Part shown: positions 1 to 64,000 of the stretch, piece after piece
Layout: every line of letters starts with the position of its first letter
Numbering within the stretch: the first letter of the stretch is position 1
Assembly (NCBI RefSeq): GCF_002572525.1
Contig: NZ_PDBS01000001.1
Coordinates: 2,914,001-2,978,000, forward strand
Source of the DNA: Natrinema sp. CBA1119
GTDB taxonomy: Archaea; Halobacteriota; Halobacteria; Halobacteriales; Natrialbaceae
Direction of reading: 5' to 3'
DNA length: 64,000 nt
Made by a program: the position numbers and the translations under genes
Notes under the pieces: model-generated
Database searches by the model: none
Told to the model about the DNA's origin: nothing
Seen by the model: the letters and a program-made list of their open reading frames with translations, nothing else

Positions 1-79
1 TTTCAGGAAGTGTCGTACTCTCGTCGATAGAGACGAGATACCGGAGCGTGTCAAGAGTCGCGTCGGACGGGCTGCTCAT
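1..79 (-). CDS. 5' part of a gene running off the left edge, unknown
   Basis: The frame opens with an ATG at 79 and reads MSSPSDATLDTLRYLVSIDE, then continues past the window edge. The ATG overlaps the stop of the 75-aa gene upstream (TGATG), which is the usual sign of translational coupling in haloarchaea. Only 26 residues are visible. The segment around TLRYLVSIDE could be the first helix of a winged-helix regulator, but that is a guess. Confidence 0.4.
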   Translation of the reverse strand, partial: MSSPSDATLDTLRYLVSIDESTTLPE

Positions 80-306
80 CAGGTCCGGGAGGCCGATCTC
101 TTCGATTTTTCGTCGATGTCCCTGAACTGGAGTGCGAGGTCAACGACGTTCGGCCGAACGATCGCGGCGACGGTTAGCGGGAGAAAGATCTCCCGCGGAC
201 CCCCGTCGAAGTTGAGTACCACCGTCCCCTCGGCAGCTTCAAGCACGTCGACACATAGTAATCGCGTAAAAAGATTCAAGGTAGTGACGGGTCCAGATGT
301 GATCAT
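79..306 (-). CDS. small hypothetical protein (75 aa), divergent from cas6
   Basis: This 75-residue protein is not recognised. It has no cysteine pair or membrane helix; the middle is hydrophobic (IFLPLTVAAIV) and the tail is charged. Its stop overlaps the start of the next leftward gene, so the two probably form one transcript. The ATG at 306 lies only 37 bp from the divergent cas6 start, so promoters on both strands would be tightly packed. A start further inside the gene is possible. Confidence 0.45.
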   Translation of the reverse strand: MITSGPVTTLNLFTRLLCVDVLEAAEGTVVLNFDGGPREIFLPLTVAAIVRPNVVDLALQFRDIDEKSKRSASRT

Positions 307-342
307 GAAGCGACATACGATTGTATACTGTCGAGAGGTGTT

Positions 343-1191
343 ATGCGTCGAATCGACCTAACGGTTAAACCAGAGGGCTCGTTCCCGGTGCCGACCGCGA
401 ATGGCTACCAGATCTACGGCGCGGTTCTCTCGGCGCTCGATGGTGTCGACGAGGACGTGAGCACGCGCGTCCATGATTCCTCGATCGGGAGTCTGACGAA
501 CAGCGGCCTCCTCGGGACGTTCGACGGAAGCAATCGCGACCACCACAAACGCGTAATCCGCGACGAGACGTACGATCTCAAGTTGGGCGTCGCCGATCCC
601 CGCGACCAAGAGGTCTTCCAAGCACTCGCCGACGCGTTCGTCTTCAGCGACGATACTCTCGAACTCGCGGACGGCGACTTCCGCGTGCGCGACTTTGCGA
701 GCACGAACACAACCCACGAGGACCTCCTCACTGAAGCCTCAGAGATCGCCGCCCGGTACCACAACACCTTCGAAATTGAGGTCCGCTTCGAGACGCCGAC
801 GTGCATCAAAGAGAGTAGCAATATAACTAACATGTTTCCCGCGAGGCAACACGTATTCGCCTCGGTACTGCGAAAATGGAACGCGACGATCCCGGACGAG
901 CGGGCAGACGAGTTCGAGATTGCGATGACCCGTGAGGACTTCGGGACGAACCTCATCGAGAAACCCGACGCGGACACCTACGAGACGGATAGCGTCCTCG
1001 TCAACCGCGGCGAGGATGGCGGCCCGATCCTCCGCCAGGGGTTTACCGCCGACTGCACGTACAAGTTCAAGGACGCGAGCGAAGCCATCCGGACCGCGGT
1101 GACAGCGCTTGCGCTCTTCAGCGAGTACGCCGGCATCGGCGCGTTCGTCTCGCGCGGCTGTGGGACGGTCTCTGTGGAGGTGAAAGAATGA
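343..1191 (+). CDS. cas6: Cas6, CRISPR repeat endoribonuclease
   Basis: Cas6 cuts the long CRISPR transcript inside each repeat to give mature crRNAs. The 282-aa length fits. The C-terminal stretch YAGIGAFVSRGCGTV (about residues 261-276) is the glycine-rich loop typical of Cas6. It starts the cas operon and is followed by the type I-D effector genes. The next reading frame overlaps its stop by ATGA at 1188. A short AU-rich patch (about 810-830) with rare codons sits in the middle. The start at 343 gives the usual N-terminal MRRIDLTV strand of the first ferredoxin fold. Confidence 0.85.
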   Translation: MRRIDLTVKPEGSFPVPTANGYQIYGAVLSALDGVDEDVSTRVHDSSIGSLTNSGLLGTFDGSNRDHHKRVIRDETYDLKLGVADPRDQEVFQALADAFVFSDDTLELADGDFRVRDFASTNTTHEDLLTEASEIAARYHNTFEIEVRFETPTCIKESSNITNMFPARQHVFASVLRKWNATIPDERADEFEIAMTREDFGTNLIEKPDADTYETDSVLVNRGEDGGPILRQGFTADCTYKFKDASEAIRTAVTALALFSEYAGIGAFVSRGCGTVSVEVKE

Positions 1192-1316
1192 GGGTCCAGA
1201 ATGGGTTTTTAGATAACAGGATCGGCACTGCCACTATTTCAATCCCGTCTCGGACCCTGATGGGAAATGATGGGGCACACCCATATGGGAGATCGACCAA
1301 GGAGAAGCTGAAATGA
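1188..1316 (+). other. cas6-cas10d spacer: 42-codon ORF with a repeat-like sequence (possible crRNA-like RNA)
   Basis: This is the only long gap inside the cas operon. A 42-codon frame fills it exactly: its ATG overlaps the cas6 stop and its TGA overlaps the cas10d start, so it could couple translation of both neighbours. On the minus strand, 1253-1236 reads CCGAGACGGGATTGAAAT, close to the 3' half of the CRISPR repeat (CCCAGAACGGGATTGAAAC) with the crRNA handle almost intact. In haloarchaeal type I-B loci, crRNA-like RNAs (CreA of CreTA, and CreR autorepressors) are encoded beside cas genes; this is a candidate for such an RNA. The predicted peptide resembles nothing known to me. Confidence 0.4.
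1236..1253 (-). ncRNA. degenerate CRISPR repeat half (psi-repeat)
   Basis: Read on the minus strand, the 18 bases end in GGGATTGAAAT, matching the array repeat end GGGATTGAAAC except for the last base. The sequence after it (AGTGGCAGTGCCGATCC) would be the guide if the RNA is loaded like a crRNA. There is no second repeat copy within the 122-bp gap, so processing at the other end is unclear. Confidence 0.4.
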
Positions 1317-3781
1317 CCCACGACACACCCGCCTCAGCGGCCCGCTACGCACACCGGTACATCGTGGATACGCCGCTCATCGGGAACGTCCTCGAGCACG
1401 CGGGCGAGTACGACGCGAAGACGGAGCCGGAAGAGACGACGTCGCTCGCGGCCCACATCATCAACGCGATGACGGTCGGCGTGAACACCTTCGTGTACAA
1501 CGCCGTCGACGGCGGCCGCGACATCATGGAACTCGAAGAGGAACTCTCGGTGCTCGCGGCGGCGCTCGCGCTCCACGACACGAACAAGTACGTCCGCGAG
1601 GCGTACGGTGTCGAGACGGACGGGAACACGAACGAGGCCTTCGACGCCTACTTCGAGAACGGCGACGACTTCGGCGTCGAGGAATTCCTCGGCGAGGGCT
1701 ACCGCGACGACCTCCACTATCTCGTCCAGCGGACGGAGGTGAACGAGGACAGCCGTGAAACCCGCGGAACGCAGACAGAGTTCGCCGGTCTCGATCGGTA
1801 CTGTCAGATTGGCGATCAAGTTGCATCAGTTGTCCTCCGAGACGGTATCAAGGGTGGGTTCGGCAAACTACGCAAGAAACTCGACGACAACGAGGTCCAC
1901 CTCCTCGAATTGACACAGATTGAACAGCCGATCCTCAACGACGAACTCCTCGGCGCGACGAAGGAAGTCATGTCCGGTAAGGACGGTGGCGAGGAGTACG
2001 GCGTCGTCGTCGGGAGCACGCCCGATCGCGTGCTGTACCTCGGCGACGAGGTCGACCGCGACGTGCTTCGAGAACGAACATACGAGAGGGCTAAGCAGAA
2101 TCTTACTGACAATGGCCCATACTCGTTCTCCTGTAAGCTTGGGTGGAACAGTTTTAATTACGATGTTCTTGGTGAATTGAGCCTACCAGTCGAAGAGAAA
2201 ATAGAACAGATTCGTCGGCAAGCTGTCGATCTACTCAAATCCGATGCAGGAGGTATCGAACCACTTGAAAGAGTCCCCGAGGGCTTTGAGGAATACCTTC
2301 CAGGCCTCATCAAAGCAATATACGTTGATGGAGTCGGTGATTTTGATGATAGAAAGTTACAAGACAGATACGAGGAAGTGTATAATTCTATTGAGGGTGG
2401 AAAGAGCACAAAAGGCCAAAAAATAAAACTAGAGTTCATAACAGAATTGGCGAGAAGCTACCAAGAGTTTTCAGGAGAACTTGATTGGCTTCAGAAAAAA
2501 TATGAGCCGAAGCTGAAAGAAGATCTTAAGCCATCAGTAGACGCAATACTCGAATCTGTTAGCGCTCTGTTCGAAATACAGAGCAATGTAGGGATTCCAG
2601 ACAAATCCGAGATGTGCTATCTCTGTGGAAAGCAAACTGAGACCAAGTACCAGAAGGGGCAAAGTGCAGTGTATCGATCATATGAGTTCTCGAAACGTGT
2701 ACCACCCCACGGCGAGTACAAGAAGATCTGCGAGGTGTGTAACCTCGAGTACGCGCTCCTCGCTGACACGTGCGAACGCGCCGACGTCAACCTGAACTCG
2801 AACGTCGGCGTCGCGTACTACTACTTCGACGAGTTTCTTGGAGACATCCGTCTCCGTGGTGGACGCGTCGGCCTCCAGCAGGGCGAGACGATCGACCTCA
2901 GCGACACGGAGGTAGAAACGAGTCTCCTCCGGCCCCAGTACTACGTCCAGCCGTTCAATTTCGGTGGACATCCCGCGATGGGCGAAAAGAACCACCGGAT
3001 GGTCATCGTTCGACAGCTGATGCAGGCGGCACAGGACGCCGGCATGAAGGTCGTCCTCGGCCGCCCGTTCACGCGCTTCGAGAGCTCTAATGCGGCGTTC
3101 GTCGATGAGGATGCGATCCGCCAGCAGGAACTGCTCGATCTGGACGTAATCGATCGGTTCGGACCGCTCCCGTCGTTCGCCGACCGTAACGACGGACACG
3201 AGCAGTCGCACCTCCGACGTGCGCTCGCGCTCTGCAAGATCATCGCTACCATCGGTCAGGAGGCGGGGATGCGGAATTCCTATCTCCAACTCGACCGAGA
3301 CACGTTTCACCACCTCGCTAACTTCGCCGTACAGAACCACGATAACGCGACTCACCTCTCCGACCTCGAGTCGTATCTCGAAACCTACCACACGGCCCAA
3401 CTCATGGACATGAAAACCGTCGCCGAACGAGGAGTCGACCTCTTCGGCGAACAGTACGACAGCAAGTACAAGAAGACGAAAATCTTCCGCGAGGCGATCG
3501 ACGCGTTCCTCAGCGGGAAGAACCAGCGGATGTCCGATGACGACCTCCGCGAACACGTCGCGGCACAAGTGTACGACGCGGCGGACCGCGAAGACTACGC
3601 CGGCTACGTTACCGTAGAAGAGGCGGAAGAGTTCGTCGACGCCCTACAGGCATATCTCGTCGAGAACGATCTCGACTCCCTCAAGAAACTCTCCGACTGG
3701 GAGAACGCGCTCGTTAACTCGTACCTATACGCCTACGAACAGGTTTTGTACGAGGACGATACCGAATCGTCCGATAACTAA
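1313..3781 (+). CDS. cas10d: Cas10d (Csc3), type I-D large subunit with HD nuclease
   Basis: This is the large effector subunit of type I-D complexes; unlike type I-B, the HD nuclease sits here and not on Cas3. The 822-aa protein has His48 and the HD pair at 88-89 (LALHDTNKY) in an N-terminal helical domain, and a zinc finger formed by C435/C438 and C473/C476 (CYLCGKQ and CEVC). The start ATG overlaps the TGA of the small upstream frame. A striking AT-rich block at about 2090-2690 has codon use unlike the GC-rich flanks, suggesting that the middle domain was swapped in by recombination. It would bind DNA with Csc2 and Csc1. Confidence 0.82.
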   Translation: MTHDTPASAARYAHRYIVDTPLIGNVLEHAGEYDAKTEPEETTSLAAHIINAMTVGVNTFVYNAVDGGRDIMELEEELSVLAAALALHDTNKYVREAYGVETDGNTNEAFDAYFENGDDFGVEEFLGEGYRDDLHYLVQRTEVNEDSRETRGTQTEFAGLDRYCQIGDQVASVVLRDGIKGGFGKLRKKLDDNEVHLLELTQIEQPILNDELLGATKEVMSGKDGGEEYGVVVGSTPDRVLYLGDEVDRDVLRERTYERAKQNLTDNGPYSFSCKLGWNSFNYDVLGELSLPVEEKIEQIRRQAVDLLKSDAGGIEPLERVPEGFEEYLPGLIKAIYVDGVGDFDDRKLQDRYEEVYNSIEGGKSTKGQKIKLEFITELARSYQEFSGELDWLQKKYEPKLKEDLKPSVDAILESVSALFEIQSNVGIPDKSEMCYLCGKQTETKYQKGQSAVYRSYEFSKRVPPHGEYKKICEVCNLEYALLADTCERADVNLNSNVGVAYYYFDEFLGDIRLRGGRVGLQQGETIDLSDTEVETSLLRPQYYVQPFNFGGHPAMGEKNHRMVIVRQLMQAAQDAGMKVVLGRPFTRFESSNAAFVDEDAIRQQELLDLDVIDRFGPLPSFADRNDGHEQSHLRRALALCKIIATIGQEAGMRNSYLQLDRDTFHHLANFAVQNHDNATHLSDLESYLETYHTAQLMDMKTVAERGVDLFGEQYDSKYKKTKIFREAIDAFLSGKNQRMSDDDLREHVAAQVYDAADREDYAGYVTVEEAEEFVDALQAYLVENDLDSLKKLSDWENALVNSYLYAYEQVLYEDDTESSDN

Positions 3782-3800
3782 TCCTATTCACTGATCCACA

Positions 3801-4742
3801 ATGACACTCACGTACCCCGAAACCGGCCTCGTCGACTCGTTCGAAATCTACCGCACGCAGAAGCCGAGCGTCACGCTCGTCGTCGAACGCGAGATTACCG
3901 AACCGACGCTGTTCCGCAACTCCAACAACGACCGTGCGGAGACCCAACAGTTCGGTGACCAGTTGCACGCACAGGTGAACGGTGAGAAGTTCACGAGCAA
4001 GGAGCGGCTCAGCGGTCTCGACCTGCTCCGGTCGCTCGACGACGAACTGGTCGGCGACGAATACACGTATAACGAACCTGCGACGCTCGACGAGTCGATC
4101 AACGTCGGAACGCTCACGTACGGCCTCGCCGGCACCGGCGACCAGGACTTTGCGATCAAGTCCCGCGTCATCGAGGGCTACACGTACACGACCGACGAGT
4201 ACGACCTGATGAACAAGGAGACCCGGAACGCGGTGTACGAGTCCGGGACGATGCGTACTGACGAGAACGAACAGTCCAAAGCGCTGTTCGACTACGTCAA
4301 AGTCCAACCAGGGAACTCGCTCGTCCACTTCGTCACGCTCGAAGCCGCGACGGGACCAATGCTCCTCTACGCGCTCCACAACGTTCTCAACACGGGACGG
4401 TACGGAGCCCGCGAGACGCGGACCGGGCGTAATGTCCGCAACTCGATCCGTGGCGTTATCCTCGGTGATCACGACACATCGCTCTCGACAGGAGAGCTCC
4501 TGATGGAATACCACGAGGAGGACAACGAGGTCGGGGACAGTATTGCTGAATATGTCGAGGACGTCCGCCGAACCGACTGGGAGGTTTACGGCGACTTCCA
4601 CGATGCGGACGCATTCCCTGAGTGGTACGAGGGGATGCGGGCCGTGGCGTCGCGGGAGACTGACGACGCCGACGAGATCCTCCTAGAGGAATTCGGTCGT
4701 CTCACCGAAGCGGCGACGGACGTGTTCAGTGCCGATGATTGA
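3801..4742 (+). CDS. csc2: Csc2 (Cas7), type I-D backbone subunit
   Basis: Csc2 forms the helical filament that holds the crRNA in type I-D complexes. The 313-aa protein has the family pattern LVHFVTLEAATGPMLLYAL followed by RYGARETRTGRNVRNSIRG (about 180-218). It lacks the N-terminal DANPNGDP-like motif of type I-B Cas7, which is the main reason for choosing subtype I-D. It starts 19 bp after cas10d and its end overlaps csc1, consistent with one operon. Confidence 0.8.
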   Translation: MTLTYPETGLVDSFEIYRTQKPSVTLVVEREITEPTLFRNSNNDRAETQQFGDQLHAQVNGEKFTSKERLSGLDLLRSLDDELVGDEYTYNEPATLDESINVGTLTYGLAGTGDQDFAIKSRVIEGYTYTTDEYDLMNKETRNAVYESGTMRTDENEQSKALFDYVKVQPGNSLVHFVTLEAATGPMLLYALHNVLNTGRYGARETRTGRNVRNSIRGVILGDHDTSLSTGELLMEYHEEDNEVGDSIAEYVEDVRRTDWEVYGDFHDADAFPEWYEGMRAVASRETDDADEILLEEFGRLTEAATDVFSADD

Positions 4743-5436
4743 GCAGACGTACGAGGCACAGCTGTACGCTCCGCTGTTCTACTCGAGCGCGGAGGGGAGG
4801 TCCGTCCGGACACAGCCGATGCTATCCGCGACCGCACTTATGCACGCGATCGGCTACCGGTACTGCGGCCTCGAGAAGCGGTACGCACTCGTTGGCGACG
4901 ACGCGACATCTCCTTCGTACGATCACCTCCGCGAGCTACCGCTATTCGTGAGCGACATGCGCCCAGTCGCTGTCAAGGCCGATGAACGGACGTTTCGGAG
5001 TACCGACTACCGCTCCGAACGGCACTTCACGACGGCGGATCCGAACGTTGCCGAACAGGTGACCGGTGGGAAGTCAGTCCCGGAGGTTCTCGAACGCTCG
5101 GGTGCCGGCTGGCAGACCATCCGCCGATATCACGGCCTCTCACCCGGATCAAAATTTGAATTCACCGTCTGGAGTGACGAGCCCCTTCCAGAGCGGCCGT
5201 CGTTTCGAATGGGTATCGGACAAACGGGGGAGTTCCGCGCGAGCGAAACCGACCTCAACCAGCTCGTACTGAACGAGTTCCTCCTTGAGGAAGTCTACGA
5301 CCTCCCGACGGAGACGCTCAGCGAACTCTTGGAGCGGAGCGACTCGTTCAAGCGCGGTAACGATCCTCGACTCCAGCACTTCGTCGGCGTCGATCCGAAG
5401 TACGCACGTGAGACGATCATCCCGGAGCTGAGCTAG
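4735..5436 (+). CDS. csc1: Csc1 (Cas5), type I-D subunit
   Basis: Csc1 is the Cas5 of type I-D and caps the 5' handle of the crRNA. The protein is about 233 aa. Its N-terminus (YEAQLYAPLFYSSAEGRSV) has the Cas5 strand-plus-loop arrangement, followed by PMLSATALMHAIGYRY. I prefer the ATG at 4735 over the in-frame GTG at 4729; either overlaps csc2 by a few bases. The stop touches the cas3' ATG at 5437. Assignment rests largely on position and size, supported by the N-terminal pattern. Confidence 0.75.
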   Translation: MIEQTYEAQLYAPLFYSSAEGRSVRTQPMLSATALMHAIGYRYCGLEKRYALVGDDATSPSYDHLRELPLFVSDMRPVAVKADERTFRSTDYRSERHFTTADPNVAEQVTGGKSVPEVLERSGAGWQTIRRYHGLSPGSKFEFTVWSDEPLPERPSFRMGIGQTGEFRASETDLNQLVLNEFLLEEVYDLPTETLSELLERSDSFKRGNDPRLQHFVGVDPKYARETIIPELS

Positions 5437-7320
5437 ATGCGTGTCCGGAGTGCCACGCTTGCGACTGAACCGCCCGCCGAGGGGTTCGCTGAACGGGACT
5501 TCGACCACGCCCGGGCGTTCCAGAACCGCATCGCCGAGTGGGCGCACGACGACGCCACGGAACCGGTCGGTGTCCTCCGAGCACCGACCGGTGCGGGGAA
5601 GACCGCGACGTTCTACGAGGTGGTCAAGGAGAACGCCCTGACGCTCGTCGTCTACCCAACGAACGCACTCCTTGACCAACAGCTCGAACGGTTCCGCGAG
5701 TGGGATGATATCAGCGCTGAACCGCTCAATGCCGACACGCTCACCGGTCACGGAGACGAACGCGTCGAGAACCTCCTACAGCATGCCGACCGCTTCGAAG
5801 GCCACGACGTCGTCGTCACGAACCCCGATATCTTGCAGGCGATCATTCAGGACATGTATCAGGGTTCGACGAAGCCGATGGCGTTCTTCAACCGTTTCGA
5901 CGCAGTTGTCTACGACGAGTTTCACTTCTACGACGATCTCGCTGCGAGCGGGCTCCTCCTGCAGATGCACGTCATGCACGACCGGCGCGGAACGGACATC
6001 CTCCTCGCGTCCGCAACGCCGAACGAGTCGTTCGTCGAATTCGTCGAGGACGAACTCTCGCTCCCAGTCCGAGACATCACCGCCGAGTACGTCTCTGACG
6101 GCGATCAGTTCCGCCAGCCGGTGACCGTGGACAGACATGAGGCCCGTACGATCGCCGAGGAGCGGGAGGCCGTCGCGGAGCGTCTCCAAGAACTCGTCGA
6201 CGACGCTAACGACCTCAACGAACCGCAGGTCGCGCTCGTATTCAACAGCGTTGCCGCAAGCAACGACTTCCACGCGTATCTCGCGGAGGTGTTCCCCGAA
6301 GTGTTCGAACACGCCGTGAAGGACAACGGGTTCGACACGAACGATCCGGACGCGGATCTCAAGTCCGGGAATTTCTTCGTTCTCAACACGACAAGCAAGG
6401 GTGAAGTCGGATTGGACTACGACATTCAGACGCTGTTCATGGAGACTCCGGCAACGCCGAGCGCGTTCCTCCAGCGGTTCGGACGTGCCGGCCGGGAGCA
6501 CGAAGCAATCGTCCACCTGTTCGGCCTCGGCGATATGGCGTGGCCGGACGAAATGAGCTATCTCGACTTCGTCGACTCGATTTACGACGCGCTCGGAGCG
6601 CATCGAAGCCGAGACGAGGAGATCGCGACCCTCCGAAGTCTCGTCGGGATGCGTGGGGCGTACGCGATTCACTCTCGGATGGCCGACGACGAGTGGTTTG
6701 GACCGGAGCTGTTCGAGGACTTCGAGTCGGTCTCCGAGTACGGAAAGTGGCGCGCGTTCTTCCGCGCCGTTGACTCGACCTTAGAGAGTGCCGGCGAGTT
6801 CGGGTCCCCAATCATGCAGAACAGCTCCACCCGGAAAATACTCGACTTCGCACGACACTGTTTCGGGACCTTCGAGAGCCTCCGTGGCCGCTCGTTACCT
6901 GTTGACATTCGGTATCCACGGGGTGACAGAGAGGCGCTCACGTCATACGACCTCTTGACGACGCTTCGATACTACGACATCGAGAATATTGAGTCCGACG
7001 GGACACTCGTCGTCAAGCGTCGAGGCTCGGAGCAACCGGTCGCGGTCACCGCTCGATTCCCCGGGTACAATAATCGACCACGTGACTACAGTGGTTCCAA
7101 CAGCGGGATCGAGGAAATGTTCTCCCGGTGGATCTACCCAGAGATCGAGGATTCCGATCTCACCGAGACAGAAGTCGACGAGGGTGTACTTCGCCAGTTT
7201 TTCTCCGATCTCTCGCTACCGAAGGCGGTGGTGCCGATCGAAGTCCGATACGGCCAGTACGCCGCATACGTCCAACAGGACGGAGTCACGTCCGTGGACA
7301 TCGAGCGCCGCCAAATATGA
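5437..7320 (+). CDS. cas3: Cas3' helicase, type I-D (no HD domain)
   Basis: This SF2 helicase unwinds target DNA after recognition. The 627-aa protein has Walker A APTGAGKT (49-56), motif Ia (VVYPTNALLDQQ), a Walker B variant YDEFH (about 159-163), SATP (about 192) and a motif VI-like QRFGRAGRE (about 347-355). No HD nuclease domain precedes the helicase, as expected for type I-D, where the HD is on Cas10d. The TGA overlaps the ATG of the cas1 remnant, where cas4 would normally start. Confidence 0.85.
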   Translation: MRVRSATLATEPPAEGFAERDFDHARAFQNRIAEWAHDDATEPVGVLRAPTGAGKTATFYEVVKENALTLVVYPTNALLDQQLERFREWDDISAEPLNADTLTGHGDERVENLLQHADRFEGHDVVVTNPDILQAIIQDMYQGSTKPMAFFNRFDAVVYDEFHFYDDLAASGLLLQMHVMHDRRGTDILLASATPNESFVEFVEDELSLPVRDITAEYVSDGDQFRQPVTVDRHEARTIAEEREAVAERLQELVDDANDLNEPQVALVFNSVAASNDFHAYLAEVFPEVFEHAVKDNGFDTNDPDADLKSGNFFVLNTTSKGEVGLDYDIQTLFMETPATPSAFLQRFGRAGREHEAIVHLFGLGDMAWPDEMSYLDFVDSIYDALGAHRSRDEEIATLRSLVGMRGAYAIHSRMADDEWFGPELFEDFESVSEYGKWRAFFRAVDSTLESAGEFGSPIMQNSSTRKILDFARHCFGTFESLRGRSLPVDIRYPRGDREALTSYDLLTTLRYYDIENIESDGTLVVKRRGSEQPVAVTARFPGYNNRPRDYSGSNSGIEEMFSRWIYPEIEDSDLTETEVDEGVLRQFFSDLSLPKAVVPIEVRYGQYAAYVQQDGVTSVDIERRQI

Positions 7321-7700
7321 ACGAGGTATTGAGCGGTCTGCGCTGCTACAACCACGATCCCTTCCTGGGCGTGCTCCACGCCGATCGGCACGGACGACCG
7401 TCGCTCGCGCTTGATCTCCAAGAGGAGTTCCGGCCGCTGTTCTGTGACGCGCTCGTCACGCGCCTGATCAACCGAGGGACGATCACGCACGATCAGTTCG
7501 GAAACGATAACCGACTCACCGACGACGGCTTCCAAGCGTACTTGAACAAGTTCGACGACTACACGGACGAAAAGTTGACACATCCGCACTTCGAGTACCG
7601 CGTGAGTCGTCGAAAGGCGATCCGACAGCAAGTGATCCTCCTGCGGAAAGCGATAACGGGTGAGCTCGACGACTACCACGCACTGGAGGTGTCGCGATGA
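7317..7700 (+). pseudogene. cas1: Cas1, C-terminal fragment only (cas4 and cas1 5' part deleted)
   Basis: The 127-aa frame matches only the C-terminal part of the Cas1 integrase: GLRCYNHDPFLGVLHADRHG, then RPSLALDLQEEFRPLFCDAL. Full-length Cas1 is about 320-330 aa. The conserved His (GVLH) and the acidic residues of LDLQEEFRP remain, but the N-terminal dimerisation domain and the first catalytic Glu are gone. Between cas3' and cas2 one expects cas4 and full cas1; here the fragment joins cas3' directly through an ATGA overlap, so one in-frame deletion of about 1.2 kb is the simplest explanation. It should not integrate spacers. Confidence 0.85.
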
Positions 7701-7969
7701 GACTCGCAGTGACATACGATGTCAGCGACGACACGAATCGTCGGCGCGTCTATCGGACGCTGGAACGATATGGGGCATGGCGACAGTACAGCGTCTTCGA
7801 ACTCGACGTGTCGAAGAGCGAGCGGGTCGAGCTTGAAGACGAACTCGAAGAACACATCGACCCGGCGGACGGAGATCGAGTCCGGCTGTATCGGCTCTGC
7901 GAAGCCTGCCAAGAGGCGACGACAGATCTCGGGACCGAACCACCGGACGAGCAATCGAACGTCATCTGA
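7697..7969 (+). CDS. cas2: Cas2, adaptation subunit
   Basis: The 90-aa protein has the Cas2 ferredoxin fold opening MRLAVTYDVSDDTNRRRVY with the conserved Asp in the first strand, then the RYGAWRQYSVFEL strand. Cas2 bridges two Cas1 dimers during spacer integration. The ATG overlaps the stop of the cas1 fragment. The gene itself looks intact although its partner is not, so the deletion may be recent or Cas2 may be kept for another reason. Confidence 0.85.
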   Translation: MRLAVTYDVSDDTNRRRVYRTLERYGAWRQYSVFELDVSKSERVELEDELEEHIDPADGDRVRLYRLCEACQEATTDLGTEPPDEQSNVI

Positions 7970-8085
7970 CGTCGGCTTTCGTCGACCTTTTTTAAAGCCG
8001 TGTACAGCAGGGGTCCACGAGAGCGAGCCGCGCTGTCGTGGGTAGAGTAAGGTTTATGGACTCGCTCGAACAAAAATCACCCCCT
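7970..8085 (+). promoter_or_regulatory. CRISPR leader and array promoter
   Basis: The 116-bp stretch between cas2 and the first repeat is the leader side, because repeats read toward the crRNA handle ATTGAAAC on the plus strand and the degenerate repeat is at the far end. A TATA-like TTTATGG at 8053-8059 lies about 27-33 bp before the first repeat, a fitting distance for array transcription. A T-run (CTTTTTTAAAG, about 7987-7997) could end the cas transcript. Confidence 0.6.
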
Positions 8086-9360
8086 GTCGCAGGGCGGTAG
8101 AAACCCAGAACGGGATTGAAACATCATCTCTGGTCTCAACTCTCTGGGTCCCATGAAATGTCGCAGGGCGGTAGAAACCCAGAACGGGATTGAAACCGTT
8201 TGCAGTCCCTCCGACGTTGCACTGCGTCCACGGGTCGCAGGGCGGTAGAAACCCAGAACGGGATTGAAACGACTCGGTGGAATGCTCGAGTCGTCCATGT
8301 CCAAAGACGTCGCAGGGCGGTAGAAACCCAGAACGGGATTGAAACACGTAGGTGATGCTATGGGTGACGTTGCTCAGAAGTCGCAGGGCGGTAGAAACCC
8401 AGAACGGGATTGAAACCGACCTCGAGATAATCCCGCCCGGTGATGAAGTTACGTCGCAGGGCGGTAGAAACCCAGAACGGGATTGAAACAATATCACCGA
8501 CGCACCACAGGATTTCGCCGATGGGAGTCGCAGGGCGGTAGAAACCCAGAACGGGATTGAAACAGGACGTGACGCCGACTTAGTTCCTGAGTCAATTCCG
8601 TCGCAGGGCGGTAGAAACCCAGAACGGGATTGAAACAACCGGACTCGGTGGAACTCTCGGAAGCCGAACGCGTCGCAGGGCGGTAGAAACCCAGAACGGG
8701 ATTGAAACTTCGTGGTACAGTCCGAGTCGCCGCATCACGCGGTGTCGCAGGGCGGTAGAAACCCAGAACGGGATTGAAACAACGGTGAAGACCTGTCGAA
8801 ACGCGGGAAGCTCGCGTCGCAGGGCGGTAGAAACCCAGAACGGGATTGAAACATCGGGTGCCGTGGCATCGGCTCCAGGAGGCGCTCGTCGCAGGGCGGT
8901 AGAAACCCAGAACGGGATTGAAACTCAGGTAATCCTCACTGGATGGGAACCCGGGGTACTGTCGCAGGCTGGTAGAAACCCAGAACGGGATTGAAACTGT
9001 TGCCGCCAGTCCTCCAGCAGCATGTACTTGAAGTCGCAGGGCGGTAGAAACCCAGAACGGGATTGAAACTGGCAAGAAGATATCGTGAATGAACGGGCTG
9101 ACGGGGTCGCAGGGCGGTAGAAACCCAGAGCGGGATTGAAACTGGCAAGAAGATATCGTGAATGAACGGGCTGACGGGGTCGCAGGGCGGTAGAAACCCA
9201 GAGCGGGATTGAAACTGGCAAGAAGATATCGTGAATGAACGGGCTGACGGGGTCGCAGGGCGGTAGAAACCCAGAACGGGATTGAAACACGAAGTCGCCG
9301 GCCCCGTAGCGACTAGTGTTCCCGTCGCAAGGCGGTAGAAACCCAGAACGGGATTGAAGC
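8086..9360 (+). CRISPR. type I-D CRISPR array, 18 repeats of 37 bp, 17 spacers
   Basis: Repeats begin GTCGCAGGGCGGTAG and end ACGGGATTGAAAC. They start at 8086, 8160, 8234, 8309, 8380, 8453, 8527, 8600, 8672, 8744, 8816, 8888, 8961, 9033, 9106, 9179, 9252 and 9324. Spacers are 34-38 bp. Repeat 13 has CTGG for GCGG; repeats 15 and 16 share an AGAGCGG variant; the last repeat is degenerate (GCAAGG, end GAAGC), which marks the old end. Spacers 14, 15 and 16 are identical (TGGCAAGAAGATATCGTGAA...), leaving 15 different spacers. Spacers 3 and 8 share GACTCGGTGGAA plus further bases. Long peptide frames across the array are artefacts of the repeat. Confidence 0.98.
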
Positions 9361-9371
9361 CTGGCAAACTA

Positions 9372-9421
9372 GTCTACAGGCGGAGCAGGCCGAGTGCCTC
9401 GGGGCTTGACCCCGAGAGTGA
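9372..9421 (+). repeat. 50-nt inverted repeat, left copy
   Basis: This stretch (GTCTACAGGCGGAGCAGGCC...) matches the reverse complement of 12721-12770 at 46 of 50 positions. It contains CTCGGGGCTTGACCCCGAG, the hairpin typical of haloarchaeal IS200/IS605 ends. It starts 11 bp after the last CRISPR repeat and leads into a tnpA 3' remnant. Confidence 0.75.
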
Positions 9422-9436
9422 AGGCCGTACGCTCCG

Positions 9437-9658
9437 CTAAACGTGTTCTGTGCGCTCGATATATTGTTCAATCGTGTCGGTCGAAACATCTTCCGCCGTT
9501 CCGACGTAATACGATTCCTCCCAAAATCCGCCACCCCACAGATACTCTTCCAAGAACGGTTCGTGCTGTTTCCACATCTCTCGCGCCGTGATGCTCTTGA
9601 CCGTTCGCACGATCTCGCTCGGTGCGTGTTTCGGATGGGCTGAAAGGAACAGGTGTAC
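9437..9658 (-). pseudogene. tnpA: IS200-type TnpA, 3' remnant
   Basis: Translating the minus strand gives the last 73 or so residues of a Y1 transposase: HLFLSAHPKHAPSEIVRT, an intact WEESYYVGTA segment with the catalytic tyrosine, and a C-terminus IERTEHV. The match stops upstream of the HUH motif, at 9658, where a TGA falls in frame. It is the same family as the copy at 57225-57622. It cannot make an active protein. Confidence 0.75.
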
Positions 9659-9769
9659 TCAGCTGAGAAGGCCACTAGCTGTCAATATCATTTATGTTCC
9701 CTGATGGACGAATGGCTCTTAGCGAATCGCACAACGACGCTGACCCCCGTTCACTAATTGAATGGACTC

Positions 9770-9930
9770 TAAACGTCGAACGACGCCCCATTTAAATACA
9801 CCCCGATGCTGTCCCTTGGATCTGAACCATCCAAAATCGGATGGGCCCACAAGATCCGTCTTCGGCGAATTCCGCGAACTCGTTCTGATGTGTGCGGTTC
9901 ACAACAACAAGGCAAGCGAACACGGCCTGG
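9770..9930 (+). pseudogene. IS5-family transposase, C-terminal scrap
   Basis: The frame FGEFRELVLMCAVHN (from 9861) matches the C-terminus of the intact IS5-family transposase at 37591-38445 (FGQFRELVLKCAVRN). Upstream, AAACGTCGAACGACG resembles the codons for SNVEST in that gene but lacks a base. The region between the tnpA scrap (9658) and here shows no other recognisable gene. Confidence 0.55.
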
Positions 9931-9948
9931 ATGTCGTGCAGGTGAACT

Positions 9949-9971
9949 GCCTCGGGGTCAAGCCCCGAGGC
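9949..9971. repeat. right-end hairpin of the tnpB element
   Basis: The palindrome CCTCGGGGTCAAGCCCCGAGG lies just after the tnpB stop on the minus strand. Such subterminal hairpins mark IS200/IS605 right ends and, in TnpB elements, lie in the omega (guide) RNA region. Confidence 0.6.
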
Positions 9972-9984
9972 TTCTTCCCACGGA

Positions 9985-10881
9985 TTAATTCCTAACACTC
10001 CCTGTTTCACCATCGGTCTGGTGGCCTCGAACGGTTGAAACAGGGTCGTGGTCGGCTGGTTCATTCAGCCCGTTGCCATGCCGTCGCACCCTCACAATCG
10101 GAGGGCTGTTGAGAGCAGGCACCTTCCGATTCAACTTCTCCAAACCTCTCGCACTAATCAACAACGCTGCCTTCCGATCTGCGTGGTCTTGGAACCCGCA
10201 TCGAACGCATTGGAACCGCTTTCCCTGCCGGTTTGAACGAGTCGTATGCCCGCAATCCACGCATTCTTGACTCGTATACTCCGGGTCAATCTTCTCGGAG
10301 GGGATTCCACGCCACGCAGCTTTGTACGACACGAATCCTTGGAGTTGTGCGAAAGGCAGTGAATGCAAGCGCCGGTTCATTCGAGTCCCGTAGTCGATGT
10401 CGTCGCGCATGTCTTTGAGGTCTTCAAAGATGATGACGGGATTCTCGAACTGTTGTGCCCACGCCACGACATCTCGTGACACTTGGTGGAGTTGGTCGTG
10501 GACAAACCGTTGTTCTTCGTCCCGAACTCCGTGTTCGAGCGTGGTTTGTCCGACGCTCTGCATTCGTTTACGGATAGTGAAGTACTCGTGCCGCGTTTTC
10601 TTGATGTCTGGATACTCAATGACCACTGAGTCCTCGACGCCAGATTCAGTGACTGCGGCTAATCCAACGCAGTCCTCGTTCACGTCCACACCGATGAACG
10701 TCTCAGCGGTTTCTTTGTTAGCGACTTCAGCAGTCTCGTACGTGACGTTGATGTGGAGTTCGTGTCGATCACGGTTGCGCACGACTTCTGCTGTGCCAAC
10801 ACGCCAGTCGTCATCCACCAACGCTGTCTTCAGACGCTCAAGATGGTGTTGACTACTTTGGAGAGTGCCTCGGACGAAGTT
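9985..10881 (-). pseudogene. tnpB: TnpB, C-terminal half (gene split by ISH3-type element)
   Basis: TnpB is the RNA-guided RuvC endonuclease of IS200/IS605 elements. This half carries the RuvC Asp in FIGVDVNEDCVGL, the Glu in IIFEDLKDMRDD, a four-Cys zinc knuckle (CVDCGH and CVRCGF) and the last Asp in DHADRKAA. The N-terminal half is at 12270-12652. The gap is a 1388-bp insertion with a 5-bp target duplication. Residues match the intact TnpB at 40514-41851 on both sides of the junction, so the split is recent damage to a once complete gene. Confidence 0.85.
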
Positions 10882-12269
10882 CAGTACCTCACAAAGCCGG
10901 TTAGTTAGAACGTCTGCTTGCTGAAGGTGTGTTCAAGACCCAACAAGCAGACAATGAAATCCACGAAGACGAACTCCTTAACTTTCTCGTCAACCGGCTT
11001 GACGAGGAAGTTTCGCTCGGCCTTTCGAAAAACGCTGAAATAGATGCTGAGGTCATCTACGAGGTCCTCGTCGGCGCGTGCGCCGACGGGACCTCGGTCT
11101 CTACGTTATGTGGCTCTAGCGAGAACTCACCCGCAGCGAACACGATTCTCTATCATCTGCGGACGAAGTTCGAGCCGGAACGGCTCGAACGAGTGGCTAA
11201 CACACTCCTTCGGCAGGATGTCGTCGAATTGCTCCCCGAGCAGGTGGAGGTCTGCGCAGACCTCCACCTGCGACCCTACTACGGTGACGAAGCCGACACA
11301 GACGGCCTCTACCACTCCGAGGCCAAGCGCGGAACCACCGCCTTCCACGCCTACGCCACACTCTACGCGCGTGTGAAGAACAAACGCTACACGCTGGCGG
11401 TGCGCCGTCTCGAAGACGGCGACACCGCCAGCAGCGTCCTCGCTGAGTTCCTCGGCGTCCTCGACGGCCTTGACACCGAAGTCAAGGCCGTCTACCTCGA
11501 TCGCGGATTCTACGACAGCAAGTGTCTCACGTTACTCCAGACGCACAACTACGCCTACGTTGTCCCGATTATCCGGTGGGGTGAGACGATTCAGCAGGAA
11601 CTCTCGGAAGGATGGAGTCGCGTCATCAACCACGACCTGACAGGGAAACTCGACGGTCACAGCTGGACCGTCGAGTTTCCGGTCTACATCGACTGTACGT
11701 ACCTGAACGGACGGTACGACGAGAACGGCGTGGCGCGTCACGGCTACGCCGCTGACGCACCGTTCATTGACACGCCACGCGACGCTCGATACCATTACTC
11801 GAAACGCTTCGGTATCGAGTCGAGCTATCGCTTGTCCGAGCAAACGATAGCGACGACAACAACGCGAGACGCGACGGTGAGACTGCTGTACGTCGTAGTA
11901 AGTCTGCTGTTGCAGAACGTCTGGCGGTATCTCCACCACGAATACGTGGCGACGCCCCGCCGAGGCGGGCGCCGCCTCTGGTGGTGGCCGTACAAGGAGT
12001 TTATCAATATGGTTCGACGGGCTGCGTGGACGGCCCTCGCGGTGCGTCGGGCCGTCCCCGCGAACCGGCCACCAGACGACCGGTTCCACCGGTAGTCACC
12101 GACCAGGAACGCCGCCTTGTGAGTGGCTACGCTGTCGCTGTCGGCGGCGGTCAGCCGCCGACGCGACAGCTCCGCCTTCGAACAGCGTTGTTCAACCGCT
12201 ATCGGCGACTCATCACAACAGAACAGGTGACTCAGGTCAGGTGAACTGGCGATGCTTTGTGAGGTACTG
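10882..12269. mobile_element. ISH3-family insertion sequence, 1388 bp
   Basis: Both ends are visible: CAGTACCTCACAAAGC at 10882 and its exact reverse complement ending at 12269 (16-bp inverted repeats). The target duplication AAGTT flanks it at 10877-10881 and 12270-12274. Length, 5-bp duplication and the transposase all fit the ISH3 family (ISH27-like, about 1.39 kb). It sits inside tnpB. Confidence 0.9.
10929..12095 (+). CDS. ISH3-family transposase (DDE)
   Basis: The 388-aa protein has the DDE core of the IS4/ISH3 group: the first Asp probably in VCADLHLRPYYGD, the second in VKAVYLDRGFYDSKCL, and the C-terminal Glu in RYHYSKRFGIESSYRLSEQ (YREK-like). The GTG at 10929 is the first start inside the element. 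The frame runs to 12095 with no break, so the element may still be able to move. Confidence 0.85.
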   Translation: MFKTQQADNEIHEDELLNFLVNRLDEEVSLGLSKNAEIDAEVIYEVLVGACADGTSVSTLCGSSENSPAANTILYHLRTKFEPERLERVANTLLRQDVVELLPEQVEVCADLHLRPYYGDEADTDGLYHSEAKRGTTAFHAYATLYARVKNKRYTLAVRRLEDGDTASSVLAEFLGVLDGLDTEVKAVYLDRGFYDSKCLTLLQTHNYAYVVPIIRWGETIQQELSEGWSRVINHDLTGKLDGHSWTVEFPVYIDCTYLNGRYDENGVARHGYAADAPFIDTPRDARYHYSKRFGIESSYRLSEQTIATTTTRDATVRLLYVVVSLLLQNVWRYLHHEYVATPRRGGRRLWWWPYKEFINMVRRAAWTALAVRRAVPANRPPDDRFHR

Positions 12270-12652
12270 AAGTTCCGCTTCAGTGCCGTCACACGGAACG
12301 AAACACTGTCTGACCCATCATCAACGGAGAGTTGGTAGCCTTCACCGTGGTTCATTCGAAGTGGGAACGACTCTTCGTGGTTCTGTCGAGGGTGGCCGTA
12401 GTCGTCTTGGTCGTAGTAGCGGCCGAGCGCGTCTGTTGCTTTCTCGAAGAGTCGTTGCGTGGTGTTCTGGACGTGGTTAGACCGCCCAATCACTTTGTCT
12501 TCGATAGTTTCCCAATCGTGTCCTTCGTCGTCTAAGCGGAATATTTCGTTGACGACTCGCCGGGCTTCGAGTTGTCCAGTATCTAGCAGTTGCTGACTGC
12601 CCTCGTGAATGTCAAGTTGGAACACCAGAGTGCTTGTCAGCGATTTCTGCAC
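12270..12652 (-). pseudogene. tnpB: TnpB, N-terminal half
   Basis: Starting at ATG 12652 the frame reads MQKSLTSTLVFQLDIHEGSQ, a standard haloarchaeal TnpB opening. It proceeds to VSFRVTALKR before running into the insertion element at 12269. Together with 9985-10881 it makes a TnpB of normal length (about 430 aa). Confidence 0.85.
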
Positions 12653-12720
12653 GTATACTGGTTAGAAACCGTGGTTTGTAAATACTTGTATTTGTGCCAA
12701 GTCAGGTGTCGTGACGGGCT

Positions 12721-12770
12721 TCACCCCCGGGGTCAAGCCCCGAGGCACTCGCCCTGCTCAGCCTGTAGAC
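12721..12770 (-). repeat. 50-nt inverted repeat, right copy
   Basis: This is the partner of 9372-9421, in opposite orientation, with 46 of 50 identical bases. It holds the CCCCGGGGTCAAGCCCCGAGG hairpin upstream of tnpB. The pair bounds the 3.4-kb block of IS debris next to the CRISPR array. Confidence 0.75.
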
Positions 12771-12833
12771 CCGTACAGCACGCCGAAACGTTGTTCAAGG
12801 AGAGAATCCCTCGGCGTTTACGGCGAGAAGATT

Positions 12834-13121
12834 TCAATTTGAAAGTAATTCGTAGACGTATTGATCTTCCCACTCCCGACGAGCCTCGAGTTCGCGCTGA
12901 CCGCGAGCAGTGATCTTATAGTAATTCGTTCGCTTGTCGAGTTCGCCTTTCTCGACGAGTCCCTTGTCGACGACCTCGTCGAGGTTCGGATAGAGTCGCC
13001 CGTGATGAATCTCTGTCTCGTAGTAGTCCTCGAGCTCGTCTTTGATCGCGAGTCCGTGGGGTTCGTCCTGCCCGGCGATGGTGTATAACAGGTCGCGCTG
13101 AAACCCTGTCAAATCGTACAT
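12834..13121 (-). CDS. PadR-family winged-helix regulator
   Basis: The 95-aa protein has the full PadR pattern: LTGFQRDLLYTIAGQDEPHG, then EDYYETEIHHGRLYPNLDEV, then LVEKGELDKRTNYYKITARG. PadR proteins are homodimeric repressors that bind DNA with the winged helix. The gene stands alone, facing away from the operon at 13697. Its targets cannot be read from the sequence. Confidence 0.88.
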   Translation of the reverse strand: MYDLTGFQRDLLYTIAGQDEPHGLAIKDELEDYYETEIHHGRLYPNLDEVVDKGLVEKGELDKRTNYYKITARGQRELEARREWEDQYVYELLSN

Positions 13122-13696
13122 ATCTGTGCTGCATTCTATCAGTATATAAGAGTGTCGAGATAACTTTCAAAAATTATTATATTATTTGAAGTGACGGGGA
13201 CCCAACCACCCACCAGATCTCTTTTGCAGCTTTCCACACTCCTATTGAAAGAATACACGTATTACCAAACTTATGATGTTTATTCGCACGAGGAAATGAG
13301 GGGGTCTGCACCCAAACAAATTTAAAAGTTCGCACGGTCTCTGGCATTTCTTCACGGATACGAAAAAATATTGTCTCTACTATTAGAGATCCGAACAGAT
13401 TAGTGGCCTGCAACGGAAATAAGAATTGCATCGATCGGCGACAGGTGTGCAGCAATACCTGTTGTCGAAGTAAACTGCGGGCCCCGAGTTAGGGGCTCGG
13501 GCCCGCTGGGTTCCCGTGCCTAATTCACGGAAACCACTATGAATGACGTAACCACGCGACTTGAAAGATTCGACCCGGTTATTGGCCGACGAACAGACTC
13601 GTTAACGACACTGTCGATCCAATGGAAGTGTTCGAGACGTGATGCCAGCCCTTGTGAGTCACGACCACTGGAAAGGCAAGTCGTGGCGGTGAACGC
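13122..13696. other. intergenic region with two adjacent hairpins
   Basis: No gene is seen in these 575 bp. AT-rich DNA (13140-13190) holds the PadR gene promoter. Two hairpins follow: GCGGGCCCCGAG/CTCGGGCCCGC (about 13477-13506, one-base bulge) and GGTTCCCGTG/CACGGAAACC (about 13510-13536, one mismatch). They may be a terminator pair, an RNA structure or an old IS end. Confidence 0.5.
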
Positions 13697-14290
13697 ATGA
13701 TTATGAATGCTGACGCTGAGGAGGCTTCGTCTCTAGCTGGCGATGCGGAAGAATCTGGTCATCATCGACAGCATTCGCCATCGACGGATACCGAACGTGG
13801 ACACTGGGCCAGTGACGGCGGTGGTCATCTTACTAGGCTGGTTGCGAAACTATGGTTTCACGTGAGTAATAGGGTCGCGCTTCGTTCGCAACCCGAAGAG
13901 GGTGGACGGGAGTCCACTCACGAGCAGTATACGCAGGCAGAGATACGGGCGGCAGCCCAGCAAGTGTTGACGGGGTGGGTGGTGACGGAGGCTGATGCTG
14001 TCGCGTGTGATGTATGTAGCCGGTCGCTCCGGGACGGGGATACGATCACGGTACGCGTTCGGCGGCCGTTAGAACGGCTTGCGTGGCAGGTTGATGCCCG
14101 CACCTGTCATGCGTGTGAGTGTCCACTTGACCCGGATCCATTGTCGCTCGATGTTGTTGCGTCAGCGCGGCTTGTTGAGCGGCGGACGGTAGCGCAGACG
14201 ACACGGTTCGTGGTAGAGGCCGTCTCAGTCACTGGCGTGGCTGGCAGTCAAGGTGGATGCGGTAAAGCGGAACTGGAGGGTGCTGAATGA
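13697..14290 (+). CDS. hypothetical zinc-binding protein, first gene of AddAB-like operon
   Basis: This 197-aa protein is not recognised. The N-terminal third is polar and low in complexity. The C-terminal part has two CxxC knuckles (CDVC, then CHACECP, about 35 residues later), a likely zinc ribbon, with another CGK near the end. Its stop overlaps the next start by ATGA, the first of three such couplings in the four-gene operon, so it probably works with the helicase-nuclease. It could be a DNA- or partner-binding subunit. Confidence 0.6.
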   Translation: MIMNADAEEASSLAGDAEESGHHRQHSPSTDTERGHWASDGGGHLTRLVAKLWFHVSNRVALRSQPEEGGRESTHEQYTQAEIRAAAQQVLTGWVVTEADAVACDVCSRSLRDGDTITVRVRRPLERLAWQVDARTCHACECPLDPDPLSLDVVASARLVERRTVAQTTRFVVEAVSVTGVAGSQGGCGKAELEGAE

Positions 14291-15111
14291 CGGGGTCGAG
14301 AGAGGGTGACGAGAGGTCCGCGCTCCCTGATGGGGTCGCCGTGTCTATCGGGACGGTGGAGCCACTGCTTAATCGGGCTGGACAGACTCAGTCGGCAACA
14401 GATCTCGTCATTGCCCCAGTCGAACTGCATCGGCGGAATCTGAAGCGTCGACTGACGAACGCTGGTCTACCGCTGGATGCGTTCCGGTTTACGGAGCCAG
14501 GACATGTTGCGTCACTGGTTCTGGCGAAGAAGGGGCGTGCAACCGGGTCGCTTGATCGCGTTGACCGGCTCGCCTTGCTCGGAGAAATTCTGACGGAAGA
14601 GACCGAGGTGACTGACCGTTTTCGCATGATTCTCGGTGGGAAGCCGGGCCAGAACGGGAAAGCGGTTGAGCAGGTCCGAACAGAACTTGAAGCAATGACG
14701 AACTATCACCCAGCACGTGTTGATGGGTTTCGCCGGGTGGCTGAATCGGTACCGGCTCCCATCGACGCCGACGCTTGTGATGTTCTTACTGGCACGATCG
14801 CTGTTGAGCGGGAGTTGGGACGGCGAACGTCGAAAGCGACGTCTGAGAGGGCGGTTGTGCGGCGTGCGACTCGTGCGTTGGCTGGTGCTGACGGGTCGGC
14901 CTGGGCTGAGGCGTTCCCGACTGTCGAACGAGTGGTTGTTGTTGGGTTGAGTACTGTTCCGGCCCCGCTCGTTGATCTGGTGGCTGCCATCGCCGCTACG
15001 TGCGACGTCGAGGTGCGCTGGATGCTCCGGCGTGGAACGGGGCCGTTTCTGAAGACGCGGCTCACAGAGCTGTTGGCAGTTCCGACACCGGGCCGGGTGG
15101 TGGTCACATGA
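14287..15111 (+). CDS. AddB/RexB-like protein, N-terminal part
   Basis: The 274-aa protein resembles the N-terminal region of UvrD-like AddB/RexB proteins: DLVIAPVELHRRNLKRRL as strand and helix 1, and VERVVVVGLSTVPAPLVDL as the strand that in active relatives carries Walker B. No GxxxxGKT is present, so it should not hydrolyse ATP, as in many AddB subunits. The stop overlaps the next gene by ATGA. With that gene it would make one AddB-sized protein of about 690 aa; whether the split is natural or a fixed frameshift cannot be told. Confidence 0.55.
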   Translation: MTGSREGDERSALPDGVAVSIGTVEPLLNRAGQTQSATDLVIAPVELHRRNLKRRLTNAGLPLDAFRFTEPGHVASLVLAKKGRATGSLDRVDRLALLGEILTEETEVTDRFRMILGGKPGQNGKAVEQVRTELEAMTNYHPARVDGFRRVAESVPAPIDADACDVLTGTIAVERELGRRTSKATSERAVVRRATRALAGADGSAWAEAFPTVERVVVVGLSTVPAPLVDLVAAIAATCDVEVRWMLRRGTGPFLKTRLTELLAVPTPGRVVVT

Positions 15112-16364
15112 CTGGCTTGCCGGGCCGGCTGGACCTGGATGCGGCGGACGTGACGCCGGACGTGCCGGTTGCGGAGCTCACGACAACCACACGGCGTGCG
15201 GAGACACGAGCGGTGATGGCGGTCGTCGCTGAACTTCGAGCACATGGTGTTCCTGTCCGGGATATCGTCGTAGTCGCGCGTGACCTAGAGAGGTATGAGG
15301 AGCCGCTCACTCGAGCGGCTGTTCGATACGGTATTACGCCGGTGTTTTGGACGCAGATCGACCTTGTCACATCGCGGCCGTACCGGCTGGTGATCGCGCT
15401 TTGTGAACTGATTGCTGCGTCGAACCCGGCTCGTGATGTTCTGTTCCGGCCGTTGGAACTCGGGTGGGTGCCGCAGGATTCGGGTGACGAATGGCCGGTT
15501 CCGGCCGAGACAGTGGTGGAGCTGTATCATGAGACACCGTGTGGATCACGCTCGGTCGAAGCATGGCAGTCGCTTCTACAAGATGCAGCGTGGGCGGACC
15601 CACGAATCATCGAGTTCGTTGAATGGGTTGTGACGTCTCCGAATCCGTCACCGGAGACCGTCGCTGATGTGCTCGGTGGTGTCGTAGCGTCGTACCGCGA
15701 GTCGGTGTTGCCACAGCAGCAGGCGACGGATTCGCCGGCGTTGTTGGAGACGGAAACGGCTGCGCGTGCGGTCGTCCGGATGGAGACACTCGTCGAGCAG
15801 GTTGAGAGCAAGTATGCACAGCGGGTAGCCGACGGGTGGAGTGACGAATCGTGGGTGACGGTGGCCGGTATCTGCGAGTCGCTAGCGACGCAGCGACCCG
15901 GTCGGCGGGAACACGCAAACGCGCTGGCCCTTGACATTCTGGAAGCAAACGACATTTGGGCCCGGAAGATCCCGTTCGTCATCGCCGTCGGGCTCGTCGA
16001 TGGAGAGTGGCCACGGCAACGAGGAAGTGTTGTGCCGGCAGAGTTTCAACACGCCATCCTTGCCGGGAATGGGCCGGCGAAGCGATTGTCTCCACAGACA
16101 GCGTGGATGGATGGCCGTGACCACGATCACTTCCTGGATACGGTACAGGCAGCCACAACGGGTCTCATTGTCACGCGACACTCACATGACGCCGAGCGGA
16201 ACCGACAGTTTCGGTCACCGTTACTCGACTCCCTCGACGTCGAACCCATCAGCACTGCTGCGCGCCGCCGACTCCTGAGCACTGAACGGGCGTTGCCGGA
16301 CGTGATTCGGTCGATGCTACCCGGTGAGGCGTCAGCGTCCATGGGGGTGATGCCCGATGACTGA
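15108..16364 (+). CDS. AddB/RexB-like protein, C-terminal part
   Basis: The 418-aa protein opens with MTGLPGRLDLDAADVTPDVP and has helicase domain 2 features: RRAETRAVMAVVAELRAHGV, RDIVVVARDLERYEEPLTRA and FVIAVGLVDGEWPRQRGSVV (the AddB/RecC-type GLVEGxxP segment). No RecB-like nuclease motif or iron-sulfur cysteines are seen at the end, unlike bacterial AddB. The start ATG is inside the previous stop and its own end overlaps the addA-like gene by 8 bp. Confidence 0.6.
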   Translation: MTGLPGRLDLDAADVTPDVPVAELTTTTRRAETRAVMAVVAELRAHGVPVRDIVVVARDLERYEEPLTRAAVRYGITPVFWTQIDLVTSRPYRLVIALCELIAASNPARDVLFRPLELGWVPQDSGDEWPVPAETVVELYHETPCGSRSVEAWQSLLQDAAWADPRIIEFVEWVVTSPNPSPETVADVLGGVVASYRESVLPQQQATDSPALLETETAARAVVRMETLVEQVESKYAQRVADGWSDESWVTVAGICESLATQRPGRREHANALALDILEANDIWARKIPFVIAVGLVDGEWPRQRGSVVPAEFQHAILAGNGPAKRLSPQTAWMDGRDHDHFLDTVQAATTGLIVTRHSHDAERNRQFRSPLLDSLDVEPISTAARRRLLSTERALPDVIRSMLPGEASASMGVMPDD

Positions 16365-19300
16365 CTCGACGGGGAAAGCCGGTGATCCAACTGAACGCGA
16401 GGGCCCGATCGTCCTTCGGAACGCACAACGACGGATTCGGAACGCATACTTTGACCATGATTCCGGGCTGTTCATCTTGGATTCGAACCCGGGAGTGGGG
16501 AAGACGGTGACAAAGACTGATATCGGGGCTGAGGAACTCTTGCGACGGTTTGTCAATGGTGATGAGACGCCTGAGCAATCGCTCTGCGTGATCTCGTTCA
16601 ATCGGGATGAAGCAGCTGCCTTTGTTCCCGACTTCACTGCACGACTTCGTGAACTCGTCGAACACGACATGACACCGGCTGCGGCGGCTGTCTCAGACGA
16701 TGAGCGACAGTATCTTGCTAACCGGGTCCGGCGCGCGCCGCATTTTGGAACAATCGATAGCGTGTTCCGGCAGATTCTGGGGGAGTTCGCGGCGACGGTC
16801 GGATTCGGTGAGATGCCGAGCGTTGGGAACGAGGGGCAACTTACCCGCCTGCACGGAGACTGTTACGAGGCGCTCGTGTCGAATCCGGCATATGCGGAGG
16901 CCGTCGACGTCGTTGACTCTGCGTACCCGCCGGGTGAGTACGACGATGGACTGAGTGCGTTGTTACGCCAGGCTCTCGAGCAGTGTCGGGCCCGTCGTCT
17001 GACGACGGCGGAGTTCACTGCGGAACTCCACGCGACGATTGAGGCAGTGTATGCGGAAGGGGAGACGACGTCGTTTGATGATATCGCTGCTGCGCTTGCC
17101 AGGTGTGTTGGGTCTCAAGCGGCGACAGAGGCTTGCAAGGCGCTTGATGAGACTGACCGTGAGCAGCTGGTTGCCGCCGACCAACAGCTGCAGGCGGCGT
17201 GGAGAGAGACGGTGACTGCGTTCGGGACGCTTCTGGACGCCTACCGGAACGCGTACGAGACACGGAGTCGGGAGCGCGGCGTCATTTCTCATACGGACTG
17301 TGCGTTCCTGGTCGCTGAGTTCCTCTCCGGGGCCCGCGGTACCGGTGACAGCGCAACTGCGAAACGGGAGCGGGTGCTGGCGCGATACCGGGAGCGCATC
17401 GAGAGTGTCATTATCGATGAGGCGCAGGATGTGTCTGAACTGCAACACGCGGCGCTTGCGCAACTCGTGGGTGAGGATTGCCGCGTGCTTGCAGTTGGAG
17501 ACCTTCAGCAAACGATCTACGAGTGGCGTGATGCACACCCGTCGCTTTTCAACCGCGCTGTCGAGGAGGGGCAGTATCTGGGTGTCGACTGGGAGACACA
17601 CGTGACTGAGACAGCAGCGACGACGTACCGGTGTACGCCTGACATCGCCGCTGCGATTAACGCGATTGCTGAACCGGCACTCACTGACCCAGACCGCGGG
17701 GGTATCGGCAACCTCGACGTCGCGTACACACCGCTTGACACTGCACGCGACGCGACCGCTGGGCCGAGCGTCCATGTCGCAGCGTTCACGACCGATGCAC
17801 GTCCTGGATCACCGGCCTATGTCGCCCCTGAGAGGGGGAAAGGGGAAGCCGGGATTTTGGCGACCTATATCGCTACTGGGCTTGCCGACGGCACGCTCAC
17901 CGATAGCGAGAGCGATGACCAGCCCGATGTGACTATCCTGTTCCGGTGGCGCACACACATGTCACGGTACGCTGATGCATTCGAGGCGGAAGGCCTCTCC
18001 GTTGCAAACGCCTCCAACTACCTCTTCGAATGCCCTGTTGTCAAGACTGTCCTCGACGTCGCTGAGTGGCTCGTCGATCCCGCCGATATGGACCGACTAC
18101 AGACACTCGTCACTGATACTCCACTCGGTCTCTCCACCCGTACAGATACCTGCAACACGGCTACCTGGAGTCTCGATGCGATCCGCGACGACACCGAGAC
18201 CGCCGACCAGCAACGGGATGTCCGTGACCGACTCGCCCACCTCCGAGAGAAGCGACCCGCATTCCGGGCGCAGTCGGCCGCTGCCAGTATCGCCGACATT
18301 ATCGAGATACTCGCTCTTCGTGCTGATCCGAACGACAACTTCACCGCCGTTGCTCCATCACAACGCATCGCCAACCTAGACGCACTCGTCCAGCTCATCA
18401 CCCGCTGGGAAGGCGACTCGATAGCCGATCTGAGCGACGTCATCGATGTGTTCACTCCAGTTCGGAACGAACCATATACTGGGCCAACACAACCGGTGAC
18501 CACCACCGATGAGCACGACGTCGTATTTAAGACGGTGCATCAGGCGAAAGGCGACGAAAGCGACGTTGTCGCACTCGCAGATCTTGGCTGGCCACTCCGC
18601 AAACTCGGTCCAACCAGCCAGCGCTTCGTCGCTACCGGGCCGATGCTTGGCCTCGCACCGCCAGTGAACGCCGCTGCACCGGACATCAACCCCCTCTCCG
18701 CGTTCACGCGTGGTCTCTATGACCCACGTACCGATGATCGCGTCGGCTCGACACCCTTTCCCATCGACGTCGGCCTTCGATGGGCAAGCGAACACTGGGC
18801 AGACACCGTCACCACCGATCACTCGAGCACGGGACTTGCCGGGCATGACCGCGTTCAAACAGCATCCCGGCGTACCCGCGCCGAGGCATTCCGGATCCTG
18901 TTCGTAGCCCTCTCCCGTGCCAAACAACATCTCGTTGTTCCGCTTCCCCGCGACATACCTGGCCCCGAACACCCACGGGATCGATGGCTCGAAACCATCC
19001 GTGACGGGCTGCAGTTCGACGGGACACCTGCTGCCGGCACGTACACCCTCGACGTCGAAGGTCCGAACGAGTCCACTCGGTGCATCGACGTCGCCGTCAA
19101 TGCTGTCGACACATCCGCAAGCCAGGCAACCCATGCCCACTCAGCCACGCCGACACCGTTCGTCGTATCAACACCGCCAGACAGAGACGACCTCGCAGCG
19201 CTCGTACCACGATTCCTCCAGCCCAGCACAATCCACCCGCTCCTAGAAGACCAGGATCGATATCTCCTTGATCATCTACAGGGCCGGCCACTTCACACGG

Positions 19301-19929
19301 ACACAGACGCTGTAGACGGCGAGTTACCACTCACCCTCACCGCGTTCGACACCGAAGACGTCGGGAAACTCTGCCACAGCGTCCTCACCCGCTGTGTCGA
19401 TCGGGGCATGTCGAAAACAGCCATCCGCACGCAGGGTGGCGATATCGAACAAATCATTGCAGAGGAACTCCACCGCCATGGGCCACCCGCGAACGAAGCT
19501 GAACGCGACGGTCTGATCGAGTTCCTCACCGAGTTCGTCCTCCCCAACTTCCTCGCCTCAGAGCTGTGGAGCCAGTTAGAACAAGCAGCCGAAATCTATG
19601 TCGAAAAGCGACTTCGCGGTCACGTCAGACGTGATGACGTCGAATTCGAAATCGAAGGGCAGGCAGACGTCGTGATGCAGAACCCGGACGGGTCATGGGT
19701 GATCACCGACATCAAAATCGCACTCACAGAGCTGACCACCGAGACACAACGCCGCTACCGAACACAAATATCATGGTACGCCTCACTCCTCGCCGCCGAA
19801 AACAGCGTGGAGGGACCAATCACCTGCGCCATTGAGACATTCGGCGCAGTCACCAACCGACGCGACTCACAGATACCGCTCCCAGCGGTGCAACAACGGC
19901 TAGACAAACTACTCAACGGAGGCATGTGA
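16357..19929 (+). CDS. AddA-like UvrD helicase with C-terminal RecB-type nuclease
   Basis: The 1190-aa protein has Walker A SNPGVGKT (43-50), DEAQD (about 354), a TYRCTPDI segment, VFKTVHQAKGDESDVV (motif V) and RILFVALSRAKQHLVV (motif VI). The C-terminal nuclease shows EGQADVVMQNPDGSWVITDI (about 1100-1120) then K and QISWYASLLAAE, the D...DxK...QxxxY signature of RecB-family PD-(D/E)XK enzymes. This is an AddA layout: a single processive helicase-nuclease that resects double-strand ends. It is the last gene of the coupled operon. Either DNA repair or destruction of invading DNA would fit. Confidence 0.82.
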   Translation: MTDSTGKAGDPTEREGPIVLRNAQRRIRNAYFDHDSGLFILDSNPGVGKTVTKTDIGAEELLRRFVNGDETPEQSLCVISFNRDEAAAFVPDFTARLRELVEHDMTPAAAAVSDDERQYLANRVRRAPHFGTIDSVFRQILGEFAATVGFGEMPSVGNEGQLTRLHGDCYEALVSNPAYAEAVDVVDSAYPPGEYDDGLSALLRQALEQCRARRLTTAEFTAELHATIEAVYAEGETTSFDDIAAALARCVGSQAATEACKALDETDREQLVAADQQLQAAWRETVTAFGTLLDAYRNAYETRSRERGVISHTDCAFLVAEFLSGARGTGDSATAKRERVLARYRERIESVIIDEAQDVSELQHAALAQLVGEDCRVLAVGDLQQTIYEWRDAHPSLFNRAVEEGQYLGVDWETHVTETAATTYRCTPDIAAAINAIAEPALTDPDRGGIGNLDVAYTPLDTARDATAGPSVHVAAFTTDARPGSPAYVAPERGKGEAGILATYIATGLADGTLTDSESDDQPDVTILFRWRTHMSRYADAFEAEGLSVANASNYLFECPVVKTVLDVAEWLVDPADMDRLQTLVTDTPLGLSTRTDTCNTATWSLDAIRDDTETADQQRDVRDRLAHLREKRPAFRAQSAAASIADIIEILALRADPNDNFTAVAPSQRIANLDALVQLITRWEGDSIADLSDVIDVFTPVRNEPYTGPTQPVTTTDEHDVVFKTVHQAKGDESDVVALADLGWPLRKLGPTSQRFVATGPMLGLAPPVNAAAPDINPLSAFTRGLYDPRTDDRVGSTPFPIDVGLRWASEHWADTVTTDHSSTGLAGHDRVQTASRRTRAEAFRILFVALSRAKQHLVVPLPRDIPGPEHPRDRWLETIRDGLQFDGTPAAGTYTLDVEGPNESTRCIDVAVNAVDTSASQATHAHSATPTPFVVSTPPDRDDLAALVPRFLQPSTIHPLLEDQDRYLLDHLQGRPLHTDTDAVDGELPLTLTAFDTEDVGKLCHSVLTRCVDRGMSKTAIRTQGGDIEQIIAEELHRHGPPANEAERDGLIEFLTEFVLPNFLASELWSQLEQAAEIYVEKRLRGHVRRDDVEFEIEGQADVVMQNPDGSWVITDIKIALTELTTETQRRYRTQISWYASLLAAENSVEGPITCAIETFGAVTNRRDSQIPLPAVQQRLDKLLNGGM

Positions 19930-19968
19930 AGACCTCGGCGGTGAGTTTATAGAGAGTCAAGGAGAAAG

Positions 19969-19991
19969 CCTCGCCCTTCAGGGCGGAGAGG
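19969..19991. repeat. solo IS200/IS605-type end hairpin
   Basis: CCTCGCCCTTCAGGGCGGAGAGG followed by GATGTAAGAC has the form of haloarchaeal tnpB-element ends, but no transposase gene adjoins it. It is probably a remnant or a non-autonomous end downstream of the helicase operon. Confidence 0.45.
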
Positions 19992-20083
19992 ATGTAAGAC
20001 GGCGGATTCGTGTTCACTATTGCTGTTTTGAATATTTGAACAAAGCCAAATTATTTGAGTAGGGCAATAGAAGAGCCAGTACG

Positions 20084-20623
20084 ATGATCGACTCGGCCCA
20101 GGGCTCGTGGACGGAGAGTATGAGCGGACGTAAGCGCGTCCGGCACGTCGTAGAACTGCTGGACGAGCCAACGCTGGTACAGGAAATCGCGGACCGTGCA
20201 GAGGTCTCGCGCGCAACGGCAGACGACGAACTCCAGCGCTTGGAGAGCGACGACTGGGTCACTGAAACGACCATTGACGGGACGAAGGCGTACGATCTAA
20301 ATCCTGTTCGGATGCTTTTCGACGAAGTGACGGACTTGATTGAAGAGCACTCACGCGACGAGTTAGAGAGCCAGCTCACGGAGTTGAAAGCTGAGCAGGA
20401 GGAACTCGCCGCGGAGTACAACGTCGATTCGCTCACGGAGTTCCGAGAGCAACTCGCTGTGGACGAGTTGTCGGCTGACGAGCTTCGGGAGCGTCGCAAT
20501 GTGATCACTACGTGGGAGGCGATCAACACGGAAATCGGGCTCGTAAAACACGCGCTCCAGCTGTATGGAGACGTCGTTGAACTCTCCTCACTCCAGACTG
20601 ACTCACGTTCGACGTTCGCCTAA
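20084..20623 (+). CDS. winged-helix protein of two-gene module, copy 1
   Basis: The 179-aa protein starts with a winged helix (LVQEIADRAEVSRATADDEL, then LESDDWVTETTIDGTKAYDL) and continues as a long charged coiled coil (ELESQLTELKAEQEELAAEY). The layout, a haloarchaeal winged helix plus coiled coil (DUF7342-like from memory), suits an antitoxin or regulator. The stop overlaps the next ATG by one base (TAATG). A paralogue pair sits at 22865-23937 beyond an insertion element. Confidence 0.7.
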   Translation: MIDSAQGSWTESMSGRKRVRHVVELLDEPTLVQEIADRAEVSRATADDELQRLESDDWVTETTIDGTKAYDLNPVRMLFDEVTDLIEEHSRDELESQLTELKAEQEELAAEYNVDSLTEFREQLAVDELSADELRERRNVITTWEAINTEIGLVKHALQLYGDVVELSSLQTDSRSTFA

Positions 20624-21132
20624 TGCCCGTATTTCTCGCTAATCGGGCGAATTTACAGAGTAAACGGCTCCATGATCGTATCCAGCAACGGCTTAGTGCC
20701 GAATTCAACAACGTTCGACGACGGCGTACTGAGCCGCACGAAACTGGCCTGTACCGTGTCGTTGGCGACGTGAATCCACGACAGTTCCTCGGCGATGACG
20801 AATATCCAGTGACAGTTGCTCGGGTCGAGATCGGGTTCCAGCTACGAACAAGTGACCAATACGAGCACTACTGGATCAACTGGATTGAGCCGGACCGAAG
20901 CCTTCTCGTCTGCTGGCACCAAGACGATACCCACGACGACCTCGGTCCAGTACATCTACAAATAAACGACGGCTCAACCGTCGTCGCTCACGAGCAAGCA
21001 CAATTCATCGACACGCATCCGCTTGACGTCATCGAGCAGAGGCTCAAATCGCTTCAAGACGCGATCCTCGCCGTCGAGTGGGAGAAGCAACGACCGATCG
21101 GATTTGACACGTCTACGACTCTTTTCGAGTAG
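20623..21132 (+). CDS. partner protein of two-gene module, copy 1 (possible TumE-like toxin)
   Basis: The 169-aa protein opens MPVFLANRANLQSKRLHDRI and has a beta-rich core: YEHYWINWIEPDRSLLVCWH, then QDDTHDDLGPVHLQI, then HPLDVIEQRLKSLQDAILAV. Spacing of Tyr, Asp/His and the final helix resembles the TumE (DUF6516) protein at 27047-27352, which reads YSFQYLGPADEEILRYDN and GRHHRHYRGE. This likeness is my own alignment by eye, so toxin function is inference. It is coupled to the winged-helix gene. Confidence 0.6.
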   Translation: MPVFLANRANLQSKRLHDRIQQRLSAEFNNVRRRRTEPHETGLYRVVGDVNPRQFLGDDEYPVTVARVEIGFQLRTSDQYEHYWINWIEPDRSLLVCWHQDDTHDDLGPVHLQINDGSTVVAHEQAQFIDTHPLDVIEQRLKSLQDAILAVEWEKQRPIGFDTSTTLFE

Positions 21133-21189
21133 CTGTCCATCCGCGATTGGACCTTTACCAGTCGTATTGCGACTTTGTTGGGTGACTGT

Positions 21190-21222
21190 TATACGACATC
21201 GAGGAGAATACCCGCGCCTTTA
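21190..21222. repeat. left half of an IS200/IS605 end, cut by insertion
   Basis: TACGACATCGAGGAGAATAC and the following CCGCGCCTTTA equal the segment at 27458-27490 almost base for base. The other hairpin arm (GGCGCGGGAGGATG) is found at 22614-22627, on the far side of the ISH3-type element, so that element landed in the hairpin loop. Confidence 0.65.
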
Positions 21223-22610
21223 CAGTAGTTGCTAATTCGATCAGGAAAGCCGCAAGGATTGAAGTCTCAGTCTCAACTCCGACTTCGTGAAACCGTGCTC
21301 AGTGCTGTCCAGAGAGTGGAACAGCTGCCGAAGCTTTTCGTCAGCCGTTGTTTTTCCAGTCTTGCCAGTACTGAACGGCGTACTGACTCGGGCTGCTCAG
21401 CCCGAATCAGTCGTCGAGACAACCGCTATCCGTACGGTATTTGCCCGAGAAACGCGCGAAACAGGGCGGTCGGGACGACTGGATCCGTCCCGACCGCCCG
21501 ACGTGGAGTCACGAGCAGATTCGTCAATACCCACAGATTGTACAACGCGACAGCAAACAGAAAGTAAAATAGTCGTACTGAGAACGTTGGTGACGACGTT
21601 CTCGGGAGAAACTCCGTAATCTTGCGATAGGACGTTTCGATCCCCCACCGACGGCGATATACTTCGGCCAGTGGTCGAGCAATCTCGACGTCAGTGCCGA
21701 CGTCGAGATCGCGGTTGGTAACCAGACAGAAGTGGTCGTCATCTCGTGTTCGGTGCGGAACGACGACGAGCCGGACTGTCGTCCGGCCCGTCGGCGGATT
21801 CGATCGAGCCATCTCGTACTCTGCGATGAACGTATCGCTGTCGTGGTCGTCAATGAATTGCTGTACCTTCCGTGTTTGCGGCGCACGCATCAGGAACTCA
21901 ACGTCGAGGTCTTCAAGCGCTAGAGCGAGGTGAACACGATAGAAGCCACGATCGAGGTAGAGCCGATTGATATCGACGTACTCGCGGACTTCTGAGACGA
22001 GTTGGCGGAGTGTATCCGCCAACTCGTCGGTATCGCTGCCTTCCAAGACAACCGATCCGAGCGTGAATTGGACACTCGGATCGACGATACAGACGGTAGC
22101 AAACTTGTACGCACGATCGGTACCTTGCGCAGGATTCGTTGTACAGACGTGAGGAGTCTCTTCGCCCCCGTAATAGAGCCAGTCGTGAACGTCAATTGCG
22201 ACATCTACTGGCCTGGTAAACACTCGGTTGCGAGCTACTTCCTCAAGGATCGCCTCGCGGACGCGGTCGACGATCAGTTCGACCGCGTCCGCGTCGAGTC
22301 CACGCAAATGATAGAGGAGTTCTCGTGCGAGCGGATTTCGAGCGGTTGCGTCAATGGCAATATCGTCGCCACGGGCGAGCTGATAGGCTTTCGCATCAGT
22401 ATTGGCGAACTCATTGTCGAATGCGATCCGAGCGAGGACTTGTTGGAAGTCCTCGCTCGGATAGGTGCCGTTCGCAGCGATCCCGAAGTCAAGTTCCGGA
22501 AACAGCAGTGATGAAGCTGCGCGAGTTACTTGCGTTGCCTCGGTTGTCTCGACCATATCGAGACAACGACCGCAATGATAATCGTCACCTGGTTACTTCA
22601 GCAACTACTG
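21223..22610. mobile_element. second ISH3-family element, 1388 bp
   Basis: Ends are CAGTAGTTGCT at 21223 and AGCAACTACTG ending at 22610, an inverted repeat that continues imperfectly. The flanks read TTTA and TTCA, a possible target duplication with one change. The length is exactly that of the element at 10882-12269, but the ends and the transposase differ, so they are relatives, not copies. Confidence 0.78.
21426..22556 (-). CDS. ISH3/IS4-group transposase
   Basis: The 376-aa protein has an RNase H-like DDE core: VDVAIDVHDWLYYGG (first Asp), DINRLYLDRGFYRVHLALAL (second Asp) and YRRRWGIETSYRKITEFLP (YREK-like Glu). The start ATG at 22556 lies just inside the element's right end. The frame is unbroken. 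Confidence 0.82.
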   Translation of the reverse strand: MVETTEATQVTRAASSLLFPELDFGIAANGTYPSEDFQQVLARIAFDNEFANTDAKAYQLARGDDIAIDATARNPLARELLYHLRGLDADAVELIVDRVREAILEEVARNRVFTRPVDVAIDVHDWLYYGGEETPHVCTTNPAQGTDRAYKFATVCIVDPSVQFTLGSVVLEGSDTDELADTLRQLVSEVREYVDINRLYLDRGFYRVHLALALEDLDVEFLMRAPQTRKVQQFIDDHDSDTFIAEYEMARSNPPTGRTTVRLVVVPHRTRDDDHFCLVTNRDLDVGTDVEIARPLAEVYRRRWGIETSYRKITEFLPRTSSPTFSVRLFYFLFAVALYNLWVLTNLLVTPRRAVGTDPVVPTALFRAFLGQIPYG

Positions 22611-22864
22611 TTCAGGCGCGGGAGGATGTCAATGGACAAGCTGTTTACGGAACCTCGCCACGTCATCGTCGGCCGCGACGCCGTCCTCGAGTTCAGCAAC
22701 GAGCGCCCTTCGATGTCTGCAAAGCGCGTTGTGGAAATAACAACCCCTTCCTCGGGGGCGAACGGCGTCATCCGTGAGAGAGTAGGGTGGGGTAGTTCAC
22801 CATCTCTCTCGTATATTTGTGATCCATCCAAAGAAATAATAGAGCAAGCCGCGTACTGGTGTAT
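22611..22864 (+). other. IS-end remnant and upstream region of module copy 2
   Basis: After the rest of the split hairpin, an open frame from 22631 (MDKLFTEPRHVIVGRDAVLE) runs for about 55 codons but matches nothing known and may be a gene scrap. AT-rich DNA with TATTTGTG (22814) about 50 bp before the winged-helix gene could be its promoter. Confidence 0.35.
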
Positions 22865-23422
22865 ATGACTGATCGTGGCCTCGGATCGTGGACCAATGAC
22901 CTCTCTGCTCGAGAGCGCGTCAGAGAAATCGCTACAACGCTCACCGAGCCTCGCTCCGTCGAGTGGGTACGCAAAGAAGCACAGGTGTCCTCGTGGCAGA
23001 CCGCGAAAGATGAGTTAGAGATGCTCGTCGAATTCAGGCAAGTACAGGCTATCGAAGGTGATGGTGGGAATCCGAAGTATGCGCCAAACTACCAGCTCCG
23101 ATACTTCAATGAGGTGACCGATCTGATCAACAACTACACCCGAGAGGATCTTCGGACAGAAATCGCATCTATTCAAGCTGAAATTGATGAGTGGAAGACG
23201 AAATTCGACATCGAATCGCGAGATGAGTTAGAATCGACGCTCACTGATGATGACCTGGACAGTGAGACCATCCGAGAGCGCAACCGTGTACTCCGACAGT
23301 GGGAGCGCTACGAGGACAATAAGCGTCTGCTCAAGCACGCACTAGAACTCTATGATGACGCCCGAGAACTCTACCCGGGACAGACCGATTCGTCTAACTC
23401 TTTGATTCCGCTCTCCCAGTAG
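22865..23422 (+). CDS. winged-helix protein of two-gene module, copy 2
   Basis: This 185-aa protein is a clear paralogue of 20084-20623: GSWTNDLSARERVREIATTL at the start, a winged helix around VSSWQTAKDELEMLVEF, and a coiled coil TREDLRTEIASIQAEIDEW. I use the ATG at 22865 in preference to the GTG two codons upstream. It lies 8 bp before its partner gene. Identity to copy 1 is moderate, so the duplication is old. Confidence 0.7.
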   Translation: MTDRGLGSWTNDLSARERVREIATTLTEPRSVEWVRKEAQVSSWQTAKDELEMLVEFRQVQAIEGDGGNPKYAPNYQLRYFNEVTDLINNYTREDLRTEIASIQAEIDEWKTKFDIESRDELESTLTDDDLDSETIRERNRVLRQWERYEDNKRLLKHALELYDDARELYPGQTDSSNSLIPLSQ

Positions 23423-23430
23423 GCCTCACG

Positions 23431-23937
23431 ATGATTTTTCTCGCAAATCGGTCGAACCTCGATAAACGGACACTCCTTTCTCGGCTCCACAATCGGTTGC
23501 AGACACAGGTACCTGCAGAGGATTCCCCGATCGAGCAAGTCTGGTATCACACGTCAGCGGGGAACAAAGTCGGCGTCCGGTCCACAGTTATCCCGTCGAA
23601 ATTCCTTGATATGCCATACCCGATTGATGAAGCGGAACTCCACATTTCGTTTGACTTTCCGCAGAGCCACGCGTACGATTTCTACTCGGTTCAATGGGTC
23701 GAGTCCAACCGAGATCTCATGATTGGGTGGCATCAAGATGAAACGCACATGGATCTTGGTGAGTGCCACTTCCAAATCGATTCTCAAGGCGAAACCGTAC
23801 AGCGAGAACAAGCAACGTTTCTTGATGTGCATCCATTAAACGTGTTTGACCAGCGAATCGCTGATCTTGTGGACGTACTTGATACGATCATATGGACCGA
23901 TAAAGTCCCGTCCCTCCCTAAGACGGCAGTCCGTTGA
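23431..23937 (+). CDS. partner protein of two-gene module, copy 2 (possible TumE-like toxin)
   Basis: The 168-aa protein starts MIFLANRSNLDKRTLLSRLH, then YDFYSVQWVESNRDLMIGWH, QDETHMDLGECHFQIDSQGE and HPLNVFDQRIADLVDVLD. All conserved blocks of copy 1 are present in the same order, with WHQD-TH-DLG-H fixed in both. The conserved His and Asp residues are candidates for a catalytic or metal site. The pairing with a winged-helix gene is kept in both copies. Confidence 0.62.
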   Translation: MIFLANRSNLDKRTLLSRLHNRLQTQVPAEDSPIEQVWYHTSAGNKVGVRSTVIPSKFLDMPYPIDEAELHISFDFPQSHAYDFYSVQWVESNRDLMIGWHQDETHMDLGECHFQIDSQGETVQREQATFLDVHPLNVFDQRIADLVDVLDTIIWTDKVPSLPKTAVR

Positions 23938-23957
23938 TTCCAGAACTCGTATACCAA

Positions 23958-24275
23958 CTACAGTTGCGAATCTGGGGTCCACGGCCACATCATCCAGAGG
24001 TCAACGAACTCCTGCGGAATACACTGATCACACCATAGTGTGTTGACGCAGCCATGATCGCTGTAGTAGGCGATCTCGTGCTTAACTTGTTTTGTATACC
24101 AGGTAGCTTGGTCCCCGCCGCACCTGGCACAGATCATGTTTTCGCGGTCCCAGCCTACAAGGGCTTTCTGCTGATCAATTAACTCAGATTCCAGGTCGAG
24201 ATGATAGATCTCTTCCTCAAGATTTTCCACGCGGGCGGTTTGCTCGGTTTCATCACGGTCGTTCTTATGTGGCAT
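23958..24275 (-). CDS. small zinc-binding protein (105 aa), unknown
   Basis: The protein has a coiled N-terminus (ENLEEEIYHLDLESELIDQQ) and two cysteine pairs (MICARCGG and LWCDQC) spaced by a YTKQVKHEIAYYSDHGCVN segment, consistent with one zinc-binding site. I do not recognise the family. It converges on module copy 2, with 20 bp between the stops. Confidence 0.55.
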   Translation of the reverse strand: MPHKNDRDETEQTARVENLEEEIYHLDLESELIDQQKALVGWDRENMICARCGGDQATWYTKQVKHEIAYYSDHGCVNTLWCDQCIPQEFVDLWMMWPWTPDSQL

Positions 24276-24558
24276 GTTGTGAATTATGACCGGTCACGTA
24301 TAAGCATATGCCACAGTCGGGAAGGCCTTCGGCCTTTCGTCATCACGAAAGAGCAAAAACTCTCTCAGACGACTGCGAGGATCCGCATGGACTAGTCGGA
24401 CATCCCCACGCTACCATCGTCCTGATAGTCTCGGGGCGGTAGTGTAGGTCACACTCTGGGCATCCACGGTGCCTAATACCCCTACCGATCCCATAGAACA
24501 GAGAAAACAATGAAATCTTTAGAATGCGCTGAGGAAGCCTGGCTGTGGACGAAAGGGG
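24276..24558. other. intergenic region with a compact hairpin
   Basis: The palindrome AAGGCCTTCGGCCTT at about 24322-24336, followed by a second short hairpin (TTTCGTCATCACGAAA), lies upstream of the 105-aa gene. I see no gene here. It may be a terminator or an RNA structure. Confidence 0.4.
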
Positions 24559-24873
24559 TCATGCGTCAGTAGAGGATGCTCCGTTAAGATACTCAATTGT
24601 ATTCTCTAACTGCTGGACTTTCTTTTCTGCTTCTTTGTGCTTCTCTCGTACGCGCTCGCAATGGCGAGCAACTGTCGTAACTCGAACGCCGTATTCTCTT
24701 GCTATGTGTGCGTTCTTTTGATCGAATACGATTGCGAGTTCCCACATGGCGATTTGACGTTTCGTCAGGGTGGTCTCTTCCGCTAATTCTTCCCACTTCT
24801 CTTCGTTCGCTTCTCGAAGTATGGCGACAGCATTGTCCTTCCTAGCCGCAATGTTCTGCGAATCATATTCCAT
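24559..24873 (-). CDS. small HTH protein (104 aa)
   Basis: The protein contains a sigma-like helix-turn-helix: ETTLTKRQIAMWELAIVFDQ followed by NAHIAREYGVRVTTVARHCE, then a coiled coil (EKHKEAEKKVQQLENTIEYL). This arrangement is common in small haloarchaeal plasmid and virus regulators. Its target is unknown. Confidence 0.6.
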   Translation of the reverse strand: MEYDSQNIAARKDNAVAILREANEEKWEELAEETTLTKRQIAMWELAIVFDQKNAHIAREYGVRVTTVARHCERVREKHKEAEKKVQQLENTIEYLNGASSTDA

Positions 24874-25322
24874 ACGGGATGATTGTTTTCCGAATACATA
24901 ACAGTTCGCTATTGATTGGGTTCATACTAACACAATTACCTTGGGTTTTCGCTTAAAAGGGAGGGGTTCAAACCCTCGTTCAAGATGAAGTATAGTTCAC
25001 GAAAACGCGGGTATCCGAGACTAGTCCAACGAAGATTGGGAAAACCGAATCGATCGAATTTGATCTGTTTCGATGAAGAAAGATACAAAAAGAGAGGGGG
25101 TATCTGCACCTCTACACTAGAACAAGCGACTCAGCGCCTCTACGCTGCGGTTAAAATCCCGATCTGTGCGGTTCGGTTCTCTTTCTTCGGTGAACTGCAT
25201 TCTTCTTCTTTCTTCAAAGAACCAGTTCGATTCGTTACGTCCAACTCGGTTCGAGAAGAAACAGCAAAGAATCGGCTTGGTTCTCAACCAACTCACTTAA
25301 TTTCGTCAAGGAGGCGATCATC
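24874..25322 (+). other. AT-rich segment with GGTTC/GAACC motifs, possible replication origin
   Basis: About 450 bp without a convincing gene. It has GAGGGGTTCAAACCCTC (24961-24977), a palindrome, and a cluster of GGTTC or GAACC between 25160 and 25290 (CGGTTCGGTTCTC, GGTGAAC, AAAGAACCAGTTC, CTCGGTTCGAG, TTGGTTCTC). The cluster is directly upstream of a plasmid-type protein gene, as iterons are upstream of rep genes. This is inference only. Confidence 0.35.
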
Positions 25323-26537
25323 GTGAGTCGGCGTCCCCAACTGAACCGGGAAGTCCGAAAGGAGTCGGTAGAGAAATTCAATGAATGGTGTCAACGTGAA
25401 GGTCACGTGAATGGCGGCGATAAGGGGCGACATGCTGAACAAGCGATAGTCGAGTATCTTCCACCAACGTATCGTCCCGATCGGTTCCGGGATGATCTTG
25501 ACGAACTCGAAGCTGATCTTCGGACGGATCTTGACCAAGCCGGACTCTTGGACGTCTGTTCTTCATCGAAACAAAACCCTGCTGTCTCGCGTAGCGACGA
25601 AACGGTAAAAGTCACATACCGCATCGCAGACGATGTCCAAAACGCGCTTGAACAATACGTCTACGACCAAGAAAAGAAAGTCCGTAGTGTGAGTGGAGAT
25701 TACATAGCGACGGCATTCGACGAATACCGTGACGGCGGTCAAGTTGCACGGGTTCGACGGTACTACGAACAGCTCCGTGATGGAACAGACATCGTTTCCG
25801 AAGATCGGGTTGGACAAGTAATTGACCAACTTAACAATAATCTTGACTACCCGGAGTATTGCCACATAAAGGGAATTAGAGTTGCCGTTGATGAGGCGTT
25901 AGATGTCCATTCTGACGATATCCGCGACGATTTCGCTGACCGTGTCATTGACCGACTTGGATTTGTCGCTGTAGAGACAAGCGATGGCGTGTACGCAACG
26001 CCCGAGCGAGCAAAGCAGTTAGCTCAAGAAAACAAAACTGACGATGATCTCGACTGGTACGAAATGGACAAGAAGGACCGTGTTGAGCACCTCGTAGCGG
26101 CATTAAAGGCGCGTGCTAACGGATCTTCTAGTGCTGGCGTAGACTACAATCAGGTTCGTGATCAGATCTTTGATCGGCATCCCAGTAACGATTACTGCTA
26201 CGAACTAATGTCATTAGCCGACGAGTATCCCGGGTTTGAATACGGAGAACACAATGGAAAACTGAGACTCCGTTATAATAGAGAAAGTGACCCAGCAGAA
26301 ATAGATGATGACTGGGTTGACCGAGCAGTCGAACTCATCGAGGAATTCTGTAAGGAAACTGGACTACCACCGAACGATGTAGAACAGCCAATTTTGGACA
26401 ATCGAATTGTGCAAGCACGATTCCCAACCGAATACGACGAAGTTGAAGGCCCAAACGATCAGGCCATAGAGAACGTAACTGAGGAAGATCGCATCCGCGT
26501 TCGTGTAGCCATCGATGACTCCGGAAGTAATGAATGA
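25323..26537 (+). CDS. plasmid-type protein, possible RepH-like replication protein
   Basis: The 404-aa protein is acidic and has no enzyme motif that I can see. It starts MSRRPQLNREVRKESVEKFN and has repeated helical segments (VTYRIADDVQNALEQYVYDQ; YNQVRDQIFDRHPSNDYCYE). Its AT-rich leader with repeated GGTTC motifs and its codon use, less GC-rich than the neighbours, recall haloarchaeal plasmid replication genes. A partition or copy-control role is also possible. The GTG at 25323 follows a good AGGAGG at 25310. Confidence 0.45.
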   Translation: MSRRPQLNREVRKESVEKFNEWCQREGHVNGGDKGRHAEQAIVEYLPPTYRPDRFRDDLDELEADLRTDLDQAGLLDVCSSSKQNPAVSRSDETVKVTYRIADDVQNALEQYVYDQEKKVRSVSGDYIATAFDEYRDGGQVARVRRYYEQLRDGTDIVSEDRVGQVIDQLNNNLDYPEYCHIKGIRVAVDEALDVHSDDIRDDFADRVIDRLGFVAVETSDGVYATPERAKQLAQENKTDDDLDWYEMDKKDRVEHLVAALKARANGSSSAGVDYNQVRDQIFDRHPSNDYCYELMSLADEYPGFEYGEHNGKLRLRYNRESDPAEIDDDWVDRAVELIEEFCKETGLPPNDVEQPILDNRIVQARFPTEYDEVEGPNDQAIENVTEEDRIRVRVAIDDSGSNE

Positions 26538-26616
26538 AATAGATGGCTCTGTTGAACCCGGTTTCGCGGATACAACCCTGAGGAAGAGCGAGGAAGATAC
26601 CCTTCCAGAACGCATG

Positions 26617-27066
26617 TTACGCCGAGGCTGGTGATTCGGATGTGTCTCCGAGTGACTTCGTCAGTTCAACCTCGATCTTCACCGTGTCGTAGGGGACGAA
26701 GGGCTGCTTCGCGACACCTGCTTCACGGAAGTGCACGATGCGGTACTCGTGTAGTGTCTGGACGTCGTCGTGGACTTGTCGGATGTCACGGTCGAGGCGG
26801 TCGGCGAGGGCACGGATGCTGTCTGCGGGTGCATCCATCAGGCTCTTCACAAGATCCAAGCGGCGTGGGGTGAGGATGCGCTGGAGGCGGCTGGCGTCCT
26901 GGAAGTTCACGACGTGGGCGATGTCTTCGCCGTCTTCCCAGCGGGCAGCGCGGTCCAGTGCGTTCTCCTTGTGCTCCTCGAACGGTTTCGACGTGATGCG
27001 AAGGATCGAGGGGTATTCAACGTCCTCCGGGGGTTCGTGTGCGTGGTTAGGCGAATTCTTGTTCAT
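26617..27066 (-). CDS. TumA-like antitoxin, winged-helix DNA-binding protein
   Basis: The 149-aa protein has a helical N-terminus and a winged helix in the middle (RRLDLVKSLMDAPADSIRAL, then LDRDIRQVHDDVQTLHEYRI). It resembles the HVO_A0114-type DNA-binding proteins paired with TumE toxins. Its ATG at 27066 lies inside the toxin gene, a 20-bp overlap that couples the two. It probably binds its own promoter together with the toxin. Confidence 0.72.
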   Translation of the reverse strand: MNKNSPNHAHEPPEDVEYPSILRITSKPFEEHKENALDRAARWEDGEDIAHVVNFQDASRLQRILTPRRLDLVKSLMDAPADSIRALADRLDRDIRQVHDDVQTLHEYRIVHFREAGVAKQPFVPYDTVKIEVELTKSLGDTSESPASA

Positions 27067-27352
27067 GGATGGTTTCAACCTCGGTGAGGAATTGCTGGAG
27101 ATGTGATCGAAGGTCTTCGAATTCGATGCCTTCGACCTCGCCACGGTAGTGTCGGTGATGGCGGCCGACGCCGTGGGCGTCGTTTGCGTTGTCGTACCGG
27201 AGGATTTCTTCGTCGGCTGGGCCGAGGTACTGAAAGCTGTATTTGAGTCCCTCCGGGAACTGGTCGCTTTCAGGGACGTCCCAGGCAAGTGCTTCCCAGC
27301 GGTCACCGGCTGGAAATTCATCGTCGTCCTCGAAGATCTTCCTAGCTGGCAT
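27047..27352 (-). CDS. TumE-family (DUF6516) toxin
   Basis: The 101-aa protein has the family core YSFQYLGPADEEILRYDNAN, then DAHGVGRHHRHYRGE and a C-terminal helix (FEDLRSHLQQFLTEVETIHE). DUF6516 proteins are the toxin halves of TumE-TumA type II systems. I start at the ATG 27352 (MPARKIFEDDD), because family members begin directly with the first strand; a GTG at 27385 would add 11 residues. The toxin gene comes first, followed by the overlapping antitoxin. Confidence 0.72.
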   Translation of the reverse strand: MPARKIFEDDDEFPAGDRWEALAWDVPESDQFPEGLKYSFQYLGPADEEILRYDNANDAHGVGRHHRHYRGEVEGIEFEDLRSHLQQFLTEVETIHEQEFA

Positions 27353-27457
27353 CCAAGCACCTGCGTTGTCCACATAGGACAACACACCCGGCCCTCATAG
27401 CCGTTGTGGTAAAATAACATCACAACGATACCGCAAGGATAGGCAGGCAGTATTATA

Positions 27458-27510
27458 CGACATCGAGGAGAATACCCGTGCCTTTAGGCGCGGGATGAAT
27501 CCGACAACTC
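27458..27510. repeat. solo IS200/IS605-type end
   Basis: TACGACATCGAGGAGAATAC followed by the hairpin CCCGTGCCTTTAGGCGCGGG and ATGAATCCGACAACT. It is the same end as the one split at 21190-22627, but here uninterrupted. It belongs to neither neighbour, so it is the relic of another element or a small non-autonomous one. Confidence 0.55.
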
Positions 27511-27601
27511 CTCCGCAATCCACCGCCGATGGCAAGGCCGGATATTCCACCGGTAAACGACCACGGGTCGGGTGACCCGTGGCTTTTCTAATTCCCTCAG
27601 C

Positions 27602-28918
27602 CTACGTCGTAAGCACTCCACGCGAAGCGATTTCGCGGGATGAGGATGGGCGATTTACAGAGCGCCCCGACCCAGACAGGCTCACCTTCCGAACAAATGG
27701 TTGGGTTTTGCGAGTCCGGTAATTAATCGATTCAACGTCTATGCCAGCGTGTTTCGCCCACGCTCGCCACGCTACATTCACGCTCGCGTTTCGGTCAGCG
27801 TGGTCTTGCTGAACCTCGCACGAATCATTCGTACAGTGGAACCGCCGACCTTGGCGGTAGCCACGGTGTCCACAGCACGAACACGACTTCGAGTTGTAGC
27901 AACTGTCTACCGTGTCCGTGGGGATCTCGTTCCACGTCGCCTTGTACGAGACGAATTTCTCGAACTTGTGGAACGGTAGTTTGTGCAGTCTACGGTTCAT
28001 GTATGTACCGTATTTGATCTCGTCGCGGATACCTTCCATATCCTCGAACACGATGACTGGGTTCGAGAACTGTTGGGCGAACTCCACCACGATTCGGGAC
28101 ATTCGGTGGAGAATCCACTCGGTGTAGCGTTCTTCTTTCTCCCCGAGTTGGTGGTGGATGGAGTATTGGCCGTGTTCTTGACAGCGTTTGGTGATGGTGT
28201 GGTAGCGTTGGCGTTCGGCTTTCACCGAGCCGTAGTCAAGCACGAGTGTTCCGAGAGTGTCCATCGTCTCACGATTAAGAGCGGTGAGGGCGATGTTGCG
28301 CTCATTAATATCTACGCCGACGAGTGTGTCAGCGTCTTCTGGTTCAGGCACTTCAACCTCTGTTTTGACCGTGACATGTAGGTAGTACACGCCATCTCGG
28401 TACAAAAGTTCGGCCTGCCCCAACGACCACTCGTCATCCGTTAAGGCCGACTCGATGTGATTGAGGTCTTCCGGTCGCCCTCGAAGGTGTCCTTTCACCT
28501 TCTTGTACGGCTTCGGACTCACACGGAACTGAACGCGGTCGTCCTCTTCGTTGTAGGTGAGTCGATAACCTTCGGTGTGCGCCATAACGAGTGGGTATGC
28601 TCCCTTCTTGTCCGTGGCGGGTGGCGACGGTTTCCCGGCGTTGGTGTCGTCTTGGTCGTGCCACCAATTGAGGAGTTCTTTGTAGGAGTCCCACGCTTGC
28701 AGGGCTTTCCCGACGACTGCACACTTGTTGTTCCGCAGGAAGTCATCGCGGTCAACTTCCTTCTGAATCTCAGTGCGAGAGTAGCCTTGTTGCTTGAGTT
28801 CGAGAGTGTCGTTGGAGATGTCTCGTGCGGTGAAGCGGGCATCTTTGAGCCACGACCGCTCACCAGACTCTATGCAGAGTCGGGTGCGTGCGGTCTTCGT
28901 GACTTCTTCGATACCCAT
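27602..28918 (-). CDS. tnpB: TnpB, RNA-guided endonuclease of IS605
   Basis: The 438-aa protein is complete. RuvC residues: Asp in LVGVDINERNIALTAL, Glu in VIVFEDMEGIRDEI, and Asp in QQDHADRNASVNVA; zinc knuckle CSCCGH and CTNDSC. In active TnpB, an omega RNA from the element's right end guides cutting at the donor site. All key residues are present, so it may be active. Confidence 0.88.
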   Translation of the reverse strand: MGIEEVTKTARTRLCIESGERSWLKDARFTARDISNDTLELKQQGYSRTEIQKEVDRDDFLRNNKCAVVGKALQAWDSYKELLNWWHDQDDTNAGKPSPPATDKKGAYPLVMAHTEGYRLTYNEEDDRVQFRVSPKPYKKVKGHLRGRPEDLNHIESALTDDEWSLGQAELLYRDGVYYLHVTVKTEVEVPEPEDADTLVGVDINERNIALTALNRETMDTLGTLVLDYGSVKAERQRYHTITKRCQEHGQYSIHHQLGEKEERYTEWILHRMSRIVVEFAQQFSNPVIVFEDMEGIRDEIKYGTYMNRRLHKLPFHKFEKFVSYKATWNEIPTDTVDSCYNSKSCSCCGHRGYRQGRRFHCTNDSCEVQQDHADRNASVNVAWRAWAKHAGIDVESINYRTRKTQPFVRKVSLSGSGRSVNRPSSSREIASRGVLTT

Positions 28919-28961
28919 ACATTGACTATCGAATCAAATGATGATAAAAGTAGGGATTAGG

Positions 28962-29360
28962 ATGGGAGATTACAGGGGTCATGCACATTCGATTAGTTTG
29001 TGTAAGTATCATTTCGTGTGGTGCCCGAAGTATCGACACGGGATGTTGGAGTTCGTTCGAGACGAACTTGCGGAGTTGTTCCAAGGAACTGCTGAACGGT
29101 TCGGTCACGAGATTATGTCGATGGAGATTGCTACTGACCACGTTCACTTGTTCGTGGAGGCTGACCCGAAATGGAGTCCTGCCGAGATTGCCAAGCAGTT
29201 CAAGGGCTACTCGGGCCAAACGATTCTGAAACGCCATCCAGAAATCAAACAGCGGTATTTCTGGGGAAGTGGAATGTGGAAGGATGGATACTACGTTGGG
29301 ACGACTGGTGCTGTTTCCGAGGACGTGGTTCGTCGGTACATCGAGGAGACGGAACATTAA
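28962..29360 (+). CDS. tnpA: TnpA, Y1 HUH transposase of IS605
   Basis: The protein has the IS200/IS605 TnpA pattern: CKYHFVWCPKYRHGMLEFV, the HUH motif DHVHLFVEADPKW, and catalytic Tyr in KDGYYVGTTG. It nicks and joins single-stranded ends. I place the start at 28962 (MGDYRGHAHS); ATGs at 28938 and 28941 would add eight or seven residues. It is complete and divergent from tnpB. Confidence 0.88.
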   Translation: MGDYRGHAHSISLCKYHFVWCPKYRHGMLEFVRDELAELFQGTAERFGHEIMSMEIATDHVHLFVEADPKWSPAEIAKQFKGYSGQTILKRHPEIKQRYFWGSGMWKDGYYVGTTGAVSEDVVRRYIEETEH

Positions 29361-29612
29361 TCGAGCGTACGCGATTCACCCACGGGTCAGGTGACCCGTG
29401 GAACTCTCGCTGTTTCCTTTAGAAAGTGACGCGCCGGCTGAGATGGTAGCTGGCGTGACCTCAGCGATCCGTGGTGGGTTCGCCACTGAAAATGGTGTTT
29501 TACCGACATATCTTAAGGAATACGGTCCGAATCGGGATTGTATGAGTAGGAGTCCTATGGAAGAAACTACGGGGATTGGTTCTGAGGTAACTGACGAAGT
29601 AGTCGTACTATC

Positions 29613-30434
29613 TTAGCGAAATTGTTCTTTGAGTTCGGACGGGTTATACGTATATATCGGTGGACGTTCGAAGCGGGTATCCGGTATTAAGTACGGTATC
29701 TGAAGGCGGTCAAGAACACCGGTAAGATGTTGCATACCGACGACGGCAACCACGGTGTCGACGGTGTCCATTTGGTAGAGTTCGTGCAGATGCCCTGCCA
29801 TCGCATCGTCACGGATTGTTATGACTTGGTTGAAGAGATCTGGTATTCGCAGTTGTGTTCTTTCGCGCCACTTGCGGATCGTGGGGAGATCCAACAAGTG
29901 GTAGCTGTCAGATGTGAGGTCACTCGGTGTATCAATCACTCCAAGCTCAGAGAGAACGTCAGCGTCTACCTTTGCAAATCGTTCCTTCCCGTCCAGCGGC
30001 CACTCCCAGTGAGGAAGGTCAATTCCTGCAATCGAGAGTGAATCATTGTGTCTGGCGGCGTATCCCGCAGCTTCCAGTTCGTGCTCTGGTGGCCAATCTA
30101 GTTCATATTGGTCTGGATGGTGCTGGAAAATTGCTTCTCGACTGGCTTCCACGGCGACGATATCTGGGTTGAATTGGATAATCGCGGTTGTGAGACGTTC
30201 AATCGTTTTTGGGTGCCCGTGCAGGATTCCGAGAACATGAATGCCTTCAATTCGCCCACCGAGGGAGTACTCTGGAACACCAGTTGGATAGAGTGGTTTG
30301 TGGCTAGTGGCTTCGAAGAAATCATCGGATGGAAGATCTGCTGCCGGTTTTTTCACTGGGGTTGTCGTTTCGATCACTTGACCAACACCGTCCGAGGGAG
30401 AACGGCTGGTTGTATGCTGTTTTTGGTACATCAA
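29613..30434 (-). CDS. TraB/Tiki-superfamily protein
   Basis: The 273-aa protein has the TraB/PrgY pattern: VLGILHGHPKTIERLTTAII with a GxxH-type motif, DIVAVEASREAIFQ with the conserved Glu, and VVAVVGMQHLTGVLDRL near the end (second GxxH). In this superfamily these residues form a metalloprotease-like site; PrgY blocks pheromone signalling in enterococci. Unlike typical archaeal TraB proteins, no membrane helices follow. The function here is unknown. Confidence 0.6.
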   Translation of the reverse strand: MMYQKQHTTSRSPSDGVGQVIETTTPVKKPAADLPSDDFFEATSHKPLYPTGVPEYSLGGRIEGIHVLGILHGHPKTIERLTTAIIQFNPDIVAVEASREAIFQHHPDQYELDWPPEHELEAAGYAARHNDSLSIAGIDLPHWEWPLDGKERFAKVDADVLSELGVIDTPSDLTSDSYHLLDLPTIRKWRERTQLRIPDLFNQVITIRDDAMAGHLHELYQMDTVDTVVAVVGMQHLTGVLDRLQIPYLIPDTRFERPPIYTYNPSELKEQFR

Positions 30435-30504
30435 ATTAAGTGGGCGGACGTAATGTGGCTAGGGGTAGTTTCCGTTCAGTATCCGTCTAAGCGATTGTGA
30501 GTCG

Positions 30505-30939
30505 TTAATACGGTGTGTATTGGGGGTCAACGTCGTGGAGGTGGACGCTGCTGACTTGTTCGGGGTCAACAACGAATTCTGTGCCAGTTTCCTCGGAGTG
30601 TTCGTGTAAGTCAATGAGCCGGTAGATGGCGTTACCGTACCACCCGCAGTCGCATCGGGCAGTTGCGTGAGCGCCATTCGACGTGTCGAGTGAGACTTCA
30701 GTTAGCTCGAGTTTGTCGTGACAGACCGGGCATTCGTCTGGGATCGCGGCGTATGCGTGCCCGTTGATGCAACGGAGGTCGTCCGGATTGATTCCCTCCG
30801 TGGAGAGTACGTCTCTAATAGCATCTCCGAGTTCGATGGCAAGGTTCGCTCGCGCTTCTTCGTCATTCGGAAGATCAGATCCTTCGATGTGGATGGTTAA
30901 ACGGTCTCCGCTCGGTGAATTACTTGATCGCATACCCAA
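30505..30939 (-). CDS. hypothetical protein with zinc ribbon (144 aa)
   Basis: The protein has CPVCHDKLEL and ARCDCGW, with CINGH further upstream, so four or five cysteines could bind one zinc. The N-terminus (LTIHIEGSDLPNDEEARANL) and the rest show no known domain. It is separated by about 70 bp from the TraB-family gene on the same strand. Confidence 0.5.
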   Translation of the reverse strand: MGMRSSNSPSGDRLTIHIEGSDLPNDEEARANLAIELGDAIRDVLSTEGINPDDLRCINGHAYAAIPDECPVCHDKLELTEVSLDTSNGAHATARCDCGWYGNAIYRLIDLHEHSEETGTEFVVDPEQVSSVHLHDVDPQYTPY

Positions 30940-31226
30940 TTTTTGAACGGATGATATTTAAAACTCTGCCTCTCAGAGAACTATAACCTCTGTAAGCAGC
31001 CGATACACTGGGTTTGCGGGTTTTTCGTGCCAAAAATAGAATTGGAGATTGTTTCAGATAGAGTATAGTGATCGTAACGGCTGACGCAGGCAGTTATTGC
31101 AATGAAATCTCCGGAATCGGTAGGAGGCGACCACTCCCAGAATGAGCTGCCATGGAGACCATGTACTAGATCTCTTCACGAGGTTGGAGTGAATGTTAGA
31201 AATCCGTCGTAAGCGGACAAGAAATA
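30940..31226. other. intergenic, no gene seen
   Basis: AT-rich DNA at 30945-30975 (GATATTTAAAACTC) is a likely TATA region for the 144-aa gene. The rest shows no recognisable gene or repeat. Confidence 0.4.
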
Positions 31227-34118
31227 TTATCGGATATCCTTCTCAATTGCGTTGTGTTTCAGGTTTCGAATAATTTCAATGGCTGTGATGCCTGGCTCAT
31301 CTGGGTTGATGTCGGCGGGGGATGTCGTGTCTGAGTAGGTGGCGCCGGAGTAGTCAATACGGCTGGCTGCGGCTTGGGTTGCAAGATCGTCGAAGAGGTT
31401 TGTAGCTGCTGTACTATTGGGAACAACCCACCGAGCGGTGTCTGGATCAGCAGTACAGAGCTTCCGATAAGTCTCGACGACGGAATCGTTTTGATCACTG
31501 TTTTCACGTTCAGCTTCCGTTGCGTGGATGATGTTCCCATCCGTATCGAGGACTGCAACGTCAATGTTTTTCGTCACGGTCTCGCCATCAGGGGTCGTGA
31601 CTTCGATCGGGACGTACGTCTCAACGTGAAGGGTCGGATCGTCTTCGAAGCGTGCTTTGTAATCAAGTTCGCTTCCACGAACCATCGTGTAATGCTCGAG
31701 GGTGTCGTTAAGTTCCCGAATTCCCGGTCCGTATTCCTGCCCTTGTTTCCAGGGCTCGTTGATGTGACGGCGGCCTGCGGGCGTTACTGTGTAGAGGACG
31801 TGGGGATCGGTATCCTCGGTGATATACCCGTGTTGCTTCAGCAGGTCGATGTCAGCCGGTGCGAGATCGTAGTCATCGCGGAGTTTCGTTCCGCTATCTC
31901 GAAGCGGGTCGTATTCGAAGTAATGATCGACTTGTTGGGTTTCGACGAGGTACAGCCCTTTCAGGAATTTGAAGTGGTTGAGGCTGAGATCGCTTTCTTC
32001 GATGTCTTCTGCTGTGACTTTCAGCGCAGGGTCTGGCATGCGCCGCAGCGCGTCTCGGTCAACCTCGTCGAGTGACTCACAGCACGTAATCGCTGCGCGT
32101 AGCCCATCCGTAGTCGCGTCACGAAGCGACGCATTCTCTCCATCGTCGGGGAAACACTGCATGCACTTGTAACACTGCCGCGTGTCATCGTACTCGATTG
32201 CTGGCGGTAACGCGGTGCGACGCGGGATATGCGTCCGCTCACGAATTGATCCGCCCGTAGACGCTGACAGACCTGTGTACGAGGGGACTTGCGTGTTCAC
32301 GCCTGGATCAGGAACGTCAACCGTTGCAAAACTCGATAGGACGTGCTCAAGTGCGTCCTGTTGATGTGGGTATGACTTCGTTTCCGTCGGTGCTGGCGTT
32401 GCGTCTGTTTGAGCGAGTTTGCGAACCGGAAGGATGAATGGCGCCCAGTCGCGCAGGTCGAGACGGGTGTTCCACAGTGCGTCTGACCCGTTCGTCGTGA
32501 TTTCCTTGGCAAGGGTGCAATCCGAGTCTGAAAGCCGGTTATCCAGAACGAACGATGCGGACTGGCCGTCGTTGGCCGCCATGACGATATCTGCGCTTTG
32601 ACTGATCGAGTCCCAAAGGCTACGATTCGATTCTGCAACAGCGTACGTCGTTGCGACATCGATTGCGAGACGGTGCTCACTGGTCTTTCGAAGTGCACGC
32701 TCAACGATGTCTTGGTGAGCGTTCGTTGCGGAGAGAAGCTGTGGCGTGAGTGCGAACACGTTGCCAGTACAGTCTGGCGCTGTGTCGCCGAGTCCATAGC
32801 CGGCGTTGCTGAGTTCCGAGAGCAGCAAGGCAGTGCTTTCATCGGCGCAGTGTGTAAGTGACTCATGGTCAGACAGGTCGATCAGATAGAGCGTTGCCGG
32901 TCCCGTAAGCATCTCTTTGAACCACGGGCGAAGCTCGGCAATCCGGTCTTCCGTGAGGAACGGCGAAAGCGCGTTACCCGTAATCCGTTCGGGCACCATG
33001 ATATCATCTACAGACGAGTCTTCCCTGTAGAAATGACAGTAGAGGTATGCGCAGTACGTGATGACGGTGTTGCTTGTCGAGAGCACGAACGTGGGCCGGT
33101 TAGATCGCAACGCGCTCACAACCGTGTTCTCGACGTGAAACAGTGTCTCTGGTGATGCAACGCGAAGCACCGATGCAGGTAGATCAGGTACGCCGAGTCC
33201 CAGGCGTGATTTCAACTGTCTGTCGGCACGAAACGTTGATTCACTGCCGATAGCCCACTTCGAGTCTAGGAGCGCGGAGATCTTGTCCGTTGGCCCGTTC
33301 TCGAGACCGCTTACTGTGCCGCCAATCCCGGATCGTAGTGACGATTTACGGGCTGGCGGGTAGATGAACCCTCTCGCGTAATTAAATGGCGGATCAAATG
33401 ATCCCCCATCTTTCAGTAACGCATGCCGGAAACACACGCTGAACTCCTTGTCAGTTCGTTCAACAGGGTGTAACCAGTACAAGGGATGTGTGGGACCCTG
33501 AGCGTCGGGGTTAGTGATCGGAGAGAGATCACAGTCTTGTGCCGGGTTTCGGGATGTGGTGTCGAGCAGGACCCGGATCGTCATGCCACTGCTACTGGAA
33601 CACAGCAGTTGAATGGCCCACTGCGTATTCGTTCGGTCGAGTGTCTGAATCAGCGCGACAAGTCCAGCGCTCGGTGCAACCGAGGGATACGGATCAGACT
33701 GCGAGCCAGTCGTGGACGGACCGTGGTCTCGTGGGAGTAGTTCGAGTAGCGTGCCTGACTCTGGCGGGCACACATGCTCTTCAAATAGCGTCTCGGGTGT
33801 CCAGTACGGGTCAGCCGTCAGGTCTGTGTAGTCGAACGCAGTTGTGAACGATGCTTCAGCGCCAGTCTTGTGCTCGCGTTCGTTTGGGTGCGGGGCGAGA
33901 TACGACGGTCGATACACAAGATCGTCATCGACGGTCCGGTATACCAGCAGCTCGAAGGGTGCATACGTGATGTTGCGGTCAGCGTCGAAATACGCCAGGC
34001 TTGGCAGCGATCCGAGAAGCTCTCGAAATGGTTTCTCAATTACTCCATCGAGCGTCGTAACTCGCGGAACTGATGTGAACGTCCCGCGGCGGGCTCGCGG
34101 TGGTGTCTTCTTACTCAT
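31227..34118 (-). CDS. large paralogue B: zinc knuckle, winged helix, nuclease-like end
   Basis: This 963-aa protein is unknown to me. Visible blocks: an N-terminal beta-rich part (YAPFELLVYR; WAIQLLCSSSSGMTIRVLLD) similar in layout to HAS-barrel regions of HerA/VirB4 ATPases; a central ATPase-like stretch without Walker A; CYKCMQC at about 640 plus ITCC about 25 residues later; a winged helix (VDHYFEYDPLRDSGTKLRDD...); and a C-terminal NIDVAVLDTDGNIIHATEAE, which has the spacing of a PD-(D/E)XK site. The start MSKKTPPRARRG overlaps the upstream gene by 8 bp. It pairs with its paralogue at 34111-37185. Confidence 0.55.
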   Translation of the reverse strand: MSKKTPPRARRGTFTSVPRVTTLDGVIEKPFRELLGSLPSLAYFDADRNITYAPFELLVYRTVDDDLVYRPSYLAPHPNEREHKTGAEASFTTAFDYTDLTADPYWTPETLFEEHVCPPESGTLLELLPRDHGPSTTGSQSDPYPSVAPSAGLVALIQTLDRTNTQWAIQLLCSSSSGMTIRVLLDTTSRNPAQDCDLSPITNPDAQGPTHPLYWLHPVERTDKEFSVCFRHALLKDGGSFDPPFNYARGFIYPPARKSSLRSGIGGTVSGLENGPTDKISALLDSKWAIGSESTFRADRQLKSRLGLGVPDLPASVLRVASPETLFHVENTVVSALRSNRPTFVLSTSNTVITYCAYLYCHFYREDSSVDDIMVPERITGNALSPFLTEDRIAELRPWFKEMLTGPATLYLIDLSDHESLTHCADESTALLLSELSNAGYGLGDTAPDCTGNVFALTPQLLSATNAHQDIVERALRKTSEHRLAIDVATTYAVAESNRSLWDSISQSADIVMAANDGQSASFVLDNRLSDSDCTLAKEITTNGSDALWNTRLDLRDWAPFILPVRKLAQTDATPAPTETKSYPHQQDALEHVLSSFATVDVPDPGVNTQVPSYTGLSASTGGSIRERTHIPRRTALPPAIEYDDTRQCYKCMQCFPDDGENASLRDATTDGLRAAITCCESLDEVDRDALRRMPDPALKVTAEDIEESDLSLNHFKFLKGLYLVETQQVDHYFEYDPLRDSGTKLRDDYDLAPADIDLLKQHGYITEDTDPHVLYTVTPAGRRHINEPWKQGQEYGPGIRELNDTLEHYTMVRGSELDYKARFEDDPTLHVETYVPIEVTTPDGETVTKNIDVAVLDTDGNIIHATEAERENSDQNDSVVETYRKLCTADPDTARWVVPNSTAATNLFDDLATQAAASRIDYSGATYSDTTSPADINPDEPGITAIEIIRNLKHNAIEKDIR

Positions 34119-37100
34119 CTGTCTCACCGCCGAAGCGCAGCACAAACGTATCTCCCTGTCCGATCCACGCGGGCTCAATCGTATCAACACAATGCTTGAT
34201 CGTGTTTACATCAGTGAGGCCAGGCTCGTCGAAATTGAAATACTGGACGCGGGCAGTATCTGGATCCTTCTCGGTATCTGCGTTGAACGTGACACGGCCA
34301 GCAGCGGCTGCCGCGGTGAGTTCGTTTACGAGAGCGACCGCATCTGCTTGTGTCCACGCAACCCACTGTGCAGTGTCTGGCTTCGCAGCAGCTAGTGTTT
34401 GGTACGTGATCACTGTCTCATCGTCGTACGCTTCCGTCTCCGACGCGGCAGGCGCCTGATCAACAGCTGATGTAGCGTCTGTTTCCGGTGTGTATAGACC
34501 ACACCCCGCAACGAGCGTACTGTCGTCAGCCTGGACAACGATGTCGAGCGTTGCCCGACTTGGATGGCGCGAATCGGTCGCTGCCACGTCGTACGGCAGA
34601 TCGGTTTTGACTTGCGCTGACGATTCGGCGTACTGGTCGGTCATGTATAACTTGACGGCGCGCCGTAACCGCCGCTCGAACATCGAGTGGAACTGTTCGT
34701 TGTCCTGTGCTTCGGTCTGCCCGATTGCCTCGAGTCCACGGTCGGTCAGTGAGTAGAGTTTCGATGGGTTATTCGTCCGGACGATGTAGTCGTCCTCAAC
34801 TAACCGTGTTTCTGTCTGGTACGAAATTCCGACGTCGTCACGGATATCAACACCGCTATCGACGACCGGGTCGTATTCGACTGCGTAATCGAACTGCCCT
34901 GTCTGCAACACGTACAGTACGGCCAAGAACCGGTACTCCTCTTCGGATAGTTCGTGAGCAGTATCCTCGAGTAACGCACTCGGGACAACTGGTTCAGGGA
35001 CGTGCCGCACTGCTTCTCGCTCGATCTCCTCGATAGTATGACAGCAGTTAATCGCCTTGAACAGCCCTTGCTTGCTACGCTCGTACACGGACGCGTCAGT
35101 CTCCGTATCTGCCCGGCACGCCTGACAGACATATCCGTTTTGACCGTGATCGTACTCGACCGGGAGATCTGCATGTGTTCGAGGCACGTGTCGCCGCTCG
35201 ATCGTGACCGTGTTAGGGTCGGCCGTGGTACTTGATGTCTCGCCAGTCGAAGCCGATCCAGCCGAGTCTGTCTGTACTGCCGGCTCAGGTGACGCCCCAG
35301 CGGTTCGCTCTGGGCGTGACATCGTGTACTCGGTGTCAGTCGGTACGGTTCGGTCAAATCCAGTGACCGTTGTGAGTCGAGAGAGTGGAATCGCAACCGG
35401 CGGATCACTCGATGAATGAGGTCGGACGTACGTATTCCAATCACTATCCTCGTTCCGGTCTTTGATCTCGAGTGGCGTCAGCCCGGGTACTGTTGGCAGG
35501 CGGTCATGCTGATAGAGGCGATCCACTGGACCGCCGTTTTGCAACATGCTGAGATCCATAACCTGCGCGATCCTCGCAAGTTGATCGTACGCAGACTGTC
35601 GACGGGCAGTATCTAACCGGTCCCAGTCAGTCACGATCGTCCCGACTTCGACCTCCGGGTAGAGCGTATGCAGGGTCAACAGGAGTTCGGCGTTATCGAC
35701 GCGTTGCAACGCGGTTTCGAGTCGGGTTTGCGCATCGGCTGTCGGCGCAAGCGGCCATGGCGCGGCGAACACTACTGAGCCGACGGGGGCACTGCATGAT
35801 TGCGATGGTGTTACAGCCGCACCTGCCTGTGTGAGCTGTGAGAGTAGTGTTGTCGCAGCAGCTGCCGGGTCATCGAGTTGAGAAACGTCTAACAGGGTCA
35901 ATGATGGCGTCTCATCGAGGCGATCAGTGAAAAACGACACGTCATCCGCCATTTCAACCATCGGTTCGATGCGGTCACTGCCAACGTACTCAATCTCGCC
36001 TGTCGGAACGTCCAATGACGTTGTCCCTGACTGCAGCGCCGTGTACGTTTCCCCGTACCGCTTGAGTACGCCCGGCAGTGTTGAAATCGCAAACATCGGC
36101 GCGCCGGCCATACTGAGTGCTTGGACGTCCGTCGGCGCAGTCACCTGCAGTCCTTGTGGCTCAGCCCCTACTTTCAGCACGCGCCCCATTGTCCCGGACA
36201 GCCCTAACACCGCTCGTTTGGAAAACGAACCGGCAGGTGGCAACGGTTCGACTCCGACAGGGACTGTCGGCTTGATCAGCCGATCAACAGCATTGGCCGG
36301 ACAGTGTTCGAGCGGCGATGCAGTCCCGGGAACACCGCAGAACAGCGATGTCGTTCGAGACGGTGGGAAAAGTAGCCCGCGGGCATACGCTGACGGTGCA
36401 ACGAACGATGATGAAGGCTGGAATCGCGCAGCCAAGGTATCAGTGATGAATTCGGGATCCGAGACGTAGTTCCGGAGGCGAAGTTTTGTCGCTGTCGGCG
36501 GCTGCGCAAGCGCAAAATCCGAGGACTCTAATCGCTGTTGGAAGTCAGCTCCGGCAGCCGGGATCAGCACCATCCGAATCTGGACTGACAGCATGCCAGC
36601 CGCATCGGCTGTCAATGGAAGTTCACGGGTCCCGTTCCACGGACATGCAAGCACCTGGACCAGCCATGTCCCAATCTCCGGCCGTTGTTGCTGGGCTGCC
36701 TGGATTCGTTGCAGCAACTGCACCACCACGTCCCCTGCCGACACTGCAGGGTACTGCGGGACGTGGGTCGAGTACTTAACCGGTGGCCTTACTCGCGTCG
36801 TGAACGCGTCCGCTGGTATCCCATCGAACAGTGCGTCGAGCTCGGCCGATCGCGCGTTGACGGACTTCACAGCATAATTCTCCTGAAGGACATCCCGCAA
36901 CGCGACCGTGTTCGACTCTGTGATCGCTGTAGATGTCGAAAACAGGTAGGTTACCTGTCCGTCCGGCTGCTGGTAGGCGAGCAGTTCAAGCGGAGCAGTA
37001 ACTGGCTTGCTAGTCTCGTCGGTCAACGTCGCCGACTGCACTGTCTGCAGTGCTATACTGAGCGGCGATCGTTCGGTCTCACCAGTGCCATGGGTGAGGT

Positions 37101-37185
37101 CAACACGCGCGTTCCATGGCTGTAACTGGAAGTGCGTACGGCGCTGGCGTTCGGTCCAATCCGTCGAAGTGAGGTCTTGTGACAT
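34111..37185 (-). CDS. large paralogue A: zinc knuckle, winged helix, degenerate end
   Basis: The 1024-aa protein is the first gene of the pair and aligns with paralogue B along its length: WLVQVLACPWNG at the barrel, YARGLLFPPSRTTSLF (YARGFIYPPARKSSL in B), YVCQACRADTE with INCC, FDYAVEYDPVVDSGVDIRDD, and VITYQTLAAAKPDTAQWVAW. In the putative nuclease site the Asp strand remains (TLDIVVQADD) but the EAE of B is GCG here, so A may be catalytically dead. No Walker A. It is translated with B through an overlap. Confidence 0.55.
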   Translation of the reverse strand: MSQDLTSTDWTERQRRTHFQLQPWNARVDLTHGTGETERSPLSIALQTVQSATLTDETSKPVTAPLELLAYQQPDGQVTYLFSTSTAITESNTVALRDVLQENYAVKSVNARSAELDALFDGIPADAFTTRVRPPVKYSTHVPQYPAVSAGDVVVQLLQRIQAAQQQRPEIGTWLVQVLACPWNGTRELPLTADAAGMLSVQIRMVLIPAAGADFQQRLESSDFALAQPPTATKLRLRNYVSDPEFITDTLAARFQPSSSFVAPSAYARGLLFPPSRTTSLFCGVPGTASPLEHCPANAVDRLIKPTVPVGVEPLPPAGSFSKRAVLGLSGTMGRVLKVGAEPQGLQVTAPTDVQALSMAGAPMFAISTLPGVLKRYGETYTALQSGTTSLDVPTGEIEYVGSDRIEPMVEMADDVSFFTDRLDETPSLTLLDVSQLDDPAAAATTLLSQLTQAGAAVTPSQSCSAPVGSVVFAAPWPLAPTADAQTRLETALQRVDNAELLLTLHTLYPEVEVGTIVTDWDRLDTARRQSAYDQLARIAQVMDLSMLQNGGPVDRLYQHDRLPTVPGLTPLEIKDRNEDSDWNTYVRPHSSSDPPVAIPLSRLTTVTGFDRTVPTDTEYTMSRPERTAGASPEPAVQTDSAGSASTGETSSTTADPNTVTIERRHVPRTHADLPVEYDHGQNGYVCQACRADTETDASVYERSKQGLFKAINCCHTIEEIEREAVRHVPEPVVPSALLEDTAHELSEEEYRFLAVLYVLQTGQFDYAVEYDPVVDSGVDIRDDVGISYQTETRLVEDDYIVRTNNPSKLYSLTDRGLEAIGQTEAQDNEQFHSMFERRLRRAVKLYMTDQYAESSAQVKTDLPYDVAATDSRHPSRATLDIVVQADDSTLVAGCGLYTPETDATSAVDQAPAASETEAYDDETVITYQTLAAAKPDTAQWVAWTQADAVALVNELTAAAAAGRVTFNADTEKDPDTARVQYFNFDEPGLTDVNTIKHCVDTIEPAWIGQGDTFVLRFGGETDE

Positions 37186-37539
37186 CTGTTTTCCCTTGTG
37201 ATTCTGTTACTGTACGACCGGCTTCCTGGTCACAGCCGGATCCACAGTTCTTGACACTCGGGTAGCGGCCCCATGGCCGATCGTAGACCCCGACCCAGTA
37301 CCAGACTGCCCAGCATGCCACAGTCTACGGACAGGTAGCCACCCTAACATCTTATCCGAGATCGATGAGGCATAGTGAAGTTAGTATAAAAATAGTTCGT
37401 AAAATGGTTGCGCCCCGTGTGAACCAATATCAAGCACTGGCCAGGAAGATGCCCACGTACACCAACCCTGATTGTTCCACACCCAGATTTTACAGCGACA
37501 GTTAACCGCGTCGTCGTCGCTCTCCAACAACACTAGCAG
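37186..37539. promoter_or_regulatory. upstream region of the large paralogue operon
   Basis: No gene is seen. AT-rich DNA at 37380-37400 (AGTATAAAAATAGTTCG) has a good TATA-like element, but it lies nearly 200 bp before the operon start at 37185, so a long leader or another promoter may exist. The 8-bp target duplication of the IS5-family element (ACTAGCAG) is at 37532-37539. Confidence 0.4.
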
Positions 37540-38474
37540 GGGAGTGTTTAGACGCTAGTAAGAGCGGCTAAATGTCTAACTTACTAGGATGTGAAGCGGG
37601 AAGAGGAGTTTGTGTCCAGCAAACTCGCCCGCTTCACTGATCGGGTTGTCTCGCTCGCTCAAAAAGCCGTCGTCGGCGAGCCGGATCCAGCGTTCCAAGA
37701 GGGTGACGGCGGCTACGCAGACTGGGTAATCGTGGCGATTCACGGTCTCCGCGAGTATCTCGATCACCCGTATCGGCGGTTGCTGGACGTTCTTCACGAG
37801 ATGCACGGGATCGTCGCCAAACTTGATCTAGCGGTGGATGAGCTTCCCGATTTCACCACTGTATGTACGCGGAAGCAGGATCTTCAAATGCGAATCTGGC
37901 GAGTCCTGCTGCGGCTATCGGCGGAGTTGCATGATACCGGCGATGTTCAGGCGATCGACGCAACCGGCATGGATCGTATCGCTGCCAGCCACCACTACGC
38001 AAAACGGACGAACTACACGTTCGAGGCGGTAAAAACTACCACGCTGATCGACTGCAAGACAGGTGCGATTCTAGATATACATTGCTCGATGAAACAACCG
38101 CATGATTCCAAGATTGGCTGGCAGATGGTGAAACGCAATCTCGACAAACTGAACATTCTCACCGCCGACAAAGGCTACGACTGGTGGCTACTTCGCCAAA
38201 GATTGCGTGCAGAAGGCGTTAAACCGATGATCAGGCACCGCCAATTCGGCTGGCACGGTATCGCCAATAATTTCTTGCAAGATGATACGATCTACCATCA
38301 ACGCTCAAACGTCGAATCGACGTTTTTCGCGCTCCGACGCAAATACGGCGAAATCGTTCGCGCTCGAACGTGGTTTGGTCAATTCCGCGAACTCGTCTTG
38401 AAATGCGCTGTCAGAAACATCGAACTCAGCGTCAGCCACTCATAACCGTGATATCACGCGTCTAAACAAGGCCC
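37540..38474. mobile_element. IS5-family element, 935 bp, with 8-bp target duplication
   Basis: The ends are GGGAGTGTTTAGACGC (from 37540) and GCGTCTAAACAAGGCCC (to 38474), an imperfect inverted repeat. ACTAGCAG flanks both sides (37532-37539 and 38475-38482), a clean 8-bp target duplication. Confidence 0.88.
37591..38445 (+). CDS. IS5-family transposase
   Basis: The 284-aa DDE transposase shows VQAIDATGMDRIAASHHYAK (first Asp), LTADKGYDWWLLRQRL (second Asp) and YHQRSNVESTFFALRRKYGE (Glu). The gene starts at a GTG (37591) just inside the left end and fills the element. The C-terminus FGQFRELVLKCAVRN also appears as a scrap at 9861-9905, so this family has been here before. Confidence 0.88.
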   Translation: MKREEEFVSSKLARFTDRVVSLAQKAVVGEPDPAFQEGDGGYADWVIVAIHGLREYLDHPYRRLLDVLHEMHGIVAKLDLAVDELPDFTTVCTRKQDLQMRIWRVLLRLSAELHDTGDVQAIDATGMDRIAASHHYAKRTNYTFEAVKTTTLIDCKTGAILDIHCSMKQPHDSKIGWQMVKRNLDKLNILTADKGYDWWLLRQRLRAEGVKPMIRHRQFGWHGIANNFLQDDTIYHQRSNVESTFFALRRKYGEIVRARTWFGQFRELVLKCAVRNIELSVSHS

Positions 38475-38694
38475 ACTAGCAGAAACCTAGATAGACACGT
38501 CACTGCCGTTGAAAACCACCGTCAGGGGCTATCCACAACTGGCCAAACACGCCGAATACGGAAAGGGGAAGCCCCAGAGAATGACCTGTTCGTGGAAATA
38601 TCGCAAAAGAGAACTAGTGGTAGCGAAACGGAAAACAACCTTGAGAAGCTCTCATTTCGGATGGCTTCAACCCTTCAAAGGGCGTTCATCAGCG

Positions 38695-40110
38695 GTCGAG
38701 GCGGATACCCCGACCCTTGAGGTCGGGGAGGAAGCCGACACTTGAGAATAAACCCCCGTTCCACAGCACAGCCAACTCCCCACGCTTCCAGATACCAACC
38801 ATTAAATAGTATCAAACCTTCTGATGAAGTATGGCAGAGGTGGTCAGGAACATCCAAGTCAAGCTCAATATCCCCGAGTCACGGCACTCGGACGTTGACC
38901 AGACTTTCGAGGAGTTCCGCCAAGCCTCCCAACACGTCGCAGACCAAGGATGGGACGACGACCCAGACCACCTCGTCAAAGCCAAAAACAACCTCCACGA
39001 AGCCACGTACACCGAAGTCCGCGAGAAAACCAATCTCCAATCCAGCCTCGTTCAATCCGCAAGAAATCTCGCCGCCGACGCCCTGTCGAACTGCAAGGAT
39101 TTGCTCGAAGACGACAAACGGACGAGCAAACCAGAGTTCCGAGGCACCGTCATCGTGTACAACGGACGTACGATAACGTACAACGACGACCACGTGACAC
39201 TCGCCACCACTGGCGACCGCGTGACAGCCGAATACGTCCTACCACACGACGACGAAGGGACGCCGTTCGAGGAATACTGGAACGAGGAAACGTGGGAGAA
39301 GCGAGAAGCAACGCTCCACAAGCGTGACGGTGAATACTACCTCCACGTTGCCGTTGAACAAGTAGACGACACAGATTCTAGCGACGAGCAGACCGAGAAC
39401 GGAGTGGTTCTCGGCGTAGACCTCAACGTGGACGGCTACCTCGCCGTCACCAGCACCGGAGCGTTCCTTGGCAACGCGGACGAACTTAACCACAAGCGCG
39501 ACGAGTACGAGCAACGCCGTGGAAGCCTGCAACAAACCGGCACTCGCTCTGCACACCTCACCATCCAATCAATCGGTGATAGGTTCGCTGAGTGGAGTCG
39601 TCATCGCCTACACGACGTGTCGAACGGTATCGTCCGAGAGGCCGTTGTGAACGACTGTACTCACATCGCGTTCGAGCGATTGAAATACATTTGGACGCGC
39701 ATCTCGAACGCTTCCAAGTTTCAGCAGTGGGCGTTCCGAGAAGTCCAACGGCAAGTCGAGTACAAGGCCGAGGAACACGGTATCGAAGTGGATACCGTCG
39801 CCCCACAGTACACGTCGCAACGATGCAGTCACGGTGAGTGTGGGTTTACACACGAGGATAATCGTGATGGCGACGAGTTCGAGTGTTTGGATTGCGGGAA
39901 AGAGTTGCACGCGGATTACAACGCTGCGCGGAATGTGGCGTGGCGTCTTGTCCAGAACTGGCTCAAGTCTGGTTCTGGACGGGCTACCAGTCAACTGGCC
40001 CTCAAGTCAGGAACCGTGAACGCGAACGGCGATTTCAACGCCTCCACTGCTTAGTGGCAGAGCGGGAGTTCACTGACAAGCCCCGACCCTTGAGGTCGGG
40101 GTTGTTGACC
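38695..40110. mobile_element. tnpB-only (IS1341-type) element
   Basis: Hairpins CCCCGACCCTTGAGGTCGGGG occur at both ends (about 38709 and 40081), with tnpB between them and no tnpA. The exact ends are approximate, as these elements make no target duplication. A region of about 200 bp between the IS5-type element and this one holds no gene. Confidence 0.75.
38831..40054 (+). CDS. tnpB: TnpB, RNA-guided endonuclease
   Basis: The 407-aa protein is complete. It begins MAEVVRNIQVKLNIPESRHS. RuvC residues: Asp in VLGVDLNVDGYLAVT, Glu in IAFERLKYIWTRI, Asp in [13 protein letters not shown]; zinc knuckle CSHGEC and CLDCGK. It is a close relative of the damaged copy at 61208-62474. The omega RNA would come from the 3' end hairpin region (40054-40110). 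Confidence 0.88.
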   Translation: MAEVVRNIQVKLNIPESRHSDVDQTFEEFRQASQHVADQGWDDDPDHLVKAKNNLHEATYTEVREKTNLQSSLVQSARNLAADALSNCKDLLEDDKRTSKPEFRGTVIVYNGRTITYNDDHVTLATTGDRVTAEYVLPHDDEGTPFEEYWNEETWEKREATLHKRDGEYYLHVAVEQVDDTDSSDEQTENGVVLGVDLNVDGYLAVTSTGAFLGNADELNHKRDEYEQRRGSLQQTGTRSAHLTIQSIGDRFAEWSRHRLHDVSNGIVREAVVNDCTHIAFERLKYIWTRISNASKFQQWAFREVQRQVEYKAEEHGIEVDTVAPQYTSQRCSHGECGFTHEDNRDGDEFECLDCGKELHADYNAARNVAWRLVQNWLKSGSGRATSQLALKSGTVNANGDFNASTA

Positions 40111-40189
40111 TGGGAATGGCCACCTGCCGCATATCTGTCTACCAGAGTTATATACAAATCAACATTCCAATGTATTATGGCATCTTGAG

Positions 40190-40390
40190 AAACGCCAGCC
40201 AGAGGCCGGCGTTGAGCCCCCAGCCAATGTCAATGGGTATCGACTTGGGTGGGTCCGAGATCGAGAGACAATATGGCTATTGGCTTCACGTTAGTTCGTG
40301 GTGCGATCTCGGGTAGCGAGGGACCGTATGTCTCGGATCGGACGGATTCTGTCAGGCAACGACTGAACCCATTTCTCCTCGCTATCATCA
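40190..40390 (+). ncRNA. candidate structured RNA or small repeat, copy A
   Basis: This segment aligns with 50384-50590 over about 200 bp. Shared features in order: AACGCC/GGCGTT hairpin at the start, GGTGGGTCCGAGATCG, a hairpin with loop TGGC (CAATATGGCTATTG) followed by GCTTCACG, CTCG/CGAG closing a loop, and TTTCTCCTCGCTA at the end. No protein frame is conserved. A TATA-like TGTATTATG precedes it. It may be a small RNA, a leader or a short mobile repeat. Confidence 0.45.
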
Positions 40391-40429
40391 TGTTGAATCC
40401 GTTTTCAGATAACTCTATAAAAAATAGCA

Positions 40430-41890
40430 GCGCGAGTACCACGGGCCACCGTGCCCGTGGGTGAAGCACGTCAAACACAACAGTTAACAAGTGTCAAACC
40501 ATACTGGAATATAGTGCAGTCGTCTGAACTCACCCACACTTTGTCGTTCGGACTAGACATCCAGACAGGGAGTGGCGACGACTTGCAAACCGGCTGTCTC
40601 GAAGCCCGACGCATCCGCAACGAAGCCAACCGTCTCGACCGACATGGCTGGGATTGGGGCGACATTAAATCAACCGTTGTTGACAACGCCAACCACGTCA
40701 AAAACACCAGCCAACTCATCGTTGGCAAAGCACTCGGTGAAATTGAAACCTATCACGACAACAAAGATGACGGGTGGGGCCGACCCTATCCATACATTGA
40801 CGAGTCGTACCCGGTGGTGATGAACCACGAGGAAGGCTACCGCCTATTCTTCGAAGACGACGGTACGGTTCGATTCCGTGTCACTGCCACGAGAGGAACG
40901 CACGTCAAAGGCGAACTCTGTGGCAGCCCTGACCATTTCGATCGTCTACGGACTGCCTTCAACGACGAGGAGTGGCGGGTTGGTACCGCTGAAGTCGTTC
41001 ACAAACACAGTGAGTGGCGACTCCACGTCACCGTCACGCACGAGAATCATCAAGTCGCCAGCAAGGTCGATGCAGACACGATTATCGGCGTGGATGTAAA
41101 CGAGGACTGCATCGCTCTCATTGCGATGAGTCGGAGCAGTTCGGTGAAAGACTCCGTGGTGTTTGAGTATCCATCAGTCAAAGAACAACGCCACGAGTTC
41201 TTCACCAAGCGCAAGCGGATGCAGAAAGCCAAGCAGACCGCATTTGAGACAGTCGTACAGACTGAAGAACGCGACTACGTTCACGACTGCCTGCACAAAG
41301 TATCGCGGAAAGTAGTCGAATGGGTCTCGCAGTTTTCGAACCCGCTTATTGTCTTTGAAAACCTCAAAGACATGCGAGACTCCATTGACTACGGAACGCG
41401 GATGAACCGTCGCCTACACTCGCTGCCATTTGCAGCACTCCAAGAGATGGTCTCCTACAAGGCTGCGTGGGATGGGATTCCCAGCGATGAGGTTGACCCT
41501 GAATACACGAGTCAGCGATGCCCGAGAACAGAGTGCCAGCATACGGTACGAGCGAATCGCCATAAGAAGCGATTCAAGTGCCGTCAGTGTGAGTTCCAAG
41601 ACCATTCTGATAGGAAGGCGGCGGTGTGCGTCGTGCAGAATTGGTTTGACGAACAGAATGAGAATGTGCCGTCTCTCGAAACCCTTCCACGAGTGAAGAA
41701 GGTGAGATGGGCGGCATCGGGGGCTGGTGGAGGCCCCGACTCTCACGGACTCATTTTGAGTTCGGGTGTTGACCGACACGGAACGTCGGCGCAACCAGAG
41801 ATGGAAGCGCGAGAGGAATTAAAATCCGTTGCCTCAGCAGTGCCAGAGTAAACACGGACGCCCCGCGCCACCGTGCGCGGGGTACTTCAC
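40430..41890. mobile_element. tnpB-only (IS1341-type) element
   Basis: The left hairpin (CACGGGCCACCGTGCCCGTG, about 40440) and the right hairpin (CCCCGCGCCACCGTGCGCGGGG, about 41861) are related. tnpB lies between them. No tnpA is present. It sits 40 bp after candidate RNA segment A. Confidence 0.75.
40514..41851 (+). CDS. tnpB: TnpB, RNA-guided endonuclease
   Basis: The protein (about 445 aa) is complete: start VQSSELTHTLSFGLDIQ at a GTG (40514), chosen by comparison with the TnpB at 12652; upstream codons fall in the end hairpin. RuvC residues: Asp in IIGVDVNEDCIALIAM, Glu in LIVFENLKDMRDSI, Asp in DHSDRKAAVC; zinc pairs CPRTEC and CRQCEF. It is the nearest intact relative of the split TnpB at 9985-12652. 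Confidence 0.86.
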   Translation: MQSSELTHTLSFGLDIQTGSGDDLQTGCLEARRIRNEANRLDRHGWDWGDIKSTVVDNANHVKNTSQLIVGKALGEIETYHDNKDDGWGRPYPYIDESYPVVMNHEEGYRLFFEDDGTVRFRVTATRGTHVKGELCGSPDHFDRLRTAFNDEEWRVGTAEVVHKHSEWRLHVTVTHENHQVASKVDADTIIGVDVNEDCIALIAMSRSSSVKDSVVFEYPSVKEQRHEFFTKRKRMQKAKQTAFETVVQTEERDYVHDCLHKVSRKVVEWVSQFSNPLIVFENLKDMRDSIDYGTRMNRRLHSLPFAALQEMVSYKAAWDGIPSDEVDPEYTSQRCPRTECQHTVRANRHKKRFKCRQCEFQDHSDRKAAVCVVQNWFDEQNENVPSLETLPRVKKVRWAASGAGGGPDSHGLILSSGVDRHGTSAQPEMEAREELKSVASAVPE

Positions 41891-41979
41891 TCTCAATTTC
41901 AACGTGGTACCCAATGTGGCCGACCCCGAACCTCACCGAAATTACTATAAGACACAAGGAGCTACATTGAGACACAACT

Positions 41980-42363
41980 ATGCCGGTCCACCTTGACACT
42001 CACGAACCCGATGTCGAACTCACGCCTGGGACAGCCAAATCCGACATAATCGCATTCCTTTACGACAACACCGAACTCGGCTTCAAACCCAAAGAACTCG
42101 AAGATCACCTCGAACTCCCTCATGGCACCGTCACCACAACGCTCACCCGGCTCTACAACGACGGCTTCATCGGGAAAACTCGGGACAGCCACTACCACGC
42201 GCTCGAACACCGTGAAGACCTTCGCCGGTACGTCGCCAGCCTCGACCAGCTGGAGAGAATATTCGAAGACAGAGAATACGTAGGAACTCCAACGGAAGAC
42301 GTGGACGAAGACGAGCTTGACGCCGAGATTGCCGAGTTAGAAGCCGAGCTAGAGGATGAGTAA
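41980..42363 (+). CDS. winged-helix antitoxin-like protein
   Basis: The 127-aa protein has a winged helix (TAKSDIIAFLYDNTELGFKP, then LELPHGTVTTTLTRLYNDGF) and a very acidic tail (EDELDAEIAELEAELEDE). It overlaps the MazF-like gene by 8 bp (ATGAGTAA). The position suggests it is the antitoxin, here with a winged helix in place of a MazE fold. Confidence 0.75.
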   Translation: MPVHLDTHEPDVELTPGTAKSDIIAFLYDNTELGFKPKELEDHLELPHGTVTTTLTRLYNDGFIGKTRDSHYHALEHREDLRRYVASLDQLERIFEDREYVGTPTEDVDEDELDAEIAELEAELEDE

Positions 42364-42697
42364 ATACCCGATAGGGACAATCTGTTGGGCGGTTGACCCA
42401 ACCGGTGCCCACAAACAACGTCCTGTCGTTATTCTCTCACACGAAAAACACCCATTTAGCGCCAGTGACTGTACAGTAATGTGTATCGGGACAAGTGCCG
42501 GTGACTACGATCACTACTCACCAGAACTCAAAGACAAACACCTCTCAGGGATCAGTTTCGACGAAACGAATTACCTTATGCCATGGGCGCTCCACACGAT
42601 CCCTCCTGGTGGACTCATTACCACTCAAACAGGAGAGCTTACTGAGGACGGCGAGAAACTCGTGAAACAAGCCCTCCTCTCCCTCTTCAAGGTTTGA
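42356..42697 (+). CDS. PemK/MazF-like toxin
   Basis: The 113-aa protein has the MazF/PemK fold signature: IGTICWAVDPTGAHKQRPVV then ILSHEKHPFSASDCTVMCIG, and a later strand WALHTIPPGGLITTQTGEL. The Arg-Pro of QRPVVI and the following Ser/Thr residues are typical of this mRNA-interferase family. It is coupled to the upstream antitoxin gene. Confidence 0.75.
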   Translation: MSKYPIGTICWAVDPTGAHKQRPVVILSHEKHPFSASDCTVMCIGTSAGDYDHYSPELKDKHLSGISFDETNYLMPWALHTIPPGGLITTQTGELTEDGEKLVKQALLSLFKV

Positions 42698-42769
42698 CAT
42701 CTTCCCCTCACCTGAAGATGCGGGAATCCCAACCGCGTTGGGAGACTAACCCGTCGAACGACTTCTCAA

Positions 42770-43060
42770 CGCACCACCACGTACCGCGCAGCTCCGTGCC
42801 CCGCGGGGTGACTCGACCATTCTCTCGATGGTCGCCTGGCCGCCGTTCGGGGACCCCCGGCGGTCGTGCCGTTCCTTCCTGCGGGAGTAGCCGGTGACAA
42901 CAATGACGGCTTGGTCCCTCATCCCTACGACGACGTGGTGGGGTTGGGTAGACTGCCTTTCCCATGCACCCTACCCGGAAACCCCAATTTGAGAATTGAA
43001 GACCAATTACCGAGGACTGCACAGGTTCAAATCCTGTCGGTGGCCCGTCCATCGAGAACA
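42770..43060 (+). other. hairpin-rich segment with a tRNA T-arm-like element
   Basis: Several hairpins are packed here: CCCCGCGGGG, GACCATTCTCTCGATGGTC (about 42816-42834) and CCGCCG/CGGCGG (about 42841-42864). At 43021-43037, ACAGGTTCAAATCCTGT forms a perfect T-arm (5-bp stem, 7-base loop), followed by CGGTGGC, as at a tRNA 3' end. No matching 5' half is visible. It could be a tRNA remnant, an attachment site or part of a structured RNA. The protein frame across it is not convincing. Confidence 0.45.
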
Positions 43061-43180
43061 TCCTGGACAAAGAGAGCACGAGGGTGCTCTCGACACCGGA
43101 TCCCGCCCCGACAGTTTCCCGGTCACCGTGTCGCCAGTGGTCGTCGAACCGGAGCGATACTTCAATGGCACTCTACGCGT

Positions 43181-44113
43181 GGCGATTTCGACGATTATCC
43201 CGACATCGAACCACTGCCGTCGCCCAACACGTGGGAGACAGTCATCTCCGAACGCGGCAACACCCGGGACGCCTGGAAGATTCTCATCGAGAGCGAGGAG
43301 CACTCGCTGCCGCTCTTCGCGTCAATCCGGAACCTCCGGAACATGCTCGAAGCAGGCGTCGACGAGGACACCGTGGTGGGTCATCTCGACCTGAAGGCGG
43401 TGCAGCACGCGCCGCTGTACCCGTTCCGGTACTACCAAGCGTACACCGCGCTCCAGAATGCTGACGTCCAAGCACCGGCGGTTGAGCAGTGGCTGGAGGA
43501 GACAATCGATGTCGCTGTCGAGACGGTGCCTGACGGAATCGGAGAAACGTTCGTCGCTGTGGACCTCTCAGGATCGATGAACATGGCGCTGTCCAAGAAC
43601 AGCACTCTCCGCCCGAAAGAGATCGGTGCGTTGTTCGGTGTGATCCTAGCCGACCAAGGTGCCGAGGTTAGCGGGTTCGGTGACGACTTCCAGACCGTTC
43701 CGATGCACGTCGACACGCCAGTACTACAGCGGCAAGACGCGGTGCTGGCCATCGACGAGGAAGTCGGGAACTCGACGAACGGCTGGAAGGCACTGGAGTA
43801 TCTCCGCAACCGAGGCGAACCCGTCGAGCGAGTCGTCGTCTTCACCGACATGCAAATCTGGGACAGCACACCATTCACCGCGCGCGATAACCAGACGGTC
43901 AAGGAGGCGTTCGATGCGTATCAGAACGAGGTCTCCACGGACACCTCACTGTATCTCGTCGATCTGACGTCCTACGGCGACCTCGTGACGCCGGAAGGCT
44001 ACGAGAACGTCTACAACGTTTCCGGCTGGTCAGAGAACATCCTCTCGTTCATCGAACACGCCGAAAGCCCGAAGCAAGTCATCGATGAGATCAGCGCGTT
44101 CGAGGCAACATAG
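43181..44113 (+). pseudogene. Ro60/Rsr (TROVE-vWA) gene, 5'-truncated
   Basis: Ro60 is a ring-shaped RNA-binding protein that holds Y RNAs and misfolded RNAs. The frame begins in the late TROVE domain (NTWETVISERGNTRDAWKIL; FASIRNLRNMLEAGVDED; PFRYYQAYTAL) and has the complete vWA domain with MIDAS motif ETFVAVDLSGSMN and VERVVVFTDMQIWDS. About 250 N-terminal residues of the HEAT-like ring are missing. The frame stays open back to 42866, but that part shows no family match and overlaps the hairpin-rich segment. A short functional version cannot be excluded. Confidence 0.72.
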
Positions 44114-44140
44114 CGCTAGCTCCTCATCTTTCTTCGTCGA

Positions 44141-44213
44141 GCGCGAGTAGTGTAGTTCGGTATCACGCGGTCGTGCCACGACCGAGACAGGCGTTCGAAT
44201 CGCCCCTCGCGCA
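44141..44213 (+). tRNA. tRNA-Gly(GCC) or tRNA-like RNA
   Basis: A cloverleaf can be drawn: acceptor GCGCGAG/CTCGCGC (7 pairs), D-arm GTGTAGTTCGGTATCAC, anticodon stem CGGTC/GACCG with loop GTGCCAC (anticodon GCC at 44175-44177), T-arm GGCG-TTCGAAT-CGCC and discriminator A. The outer T-stem pair is A-C. It lies 27 bp behind the Ro60 remnant on the same strand. In bacteria, Ro60 genes are often beside Y RNAs, some of which mimic tRNA, so both readings should be kept open. Confidence 0.75.
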
Positions 44214-44273
44214 CTCAGAGCGCAGCTCGTGGAACAAACAGCCCGAGCGACGCTCTTCAACAGAGGTAATATC

Positions 44274-44567
44274 ATGGCAATCACCAATGACAACGACCCC
44301 GGACCGACGGCGACTGCTGTCGTCACGATCCGTATCCCATGTGGCGCAGACAGTGATCTCGTCACCGACGCCGAAGAGCGCCTCTCGCGGGCCGAGAACA
44401 TCGATACTGTCACGATTGACGAGATGCGCGGTATCGATCCGAAGCTTTCGGCAACGGCCATCATTGTCAGCATCACCCTTCGCTGGACCACGACGATGAC
44501 TGATGCGGAGGTAAGTAGACGGCTCGCTGAGGTCCCCGGCCTTGAGTCAATCGAGCAGATCAGATGA
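44274..44567 (+). CDS. small hypothetical protein (97 aa)
   Basis: The protein starts at ATG 44274 behind AGAGGTAATATC. It reads as an alternating strand/helix fold: TATAVVTIRIPCGADSDLVT, ATAIIVSITLRWTTTMTDAE, SRRLAEVPGLESIEQIR. This is like a small ferredoxin-type fold. I do not know the family. It follows the tRNA-like gene, so it may belong to the Ro60 cluster. Confidence 0.5.
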   Translation: MAITNDNDPGPTATAVVTIRIPCGADSDLVTDAEERLSRAENIDTVTIDEMRGIDPKLSATAIIVSITLRWTTTMTDAEVSRRLAEVPGLESIEQIR

Positions 44568-44604
44568 GGCGTCATGAACACGCTACTCCCGACGATTTAT
44601 AGAC

Positions 44605-45990
44605 AGTGCGAGGCGAAAACCCACGGCTTTAGCCGTGGGATGAAGCCGACAACTGGGAACCAAACCACGCGACGGTGGCAGGCCGACTTCCCAGCGTTTA
44701 AGAAATATCAGACTCACATATAAGATATGGAGGTGCGGCGCACCGTCCCCGTTGCACTCAACGTGGGTAGTGACGACGCCGCACTCCTCGAAGACACCGT
44801 CGATACGTTCCGCTGGTCGGCGCAGTACGTTGTTGATCACGCGTTCCAAGGCGAGTACGTTACCACCAGCAAAACACAGTTGGACGACGAAACGTACGAC
44901 GACGTGCGCGAGAAAACAGACGGGTTCAACGGTGGTCTCGTGCAAGCCGCCCGCAACAAGGCCGCCGAAGCCTGCAAGAGCGTCGTCGCCCGCTGGCAGA
45001 ACGGGAAGAAAGCGTCCAAACCCACGTTCACCAGCCCACACGTTGTCTACGACAAGCGTACCGCGACGTTCCATGATGACTATGTGAGCCTCGCCACCAC
45101 AGACGGTCGGGTGGAAGCCGAGTACGTGCTGCCCGACGAGGACAGCAACACACCGCACTCCGAGTACCTATTTTCAGACGAGTACGAAACTACAGGTGCG
45201 GAACTGCACTATCGTGACGGTGACTGGGTGCTTCACATCCACTGCAAGACGGACGTGGAGTCTGACACGTCGGCACAGGCACCACCTGAGAACGGCACGG
45301 TTCTCGGGGTTGACCTCGGCGTGAACAACCTTGCTGTCACCTCGACTGGCACGTTTTGGACGGGCGACGAGTTCGACCACTGGCGGTGTGAATACGAGAA
45401 CCGTCGTGGATCGCTCCAGCAGTGCGGGACACGCTGGGCGCACGAGAACATCCAGTCCGTCGGTCGCAAGGAAGACGGACGATTCACGCTGATGCTGCAT
45501 CGAATCAGCAATGAACTCGTCGCGGAAGCCCGTGAGAACGGGTGTTCGGTCATCGTATTCGAGGAGTTGACCGATATTCGTGAGCGGACCGGTGCGTCGT
45601 GGGGGCACAAGTGGGCGTTCGACCGCTTGCACGAGTACGTCGAGTACAAGGCTACAGAATGCGGAATTGTGGTTGAGCAGGTTGACCCTGAGAACACCAG
45701 TCGGCGGTGCTCGCACTGTGGGTTCACGCACCCAGACAACCGTGACAGTGAGGCGTTCGAGTGCCTGAAGTGCGGGTACGAGAACCACGCGGACTACAAC
45801 GCCGCGAAGAACATCGGATTGAGGTATCTCCGTCGCAACCAAACTGGGAGCGATGGAGGCGCACCCTTGGGCGTGCGCTTGAACAGCGGGACGCTGAACG
45901 TGAACGGAGGGTATTCTCCTGCCACTGCTAGTGGCCAGAACGGGAGTCCACGCTGAATCCCACGACTTTAGTCGTGGGTAGCTCAAGCGG
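44605..45990. mobile_element. tnpB-only (IS1341-type) element
   Basis: The hairpins CCCACGGCTTTAGCCGTGGG (44620-44639) and CCCACGACTTTAGTCGTGGG (45959-45978) mark the two ends; tnpB lies between. No tnpA is present. Confidence 0.78.
44727..45956 (+). CDS. tnpB: TnpB, RNA-guided endonuclease
   Basis: The 409-aa protein is complete, starting [20 protein letters not shown]. RuvC residues: Asp in [16 protein letters not shown], Glu in [14 protein letters not shown], Asp in [14 protein letters not shown]; zinc pairs CSHCGF and CLKCGY. It differs clearly from the other TnpBs in the window, so several element lineages have entered. Confidence 0.88.
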
Positions 45991-46002
45991 TTGTCTCTCT
46001 GT

Positions 46003-46344
46003 ATGAGCAGTATGGAGCACGCGGTTGACCGCGGGGAGAAGAAGGAACTCCGTAGGGAGCATCCCAGCGGGTGGCTCTACCTTACGCAGTACGACGCCAT
46101 CCCGATCCTCGTAGATGCGTTACTCGATCTTCCGCCGAACCTCGAATTCAACGAAACTGAACTCGCAGAGCACGCCGGCGTCTCGCGCCAAACTGTCGGC
46201 AACTACACCGACCTTCTGCTTGAAGTCGAACTCATCGAGGAGGCCCCGAATACGTCTCCACGTCGGTACCGGGTCGCAGACAGCAACGTCGTCCGAGAAC
46301 TCTTCGAGTTGAACAGCGCAATCAACAACGTCGGCAACGAATAG
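46003..46344 (+). CDS. winged-helix regulator (113 aa)
   Basis: The protein has a winged helix with LEFNETELAEHAGVSRQTVG, NYTDLLLEVELIEEAPN and SPRRYRVADSNVVRELFELN. I place the start at ATG 46003 (MSSMEHAVDR); an upstream TTG would lie in the IS end. It is followed after 26 bp by an 87-aa acidic protein; the pair is common in haloarchaeal accessory DNA and may be a regulatory or toxin-antitoxin unit. Confidence 0.68.
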   Translation: MSSMEHAVDRGEKKELRREHPSGWLYLTQYDAIPILVDALLDLPPNLEFNETELAEHAGVSRQTVGNYTDLLLEVELIEEAPNTSPRRYRVADSNVVRELFELNSAINNVGNE

Positions 46345-46370
46345 CAGTTGGAACGACGTCGAAGACGAAT

Positions 46371-46634
46371 ATGAGCGATTCAAACGCGCCCGAGCACCTC
46401 GACGCGAAGCACGAACGTAACCGTGAGCAGCGCATCGAGGGCATCAAGCGCTGGGTCGAATACATCAAATCCGAACCGCCGGAGACGTGGGGGCCACAGC
46501 AGAATGCGGTCGTCAATGACCAACTCGATGCCGCCCAAAGCGTCCAGACCTCGGCCTCCCACCAGCAACATGTGAAAGACGTCGCAGAGGATATCCTCGA
46601 AGAGGAGAGCAACTCTGGCGACGATTCGAGGTAG
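46371..46634 (+). CDS. small acidic protein (87 aa)
   Basis: The protein is helical and charged (HERNREQRIEGIKRWVEYIK; QHVKDVAEDILEEESNSGDD) and has no known motif. It is likely to be cotranscribed with the winged-helix gene upstream. Function unknown. Confidence 0.5.
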   Translation: MSDSNAPEHLDAKHERNREQRIEGIKRWVEYIKSEPPETWGPQQNAVVNDQLDAAQSVQTSASHQQHVKDVAEDILEEESNSGDDSR

Positions 46635-47336
46635 AGCATTTCTGTACGAGGTCGCCTCAGACGAGGGCTCTGGTTTCAACTGCAGCGTCCCGTTTTGACG
46701 GAATATCTACCTCAACAGTAGCAGGAACGCAAAAACCTCTATCATACCTTTTTCACAACCTTTCAATCAGAAGGATCAGTAAGGGACTCCATCGCTGTCT
46801 CTCGATTGAACGTATAGTAGCCGAGGGATCAACGACCACATCGACGACGTCGACGAGGTCATCGCTGCCGCGCTCGCGGATCTGCTCGAGGCCGTCGGCG
46901 ACTGGGACGACGCCTGGAGCGACGACGAAACCTCCGCGGCCAAGCACAAGGTTCGAGGCTGGTTACAGGGCACACCGTGGCAGCCGAACGCGCCGGCGTC
47001 TGGAACGAGGTAAGTAACTGATAGCGGCCGCCGATCCCCTCCCGAGGACATCGACGGTCTCGACCGATGAGCGCTCACCCAGTATCTGACCGTCCTCGAG
47101 GACCAGGGCCGCGTTTGTGACTGCCCGGGACAGTGCCTCGTTGGCTTTGAGTCTGAGAGCGAGTATCTTGTCGAGCGCGACTGGAGGCATACGAGTGTTC
47201 TGACCACAAGTTCCGCGATCGTGGTAGAGGCACATCAAGCACGTTGCATACGCGACGGGGTGGGTCCGGTGTCACCCATCGTCGACCGAGACGACGTCGC
47301 CGGCGAGCACGAAGAGCACGTTTCCGGTGAACCGAG
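46635..47336 (+). pseudogene. decayed virus- or plasmid-type genes
   Basis: Two broken frames are visible on the plus strand. One (about 46825-47014) reads DHIDDVDEVIAAALADLLEA and ends KVRGWLQGTPWQPN. The next (about 47030-47340) contains an in-frame TGA and reads ALTQYLTVLEDQGRVCDCPG, with cysteines. Neither has a start that would give a full protein. The GC-rich codon pattern shows that they were once genes, probably part of a provirus or plasmid cassette that continues in the small genes downstream. Confidence 0.4.
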
Positions 47337-47465
47337 ATGACCCTGATGGCAGCCAGCGGCGACATGATTGAGATGCGAGTCGAGTTCGAGCGGCCGTTGA
47401 CCGACGAGAAGATCGCCGAGCGCTGCCGGGCAATCGCCGAGTTCCTAGAGGACGACGATGACTGA
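47337..47465 (+). CDS. small protein (42 aa), cassette type
   Basis: A short frame, MTLMAASGDMIEMRVEFERP, ending in EFLEDDDD. Its stop overlaps the start of the next small gene (ATGACTGA), which supports it as a real gene. Such tightly packed small acidic genes are typical of haloarchaeal viruses. Confidence 0.45.
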   Translation: MTLMAASGDMIEMRVEFERPLTDEKIAERCRAIAEFLEDDDD

Positions 47466-47646
47466 CGATGCGGTCGACATCCGCTATCGGCCAACCGGCG
47501 GCCCGTCGCGGAAGGTATCGTTCCGGCCGCGGTCTGACGGTGGCTGGCTATGGGTGACGCTCGAGTGGAACGGTTGTCAATCATTTCGGTGTCGTGAGTT
47601 CGCGTCCACTCGGCCAGCATGCCGAGTGGGTGAGCGAAGGATGTGA
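47458..47646 (+). CDS. small protein (62 aa), cassette type
   Basis: The frame reads MTDDAVDIRYRPTGGPSRKV and GGWLWVTLEWNGCQSFRCRE, a small beta-rich protein with two cysteines. It is coupled to the previous small gene by an 8-bp overlap. The last residues look less protein-like, so the original end may be altered. Function unknown. Confidence 0.45.
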   Translation: MTDDAVDIRYRPTGGPSRKVSFRPRSDGGWLWVTLEWNGCQSFRCREFASTRPACRVGERRM

Positions 47647-47789
47647 ATAACGGCCGATGGGCCCACGGATGTCAACTCAGTACGCTGATGACCGTGTCGG
47701 CCGCATAGTGGGACACTATCCCACGACCCTTGAAAATGCGGGTTGCGTTCACGGTTGCCGCAATCGACGACGTCGTAATCGGAAAGCAG

Positions 47790-48178
47790 TCAGTCTAGGA
47801 ACTCCTCTGGAGAGATAGTACCGTTCTCGAGTAGTTCCGAATCGAACGTGATCAGAACGCCGTCTGTTTCTTCTGCCGTCGTAAGGATGAGACAGTTCAT
47901 TGGATCCAGTAGCGTCCGCTCTTGGACAGAGTAGGATGTGAGGATATCGTCAGTATCTGGCCGGTAGACTGTCACCCGATCCCAAAGATTTCGAGAAGAC
48001 GTTCAACCCAGTCCTGGTTGAGCCGCTTTTTCTTTGCTAATACGGTTCGGAACTCCAGCTGGTTGAATATTGTTGTCGAGAGCTCGTGATTCAGATCCAA
48101 GAATTCAGTTGCGATATCGTCCCGTTCCGATTCATTGAGTGCCGCAGCGACGAGAATGTTCGTATCGACAAGTGACAT
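47790..48178 (-). pseudogene. VapC-like PIN toxin, frameshifted
   Basis: The first frame opens MSLVDTNILVAAALNESERD with the PIN-domain Asp, then STTIFNQLEFRTVLAKKKRL with the conserved Glu. It stops after FGIG at about 47972. The next frame continues RPDTDDILTSYSVQERTLLD and LILTTAEETDGVLITFDSEL with the later acidic residues. One extra base near 47975 separates them. No antitoxin gene precedes it; the upstream DNA looks like an IS end. The toxin is probably dead. Confidence 0.72.
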
Positions 48179-48650
48179 CCTCCCCGCCGGAAACAGCAGG
48201 GTTTCCCGTCCTGCAGGTTGGGATGTTTACTAGTCTACGGCGAGAAGTACCCTAGCGGATGTAACTCCGTTACAAACTAAAGCAAAAGCACGACCAGCCA
48301 ACAAACATAGTCACACCTGCTGAATTAGATTATAACTTGCCCACCACGAAAAACACAGATCCAACAACACCCTCATCTTGCTGTGGTGATGGCCTTTAAT
48401 TTCGACGATAGAAGCTACTCGTGGAGTCATAGAACAACAAAAATTTGGCAATACTAAGGCATCTCAGAGCGAAACAGTCGGTGTAGGATCAGAGATCCAC
48501 CTAAGATGCTCTATATCAGCGTGGAATTTGGATGTGGAGATGCTTGCTTCGAGGAGGCCGCCCCACGACGGACTACACCGCAGTGTGCCGCGGGGACGTT
48601 CGAGCGTGACACGTACAAGGATAATGTCGCTATCGTCTGTCCAGCGTGCG
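48179..48650. other. IS-end scrap and gene-free region
   Basis: CATCCTCCCCGCCGGAAAC and the hairpin CAGGGTTTCCCGTCCTG resemble a tnpB-element end placed where the PIN toxin's antitoxin gene would be. From 48250 to 48500 I see only AT-rich DNA without a gene. Confidence 0.4.
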
Positions 48651-48699
48651 AGACGCCTCAGGTTCACCTCTGGGACGCGCGCTCTCGCTGACCGATACG

Positions 48700-49260
48700 G
48701 AGAGGGAGCTATTCAATCTCCATTTTCTTTTGAGACCCGCCGTCTTGCGTCAAGAAGAGATGAGACACGTTCGAGACGTATCCGCCGGGTCTCGATCGCC
48801 CATCCATCGGCCTGTATCGTGGACTCCGTCTCGAGCGATCGATGCCGTCAGCACTGTGCGATCGATCGGGCACTGAGTGTGAGCAGAATCGCAACGAATG
48901 CCGTCCCTCGGTCTCGGCTACTGGAGGATCTGGGGACGACGATGTCCGAGCTGGTGAGTGGCCAGAGATACCGATACAAGCCTGCCAGCGGCATTAATGG
49001 GAGGCGAGCACGAAGTGAGACAGGACACCGACTGTGAGCAGTATCGCAATCGCTCGTCAATACTGGAACGGACGAGGAGTGCCCCGATGCAAGTCGCGAT
49101 TGTGACACCGCCGATCGAGTGCATCGGCCGCCACGAGACGGACAGCCCGAACACCGATTCGGCCGTCTCCGGTGAAACGACCCATTTCAATCGATTGTGA
49201 TCGGGAATCATCGCGCCGGCCATTGCTACGCTCGCCAATCGCGGGGTGATCCATCGATAG
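48700..49260 (-). pseudogene. decayed membrane metal-dependent hydrolase (YdjM-like)
   Basis: Minus-strand frames give pieces in order: VAMAGAMIPDHNRLKWVVSP, VSWRPMHSIGGVTIATCIGA (the HS of the family), then after a frame change LAGLYRYLWPLTSSDIVVPR and a last hydrophobic stretch FVAILLTLSARSI. This matches the haloarchaeal YdjM-like hydrolase layout as I remember it, but frameshifts and missing ends make it a relic. Confidence 0.38.
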
Positions 49261-49308
49261 AACCAAGTTGATCATGGAACCCTATTATAGATAAGAGAAT
49301 TTTTCTCC

Positions 49309-49737
49309 ATGGAAGTACCAGATAACCTGCTCTACCTGTTCACCGCATAACTAAAAGAAGAAGACGGCAGCTACATCATCGAAGTTCCAGACCAAGAAGT
49401 CACCAAAGGCCAAGTACAGACAGACAATATGTATAGTGCAGCGGTACTACAGACTGATACCGCATCAGCAGAGGAGCAGCCGGAGCAACAGGACCAGACT
49501 CAGAAACAAGATCGGGCAGACCCAGAACCTAAACCCCATGTTGAGGTAGGTGAGCAATGTGCTGTCGATATCGAAGATATCGGTGAACAGGGAGACGGTA
49601 TTGCTCGCGTCGAACGAGGATATGTGATTATCGTCCCAGACACTGAAGTGAATGAACGGGTAACGATCAAGATCAAGAGCATCAGGCCAAACGTGGCCTT
49701 TGGAGAAGTCGTTGAACGACATGACCACTCCGAATAG
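49309..49737 (+). CDS. TRAM-domain protein with an early stop codon
   Basis: TRAM domains bind RNA; small TRAM proteins are abundant in haloarchaea. From ATG 49309 the frame reads MEVPDNLLYLFTA, then TAA at 49348, then continues in frame as LKEEDGSYIIEVPDQEV. The TRAM core is intact: EDIGEQGDGIARVERGYVII, VNERVTIKIKSI and FGEVVERHD. The typical protein is colinear from the first ATG, so the TAA is a recent lesion. Translation could restart at ATG 49429, which keeps the whole TRAM domain. Confidence 0.75.
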
Positions 49738-49738
49738 T

Positions 49739-50113
49739 TTACATGAATTCTCCCAAGTTTAGATCCGAGAACTCATATCTGAGACTCACCATGTCTTCTT
49801 CTTGATAGTACTTAATGAAACTGGCATCCTCCATCTTCGGAATATGTGAATGGTAGAGATCAAGATAGATCTCCTTCACATCTTCCCCTGGGATCTGAGG
49901 AAGTGTAGCGGCATCATACTCCAACCGTGCTACTTCATCAGCCAGATCGGCAAGCGCCATCGGTGTCTGATATCTCTCGAGGCAATATAGGGCGAACCGC
50001 CGCCGTTTATGTGACAAAATATCGGACAGGACGTCATTGGAAAGGCACTGGTTTCTGGTTTCATGAATGATATTCTCAATCATGTAACTCCTCCTCATGC
50101 TGTGCTCTGACAT
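49739..50113 (-). CDS. winged-helix protein (DUF7344-like)
   Basis: The 124-aa protein has LSDILSHKRRRFALYCLERY, TPMALADLADEVARLEYDAA and KEIYLDLYHSHIPKMEDASF, the order seen in haloarchaeal DUF7344 winged-helix regulators (HxRRR and YxxLxxxHIPxLE). It converges on the TRAM gene. Its target is unknown. Confidence 0.75.
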   Translation of the reverse strand: MSEHSMRRSYMIENIIHETRNQCLSNDVLSDILSHKRRRFALYCLERYQTPMALADLADEVARLEYDAATLPQIPGEDVKEIYLDLYHSHIPKMEDASFIKYYQEEDMVSLRYEFSDLNLGEFM

Positions 50114-50383
50114 AATATTATCGAATCATACAACCAGATGCAGAAGGCAATCAACAGAAGTAATTATCAGTGATTTTCTTTATCGAGAAAAACATGACAG
50201 TGAAGGATGTTGATGGTCCTTACCGGATTTAAACAGGTGATTGGTCAATTAACCCTACAGACGGTGAGAAACTGAGATGCTGCAGTCGATCCTACGAGGC
50301 GCTTCCAGACAGACGTATTGAAAAGGACAAAGCAGATACGGCTCAGTCTGTCTCAAATTGCATTATTCTATTTGTTGTGACGG

Positions 50384-50590
50384 AAACGCCAACTGGGGTG
50401 GTCGGCGTTGGAGCCTCCCATTCCCTGGGAGCTGACGTTCAATGAAGGTGGGTTCGAGATCGGGTGCGTGAGCCAATGTGGCAGTTGGCTTCACGGGCAG
50501 GTGATCTCGGGGTCGGGACAGCGAGGGGACCTTTCGGAAGTGACCGTGATTGGAGTTTCACGATCGAGTCCTTTCCCCCCGCTAATAGAT
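50384..50590 (+). ncRNA. candidate structured RNA or small repeat, copy B
   Basis: This is the partner of 40190-40390. It has the AACGCC/GGCGTT hairpin, a local CTCCCATTCCCTGGGAG hairpin, GGTGGGTTCGAGATCG, the TGGC-loop hairpin (GCCAATGTGGCAGTTGGC), CTCG/CGAG, and TTTCCCCCCGCTA. The TGGC loop is identical in both while the stem differs and still pairs (T-A in one, T-G in the other). AT-rich DNA with TTATTCTATTT precedes it. The wider gap 50114-50753 has no gene. Confidence 0.45.
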
Positions 50591-50753
50591 TCTTATAGCT
50601 CTACCAGTATTAATCTGTCTACTAGATATACTGTTCCCGATTAGGTACTCTGCTTCGAATTTGTTTACCATCCGATGAGGGAGAATCTTGAAACGGCTAC
50701 TCACATTCCGATTGACGCCCTGATTAACTCTTTCTCATTCGCTCTTGGGTAGC

Positions 50754-51729
50754 AGATTGTTGGTAAGTTCTCAGCAGTAGCTGGAAGTCACAGCGGGCAA
50801 GGGTGACGCGACCGCGTCACCCGACGAACGATGTTCCCAATCAAGACGTTCGTCTCGGAGCGTCGCGCCGCGAATCTGCTGGCACAGATTCGCTGGCGTG
50901 ACGGCGTCTATTGCCCACGCTGCCGTGGCGAATCTGTGATTCGGTACGGCAGCTATCGGGTGTTTCAGAGGTATCTCTGTAAGGATTGCGACCGTACGTT
51001 CAACGATCAAACAGGCACAGTGTTCGAACACTCTGCGGTGGCGCTCAGAAAGTGGTTCCTCGCGGTCTACACGTATATCCGTTTCAACACGAGTCTCAGG
51101 CAGTTAGACGTAGAGATCGACGTTTCCTACAAGACGATCTACCGGCGCGTCCAGCGCTTTCTGCGAGCGCTGGACGCGCCTCGGCTACAATTTGAAGGCC
51201 CGATTGAGATCGACGAATTCTACGTGAAAGCTGGACTCAAAGGCCGCGAGCGCGACCAGCCGTCGCGCTCGCGTGGCCTATCCACACGCGGACGTGGAAC
51301 ATACGCTGAGGACAAACTCCCCGTCTTTGTTCTCGCAGATCGTGGCAGTGGTGAACGGTACGTGATCCCGGCGAAAGCCGCGATGGAATCGAAGATTCGA
51401 CTCCTGCTGGCCGACCGCCAGCAGGAGTCGTTAACTGTCTATACTGACGGCTTTCGGGCGTACGAACCCCTTGAGGAGGACGACGCATTCACTCGTGAAT
51501 ACGTCGTCCACGGTGACGGTGAGTATGTTGATGGAGACGTTCACGTGAACACCTGCGAGAGCCACGCGTCGCTGGCGCGACGGTGGCTCTCGCCGCATCG
51601 AGGCGTCTCCAAAGACAAACTCACACCGTATTTCCGAGCGTTTCAACTCCGCCGTGAAGTGTTCCGCAAACCGGGTGGCGAAGCGCTCAAAACCATCCTC
51701 AAAACTGTGCTGTGACTCACCAACAATCT
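50754..51729. mobile_element. IS1595-family (ISH4-type) element, about 976 bp
   Basis: The ends read AGATTGTTGGTAAGT (left) and, reversed, AGATTGTTGGTGAGT (right). The transposase fills the element. I could not find an 8-bp target duplication, so one flank may have changed after insertion. Confidence 0.75.
50831..51715 (+). CDS. IS1595-family transposase
   Basis: The 294-aa protein has an N-terminal zinc ribbon (VYCPRCRGES and YLCKDCDRTF) and an ISXO2-type DDE domain: FEGPIEIDEFYVKAGLKG (first Asp), ESLTVYTDGFRAYEPLEE (second Asp) and HVNTCESHASLARRWLSPHR (the HxxxES region). This is the ISH4-like group of IS1595. It is intact. Confidence 0.85.
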   Translation: MFPIKTFVSERRAANLLAQIRWRDGVYCPRCRGESVIRYGSYRVFQRYLCKDCDRTFNDQTGTVFEHSAVALRKWFLAVYTYIRFNTSLRQLDVEIDVSYKTIYRRVQRFLRALDAPRLQFEGPIEIDEFYVKAGLKGRERDQPSRSRGLSTRGRGTYAEDKLPVFVLADRGSGERYVIPAKAAMESKIRLLLADRQQESLTVYTDGFRAYEPLEEDDAFTREYVVHGDGEYVDGDVHVNTCESHASLARRWLSPHRGVSKDKLTPYFRAFQLRREVFRKPGGEALKTILKTVL

Positions 51730-51763
51730 ACGACATAAGAGCGTTCTCATTTCTTGAATGGTT

Positions 51764-52030
51764 TCACGGTATTTTCTCTACCGCTTTCTCATCCAAACTG
51801 TTTGATAGCCGGACTTCGACCACTCTTAGATGGCTTACATCGTCTAAATCGTAATGCTCCGCGATTTTCTTGAGAATATTCTCCTCTGCATCTTCTGTGA
51901 TTTGACTGTCCGTACGTAGTTTTTCTCCACCTGTTTCCGGTAGATCGATCAAACAGTTTTTATGGACGTTGAGCACGCCGTAGCCATAGACCTCGTCTTC
52001 TAAATCAAACGCAAATCCTTTCTTTGCCAT
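51764..52030 (-). CDS. small hypothetical protein (88 aa)
   Basis: The protein reads MAKKGFAFDLEDEVYGYGVL, with DAEENILKKIAEHYDLDDVS in the second half. No known motif. The gene has a plausible AT-rich upstream region and sits alone between the IS1595-family element and gene-free DNA. Confidence 0.45.
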   Translation of the reverse strand: MAKKGFAFDLEDEVYGYGVLNVHKNCLIDLPETGGEKLRTDSQITEDAEENILKKIAEHYDLDDVSHLRVVEVRLSNSLDEKAVEKIP

Positions 52031-52439
52031 GTATAGTTCACCTCTTGCAGCTATATTTCAAATGATTTTATGATTATTTACTTTATGTGGAATTGGGCGA
52101 TAATTGAGGAGTTACAGAGACAGAATACTTGTCCTTCTTTCCAGGGCTGTTGTCTCTTCCCACTATCTATAATTGCATTTTCAGTTTTATAATAATTAGT
52201 ATTGATAAATGTTTTCAATCCTGTATGGTTATAGAAGAAATGTTATGTAGATAATATAAAGCCCACTGTGAGTGGCGCGGCCAAGGAGTAGTTCTACATC
52301 TATCAAGAGGGCCCCCTCTCCGTTTTTAGCAGGAAGAGCCTCGGCGGTGCGACGAGTGCTGCACCCAGAGGCCAGACATATTTCCGTATTTTGAAACAGA
52401 GAGCAATATATTTCATCACGAAATCCGATATGACGATTA
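52031..52439. other. AT-rich intergenic region
   Basis: The first 200 bp are very AT-rich and would serve the 88-aa gene. I see no gene here. The 3' end precedes the small membrane protein gene. Confidence 0.4.
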
Positions 52440-52634
52440 ATGAATAAGCGGTATCCACTTGGATTGTTACATCTGGGCTTAGGTCTCAGTATTGTCGTCG
52501 GATCGCTTCTCAAACATGACCCCATTATCTTCCTTATTGGAGCCCCGCTCCTCGTTAACGGATTATGGATCTTGTACAGCCACAATCCCCTTTATAACCT
52601 GGGAAGACTGGTGAACAGGCCTCCACGACCGTAA
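52440..52634 (+). CDS. small membrane protein (64 aa)
   Basis: The protein has two predicted membrane helices: LGLLHLGLGLSIVVGSLL and PIIFLIGAPLLVNGLWILY, joined by a short KHD loop. It has no other feature. The family is unknown. Confidence 0.5.
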   Translation: MNKRYPLGLLHLGLGLSIVVGSLLKHDPIIFLIGAPLLVNGLWILYSHNPLYNLGRLVNRPPRP

Positions 52635-53150
52635 GAGACTTGCATGACTGTGATAGGCGATACCCCCACGCAGTACAGTGACGTGGAAATAGAAGGGGTG
52701 CCTTCCACGGCGAAGAGGCGAATCCCGATACTGTCTCATTGGGATCGGACGGATAGATCGCCTCGGTTAGCATACAATAGGCTAGAGAGCCCCTTAATAG
52801 CGAAGCCTAAGCCGCGATGGATGATGTGGTGACGGCTCTGGTCGGCCACCCTTTGGTCTCCGTTGCGGCAGCCAATATTGGATCTCTGACTGGAAGAGAA
52901 GAGAGTTCACCACTACTCCCGAAATAATTCGATTCCGTGAAAGGAAAAATCGTTGTGAGATGACCCTAAGCAAATCGACAGCAGAGACGGTCTACAAACG
53001 ATGAGATCCATATCTTGAGGAAGCAGGGTCACAGCCTGAACCGGTACGTGGAATGACTACCCATTCGACATTAACGCATTGGTACGGAGTGGCATCCATT
53101 AGATAGACTACGAGTAGCCGATTAATAACAAACCTCTATACTCAGGATAG
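52635..53150. other. intergenic, no convincing gene
   Basis: Short frames only, none with a protein-like composition that I trust. There is no clear repeat or IS end. Confidence 0.4.
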
Positions 53151-53414
53151 CATGATTGTGATGGGGATACAAACAAACTGGATGGGAAACGAGACAGGGA
53201 AAGTCTGACAGAAAAACAATATCGGATCCTTACCTACCTCCGGAGCCACACCACTGACCAAGTATATTTCAAATCACGGTATATTGCAGATGAGCTTGGG
53301 TTAACTCCGACAGAGGTAGGACCAAACATTCCAGCTATACAGCAGGCCGATACCAAACTTGAGATCGAGAAGTGGGGCTATTCGTCGAGTACAACGTGGA
53401 TGGTAACCGCCTAG
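53151..53414 (+). CDS. DUF7123-like small protein, start unresolved
   Basis: The frame ending at TAG 53412-53414 reads LTEKQYRILTYLRSHTTDQV, YFKSRYIADELGLTPTEVGP and EIEKWGYSSSTTWMVTA. This is the pattern of a widespread haloarchaeal small winged-helix-like family (DUF7123, from memory). No ATG or GTG opens this frame; a start codon in another frame (53152) suggests a small indel near the 5' end. It is either a non-standard start or a broken gene. Confidence 0.55.
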   Translation, partial: HDCDGDTNKLDGKRDRESLTEKQYRILTYLRSHTTDQVYFKSRYIADELGLTPTEVGPNIPAIQQADTKLEIEKWGYSSSTTWMVTA

Positions 53415-53527
53415 GAACCGACCGTTATCTCCCCTAAGGTGGTCAAGGCAGATGCCCCTTCCTCAACGAGTGCGGGGGCTTTCAGTGTCCGCGCCGGAAG
53501 CAGGAAGCAAGTAGGGAGAGGAGGATG

Positions 53528-54574
53528 TCAATCAAAGGTTTGGAGCCGTATCCGTAACTTGTTTCCGCCGAGGGAGCTCTCACCGATCAACAGTTGTCCC
53601 CCGGATTTTTCAACTGTCCATTTGGCAAGCCAGAGCCCGAGACCGCTTCCGTGCTGGTGGGATGTGATCTCGGCACCGTCAGCGATCACTTTGCGTTCCG
53701 ATTTGGGGATTGTAGGTCCATCGTCATCAATAACGAGGTCGATCCACTCGTCTTCGACCACCGGCTGTGTATAAATCCAGATATGGGACTGGTCTGCCGG
53801 GTTGTGCTCCACAGCGTTTTCAACTAACTCCTCAACTGCAGTCCGGATGTCGGAACTGGCCCGTACACATAGTGTAGGGGGTATATCTGTCTTGATAACG
53901 GATGAAGGATACTTTTTCCGGAACTCCTCAACGGTGTCGTCAAGAACCGCCATGAGATCAACCCTGTTATCTCCGGTAGGCGGCCTCCCCAAGATCTGGT
54001 GTATCTGTCCGACCTCCTCGGAAAGGTTCCGTAGGTTGCTGATTGATTCACGCGCATCGGTCGCGATCTCATCTGTTCTGTCGTCTGACCGGTCCAGCCG
54101 TGCGATAAGCCGTTCGACGTTCCCCTCAATGACCGTTACCTGGTTTCGAAGATTATGTCGAAGAACACGGTTAAGCACCTGTACCTGGCGTTCTTGCCGT
54201 GATACCTTGGTCAGTGGCGTATACACCGCGAACCCGTCAACTCTATCACTGTCGTACGGAATTCCACGGTACAAGAACTCTTGGAGGCCATCAAAGGTCT
54301 GTCTCTGCACTCGCTGATAGTTGACCTCGCCGTCATCCGTCCGCTTATCGAGTGTGGCAGCCTCACGTCTTAACCACTCTGGGACGATATACTTGTTGAG
54401 CGGGGCATTGACGATCTGGTCACGGCTGTAACCAAATAGATCGACAAAAGACTTGTTGACCCACCGAACTTCTGGCTCGGATCCCACCAGTTCAAAACCG
54501 ACAACCGCGTCCTGGATATGCTCAATTAGGTGGCTGAACCCGTCAACGTCCTCAGGCACCTCCACCATAATCAC
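53528..54574 (-). CDS. PAS-domain sensor histidine kinase
   Basis: The 348-aa kinase has a PAS domain (VGFELVGSEPEVRWVNKSFV to about 130), H-box VLNRVLRHNLRNQVTVIEG, N-box TAVEELVENAVEHNP, and G-boxes VIDDDGPTIPKSE and HGSGLGLWLAKWTVEKSGGQ. No membrane helix is seen, so it is probably cytosolic. It has no response regulator next to it; the HalX regulator at 59725 is a possible partner. Confidence 0.85.
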   Translation of the reverse strand: MIMVEVPEDVDGFSHLIEHIQDAVVGFELVGSEPEVRWVNKSFVDLFGYSRDQIVNAPLNKYIVPEWLRREAATLDKRTDDGEVNYQRVQRQTFDGLQEFLYRGIPYDSDRVDGFAVYTPLTKVSRQERQVQVLNRVLRHNLRNQVTVIEGNVERLIARLDRSDDRTDEIATDARESISNLRNLSEEVGQIHQILGRPPTGDNRVDLMAVLDDTVEEFRKKYPSSVIKTDIPPTLCVRASSDIRTAVEELVENAVEHNPADQSHIWIYTQPVVEDEWIDLVIDDDGPTIPKSERKVIADGAEITSHQHGSGLGLWLAKWTVEKSGGQLLIGESSLGGNKLRIRLQTFD

Positions 54575-55027
54575 CGACCCTCAAGATCAACTGCAACAAC
54601 CGCACTAAAACTTCCCCCAGTATAGAGGTTATTTCCAATCATGGTATCCATGTCTGTAACACTACGGTAAAACAATTACCATACCAACAGAATCTGCATA
54701 GTGACTTCCGGTGTGTGAAGTGCGGGTCGGAAGCGGACACGGGATACTTGCTTATGGCTGCGGCGACGGCGTTGTTGTTTTCCGGCATGGATCCGCTGAT
54801 CACGGCCTTGAATTCCGGATTTATTGATGCAGTGACAGATAATTTTAAATACTCCCGACTATATCTTCGATAAGTATAATTAGGTAATAGTCATGTGATC
54901 AACTGTGATATACGAACACCTATATGAATTCCCTACCTGTCTGAGGACAATACAGCCGGAGAATCATCACTGAAACTATGCTCTGGTACCTCAACAAAAA
55001 TCGGATAAACAGAAGTAAGATCCAACA
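54575..55027. other. intergenic with a possible gene scrap
   Basis: A frame around 54700-54871 reads CVKCGSEADTGYLLMAAATA and on to a stop, with one CxxC. It has no clear start and is probably a remnant. AT-rich DNA from 54840 to 54900 could hold the promoter of the HTH gene at 55028. Confidence 0.35.
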
Positions 55028-55705
55028 GTGAAATTGATCAGAGAGATCTTAAAGCAACTCGAGGTTGACTCAGTTGATGACCTCGAGGTCAACCAGGAAA
55101 TCACTGTCGAAAACGGAGACTTCCCAGAGCTAAACATAAAAAAGGTCGACGGAAACCATGTAATCGTCGGCCACTACTATAGACGGATGGGTGAAGTAAA
55201 GGCCTGCCCTGAAATCATCTTCAAAGTCAAGGACGGTGAGTGGATTCCTATCCGGTATACACAGAGCCAAGGGATCCACCGACACGACAAAAACGGGTTA
55301 CAGTCAGGCCAAAAGTTCGTTAAGCAGTGGAGTCGCACCCTCAAATCCCAAGGATTTGTCGACGCAGCCAAGAAGCAAGGAAACAAAGCAAAATCACTGG
55401 ACACTACTACATGCTCCACCACTTCCCCCAGGAAAAGAGCAGATCCTCCAGTTAGCCCAGCGATGAATGTTGAGGACATACTCGAAAAATATGGGCTTAC
55501 GAAAGAGACTACAGCCCGGTACATCGATGCGGTCACACGGATGAGCCAGGCAGAGACTGCTGAAGAGCTCGAGGTCTCACGGGACACAGTCAACCGGTAT
55601 AAAAACGCCTTCGACAGAATGACCTGTCTCGAACGAATACAGCTCACCGCCTCACTGAGTACAAACAAACTCCTCCAACAAATTTCCGAAAACATCCAAG
55701 AGTGA
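55028..55705 (+). CDS. HTH-containing protein (225 aa), unknown
   Basis: The N-terminal domain (about 1-110) is beta-rich (VIVGHYYRRMGEVKACPEII; FKVKDGEWIPIRYTQSQGI) and unknown to me. After a low-complexity linker, the C-terminus has a helix-turn-helix: RMSQAETAEELEVSRDTVNR with YKNAFDRM. It starts at GTG 55028. A two-domain regulator, perhaps with a ligand- or nucleic-acid-binding N-terminus, is likely. Confidence 0.6.
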   Translation: MKLIREILKQLEVDSVDDLEVNQEITVENGDFPELNIKKVDGNHVIVGHYYRRMGEVKACPEIIFKVKDGEWIPIRYTQSQGIHRHDKNGLQSGQKFVKQWSRTLKSQGFVDAAKKQGNKAKSLDTTTCSTTSPRKRADPPVSPAMNVEDILEKYGLTKETTARYIDAVTRMSQAETAEELEVSRDTVNRYKNAFDRMTCLERIQLTASLSTNKLLQQISENIQE

Positions 55706-56080
55706 CATCTACAGGGAGTACCGATGTCTCTGGTAAACTCATCGTTGAAACAGGAAGCTCCAACCTCAAGGAACGAGCAGTGATAGCTGCAAGTGAGTAG
55801 GATGGTAGTTCACTGTGTCAGGGATTCCCCCAGTATTGCTTTCTGACTGGTTTGGAGTAGCCGCATCCGGAATATGGATAGAAGAGATATTGGTCTATAT
55901 GACCCGGTTTAAACCCTCTTCTTTATACATTAGCTCTCGTGAGACTACTTCCCACTACATATGCGGACTTCCCGCTGTAACTTCTATAATATATAATATA
56001 TGTTGTAAGAAGCTTCATGAACATATTGTATGTATATCCAACAAATTAACCATCCGGTGGTGAAATCCGTTAGTGATAGG
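55706..56080. other. AT-rich intergenic region
   Basis: No gene is seen. TATAATATATAATATATG at 55986-56003 is a strong AT tract. It lies between the converging HTH and kinase genes. Confidence 0.45.
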
Positions 56081-57142
56081 CTATGGGACGCTTTCAACTG
56101 ATTCCTTCGGGGGCAGATAATAGTGGATAGTGTTGCCTTTCGGATTCCGTCTCTCAAATTCTATTTCACCGCCGAGTGATTCGACACACCATTTCATGAC
56201 GAACAAGCCGACGCCGGACCCGTGAGATGTACTGGTAGTTTCCTCGAGGTCAAATAGGGGATTGGTTTCGACATCAGGTATCTCTGGGTTCCTATCGCTG
56301 ATTTGGATATCAACCCGGCCGGTGTTCGGTGACGGACCAATCTCAACCTTGACGAATGGATCTGTCTTTTCGTTGTGAATTATCGCGTTCTCAAGCGCGT
56401 GAGTAAGAGCAGTCCGAAACCCGTTATTGACGTATGTCCACATCTCTTCCTTCTCTTCGATAGTGATCTCTGCCGACGGATAGTCGGTTTCAATAGTAGT
56501 CGTTACTTCTTCAACAGTGTCAGCTACGTTTCGGTAAACTCGCTGTGTTTCGGTTGAGTCTACTGACTGTTCGATTTCCTTCACCGACTCGGCTATGTTT
56601 CCAAGTTCTGCCGCTCCAGATTGGATCGTCTCAGCGGCCGTATCCACATAGCTGCTCTCGGTGGTATCTCTAATCTGTGTAGCACTGCCCTGAATGAGCG
56701 TCGCCTCATTCCGTAGGTTATGACGGAGTAGTCGCCAAAATAACTCAGCTCGGTGACTCATGTCGTAGTAATCAGTTATGTCATGTATCTCTGCAAAGAC
56801 TCTCTCTTGGCTACCGCCGGAAAACTGTGATAGCCGAATCCGAGTCCAAATAAGTTCACCATCACCCCGTTTAATACGCCACTTGAACTGTTGCGGGTTT
56901 CCGGAAACGCTCACACGAAGTCGGTTAATAAAGTCTGGTTCTGAAAACGAATAAGAGTTGGCAGTGTATCTCTCAATCGGTATCTCACGGAGGCGGTCCA
57001 CCGGGTACCCCATGATCGATTCTAGGCGGTTATTCGTGTCAAGAATTAGCCCCATCTTAGGGTCATACAACGCAATACCGACGGTGAGAGCATCGTACTC
57101 CCGCGGCAATTCATTAGCATGCTGGCCTTCCATTGCATTCAA
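56081..57142 (-). CDS. PAS-domain sensor histidine kinase
   Basis: The 353-aa kinase has a PAS domain (LTVGIALYDPKMGLILDTNN), a PAC-type FKWRIKRGDGELIWTRIRL, H-box LFWRLLRHNLRNEATLIQG, N-box LTHALENAIIHNEKTDPFV, and G-box SHGSGVGLFVMKWCVESLGG. It is a paralogue of the kinase at 53528. Both lack membrane helices. Confidence 0.85.
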   Translation of the reverse strand: MNAMEGQHANELPREYDALTVGIALYDPKMGLILDTNNRLESIMGYPVDRLREIPIERYTANSYSFSEPDFINRLRVSVSGNPQQFKWRIKRGDGELIWTRIRLSQFSGGSQERVFAEIHDITDYYDMSHRAELFWRLLRHNLRNEATLIQGSATQIRDTTESSYVDTAAETIQSGAAELGNIAESVKEIEQSVDSTETQRVYRNVADTVEEVTTTIETDYPSAEITIEEKEEMWTYVNNGFRTALTHALENAIIHNEKTDPFVKVEIGPSPNTGRVDIQISDRNPEIPDVETNPLFDLEETTSTSHGSGVGLFVMKWCVESLGGEIEFERRNPKGNTIHYYLPPKESVESVP

Positions 57143-57224
57143 CCGGTTAGTATTCTCCCAACCTGTTCGTTACTATGACCGATATATACGCCTATAGAGA
57201 GAAGGGTGAAGGCCGTACGCTCCG

Positions 57225-57622
57225 CTAAACGTGTTCCGTGCGCTCAATATACTGCTCAATCGTGTCTGTCGAAACGTCGCCTGCCGTCCCGACGTAGTAC
57301 AAGTCCTCTCAGAACCCACCACCCCACAGATACCTCTCCAAAACGACTCGTGCTGTTCCCACATCTCCCGGGCCGTGATGCTCTTGACTGTCCGTACAAT
57401 CTCGCTCGGAGCGTGCTTCGGGTGGGCAGAAAGAAACAGATGTACGTGGTCAGATGAGATGTGCAATGATAGTATATCGTAGCCGTATTCGTCGCACACG
57501 TCACGGAAGCTCGTTTCCAGTGAGTCCTCGATTGGTTCGAGAATCTCGGGACGGTATTTTGGACACCACACGAAGTGGTAATTGACGTTGTACACTGTGT
57601 GATTCGACCGTTTTTCGCCCAT
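57225..57622 (-). pseudogene. tnpA: TnpA (Y1 transposase), frameshift plus stop
   Basis: The gene starts MGEKRSNHTVYNVNYHFVWC, and its HUH motif SDHVHLFLSAHPKHAPSEIV is intact. After WEQHESF one T is missing from a T-run (about 57345), and a TGA replaces a Trp codon soon after. The rest, including YYVGTAGDVSTDTIEQ with the catalytic Tyr, is readable in the other frame to the stop at 57225. Inactive. Confidence 0.8.
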
Positions 57623-57675
57623 ATCAAACCCTTTCCACCGACACAGTTAAGTATATCCGAGGGATATACGTTTCT

Positions 57676-57831
57676 ATGGTGAATCGCTTTGAAATCGACG
57701 GCGAGGAAGTTCTCGACGGTGAGGTCAAACCGTTCGGGAACAGCGCCCACATCACCGTCCCCAAACGCTGGCGTGGAGCGGACGTGAAAGTCGTCCGAAC
57801 CTCAGAACCCGACGGAGGAGATGATGAGTAG
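57676..57831 (+). CDS. DUF2080-type transposon-associated protein (51 aa)
   Basis: The short protein reads MVNRFEIDGEEVLDGEVKPF and GNSAHITVPKRWRGADVKVV, the AbrB-like pattern of DUF2080 proteins that sit just upstream of tnpB in haloarchaeal IS elements. The AbrB/SpoVT-like motif suggests a DNA-binding or antitoxin-like role. The stop overlaps the next gene. Confidence 0.75.
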   Translation: MVNRFEIDGEEVLDGEVKPFGNSAHITVPKRWRGADVKVVRTSEPDGGDDE

Positions 57832-58396
57832 TAGTACGAAAACTGAGTCTGCTCGAACCGCTTCCATCGTTCAGATACTCTGTGAGGCCGGGGGAAAGGA
57901 CGTTGTTCTTCGGTTCGATGGGCCGATGAGTGGCCCCACGTCGAAATATGACGGGTCATCTTACCACCACGACACACTCCCCAAGGCAACCCTAAACGCA
58001 ACTATATGGCGTGCCAGCATCGAAGACGAAGGGGAGACGCTCATGTGTTTTGCAAAAATCTGGCTGGACGAATTAGACCGGGTGGGGATTGACCCTTCCA
58101 TCGTGTACACAGAGCCTGTTGATGAACAACCAGAATACTGTGTTGTGGATATTAATGCGTCCCGTCAGTGGTGGCTTGATGAGTACGAGGATTTGACGCG
58201 AGAGGAAGCAGAACAAGCAATCAACAACGGGCGTGAAGAAGAAGCTCTCCCGCCGTGGGATGGCCTCCCTACCGTTACGGTCAACGTTGAACGCACCCTA
58301 GAGTGCCATGAAAAGTCGTCTGATTCTGGGTTCCATATCCAATATGACCCACCGACCCACGAGATTGGGAGGCTTATTGACGTTCGAATCAAATGA
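57824..58396 (+). CDS. extra gene inside the IS element (190 aa), unknown
   Basis: The protein reads MSSSTKTESARTASIVQILC, VVDINASRQWWLDEYEDLTR and PTVTVNVERTLECHEKSSDS. It is a mixed fold without known motifs. It overlaps the DUF2080-type gene at its start and the tnpB scrap at its end (ATGA), so all three are coupled, although tnpB normally follows DUF2080 directly. An alternative start at 57821 adds one residue. It may be cargo. Confidence 0.6.
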   Translation: MSSSTKTESARTASIVQILCEAGGKDVVLRFDGPMSGPTSKYDGSSYHHDTLPKATLNATIWRASIEDEGETLMCFAKIWLDELDRVGIDPSIVYTEPVDEQPEYCVVDINASRQWWLDEYEDLTREEAEQAINNGREEEALPPWDGLPTVTVNVERTLECHEKSSDSGFHIQYDPPTHEIGRLIDVRIK

Positions 58397-58521
58397 CTAC
58401 GAATCTCCTCGTCAAGACGCTGGACTTCCAACTCGACATCCAGAGTGACAACGAGGGCCTGCTGTACGACGCCACGCTCGAAACCCGCCGAGTGTACCAA
58501 AGCGATGTTCTCAGCACCTAG
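58393..58521 (+). pseudogene. tnpB: TnpB, N-terminal scrap
   Basis: The 42 codons read MTTNLLVKTLDFQLDIQSDN and ATLETRRVYQSDVL, then stop. This is the standard opening of TnpB; everything beyond is missing. Confidence 0.75.
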
Positions 58522-58913
58522 GTTTCCCACACTTTTTAACAGTATAAACACATATTCAACCCTATTGCACTACATCGTCCACCTGTCCTGAACCAACTAC
58601 GTGTGCGAATAGAGCGCTCTGCAGACAAGGGGTGCTTCTCGAACTCCGATAGGACTACTTCCAGAAAATATCCTGTATCTCCATACTCTCAAACCACCAT
58701 GCAAAGGTCGGGCTAACTACTGTGTGAATGAGTAACGCAGTTCCGCTTGATCTGCTTCCGGATGACACTGGCTGGAGGCAGATCGGAGCACTGGCATCCA
58801 GCTAAATCAGCGCCTCGATCGGCTGTGTAGTAGCATACGAAGGGGGTTCACTAACCCCCTTTTCATCAGCGTCTGAGTAGTAGTCACCAACCAACGTTTC
58901 GGAGATCCTATTC
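58522..58913. other. intergenic, nothing recognisable
   Basis: No gene, IS end or clear hairpin apart from AAGGGGGTTCACTAACCCCCTT near 58839-58861, a hairpin placed just after the leftward operon end, which may act as its terminator. Confidence 0.45.
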
Positions 58914-59735
58914 TTACTTGGAGATGGTGAAGTTGCCGTCTTCGTAGACTACTGCGTCGAACAGGGGTGTTAACGCGTTTATGGTCATTTCGTCACAGGT
59001 TTTGGAGTTGATGTGGTAGTGTGCCGTGACGTTGGATGAACTGATTTTTTCAGTCAACAGATGGAAGAACTTGAATCCGGTCTCAATATCTGTCCGGTCT
59101 ATAACTGCTTCGATGGAGCGGAAGCAGAGAACCGTTTTATACGGGTTTGACGTCCAGTCCCCGATTGCTTGAAGGATTTCCTTCCCTAGGCGGGAGAAGC
59201 CGTCCTCCATATTCATATCGACTAGGTCTGTTTTCACATTGAAGAGCTGGCTGTCCGGCTCACTGCCTTCAGAAGTCACTGATATCACTTTGTTGTTGGC
59301 CGGTGGCTTCGTCCCGTGCTGGAGAATAGGCTCTATTGAGTGGTCCGGATGTTGGCCGTACACCACATTTAAAACGTTTTCATGGTCGAAAGGGTACTGC
59401 TGTAATAGGTCAGCGCAGATCTTGTCTTCATCTCCGGAGGACATGTGAAGCGTGTTGGAAAGGTTGTCGAGCTGTGCATAGATCGAGGCGGGGTCCCTGA
59501 GAACTATCCGTCCGTCACTGTGTGCGGTCACGTCGTATCCTTCGTACCTGAATGAGAACGAGACATCGCTTCGGCTGTGCCGGATGTTGTCCAGAAGCTC
59601 CGGGTCGATAATGTTTTGAACCGGGTCCAGTTCGCCGCGGGAGGCGTTTACCAGGGAGCCTACGACACGTATCAGTTTTTGGCTTGGCTGCTCCGATTCA
59701 TTGACTGTAAACAGGTACGGACTTTCATGAACCAT
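58914..59735 (-). CDS. HalOD1/DUF7504-type signalling output protein
   Basis: The 273-aa protein has an N-terminal HalOD1-like domain (about 18-90: SQKLIRVVGSLVNASRGELD; YEGYDVTAHSDGRIVLRDPA) and a C-terminal domain of the DUF7504 kind (VLNVVYGQHPDHSIEPILQH; YKTVLCFRSIEAVIDRTD; FFHLLTEKISSSNVTAHYHI). It overlaps the HalX regulator gene by 11 bp, so it probably carries the output of that regulator. Confidence 0.7.
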   Translation of the reverse strand: MVHESPYLFTVNESEQPSQKLIRVVGSLVNASRGELDPVQNIIDPELLDNIRHSRSDVSFSFRYEGYDVTAHSDGRIVLRDPASIYAQLDNLSNTLHMSSGDEDKICADLLQQYPFDHENVLNVVYGQHPDHSIEPILQHGTKPPANNKVISVTSEGSEPDSQLFNVKTDLVDMNMEDGFSRLGKEILQAIGDWTSNPYKTVLCFRSIEAVIDRTDIETGFKFFHLLTEKISSSNVTAHYHINSKTCDEMTINALTPLFDAVVYEDGNFTISK

Positions 59736-60318
59736 TTTTCACGTCTATATCTCGGAACGCGGCGAGGTAGTCCTCGTGGGTGAACCCGTCAAGCGTTTCA
59801 TCAACATCCTTCTGCAGATCATATATATCTTGTTGAAGTTCCAGGTACTCCATGTTTGCCTCGAGCTCGGATTCCTGTTTCTCCTGTTCCAGTACGGCTT
59901 TGGTTGCCAGCAACTGGCTTAGATCCTCCGTATTCTCCTCGTAGTCCGTCCGGTTTAGAAGTCTGTCAACAACTTCTTGAATCCCGTCCTTCTTCACAGG
60001 TTTCACCAGGTACTCATCGAAACCCATACCGATCACATCGAAGTCGGGGTCGACCGCGGACACTACCGCGACCTTGACCTGGTACTCTTTCTCCCGTATA
60101 TGCTCCAGTACTTCATCACCACTCAGGTTCGGCATACGCCGGTCAAGGAGCACCACATCGATTTCATCGTCCAGTTTGGAAAGCCCCTCTCGTCCATCAC
60201 ATGCTGTTTCGACTTGGTACTGGTCCGACAGCCACTGCATGTAGATATCAGTGAGCCTCTCCTCATCGTCGATAATCAATACCCTGTCTTCCTCGGCTTG
60301 CACGCTAGTTCCTGTCAT
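59725..60318 (-). CDS. HalX-type response regulator
   Basis: The 197-aa protein has a receiver domain: acidic pocket VLIIDDEERLTDIY, phospho-acceptor Asp59 in VVLLDRRMPNLSG, and Lys in YLVKPVKKDGI. A HalX domain follows (YLELQQDIYDLQKDVDETLD). HalX regulators are usual partners of haloarchaeal soluble histidine kinases such as those at 53528 and 56081. First gene of a coupled pair. Confidence 0.85.
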   Translation of the reverse strand: MTGTSVQAEEDRVLIIDDEERLTDIYMQWLSDQYQVETACDGREGLSKLDDEIDVVLLDRRMPNLSGDEVLEHIREKEYQVKVAVVSAVDPDFDVIGMGFDEYLVKPVKKDGIQEVVDRLLNRTDYEENTEDLSQLLATKAVLEQEKQESELEANMEYLELQQDIYDLQKDVDETLDGFTHEDYLAAFRDIDVKNGS

Positions 60319-60596
60319 TGGTAGTTACCGTCCGTGGTTCAACTAACGATTTGATCGTACGAGAATCATATAAATCTTCTTGAAACTGGTAAATACCTGA
60401 CTTTTGTAGCAAATGATCTGTCCGTGGTTAGTCCAATTGGTTCTTCTCCAAGTTGGTGAATAACAGTAATAGATGTCATCAGATCTTTCTTATGGGAAAA
60501 CTATTCAAATATGTTATTGGCAGAGTTGGGGTACTAAGCCCCTCGTCAAGTATGAGGATAGGATAGTTCACCGTAATGACTATTAAGAGACATTCC
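60319..60596. promoter_or_regulatory. promoter region of the HalX operon
   Basis: AT-rich DNA just upstream of the HalX start (60365-60400) is the likely promoter. No gene is seen in the gap, which also holds the terminator region of the pilin-like gene. Confidence 0.4.
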
Positions 60597-61064
60597 TCAG
60601 TTGATTGTGATTCCTTCAGGTGTTGGTGGCGGTGTGCCTGCGGCTAAGTCTTTGAGGTCGATCACATCCATGGCCGAGAACTGTTGGGAGGCGACCTCCA
60701 CCCTGTCTACGTTACCGGTTCCAGGTGTGGCCATGGTAAAAGTTGTAATCTCGTTCGTGTCAAGTGGTTCTGTGAACTGTTCCTGGACCGGACTGTCGGC
60801 GAACCCCGTGACGGAGAAGTTGGTGAGTTCGGTCTCACCATTGTTCTGGATAGTCAGGTTCAGGAATCCGTCCTGGGTGTTGTACACTACGTCAAGTATA
60901 TCGAGCCGTGCTGATGTCGAGTCCAAGAGATCATCCTGACGGTCTTCGACTCCTTCCTGGCTTGACTCCAGTGTATCGGTGTAAAACGGTGCTGTAACTA
61001 CTGCCACGCTTACTGTGAAACCGGTCAACAAAACCGCTGCGATGATCGGTGAAATCCCTTTCAC
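60597..61064 (-). CDS. pilin/archaellin-like protein
   Basis: The protein (155 aa) has a class III signal peptide: VKGISPIIAAVLLTGFTVSV, cut after the KG by PibD and exposed as a hydrophobic helix. The rest is a beta-rich, threonine-rich globular domain (FLNLTIQNNGETELTNFSVT). I choose the GTG at 61064, because GGAGGGG lies just upstream and the KGISP motif then starts the protein. It could be a type IV pilin or a minor archaellin. Confidence 0.78.
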   Translation of the reverse strand: MKGISPIIAAVLLTGFTVSVAVVTAPFYTDTLESSQEGVEDRQDDLLDSTSARLDILDVVYNTQDGFLNLTIQNNGETELTNFSVTGFADSPVQEQFTEPLDTNEITTFTMATPGTGNVDRVEVASQQFSAMDVIDLKDLAAGTPPPTPEGITIN

Positions 61065-61116
61065 GGTGTAATACACCCCTCCAACGGCTGTGACTCTCCA
61101 AACCGATTGTAGGATG

Positions 61117-61150
61117 TTACACGGTAACAGATATGTTTCCCGAACTCGAG
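61117..61150 (-). pseudogene. 3' scrap of the secreted-protein gene
   Basis: The minus strand reads SSSGNISVTV then TAA at 61117, the likely C-terminus of the gene whose start is at 63038, now separated by the tnpB element. Confidence 0.45.
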
Positions 61151-61207
61151 ATCTCTGGGTCAACTGCCTCGGGGTCAAGCCCCAAGGCTTGTCAGTGGAC
61201 TCCCGCT

Positions 61208-62474
61208 CTAACTGCGAAGGGCAGTAGGTCGAAATCGACCATTCGCATTCAACGTCCCTGACTTCAGAGCCAGTTGACTCGTGGCTCGTCCAGCACTAGA
61301 CTTGAGCCAGTGCTGAACAAGACGCCACCCAACGTTTCGAGCGGCGTTATAGTCGGCGTGCAGTTGCTTCCCGCATTTCAGACACCCGAACTCGTCACCA
61401 TCACGATTATCCTCGTGCGTGAACCCACACTCACTGTGACTACACCGTTGACTTGTATAGGCAGGTGCAACATCGTCCACGTCGATACCGTATTCTTCGG
61501 CTTTGTATTCGACATGGCGTTGGAGTTCACGGAACGCCCACTGCTGGAACTTTGAGGCGTTGGAGTTCACGGAACGCCCACTGCTGGAACTTTGAGGCGT
61601 TCGAGATACGCTCGCGGATATGCTTCAGGTTCTCGAACGCGATGGCCGTACAGTCGTTCTCAACAGCTTCTCGAACAAGTGCTTTTGACACTCTGTGGAG
61701 GTAATTAGCACTCCATCGAGCGAACCGTGACCCAATACTTTTGATGGTGAGATGCGCCGAGTGAGTGCCTGTCTGTTGCAGGTTGCCGCGCCGACGTTCG
61801 TACTCATTGCGCTTGTGGTTGAGGTAGTCTGCATTGCCAAGGAACGCTCCGGTTGACGTGACGGCGAGGTAGCCATCCACGTTCAAATCGACACCGAGAA
61901 CCACTCCGTTCTCGGACTCATCGTCGCTAGAATCGGATTCGACATCTTTCTTCACGGCGACGTGGAGGTAGTACGTGCCATCGCGTTTGTGGAGCGTTGC
62001 TTCGCCTTTCTCCCATTCGTCTGTCCAGTAGTCCTCGAACGGCGTCCCCTCCTCGGTGACTGGGGTGACGTATTTGGCAGTCACGCGGTCGTCAACAGTG
62101 GCGAGGGATACGTGGTCGTCGTTGTACGTAATGGTTCGACCGGTGTACACGACGACGCTCCCTCGGAATTCGGGTTTGCTGGCTTTTTCACCGTCTTCGA
62201 TGATGCGATCTTTGCAGTTTCCGAGTGCTGTGGCCGCGAGGTTGCGGGCACTTTGAACGAGGCTGGATTGCAGGGTGAGTTTGTCACGAACGTCAGAATA
62301 CGTTTCCTCATGGAGTGTATTCTTCGTGTCCGTGATTTCGTAGGGGTTGTCGTCCCATCCGTGGTCAGCGACGTGTTGCGCCGCTTGACGGAATTGCTCG
62401 AACGTCTCATCGAGGACTTCGTAGTCCTCTTCGGAAACGTCGAGTTTGACTTGAATGTTCCGAACAACCTCCAT
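61208..62474 (-). pseudogene. tnpB: TnpB, frameshifted by a 40-bp tandem duplication
   Basis: The gene starts MEVVRNIQVKLDVSEEDYEV and keeps the RuvC Asp (VLGVDLNVDGYLAV) and Glu ([13 protein letters not shown]). At 61521-61600 a 40-bp unit is present twice in tandem; since 40 is not a multiple of 3, the frame shifts. The last part (zinc pairs CSHSEC and [19 protein letters not shown]) is readable only in another frame. Without the extra 40 bp the gene would be whole and close to that at 38831. Confidence 0.88.
61521..61600. repeat. perfect 40-bp tandem duplication
   Basis: 61521-61560 and 61561-61600 are identical (TGGAGTTCACGGAACGCCCA...). It duplicates codons for about 13 residues ([12 protein letters not shown]) and breaks the tnpB frame. 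Confidence 0.97.
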
Positions 62475-62616
62475 ATTTCATTAGTATGCTTGAAGATACT
62501 TCATAGTATTTTTATTCAAGTATGGGGAGTCGGACTTGCTATCGCGCGTGGTTTGCGAAAGGTAGTGTCGGCTTCCTCCCCAACCTCAAGGGTCGGGGTA
62601 TCCGCCTCGACCACCG

Positions 62617-63038
62617 ATGAATAACCGGTACTGTCCGTCCGTTATACTTGGGATGCCGGTGAACTGGTAGCCGACCGTGGACCCTGTTACCGCCTCCGTT
62701 TCGATTTTTAGAACGGTATCGCCTACTGAAGGCGTGGAAAGATCGTACTCCTCCAGTATGGAGCTGGTTCCCGTAACGGTGTTCGAGACCACGCTGATAT
62801 TCCTGTCATCGCCGATCCCCAGAACTGAATCGTAGAAGTAAAGGTCTGAAACGTCGAATAGGTAGTCCTGTCCCCAGGTTACAGTGGAGTTGGATCCGGT
62901 GATGGTTACTGAATCATCCTCGTAGACGGTCAGTTCAGCGGCCGCATTTGAAACCATGAAGGTGAACACGAGAACCAGTATAAATGTCTCAGTAGAACGT
63001 TTGATAGAAATAGGTCTACGCATGAAATAATAGGCCAT
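62617..63038 (-). pseudogene. secreted protein, N-terminal part (split by IS element)
   Basis: The frame has a signal peptide (STETFILVLVFTFMVSNAAA), likely from the start at 63023 or 63038, then a beta-rich, serine/threonine-rich domain (LTVYEDDSVTITGSNSTVTW; DLYFYDSVLGIGDDRNISVV). It runs into the tnpB element after QYRLFIGG. The original 3' end is probably SSSGNISVTV at 61117. It lies upstream of the pilin-like gene and may have been cotranscribed with it. Confidence 0.65.
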
Positions 63039-63165
63039 TCAATTGTTTTGTAACTAATAATTACACCATGGATGGTTCCAATAGTGGAATCTCTCTAGGA
63101 AGATCAACAGACCATACCGATACAGTTTCGTGGAGAAAACCTCTGGAAGCCCTCACGATGCTTCG

Positions 63166-64000
63166 TCAGAACAGGGCATCAAGTTCCCCACCGGTATCGA
63201 CAAGAGAGGCAAGTTCGTCGTCGGCATTGGCTTGCAGGGTTTCGGTTCGATTCTGTGCTTCGATCGCGACCTGCTGAAGGTTGTCGATCCGTGGAACATC
63301 AGTGATACCAGACAGGAGCACGATTGCACCGACTTCGTCGCTGTGAGGCATCGGATAATCGCCGCCGCGGATCTCCATGCTACCGGTTTCGTCCTCGAGC
63401 CACTGGCGGCCGCGTTCAACACCTTTTCGGCTCAGTTTCTCTGGTGGCCCGGTCGCAACGACGAGTCCGCGGTCCGCACTTCCAACATCACAGGGAAGTG
63501 TTAGCTGGCCGAGCGCTGCCTTACGGACGAGACTTGTTATCCGGTTCGTTGCAGTTCCTTTCTCGAAACCGGTATCCTCTCTAAACGATGCGAGGATTCC
63601 ATCGCTCGAGGTATTAACCGTTTCACTTGCGTAACCGATGGTCGAGACACCATCCTGAAGCGTGTTGATGATCTCCGAAGAGTCCACGACGCTCTCGGCG
63701 ATCTGATCCCCTTGTCCCACCTCGCCTGCGGCGAACAGCAGGCCGAACCGCTCGACGATCTGGCGGTTGATCTGGCTGTAGCCGTCGGCAACCGATTCGC
63801 CGGCACTGCGCCAGACATCGTTGTCGAAGACGAGCAGGTTGTCCACCTCACGGACGAACGTCTGGAACGAGCGGGCGGCGTTGAGCGTGTAAATTCCGCC
63901 TTCGTCCATCGCCGGGAGAATGCCTAGGCCGAAAACGGGCTGGCTATAGATCCGTTTGAGGTGGGTTGCGAGTACCGGCGCTCCACCGGAGCCGGTTCCA
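63166..64000 (-). CDS. CetZ-type tubulin/FtsZ-superfamily GTPase, 5' part off window
   Basis: The visible part starts with the tubulin signature GTGSGGAPVLATHLKRIY, then FGLGILPAMDEGGIYTLNAA, REVDNLLVFDNDVWRSAGES and INRQIVERFGLLFAAGEVG. The spacing matches CetZ, the haloarchaeal tubulin-like family that controls cell shape, more than FtsZ. The C-terminal region (YPMPHSDEVGAIVLLSGITD) is present to the stop at 63166. Confidence 0.85.
   Translation of the reverse strand, partial: GTGSGGAPVLATHLKRIYSQPVFGLGILPAMDEGGIYTLNAARSFQTFVREVDNLLVFDNDVWRSAGESVADGYSQINRQIVERFGLLFAAGEVGQGDQIAESVVDSSEIINTLQDGVSTIGYASETVNTSSDGILASFREDTGFEKGTATNRITSLVRKAALGQLTLPCDVGSADRGLVVATGPPEKLSRKGVERGRQWLEDETGSMEIRGGDYPMPHSDEVGAIVLLSGITDVPRIDNLQQVAIEAQNRTETLQANADDELASLVDTGGELDALF

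Follow-up and report, generated by a model that had tools for sequence, protein, structure and literature searches.

What kind of machine could be formed by two very large proteins encoded by overlapping genes of Natrinema sp. CBA1119, and from what do they descend? Both genes lie on the reverse strand of the window, that is, the whole stretch of 64,000 nucleotides that was analysed. Gene A (34111-37185) encodes 1024 aa, and gene B (31227-34118) encodes 963 aa from its ATG, while its mechanical ORF begins upstream, at GTG 34190, giving the 987 aa of the model numbering. The start of B lies over the stop of A, in an overlap of 8 bases (ATGAGTAA, 34111-34118, reverse strand). The two proteins are co-linear in blastp (27% identity over 898 columns, E 2e-59), an alignment of approximately 900 residues, so that their paralogy is not due to chance, and the two large paralogues of the initial annotation are confirmed in both size and arrangement. 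The GC content at the three codon positions (0.648/0.480/0.613 for A and 0.609/0.464/0.600 for B) is similar to that of other genes of the window, which lies on a contig of 4.09 Mb; the plasmid matches of this genome are haloarchaeal throughout. Neither protein has a credible match in Pfam, PHROGs, NCBIfam or PADLOC, and none of the PADLOC models, which represent known anti-phage defence, matched either protein at E<1.

Among approximately 550 or more distinct haloarchaeal genomes searched, full-length matches to the pair appeared in only one other, that of Halovenus carboxidivorans WSH3. Its B orthologue (1032 aa) shows 34% identity to B over almost the full length and its A orthologue (1015 aa) 36% to A over the C-terminal half, with the gene order and strand of the window and overlapping open frames. 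Two pairs are thus known, in two haloarchaeal families. A solo relative of 1029 aa, which also lacks Walker A and holds an intact D..E.E and K, is encoded in another Halovenus member (G338:C5, L101:5107-8196). No relative was found in the first scan of genome contigs, or in the viral contigs scanned with A, A1 and A2. In a tree of the C-terminal module, the A proteins group together (100/99), as do the B proteins (100/98), with a third group of intact ATPases (see below); the tree has long branches. As A and B form separate clades, either the duplication is older than the split of the two lineages or the genes moved as a pair.

An ATPase-like core without Walker A

AlphaFold2 models of A and B, built with 17-row alignments, reached mean pLDDT values of 56.0 and 55.3, respectively, with weak N-terminal parts and with values mostly around 80-90 for residues 661-940 of B. 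Residues 283-603 of the A model adopt a RecA-like fold which matches VirB4 (Z 11.2), HerA (Z 10.9), the viral packaging NTPase B204 of STIV2 (Z 10.7) and TrwB (Z 10.5), bearing out the HerA/VirB4-type origin and, for A, the ATPase-like middle that had been suggested from the sequence. For B, the model is supportive only, since residues 30-541 match TrwK/VirB4 co-linearly and end to end with a Z of 8.7 but an rmsd of 21. The N-terminal part, initially described as barrel-like, is better accounted for by a VirB4-type N-terminal domain, on weaker evidence than the core. Berberine-bridge-like oxidases (Z 8-9), which lead the VIA rows for the N-terminus of B, were read as sharing a common arrangement of sheets, given the co-linearity with TrwK/VirB4 over the same region. 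Foldseek alone was uninformative for B, its best rows being unrelated oxidases and TIM barrels, and a sequence search of the PDB returned matches to the P-loop region only.

The Z values of these matches are moderate, and the relatives included in the alignments could carry their own fold into the models. For this reason, the loss of motifs is stronger evidence for degeneration than the fold itself. A motif scan found Walker A in none of the five pair and solo proteins, as had been read for A and B, versus all 17 aligned intact ATPases. The place of the lost loop was inferred from the models, on the reverse strand in both genes: in A it corresponds to RVLKVGAEPQGL (36148-36183), between strand 335-340 and helix 343-359, and in B to SVLRVASPETLF (33138-33173), between strand 340-344 and helix 347-362 (987-aa numbering). 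The relatives have LYLEEA as their acidic Walker B-type motif; this is absent from the four pair proteins, which show FALTP, FAAPW, IVGLP and IFAEL at that position of an approximate alignment. With regard to the N-terminal transmembrane helices typical of VirD4/TraG coupling proteins, no 19-residue window exceeds a mean hydropathy of 1.6 in the pair or in the relatives.

The C-terminal module and its nuclease site

A zinc knuckle (CxxC..CC) was recognised in A (35035-35133, reverse strand) and in B (32073-32174, reverse strand) by sequence reading and alignment, in agreement with the initial annotation, and its cysteines are retained in all four pair proteins. The winged helix described there was also recovered, as a MarR-like fold in residues 726-812 of the B model (6pco, Z 7.0; 31767-31988, reverse strand). 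Further downstream, residues 815-985 match DUF820/AF1548-type nucleases with Z values of 6-8 (3ot2, Z 7.7; 1y88, Z 7.1), and residues 831-941 (987-aa numbering) form the alpha-beta-beta-beta-alpha-beta core of PD-(D/E)XK enzymes, mostly at high pLDDT.

In B, the model and the alignment place the catalytic Asp in the strand NIDVAV (residues 851-856, 963-aa numbering; 31551-31568, reverse strand), and the alignment places E-A-E in TEAER (residues 867-871, same numbering; 31506-31520, reverse strand) and a conserved Lys in the next helix, TYRKLC (31455-31472, reverse strand). The motif is therefore E.E rather than E.K, and the D, the E.E and the K of the next helix are common to B, its Halovenus orthologue and the solo protein. 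In A, the E.E is replaced by G-C-G in VAGCGL (residues 892-897; 34495-34512, reverse strand), by direct reading and alignment. Thus, the fold of B and the alignment uphold the earlier reading of D...EAE at PD-(D/E)XK spacing in one protein and GCG in the other.

The active-site alignment was based on a model built without the A proteins and contains 69 distinct rows besides the named pair and solo forms, in which D is found in 69, both E residues in 68 and K in 59. The sole exception, with G, Y and T at the E, E and K columns, is most likely a copy of A, in locus L002. Conservation of the acidic residues among B homologues had been set in advance as a check, and D..E.E indeed occurs without exception in the 68 other relatives, as well as in both B proteins and in the solo form. 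At the aligned columns, A from the window shows D, G, Y and T, so that D is kept while E, E and K are lost; its Halovenus orthologue keeps D without E and K, and direct reading gives GAV where A has GCG. As judged from these residues, B probably has an active site and A a dead one. Since this pattern of kept and lost residues is common to both A proteins and the zinc cysteines remain in all four, the simplest account would be a single loss in the A lineage, followed by retention of A.

The absence of Walker A from both proteins, together with the loss of E.E and K in A, defines the pair as a motor-less, half-dead derivative of an ATPase-nuclease, and this ancestry with its active/dead pattern can be held with high confidence. 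As the ATP site is lost in both and the cutting site is kept in one, the pair probably cuts DNA with one working half, the other being dead. The overlapping genes would allow coupled translation, and the N-terminal and RecA-like parts would hold A and B together. Both would bind DNA through the knuckle and the winged helix, only B would cut, and the complex may either nick DNA or cut one side of a bipartite site, with no ATP-driven translocation. Joint action of A and B as a heteromeric nuclease with one working site is the preferred reading, at about an even chance. A further step, and a tentative one, is that they represent a new nuclease class, obligately heteromeric and ATP-independent. 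It would use two pseudo-ATPases as its assembly scaffold, have one catalytic and one dead nuclease subunit, and nick or restrict invading plasmids or viruses.

The same residues bear on a role in regulation or partition, in which winged helices and knuckles would be the business end of a DNA-binding pair and the nuclease would be vestigial or a rarely used trimming activity. The retention of the knuckle in both proteins is in line with this proposal, as are the genes of ParB-like appearance, judged by eye, at about 2 kb from the solo relative. However, binding alone does not require D, E, E and K, which are nonetheless strictly kept in B and in the solo form, and such a role is regarded as improbable.

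Intact relatives and the setting of the pairs

Nearly all other matches cover only the C-terminal module, at approximately positions 610-1040 of the profile model. They correspond mostly to ORFs of about 1150-1450 aa with a C-terminal module of CxxC..CC, winged helix and D..ExE, and those scanned gave weak matches to DUF87 and TrwB. Genomes with a match to alignment A1 amount to 21/125, 52/146, 55/170, 7/18 and 7/28 in five families (approximately 15-40%), the first two counts including the pair-bearing genomes, and in a phylum-wide sample the 21 genomes with a match all fall in the same order. A profile comparison aligned columns 456-1040 of the pair co-linearly with 732-1281 of the ATPases (E 1.9e-44), which spans the second half of the ATPase core, whereas the N-terminal alignment is weak by sequence. 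The presence of the module on widespread intact haloarchaeal ATPases indicates that the pair is no orphan but a degenerate offshoot within an existing family. A and B would then be duplicated, motor-less descendants of a haloarchaeal DUF87 ATPase (FtsK-HerA/VirD4-like) to which a knuckle, a winged helix and a PD-(D/E)XK nuclease were fused.

Four loci (L094, L095, L096 and L098) combine a shorter ATPase-nuclease, of 807-885 aa, with an ORF of about 430-570 aa that overlaps its start, which suggests a split form. A comparison of 18 loci of intact ATPases showed no neighbours conserved across genera, the best-listed matches lying inside the ATPase gene itself. A more distant version is located between VirB4 and primase genes in pNRC200 and in a Haloarcula litorea plasmid, and adjoins VirB4 in a third plasmid; other plasmid copies lack VirB4 and primase neighbours. 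In pNRC200 (L089:4681-11607), the operon consists of VirB4, an ATPase with a D..E.E C-terminus and a primase, possibly an archaeal transfer module with a built-in nuclease. To our knowledge, the identity of the archaeal enzyme that nicks transferred DNA is unsettled, and these distant versions stand in operons resembling those of type IV secretion.

The relatives next to VirB4 on plasmids also give some ground for a different proposal, that A and B are decoys which join the ATPase-nuclease ring of an incoming element and poison it, while the nuclease of B may cut the DNA of that element. Both proteins retain the N-terminal and RecA-like fold despite the loss of Walker A, and an intact ATPase with the module is absent from both pair-bearing genomes, so that no self-poisoning would occur. 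Nevertheless, an identity of about 20% between the pair and the intact ATPases is low for co-assembly, the absence from two genomes is not significant because intact copies occur in well under half of genomes, and a nuclease that is conserved in B speaks for catalysis. This proposal is considered unlikely.

The window was compared with the 39 kb that surround the Halovenus pair. Besides A and B, the two share only a weak PemK-like ORF match (E 2e-6), a weak helicase-motif match and an antisense frame. Of 28 other genomes of the genus, none contains the DNA beside B (29400-31200), save for a 25-base match in one of them, and the window carries a transposase, tnpB-like genes and a CRISPR-Cas locus of type I-D. 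In the Halovenus genome, a Cdc6 gene lies about 10 kb from the pair. Neither neighbourhood names a process, and the setting of the window fits an accessory, mobile-DNA or defence context, selecting none of them.

Such surroundings raise the question of whether A and B are merely what is left of a plasmid or conjugative element that once integrated, in decay and with no function today. The lost motor, the lost site of A, the long branches, the few occurrences, the transposon-rich DNA and the nearby Cdc6 gene would all agree with decay. Decay is difficult to reconcile with the persistence of both open frames, each about 1000 codons long, in two families at about 35% identity and with unchanged order and overlap, with the retention of all catalytic residues in B and of the zinc cysteines in both, and with a coding-type composition, which make it distinctly unlikely. 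As a DNA cutter, the pair would sit in strain-specific accessory DNA and would most likely target mobile DNA, through either restriction or processing of plasmids; any role in defence or conjugation is putative.

The window holds further features of its own. The type I-D genes (cas6, cas10d, cas7d, cas5d and cas3d) and an 18-unit array occupy 343-7320 and 8086-9382, and within 9033-9251 one spacer, which begins TGGCAAGAAGATATCGTGAATG, is repeated three times. A UvrD-type helicase of 1190 aa with a C-terminal PD-(D/E)XK domain is encoded at 16357-19929, the sense overlapping transcript RNA sot2652 lies at 27539-27723, at the end of a tnpB-like gene, and a TROVE/Ro60-type protein (42866-44113) directly precedes a tRNA-Gly gene (44141-44214).

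Comparison with known systems

Published papers mention haloarchaeal VirB4, VirD4 and HerA genes within integrated elements (PMC9259645), plasmid vesicles with a VirB4/TrwB-like ATPase (PMC10818511) and archaeal 'dark matter' genes that include HerA-like ATPases (PMC4158269). Within the passages of the open full-text literature covered, no description of the pair or of the fused nuclease was found, and that literature yielded no experimental study of the haloarchaeal ATPase family with a fused PD-(D/E)XK domain. No description of an active/dead, motor-less pair was found, while the module itself is part of an existing haloarchaeal family. A clear match to a known family had been named beforehand as evidence against a novel system, and the link that emerged is at the superfamily level only (FtsK-HerA, DUF87). 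If the proposed account is true, loss of the motor and duplication can turn a nuclease-fused, DNA-pumping ATPase into a lasting active/dead pair, which would be a route to a nickase or a half-site nuclease. It also draws attention to the large family of HerA/VirD4-like ATPases in haloarchaea that carry a fused nuclease domain.

The closest known proteins are the haloarchaeal DUF87 or 'ATP-binding' proteins of about 1165-1422 aa (for example, Halarchaeum WP_148040702.1 and Haladaptatus WP_276248593.1), which are co-linear with the pair and have the C-terminal knuckle, winged helix and D..E.E in common with it. They differ in being single unpaired proteins with an intact Walker A and an additional insert that separates the RecA-like halves. 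WP_010904032.1 from the pNRC200 operon shares the winged helix and the D..E.E C-terminus, but it holds an intact STGGGKS loop, belongs to a type IV secretion-like operon and shows no CxxC..CC in the C-terminal part inspected. The fold of residues 283-603 of A is that of the FtsK-HerA superfamily (VirB4/TrwK, HerA and TrwB/VirD4; Z 10-11), from which the pair is set apart by the missing Walker A, the missing long insert and the fused nuclease. The partnerships of HerA with nucleases (NurA, Sir2 and DUF4297) and mad8 of MADS, whose profile matches the intact relatives (E 1.6e-11), likewise combine a HerA-type motor with a nuclease or effector, whereas the pair is motor-less and without a PADLOC model match. 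Finally, DUF820/AF1548-type PD-(D/E)XK nucleases (3ot2, 1y88 and 9y1l) share the fold of the C-terminus of B, but they are small and have no ATPase-like part.

Follow-up and report, generated by a model that had tools for sequence, protein, structure and literature searches.

In the window, i.e. the 64,000-nucleotide stretch of the Natrinema sp. CBA1119 genome analyzed here, a remnant of a TROVE/vWA (Ro60) gene is located at 43177..44113 on the + strand, where it corresponds to residues ~197-509 of the intact protein and retains the MIDAS residues of the vWA domain. The predicted product matches PF05731 (E = 3.5 × 10−14), only over positions 273-361 of the 442-position profile, and vWA_Ro60 (E = 2.4 × 10−7). 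Alignment to intact 509-aa proteins begins only at residue 197-199, codons 1 to ~197 being gone; the N-terminal part is therefore truly absent, in agreement with the earlier note on this DNA, which had described a TROVE/vWA gene without its N-terminal half. A tblastn search of the window with TROVE residues 1-200 yielded no convincing match (best E = 2.9), and no second TROVE copy was found in the whole window genome. At the breakpoint, the loop of a Y-type RNA element (Y3; ..CTACG) reads straight into TROVE codon ~197; thus, the window has lost the end of Y3, tRNA-Arg and TROVE codons 1 to ~197, and with these codons the presumed Y RNA surface, and the window Ro60, with residues 1 to ~197 absent, is not a complete ring with that surface.

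Substitutions found only in the window copy comprise 30 nonsynonymous and 18 synonymous changes, compared to 29 and 60, respectively, in four relatives taken together (p = 0.001; five sequences compared across 311 codons), and, as judged from these counts, the window gene shows relaxed selection. This nonsynonymous excess argues against the truncated gene still having a functional product, such as a protein with the vWA domain alone, made from a 415-aa reading frame that extends across the Y remnant. In favour of such a product, this frame stays open between 42866 and 44113 and the MIDAS residues are retained; however, the fused form is present in none of the relatives read, and, towards its 5' end, the frame consists of RNA-gene sequence. 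A functional truncated protein is accordingly very improbable.

Upstream of the gene, the remnant of a second Y-type RNA (Y2) occupies 43022..43132 (+) and consists of a T-arm hairpin (43022-43036, CAGGTTCAAATCCTG), a second hairpin, a CCGG hairpin and the stem's 3' strand; the opposite (5') strand is lost. The T-arm-like element ahead of TROVE had been singled out in the earlier note and belongs to the 3' part of Y2: the Y2 model, R1, scores 78.5 bits over 42973-43132 (E = 4.3 × 10−19 in the 64-kb window; next best, 11 bits), and, by blastn, the stretch from 43022 (107-160 nt) is 81-93% identical to sequence that precedes TROVE in 18 of the 28 loci fetched from other genomes. Persistence of the Y2 5' strand in the window was considered and rejected: the stem positions are unpaired in the R1 match at 42973-43132, where the model forces the alignment across a broken stem, and blast similarity starts only at 43022. 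With the 5' strand lost, the closed stem of a Y RNA cannot form. Another model, R3, gave no match in window positions 41900-44700. Next to the Y2 remnant, what is left of the third Y element (Y3), its 5' part (43133..43177, +; GTGGTCGTCGAACCGGAGCGATACTTC), is fused to TROVE and aligns with the Y3 starts of relatives. The sequence 42698-43022 has no further copy in the window genome. An integration scar was rejected as the origin of the T-arm fragment, which has no second match in the genome even when up to 3 mismatches are tolerated and therefore does not duplicate a resident tRNA at an attachment site. The stretch had also been called hairpin-rich; this did not hold up, folding being no better than that of shuffled sequences (z = 0.31 for 42770-42910 and z = −1.31 for 42900-43049).

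Downstream, as previously suggested, a tRNA-Gly(GCC) gene (44141..44214, +) begins 27 bp past the TROVE stop at 44113; it was identified by ARAGORN and by RF00005 (49.4 bits, gathering threshold 29) in a small-region search, the whole-window run at default filters not having listed it. A tRNA-Gly(GCC) gene is found in the same place, at most 200 bp after TROVE, in 32 of the 41 named loci. The alternative of a degenerate tRNA-like RNA was ruled out by the small-region Rfam run and was dropped because the larger runs had merely missed the tRNA; by sequence, the downstream RNA looks like an ordinary tRNA-Gly gene. Of the two RNA elements for which a relationship to Y RNAs had been proposed, then, the upstream T-arm element stands and the downstream one does not. 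The small protein after the tRNA, previously assigned to no known family, is a conserved cassette member of 97 aa (44274..44567, +), with tblastn homologues behind tRNA-Gly in 23 of the 28 loci (E ≤ 1 × 10−6) and with no Pfam or NCBIfam family.

The left neighbour of the break is a possible IS200/605-type element end (sot/omega RNA-like, sot0042; 42704..42748, −), with an RF02656 score of 22 bits, below the gathering threshold of 88. Elsewhere in the window, a sot2652 RNA (27539-27723, −; 93.3 bits) lies at the 3' end of a TnpB-like frame; positions 41980-42697 encode an HTH protein and a PemK/MazF-like protein (PF02452, E = 0.001, below the cut-off), a similar pair being annotated near the cassette on a Haloplanus plasmid; and repeated-peptide reading frames at about 8054-9075 suggest a CRISPR array, the adjoining large genes (343-7320) possibly being cas genes.

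Among 293 genomes of the same order, PF05731 was detected in 27, the window genome included, and intact 509-aa homologues were present in the 26 others, from which 28 stretches of 20 kb were taken. The usual order in these loci is tRNA array, Y1, Y2, Y3, tRNA-Arg, TROVE, tRNA-Gly and the ~97-aa protein, with tRNA arrays upstream in most loci (ARAGORN) and tRNA-Arg(UCG) nearest before TROVE in 31/41 named loci. The TROVE gene was also found on eleven haloarchaeal plasmid records. The occurrence of TROVE in haloarchaeal tRNA clusters is already published (PMC6333295, 2019): of 2481 archaeal genomes, 29 were reported to have haloarchaeal-type tRNA clusters, and TROVE was present in 20 of the 29. 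These are the same kind of loci, i.e. tRNA arrays with TROVE, on plasmids and in provirus regions, whereas the window retains one tRNA only; at least 10 tRNA genes define the range of that study, and many relatives have 10-26 upstream of TROVE.

The intact 509-aa protein combines a TROVE ring with a vWA domain (PF05731, E = 5.6 × 10−22, and PF25045). By sequence, it matches the Ro60 of phage phiLo (E = 1 × 10−46), Xenopus and human Ro60 and Deinococcus Rsr, and Foldseek retrieves phiLo, Xenopus and human Ro60 and Deinococcus Rsr (9kop, 1yvp, 2nvo, 9nen) with E values from 4.7 × 10−19 to 1 × 10−9, the AlphaFold model being only fair (mean pLDDT 69.3, falling below 50 at residues 159-186, where the Y RNA site is expected). 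The MIDAS residues, following the DxSxS...T...D motif as defined in PMC11277228 (D327, S329, S331, T398 and D422), are invariant in 14 of 14 aligned rows, the window included. In alignment A5, H182 is invariant as well; it aligns with the LTHPRP sequence of phage phiLo Ro60 and probably corresponds to H187, the Y RNA-contact histidine of vertebrate Ro60 (PMC4030889), the match to Xenopus H187 lying in an alignment segment that is not significant by itself.

Upstream of TROVE, all 28 fetched loci contain elements of 80-155 nt that have one covarying stem in common, made up of an 8-bp outer helix, an asymmetric internal loop of 4 nt (mostly UCGA) and 7 nt, a 9-bp inner helix and, beyond it, a UUCCUUC-like sequence. 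Three elements, assigned to Y1, Y2 and Y3 by order and by eye, could be obtained from 25 of 29 TROVE copies, and a few loci have more. Alignment and folding of Y1, Y2 and Y3 separately, with identical sequences removed beforehand, gave the same stem each time. The fraction of paired cells was 98.8% in Y1, 99.1% in Y2 and 97.8% in Y3, and 9/17, 10/29 and 13/32 pairs, respectively, changed on both sides, the sequence counts not representing independent events because many of the loci are closely related. None of 500 shuffles matched the paired-cell and both-side-change values, and slid control structures scored far lower; the count of additional pair types stood out less, with 5, 4 and 24 of the 500 shuffles reaching it for Y1, Y2 and Y3, respectively. 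Left out were L055 from alignment A1 (long insert), L053 (misbounded) and 8 distinct short Y3 forms from A2, and the long first element of L044 from A3. Thus, in three separate alignments and with covariation, pairing of the 5' end with the 3' end produces a stem interrupted by an asymmetric bulge region, as in Y RNAs in the broad sense.

Inside this stem, the three elements differ. The inner part of Y3 comprises a T-arm, a closed acceptor stem, UA and a D-arm with GG, i.e. a circularly permuted tRNA; in 8 distinct sequences, Y3 is shorter and does not have the complete module. The inner module of Y2 has a T-arm and no clear D-arm, and Y1 has no tRNA-like part in most loci. The Rfam YrlA model (RF02553) aligns to Y3 in permuted order, with 28.6 bits and, in L003, 32.4 bits (E = 5.2 × 10−4 and 3.1 × 10−5 in small searches). 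We do not file these RNAs under RF02553 because the best scores, 33.0 bits for a partial match in L106 and 32.4 bits in L003, are below the gathering threshold of 69.

The Y elements track the TROVE gene across genomes. R1 matches occur in 27 of the 293 genomes, 25 of which are TROVE genomes; both features are present in 25 genomes, only one in 4 (2 and 2) and neither in 264 (Fisher p = 1 × 10−31). In the two TROVE genomes that R1 does not match, R3 does so immediately upstream of the gene, and the inner helix and loop are retained there. Of the two genomes with R1 and without TROVE, G115 has a 28.7-bit, 64-nt match only. In the other, G185 (72% complete), the contig coordinates and score of the Y elements are identical to those of the named locus L100, in which the contig breaks off within TROVE, at codon 105; for this reason, we infer that G185 is not a true exception, although the Fisher table lists it among the discordant genomes. 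R3 matches, one or more per locus, are present in 28/28 fetched stretches, 39/41 named loci and 3/3 plasmid stretches, and all 93 R3 matches are on the + strand of the oriented loci; an R3 scan of the genomes with strict filters missed G000, G092 and G282. Of the two named loci without a match, one is a fragment of 138 residues and the other a copy without residues 1-17 and without upstream tRNAs. The search for the same RNAs beside complete archaeal homologues, which the earlier note had proposed, thus found Y elements encoded near Ro60 throughout the 28 loci; the pattern that would have spoken against the link, intact haloarchaeal Ro60 loci devoid of both RNA elements, is not seen in these loci or in the 39 of 41.

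In L037 and L093, Y elements are present with no tRNA array just upstream, such that the Y elements follow TROVE rather than the tRNAs. The persistence of Y elements beside TROVE in these two loci, and in the divergent TROVE loci L036 and L058, bears on the possibility that the whole arrangement is an ordinary tRNA cluster containing pseudo-tRNAs and that TROVE is only carried along in it, with no RNA partner. Both the association of tRNA clusters with TROVE and the commonness of pseudogene tRNAs in such clusters are published (PMC6333295) and would fit an ordinary cluster; the common stem, however, is not a tRNA feature, and we regard this explanation as having very little chance of being correct.

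More distant TROVE genes provide additional candidates. The virus HGTV-1 encodes a TROVE protein with 44% identity, in a region with RtcB. The best R3 match in HGTV-1 (21 bits, E = 0.017 over 143,855 nt) falls within the viral tRNA array, some 20 kb away from TROVE, in an unannotated 85-nt gap between tRNA-Leu(gag) and tRNA-Leu(tag) (NC_021328.1 45701-45785, i.e. L115 2202-2286, minus strand). In the predicted fold of this sequence, a C is opposite a U and the other strand has a 3-nt bulge (z = −3.54, 0/200 shuffles); by position and fold, it is a good Y RNA candidate, the score alone being weak. Around the HGTV-1 TROVE gene itself, R3 gave no match, Rfam gave no match in L102 11000-14200, and R2 gave a weak 16.1-bit match overlapping an annotated intron-bearing tRNA-Asp (L102 9022-9209), an annotation that may deserve a second look. 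R3 gave no match on L101, which carries a viral TROVE with 31% identity. In a phylum-wide search, TROVE was found in 14 of 344 genomes, five of which belong to another archaeal family. In that family, L106 (1202-1324) combines the partial 33.0-bit YrlA match with a T-arm-bearing stem upstream of TROVE, L109 and L110 (2519-2629, −) have a stem with a T-arm and an acceptor-like hairpin upstream of TROVE, L107 and L108 showed nothing comparable in the YrlA and R3 searches, and R3 reaches only 14.7 bits, in one member.

The position of the stems, on the same strand as TROVE, just upstream of it and between tRNAs in nearly all loci, would also be expected if they were cis-acting parts of a long tRNA-array/TROVE transcript, such as processing signals, attenuators or a self-regulatory Ro60-bound leader, rather than free RNAs. 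Against this, the whole 80-155-nt unit with paired 5' and 3' ends is conserved while the inner modules differ, a YrlA-like permuted tRNA domain is unexpected in a leader, tRNA-Arg usually separates Y3 from TROVE (31/41 named loci), and the HGTV-1 candidate is far from the gene. A purely cis-acting role therefore seems unlikely to us.

From the gene order, the covarying stem, the co-occurrence with TROVE and the decay of the window copy, the window is best read, with a probability of roughly 0.8, as holding a decayed copy of a mobile haloarchaeal cassette whose intact form combines Ro60 with tandem Y RNAs, usually two or three of them, and in most cases also with a tRNA array. The reading of the locus as a partly broken archaeal Ro60/Y RNA locus is supported by the intact relatives, which carry Ro60 and tandem Y-type RNAs; the alternative offered with it, a tRNA cassette that captured Ro60, is borne out as well, in that these relatives are tRNA-array cassettes and the window a remnant of one. 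In the window, a deletion took the rest of Y3, tRNA-Arg and TROVE codons 1 to ~197, and the left end of Y2 was lost too; as a result, neither half of the ribonucleoprotein can work.

In an intact cassette, Y1, Y2 and Y3 would be transcribed as RNAs, the stem with its UCGA/7-nt internal loop would bind the outer face of the Ro60 ring, and the variable inner module would give each Y RNA its speciality. The permuted-tRNA module of Y3 may recruit tRNA-recognising enzymes, as in bacterial YrlA, which recruits, and is modified and processed by, tRNA enzymes. By analogy with bacteria, the particle might take in structured RNA that is damaged or misfolded, tRNA fragments above all, or pass it on, and the beneficiary could be the plasmid or virus that also brings spare tRNAs. 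In bacteria, a Y RNA tethers Rsr to PNPase, and the rsr-yrlBA-rtcBA operon responds to tRNA damage (PMC7790460). Haloferax volcanii is without an exosome (PMC10470531); hence a haloarchaeal nuclease partner, if any, would not be the exosome, and aRNase J/RecJ or RNase R are candidates.

Reviews place Y RNAs in animals and some bacteria. In the literature searched, including PMC6333295, PMC4726728, PMC4030889 and PMC8651126, we found no report of an archaeal Y RNA, an earlier mention being possible; the main text of PMC6333295 does not mention Y RNA, Ro60 or non-coding RNA, and TROVE in Borg elements of Methanoperedens has been published with no Y RNA claim in the text seen. We consider it likely that Y RNAs exist in archaea, namely in mobile haloarchaeal tRNA-array cassettes with Ro60 and tandem Y RNAs, in the HGTV-1 array and, as YrlA-like RNAs beside TROVE, in a second family. 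The Ro60-Y ribonucleoprotein would then occur in all three domains and be spread by tRNA arrays, with permuted-tRNA Y RNAs lying among the tRNAs from which they may derive. If so, the Ro60-Y RNA pair of animals and bacteria is extended to archaea, where haloarchaea (with at least H. volcanii lacking an exosome) offer a genetically tractable setting for Ro60 function and for asking whether Y RNAs come from tRNAs. It would also provide a possible reason for TROVE travelling with archaeal tRNA clusters, and the models can annotate RNAs that are now missed, including the candidate in the well-studied HGTV-1.

Among known systems, the GOLLD RNA of mycobacteria (PMC9569102) is alike in being a large non-coding RNA carried with mobile tRNA arrays and differs in that the RNA is unrelated and TROVE is absent from that text. 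The bacterial Rsr/YrlA system (RF02553), like the archaeal cassette, joins a Ro60 orthologue to neighbouring Y-type RNAs, one with a permuted T-arm, closed acceptor and D-arm. By comparison, the archaeal system usually has two or three tandem RNAs with different inner modules inside tRNA arrays, scores below the Rfam gathering threshold, and has no rtcB among the annotated neighbours in three haloarchaeal plasmid stretches. The metazoan Ro60-Y RNA particle shares the 5'/3'-end stem with asymmetric bulges, and vertebrate Y RNAs carry CGA in the loop, which may thus resemble the haloarchaeal loop in sequence. The metazoan Y RNA has been described as a helix with a single bulged C and a 3-nt bulge opposite (PMC4726728), much as the HGTV-1 candidate is predicted to fold, whereas the haloarchaeal internal loop is 4/7 nt.
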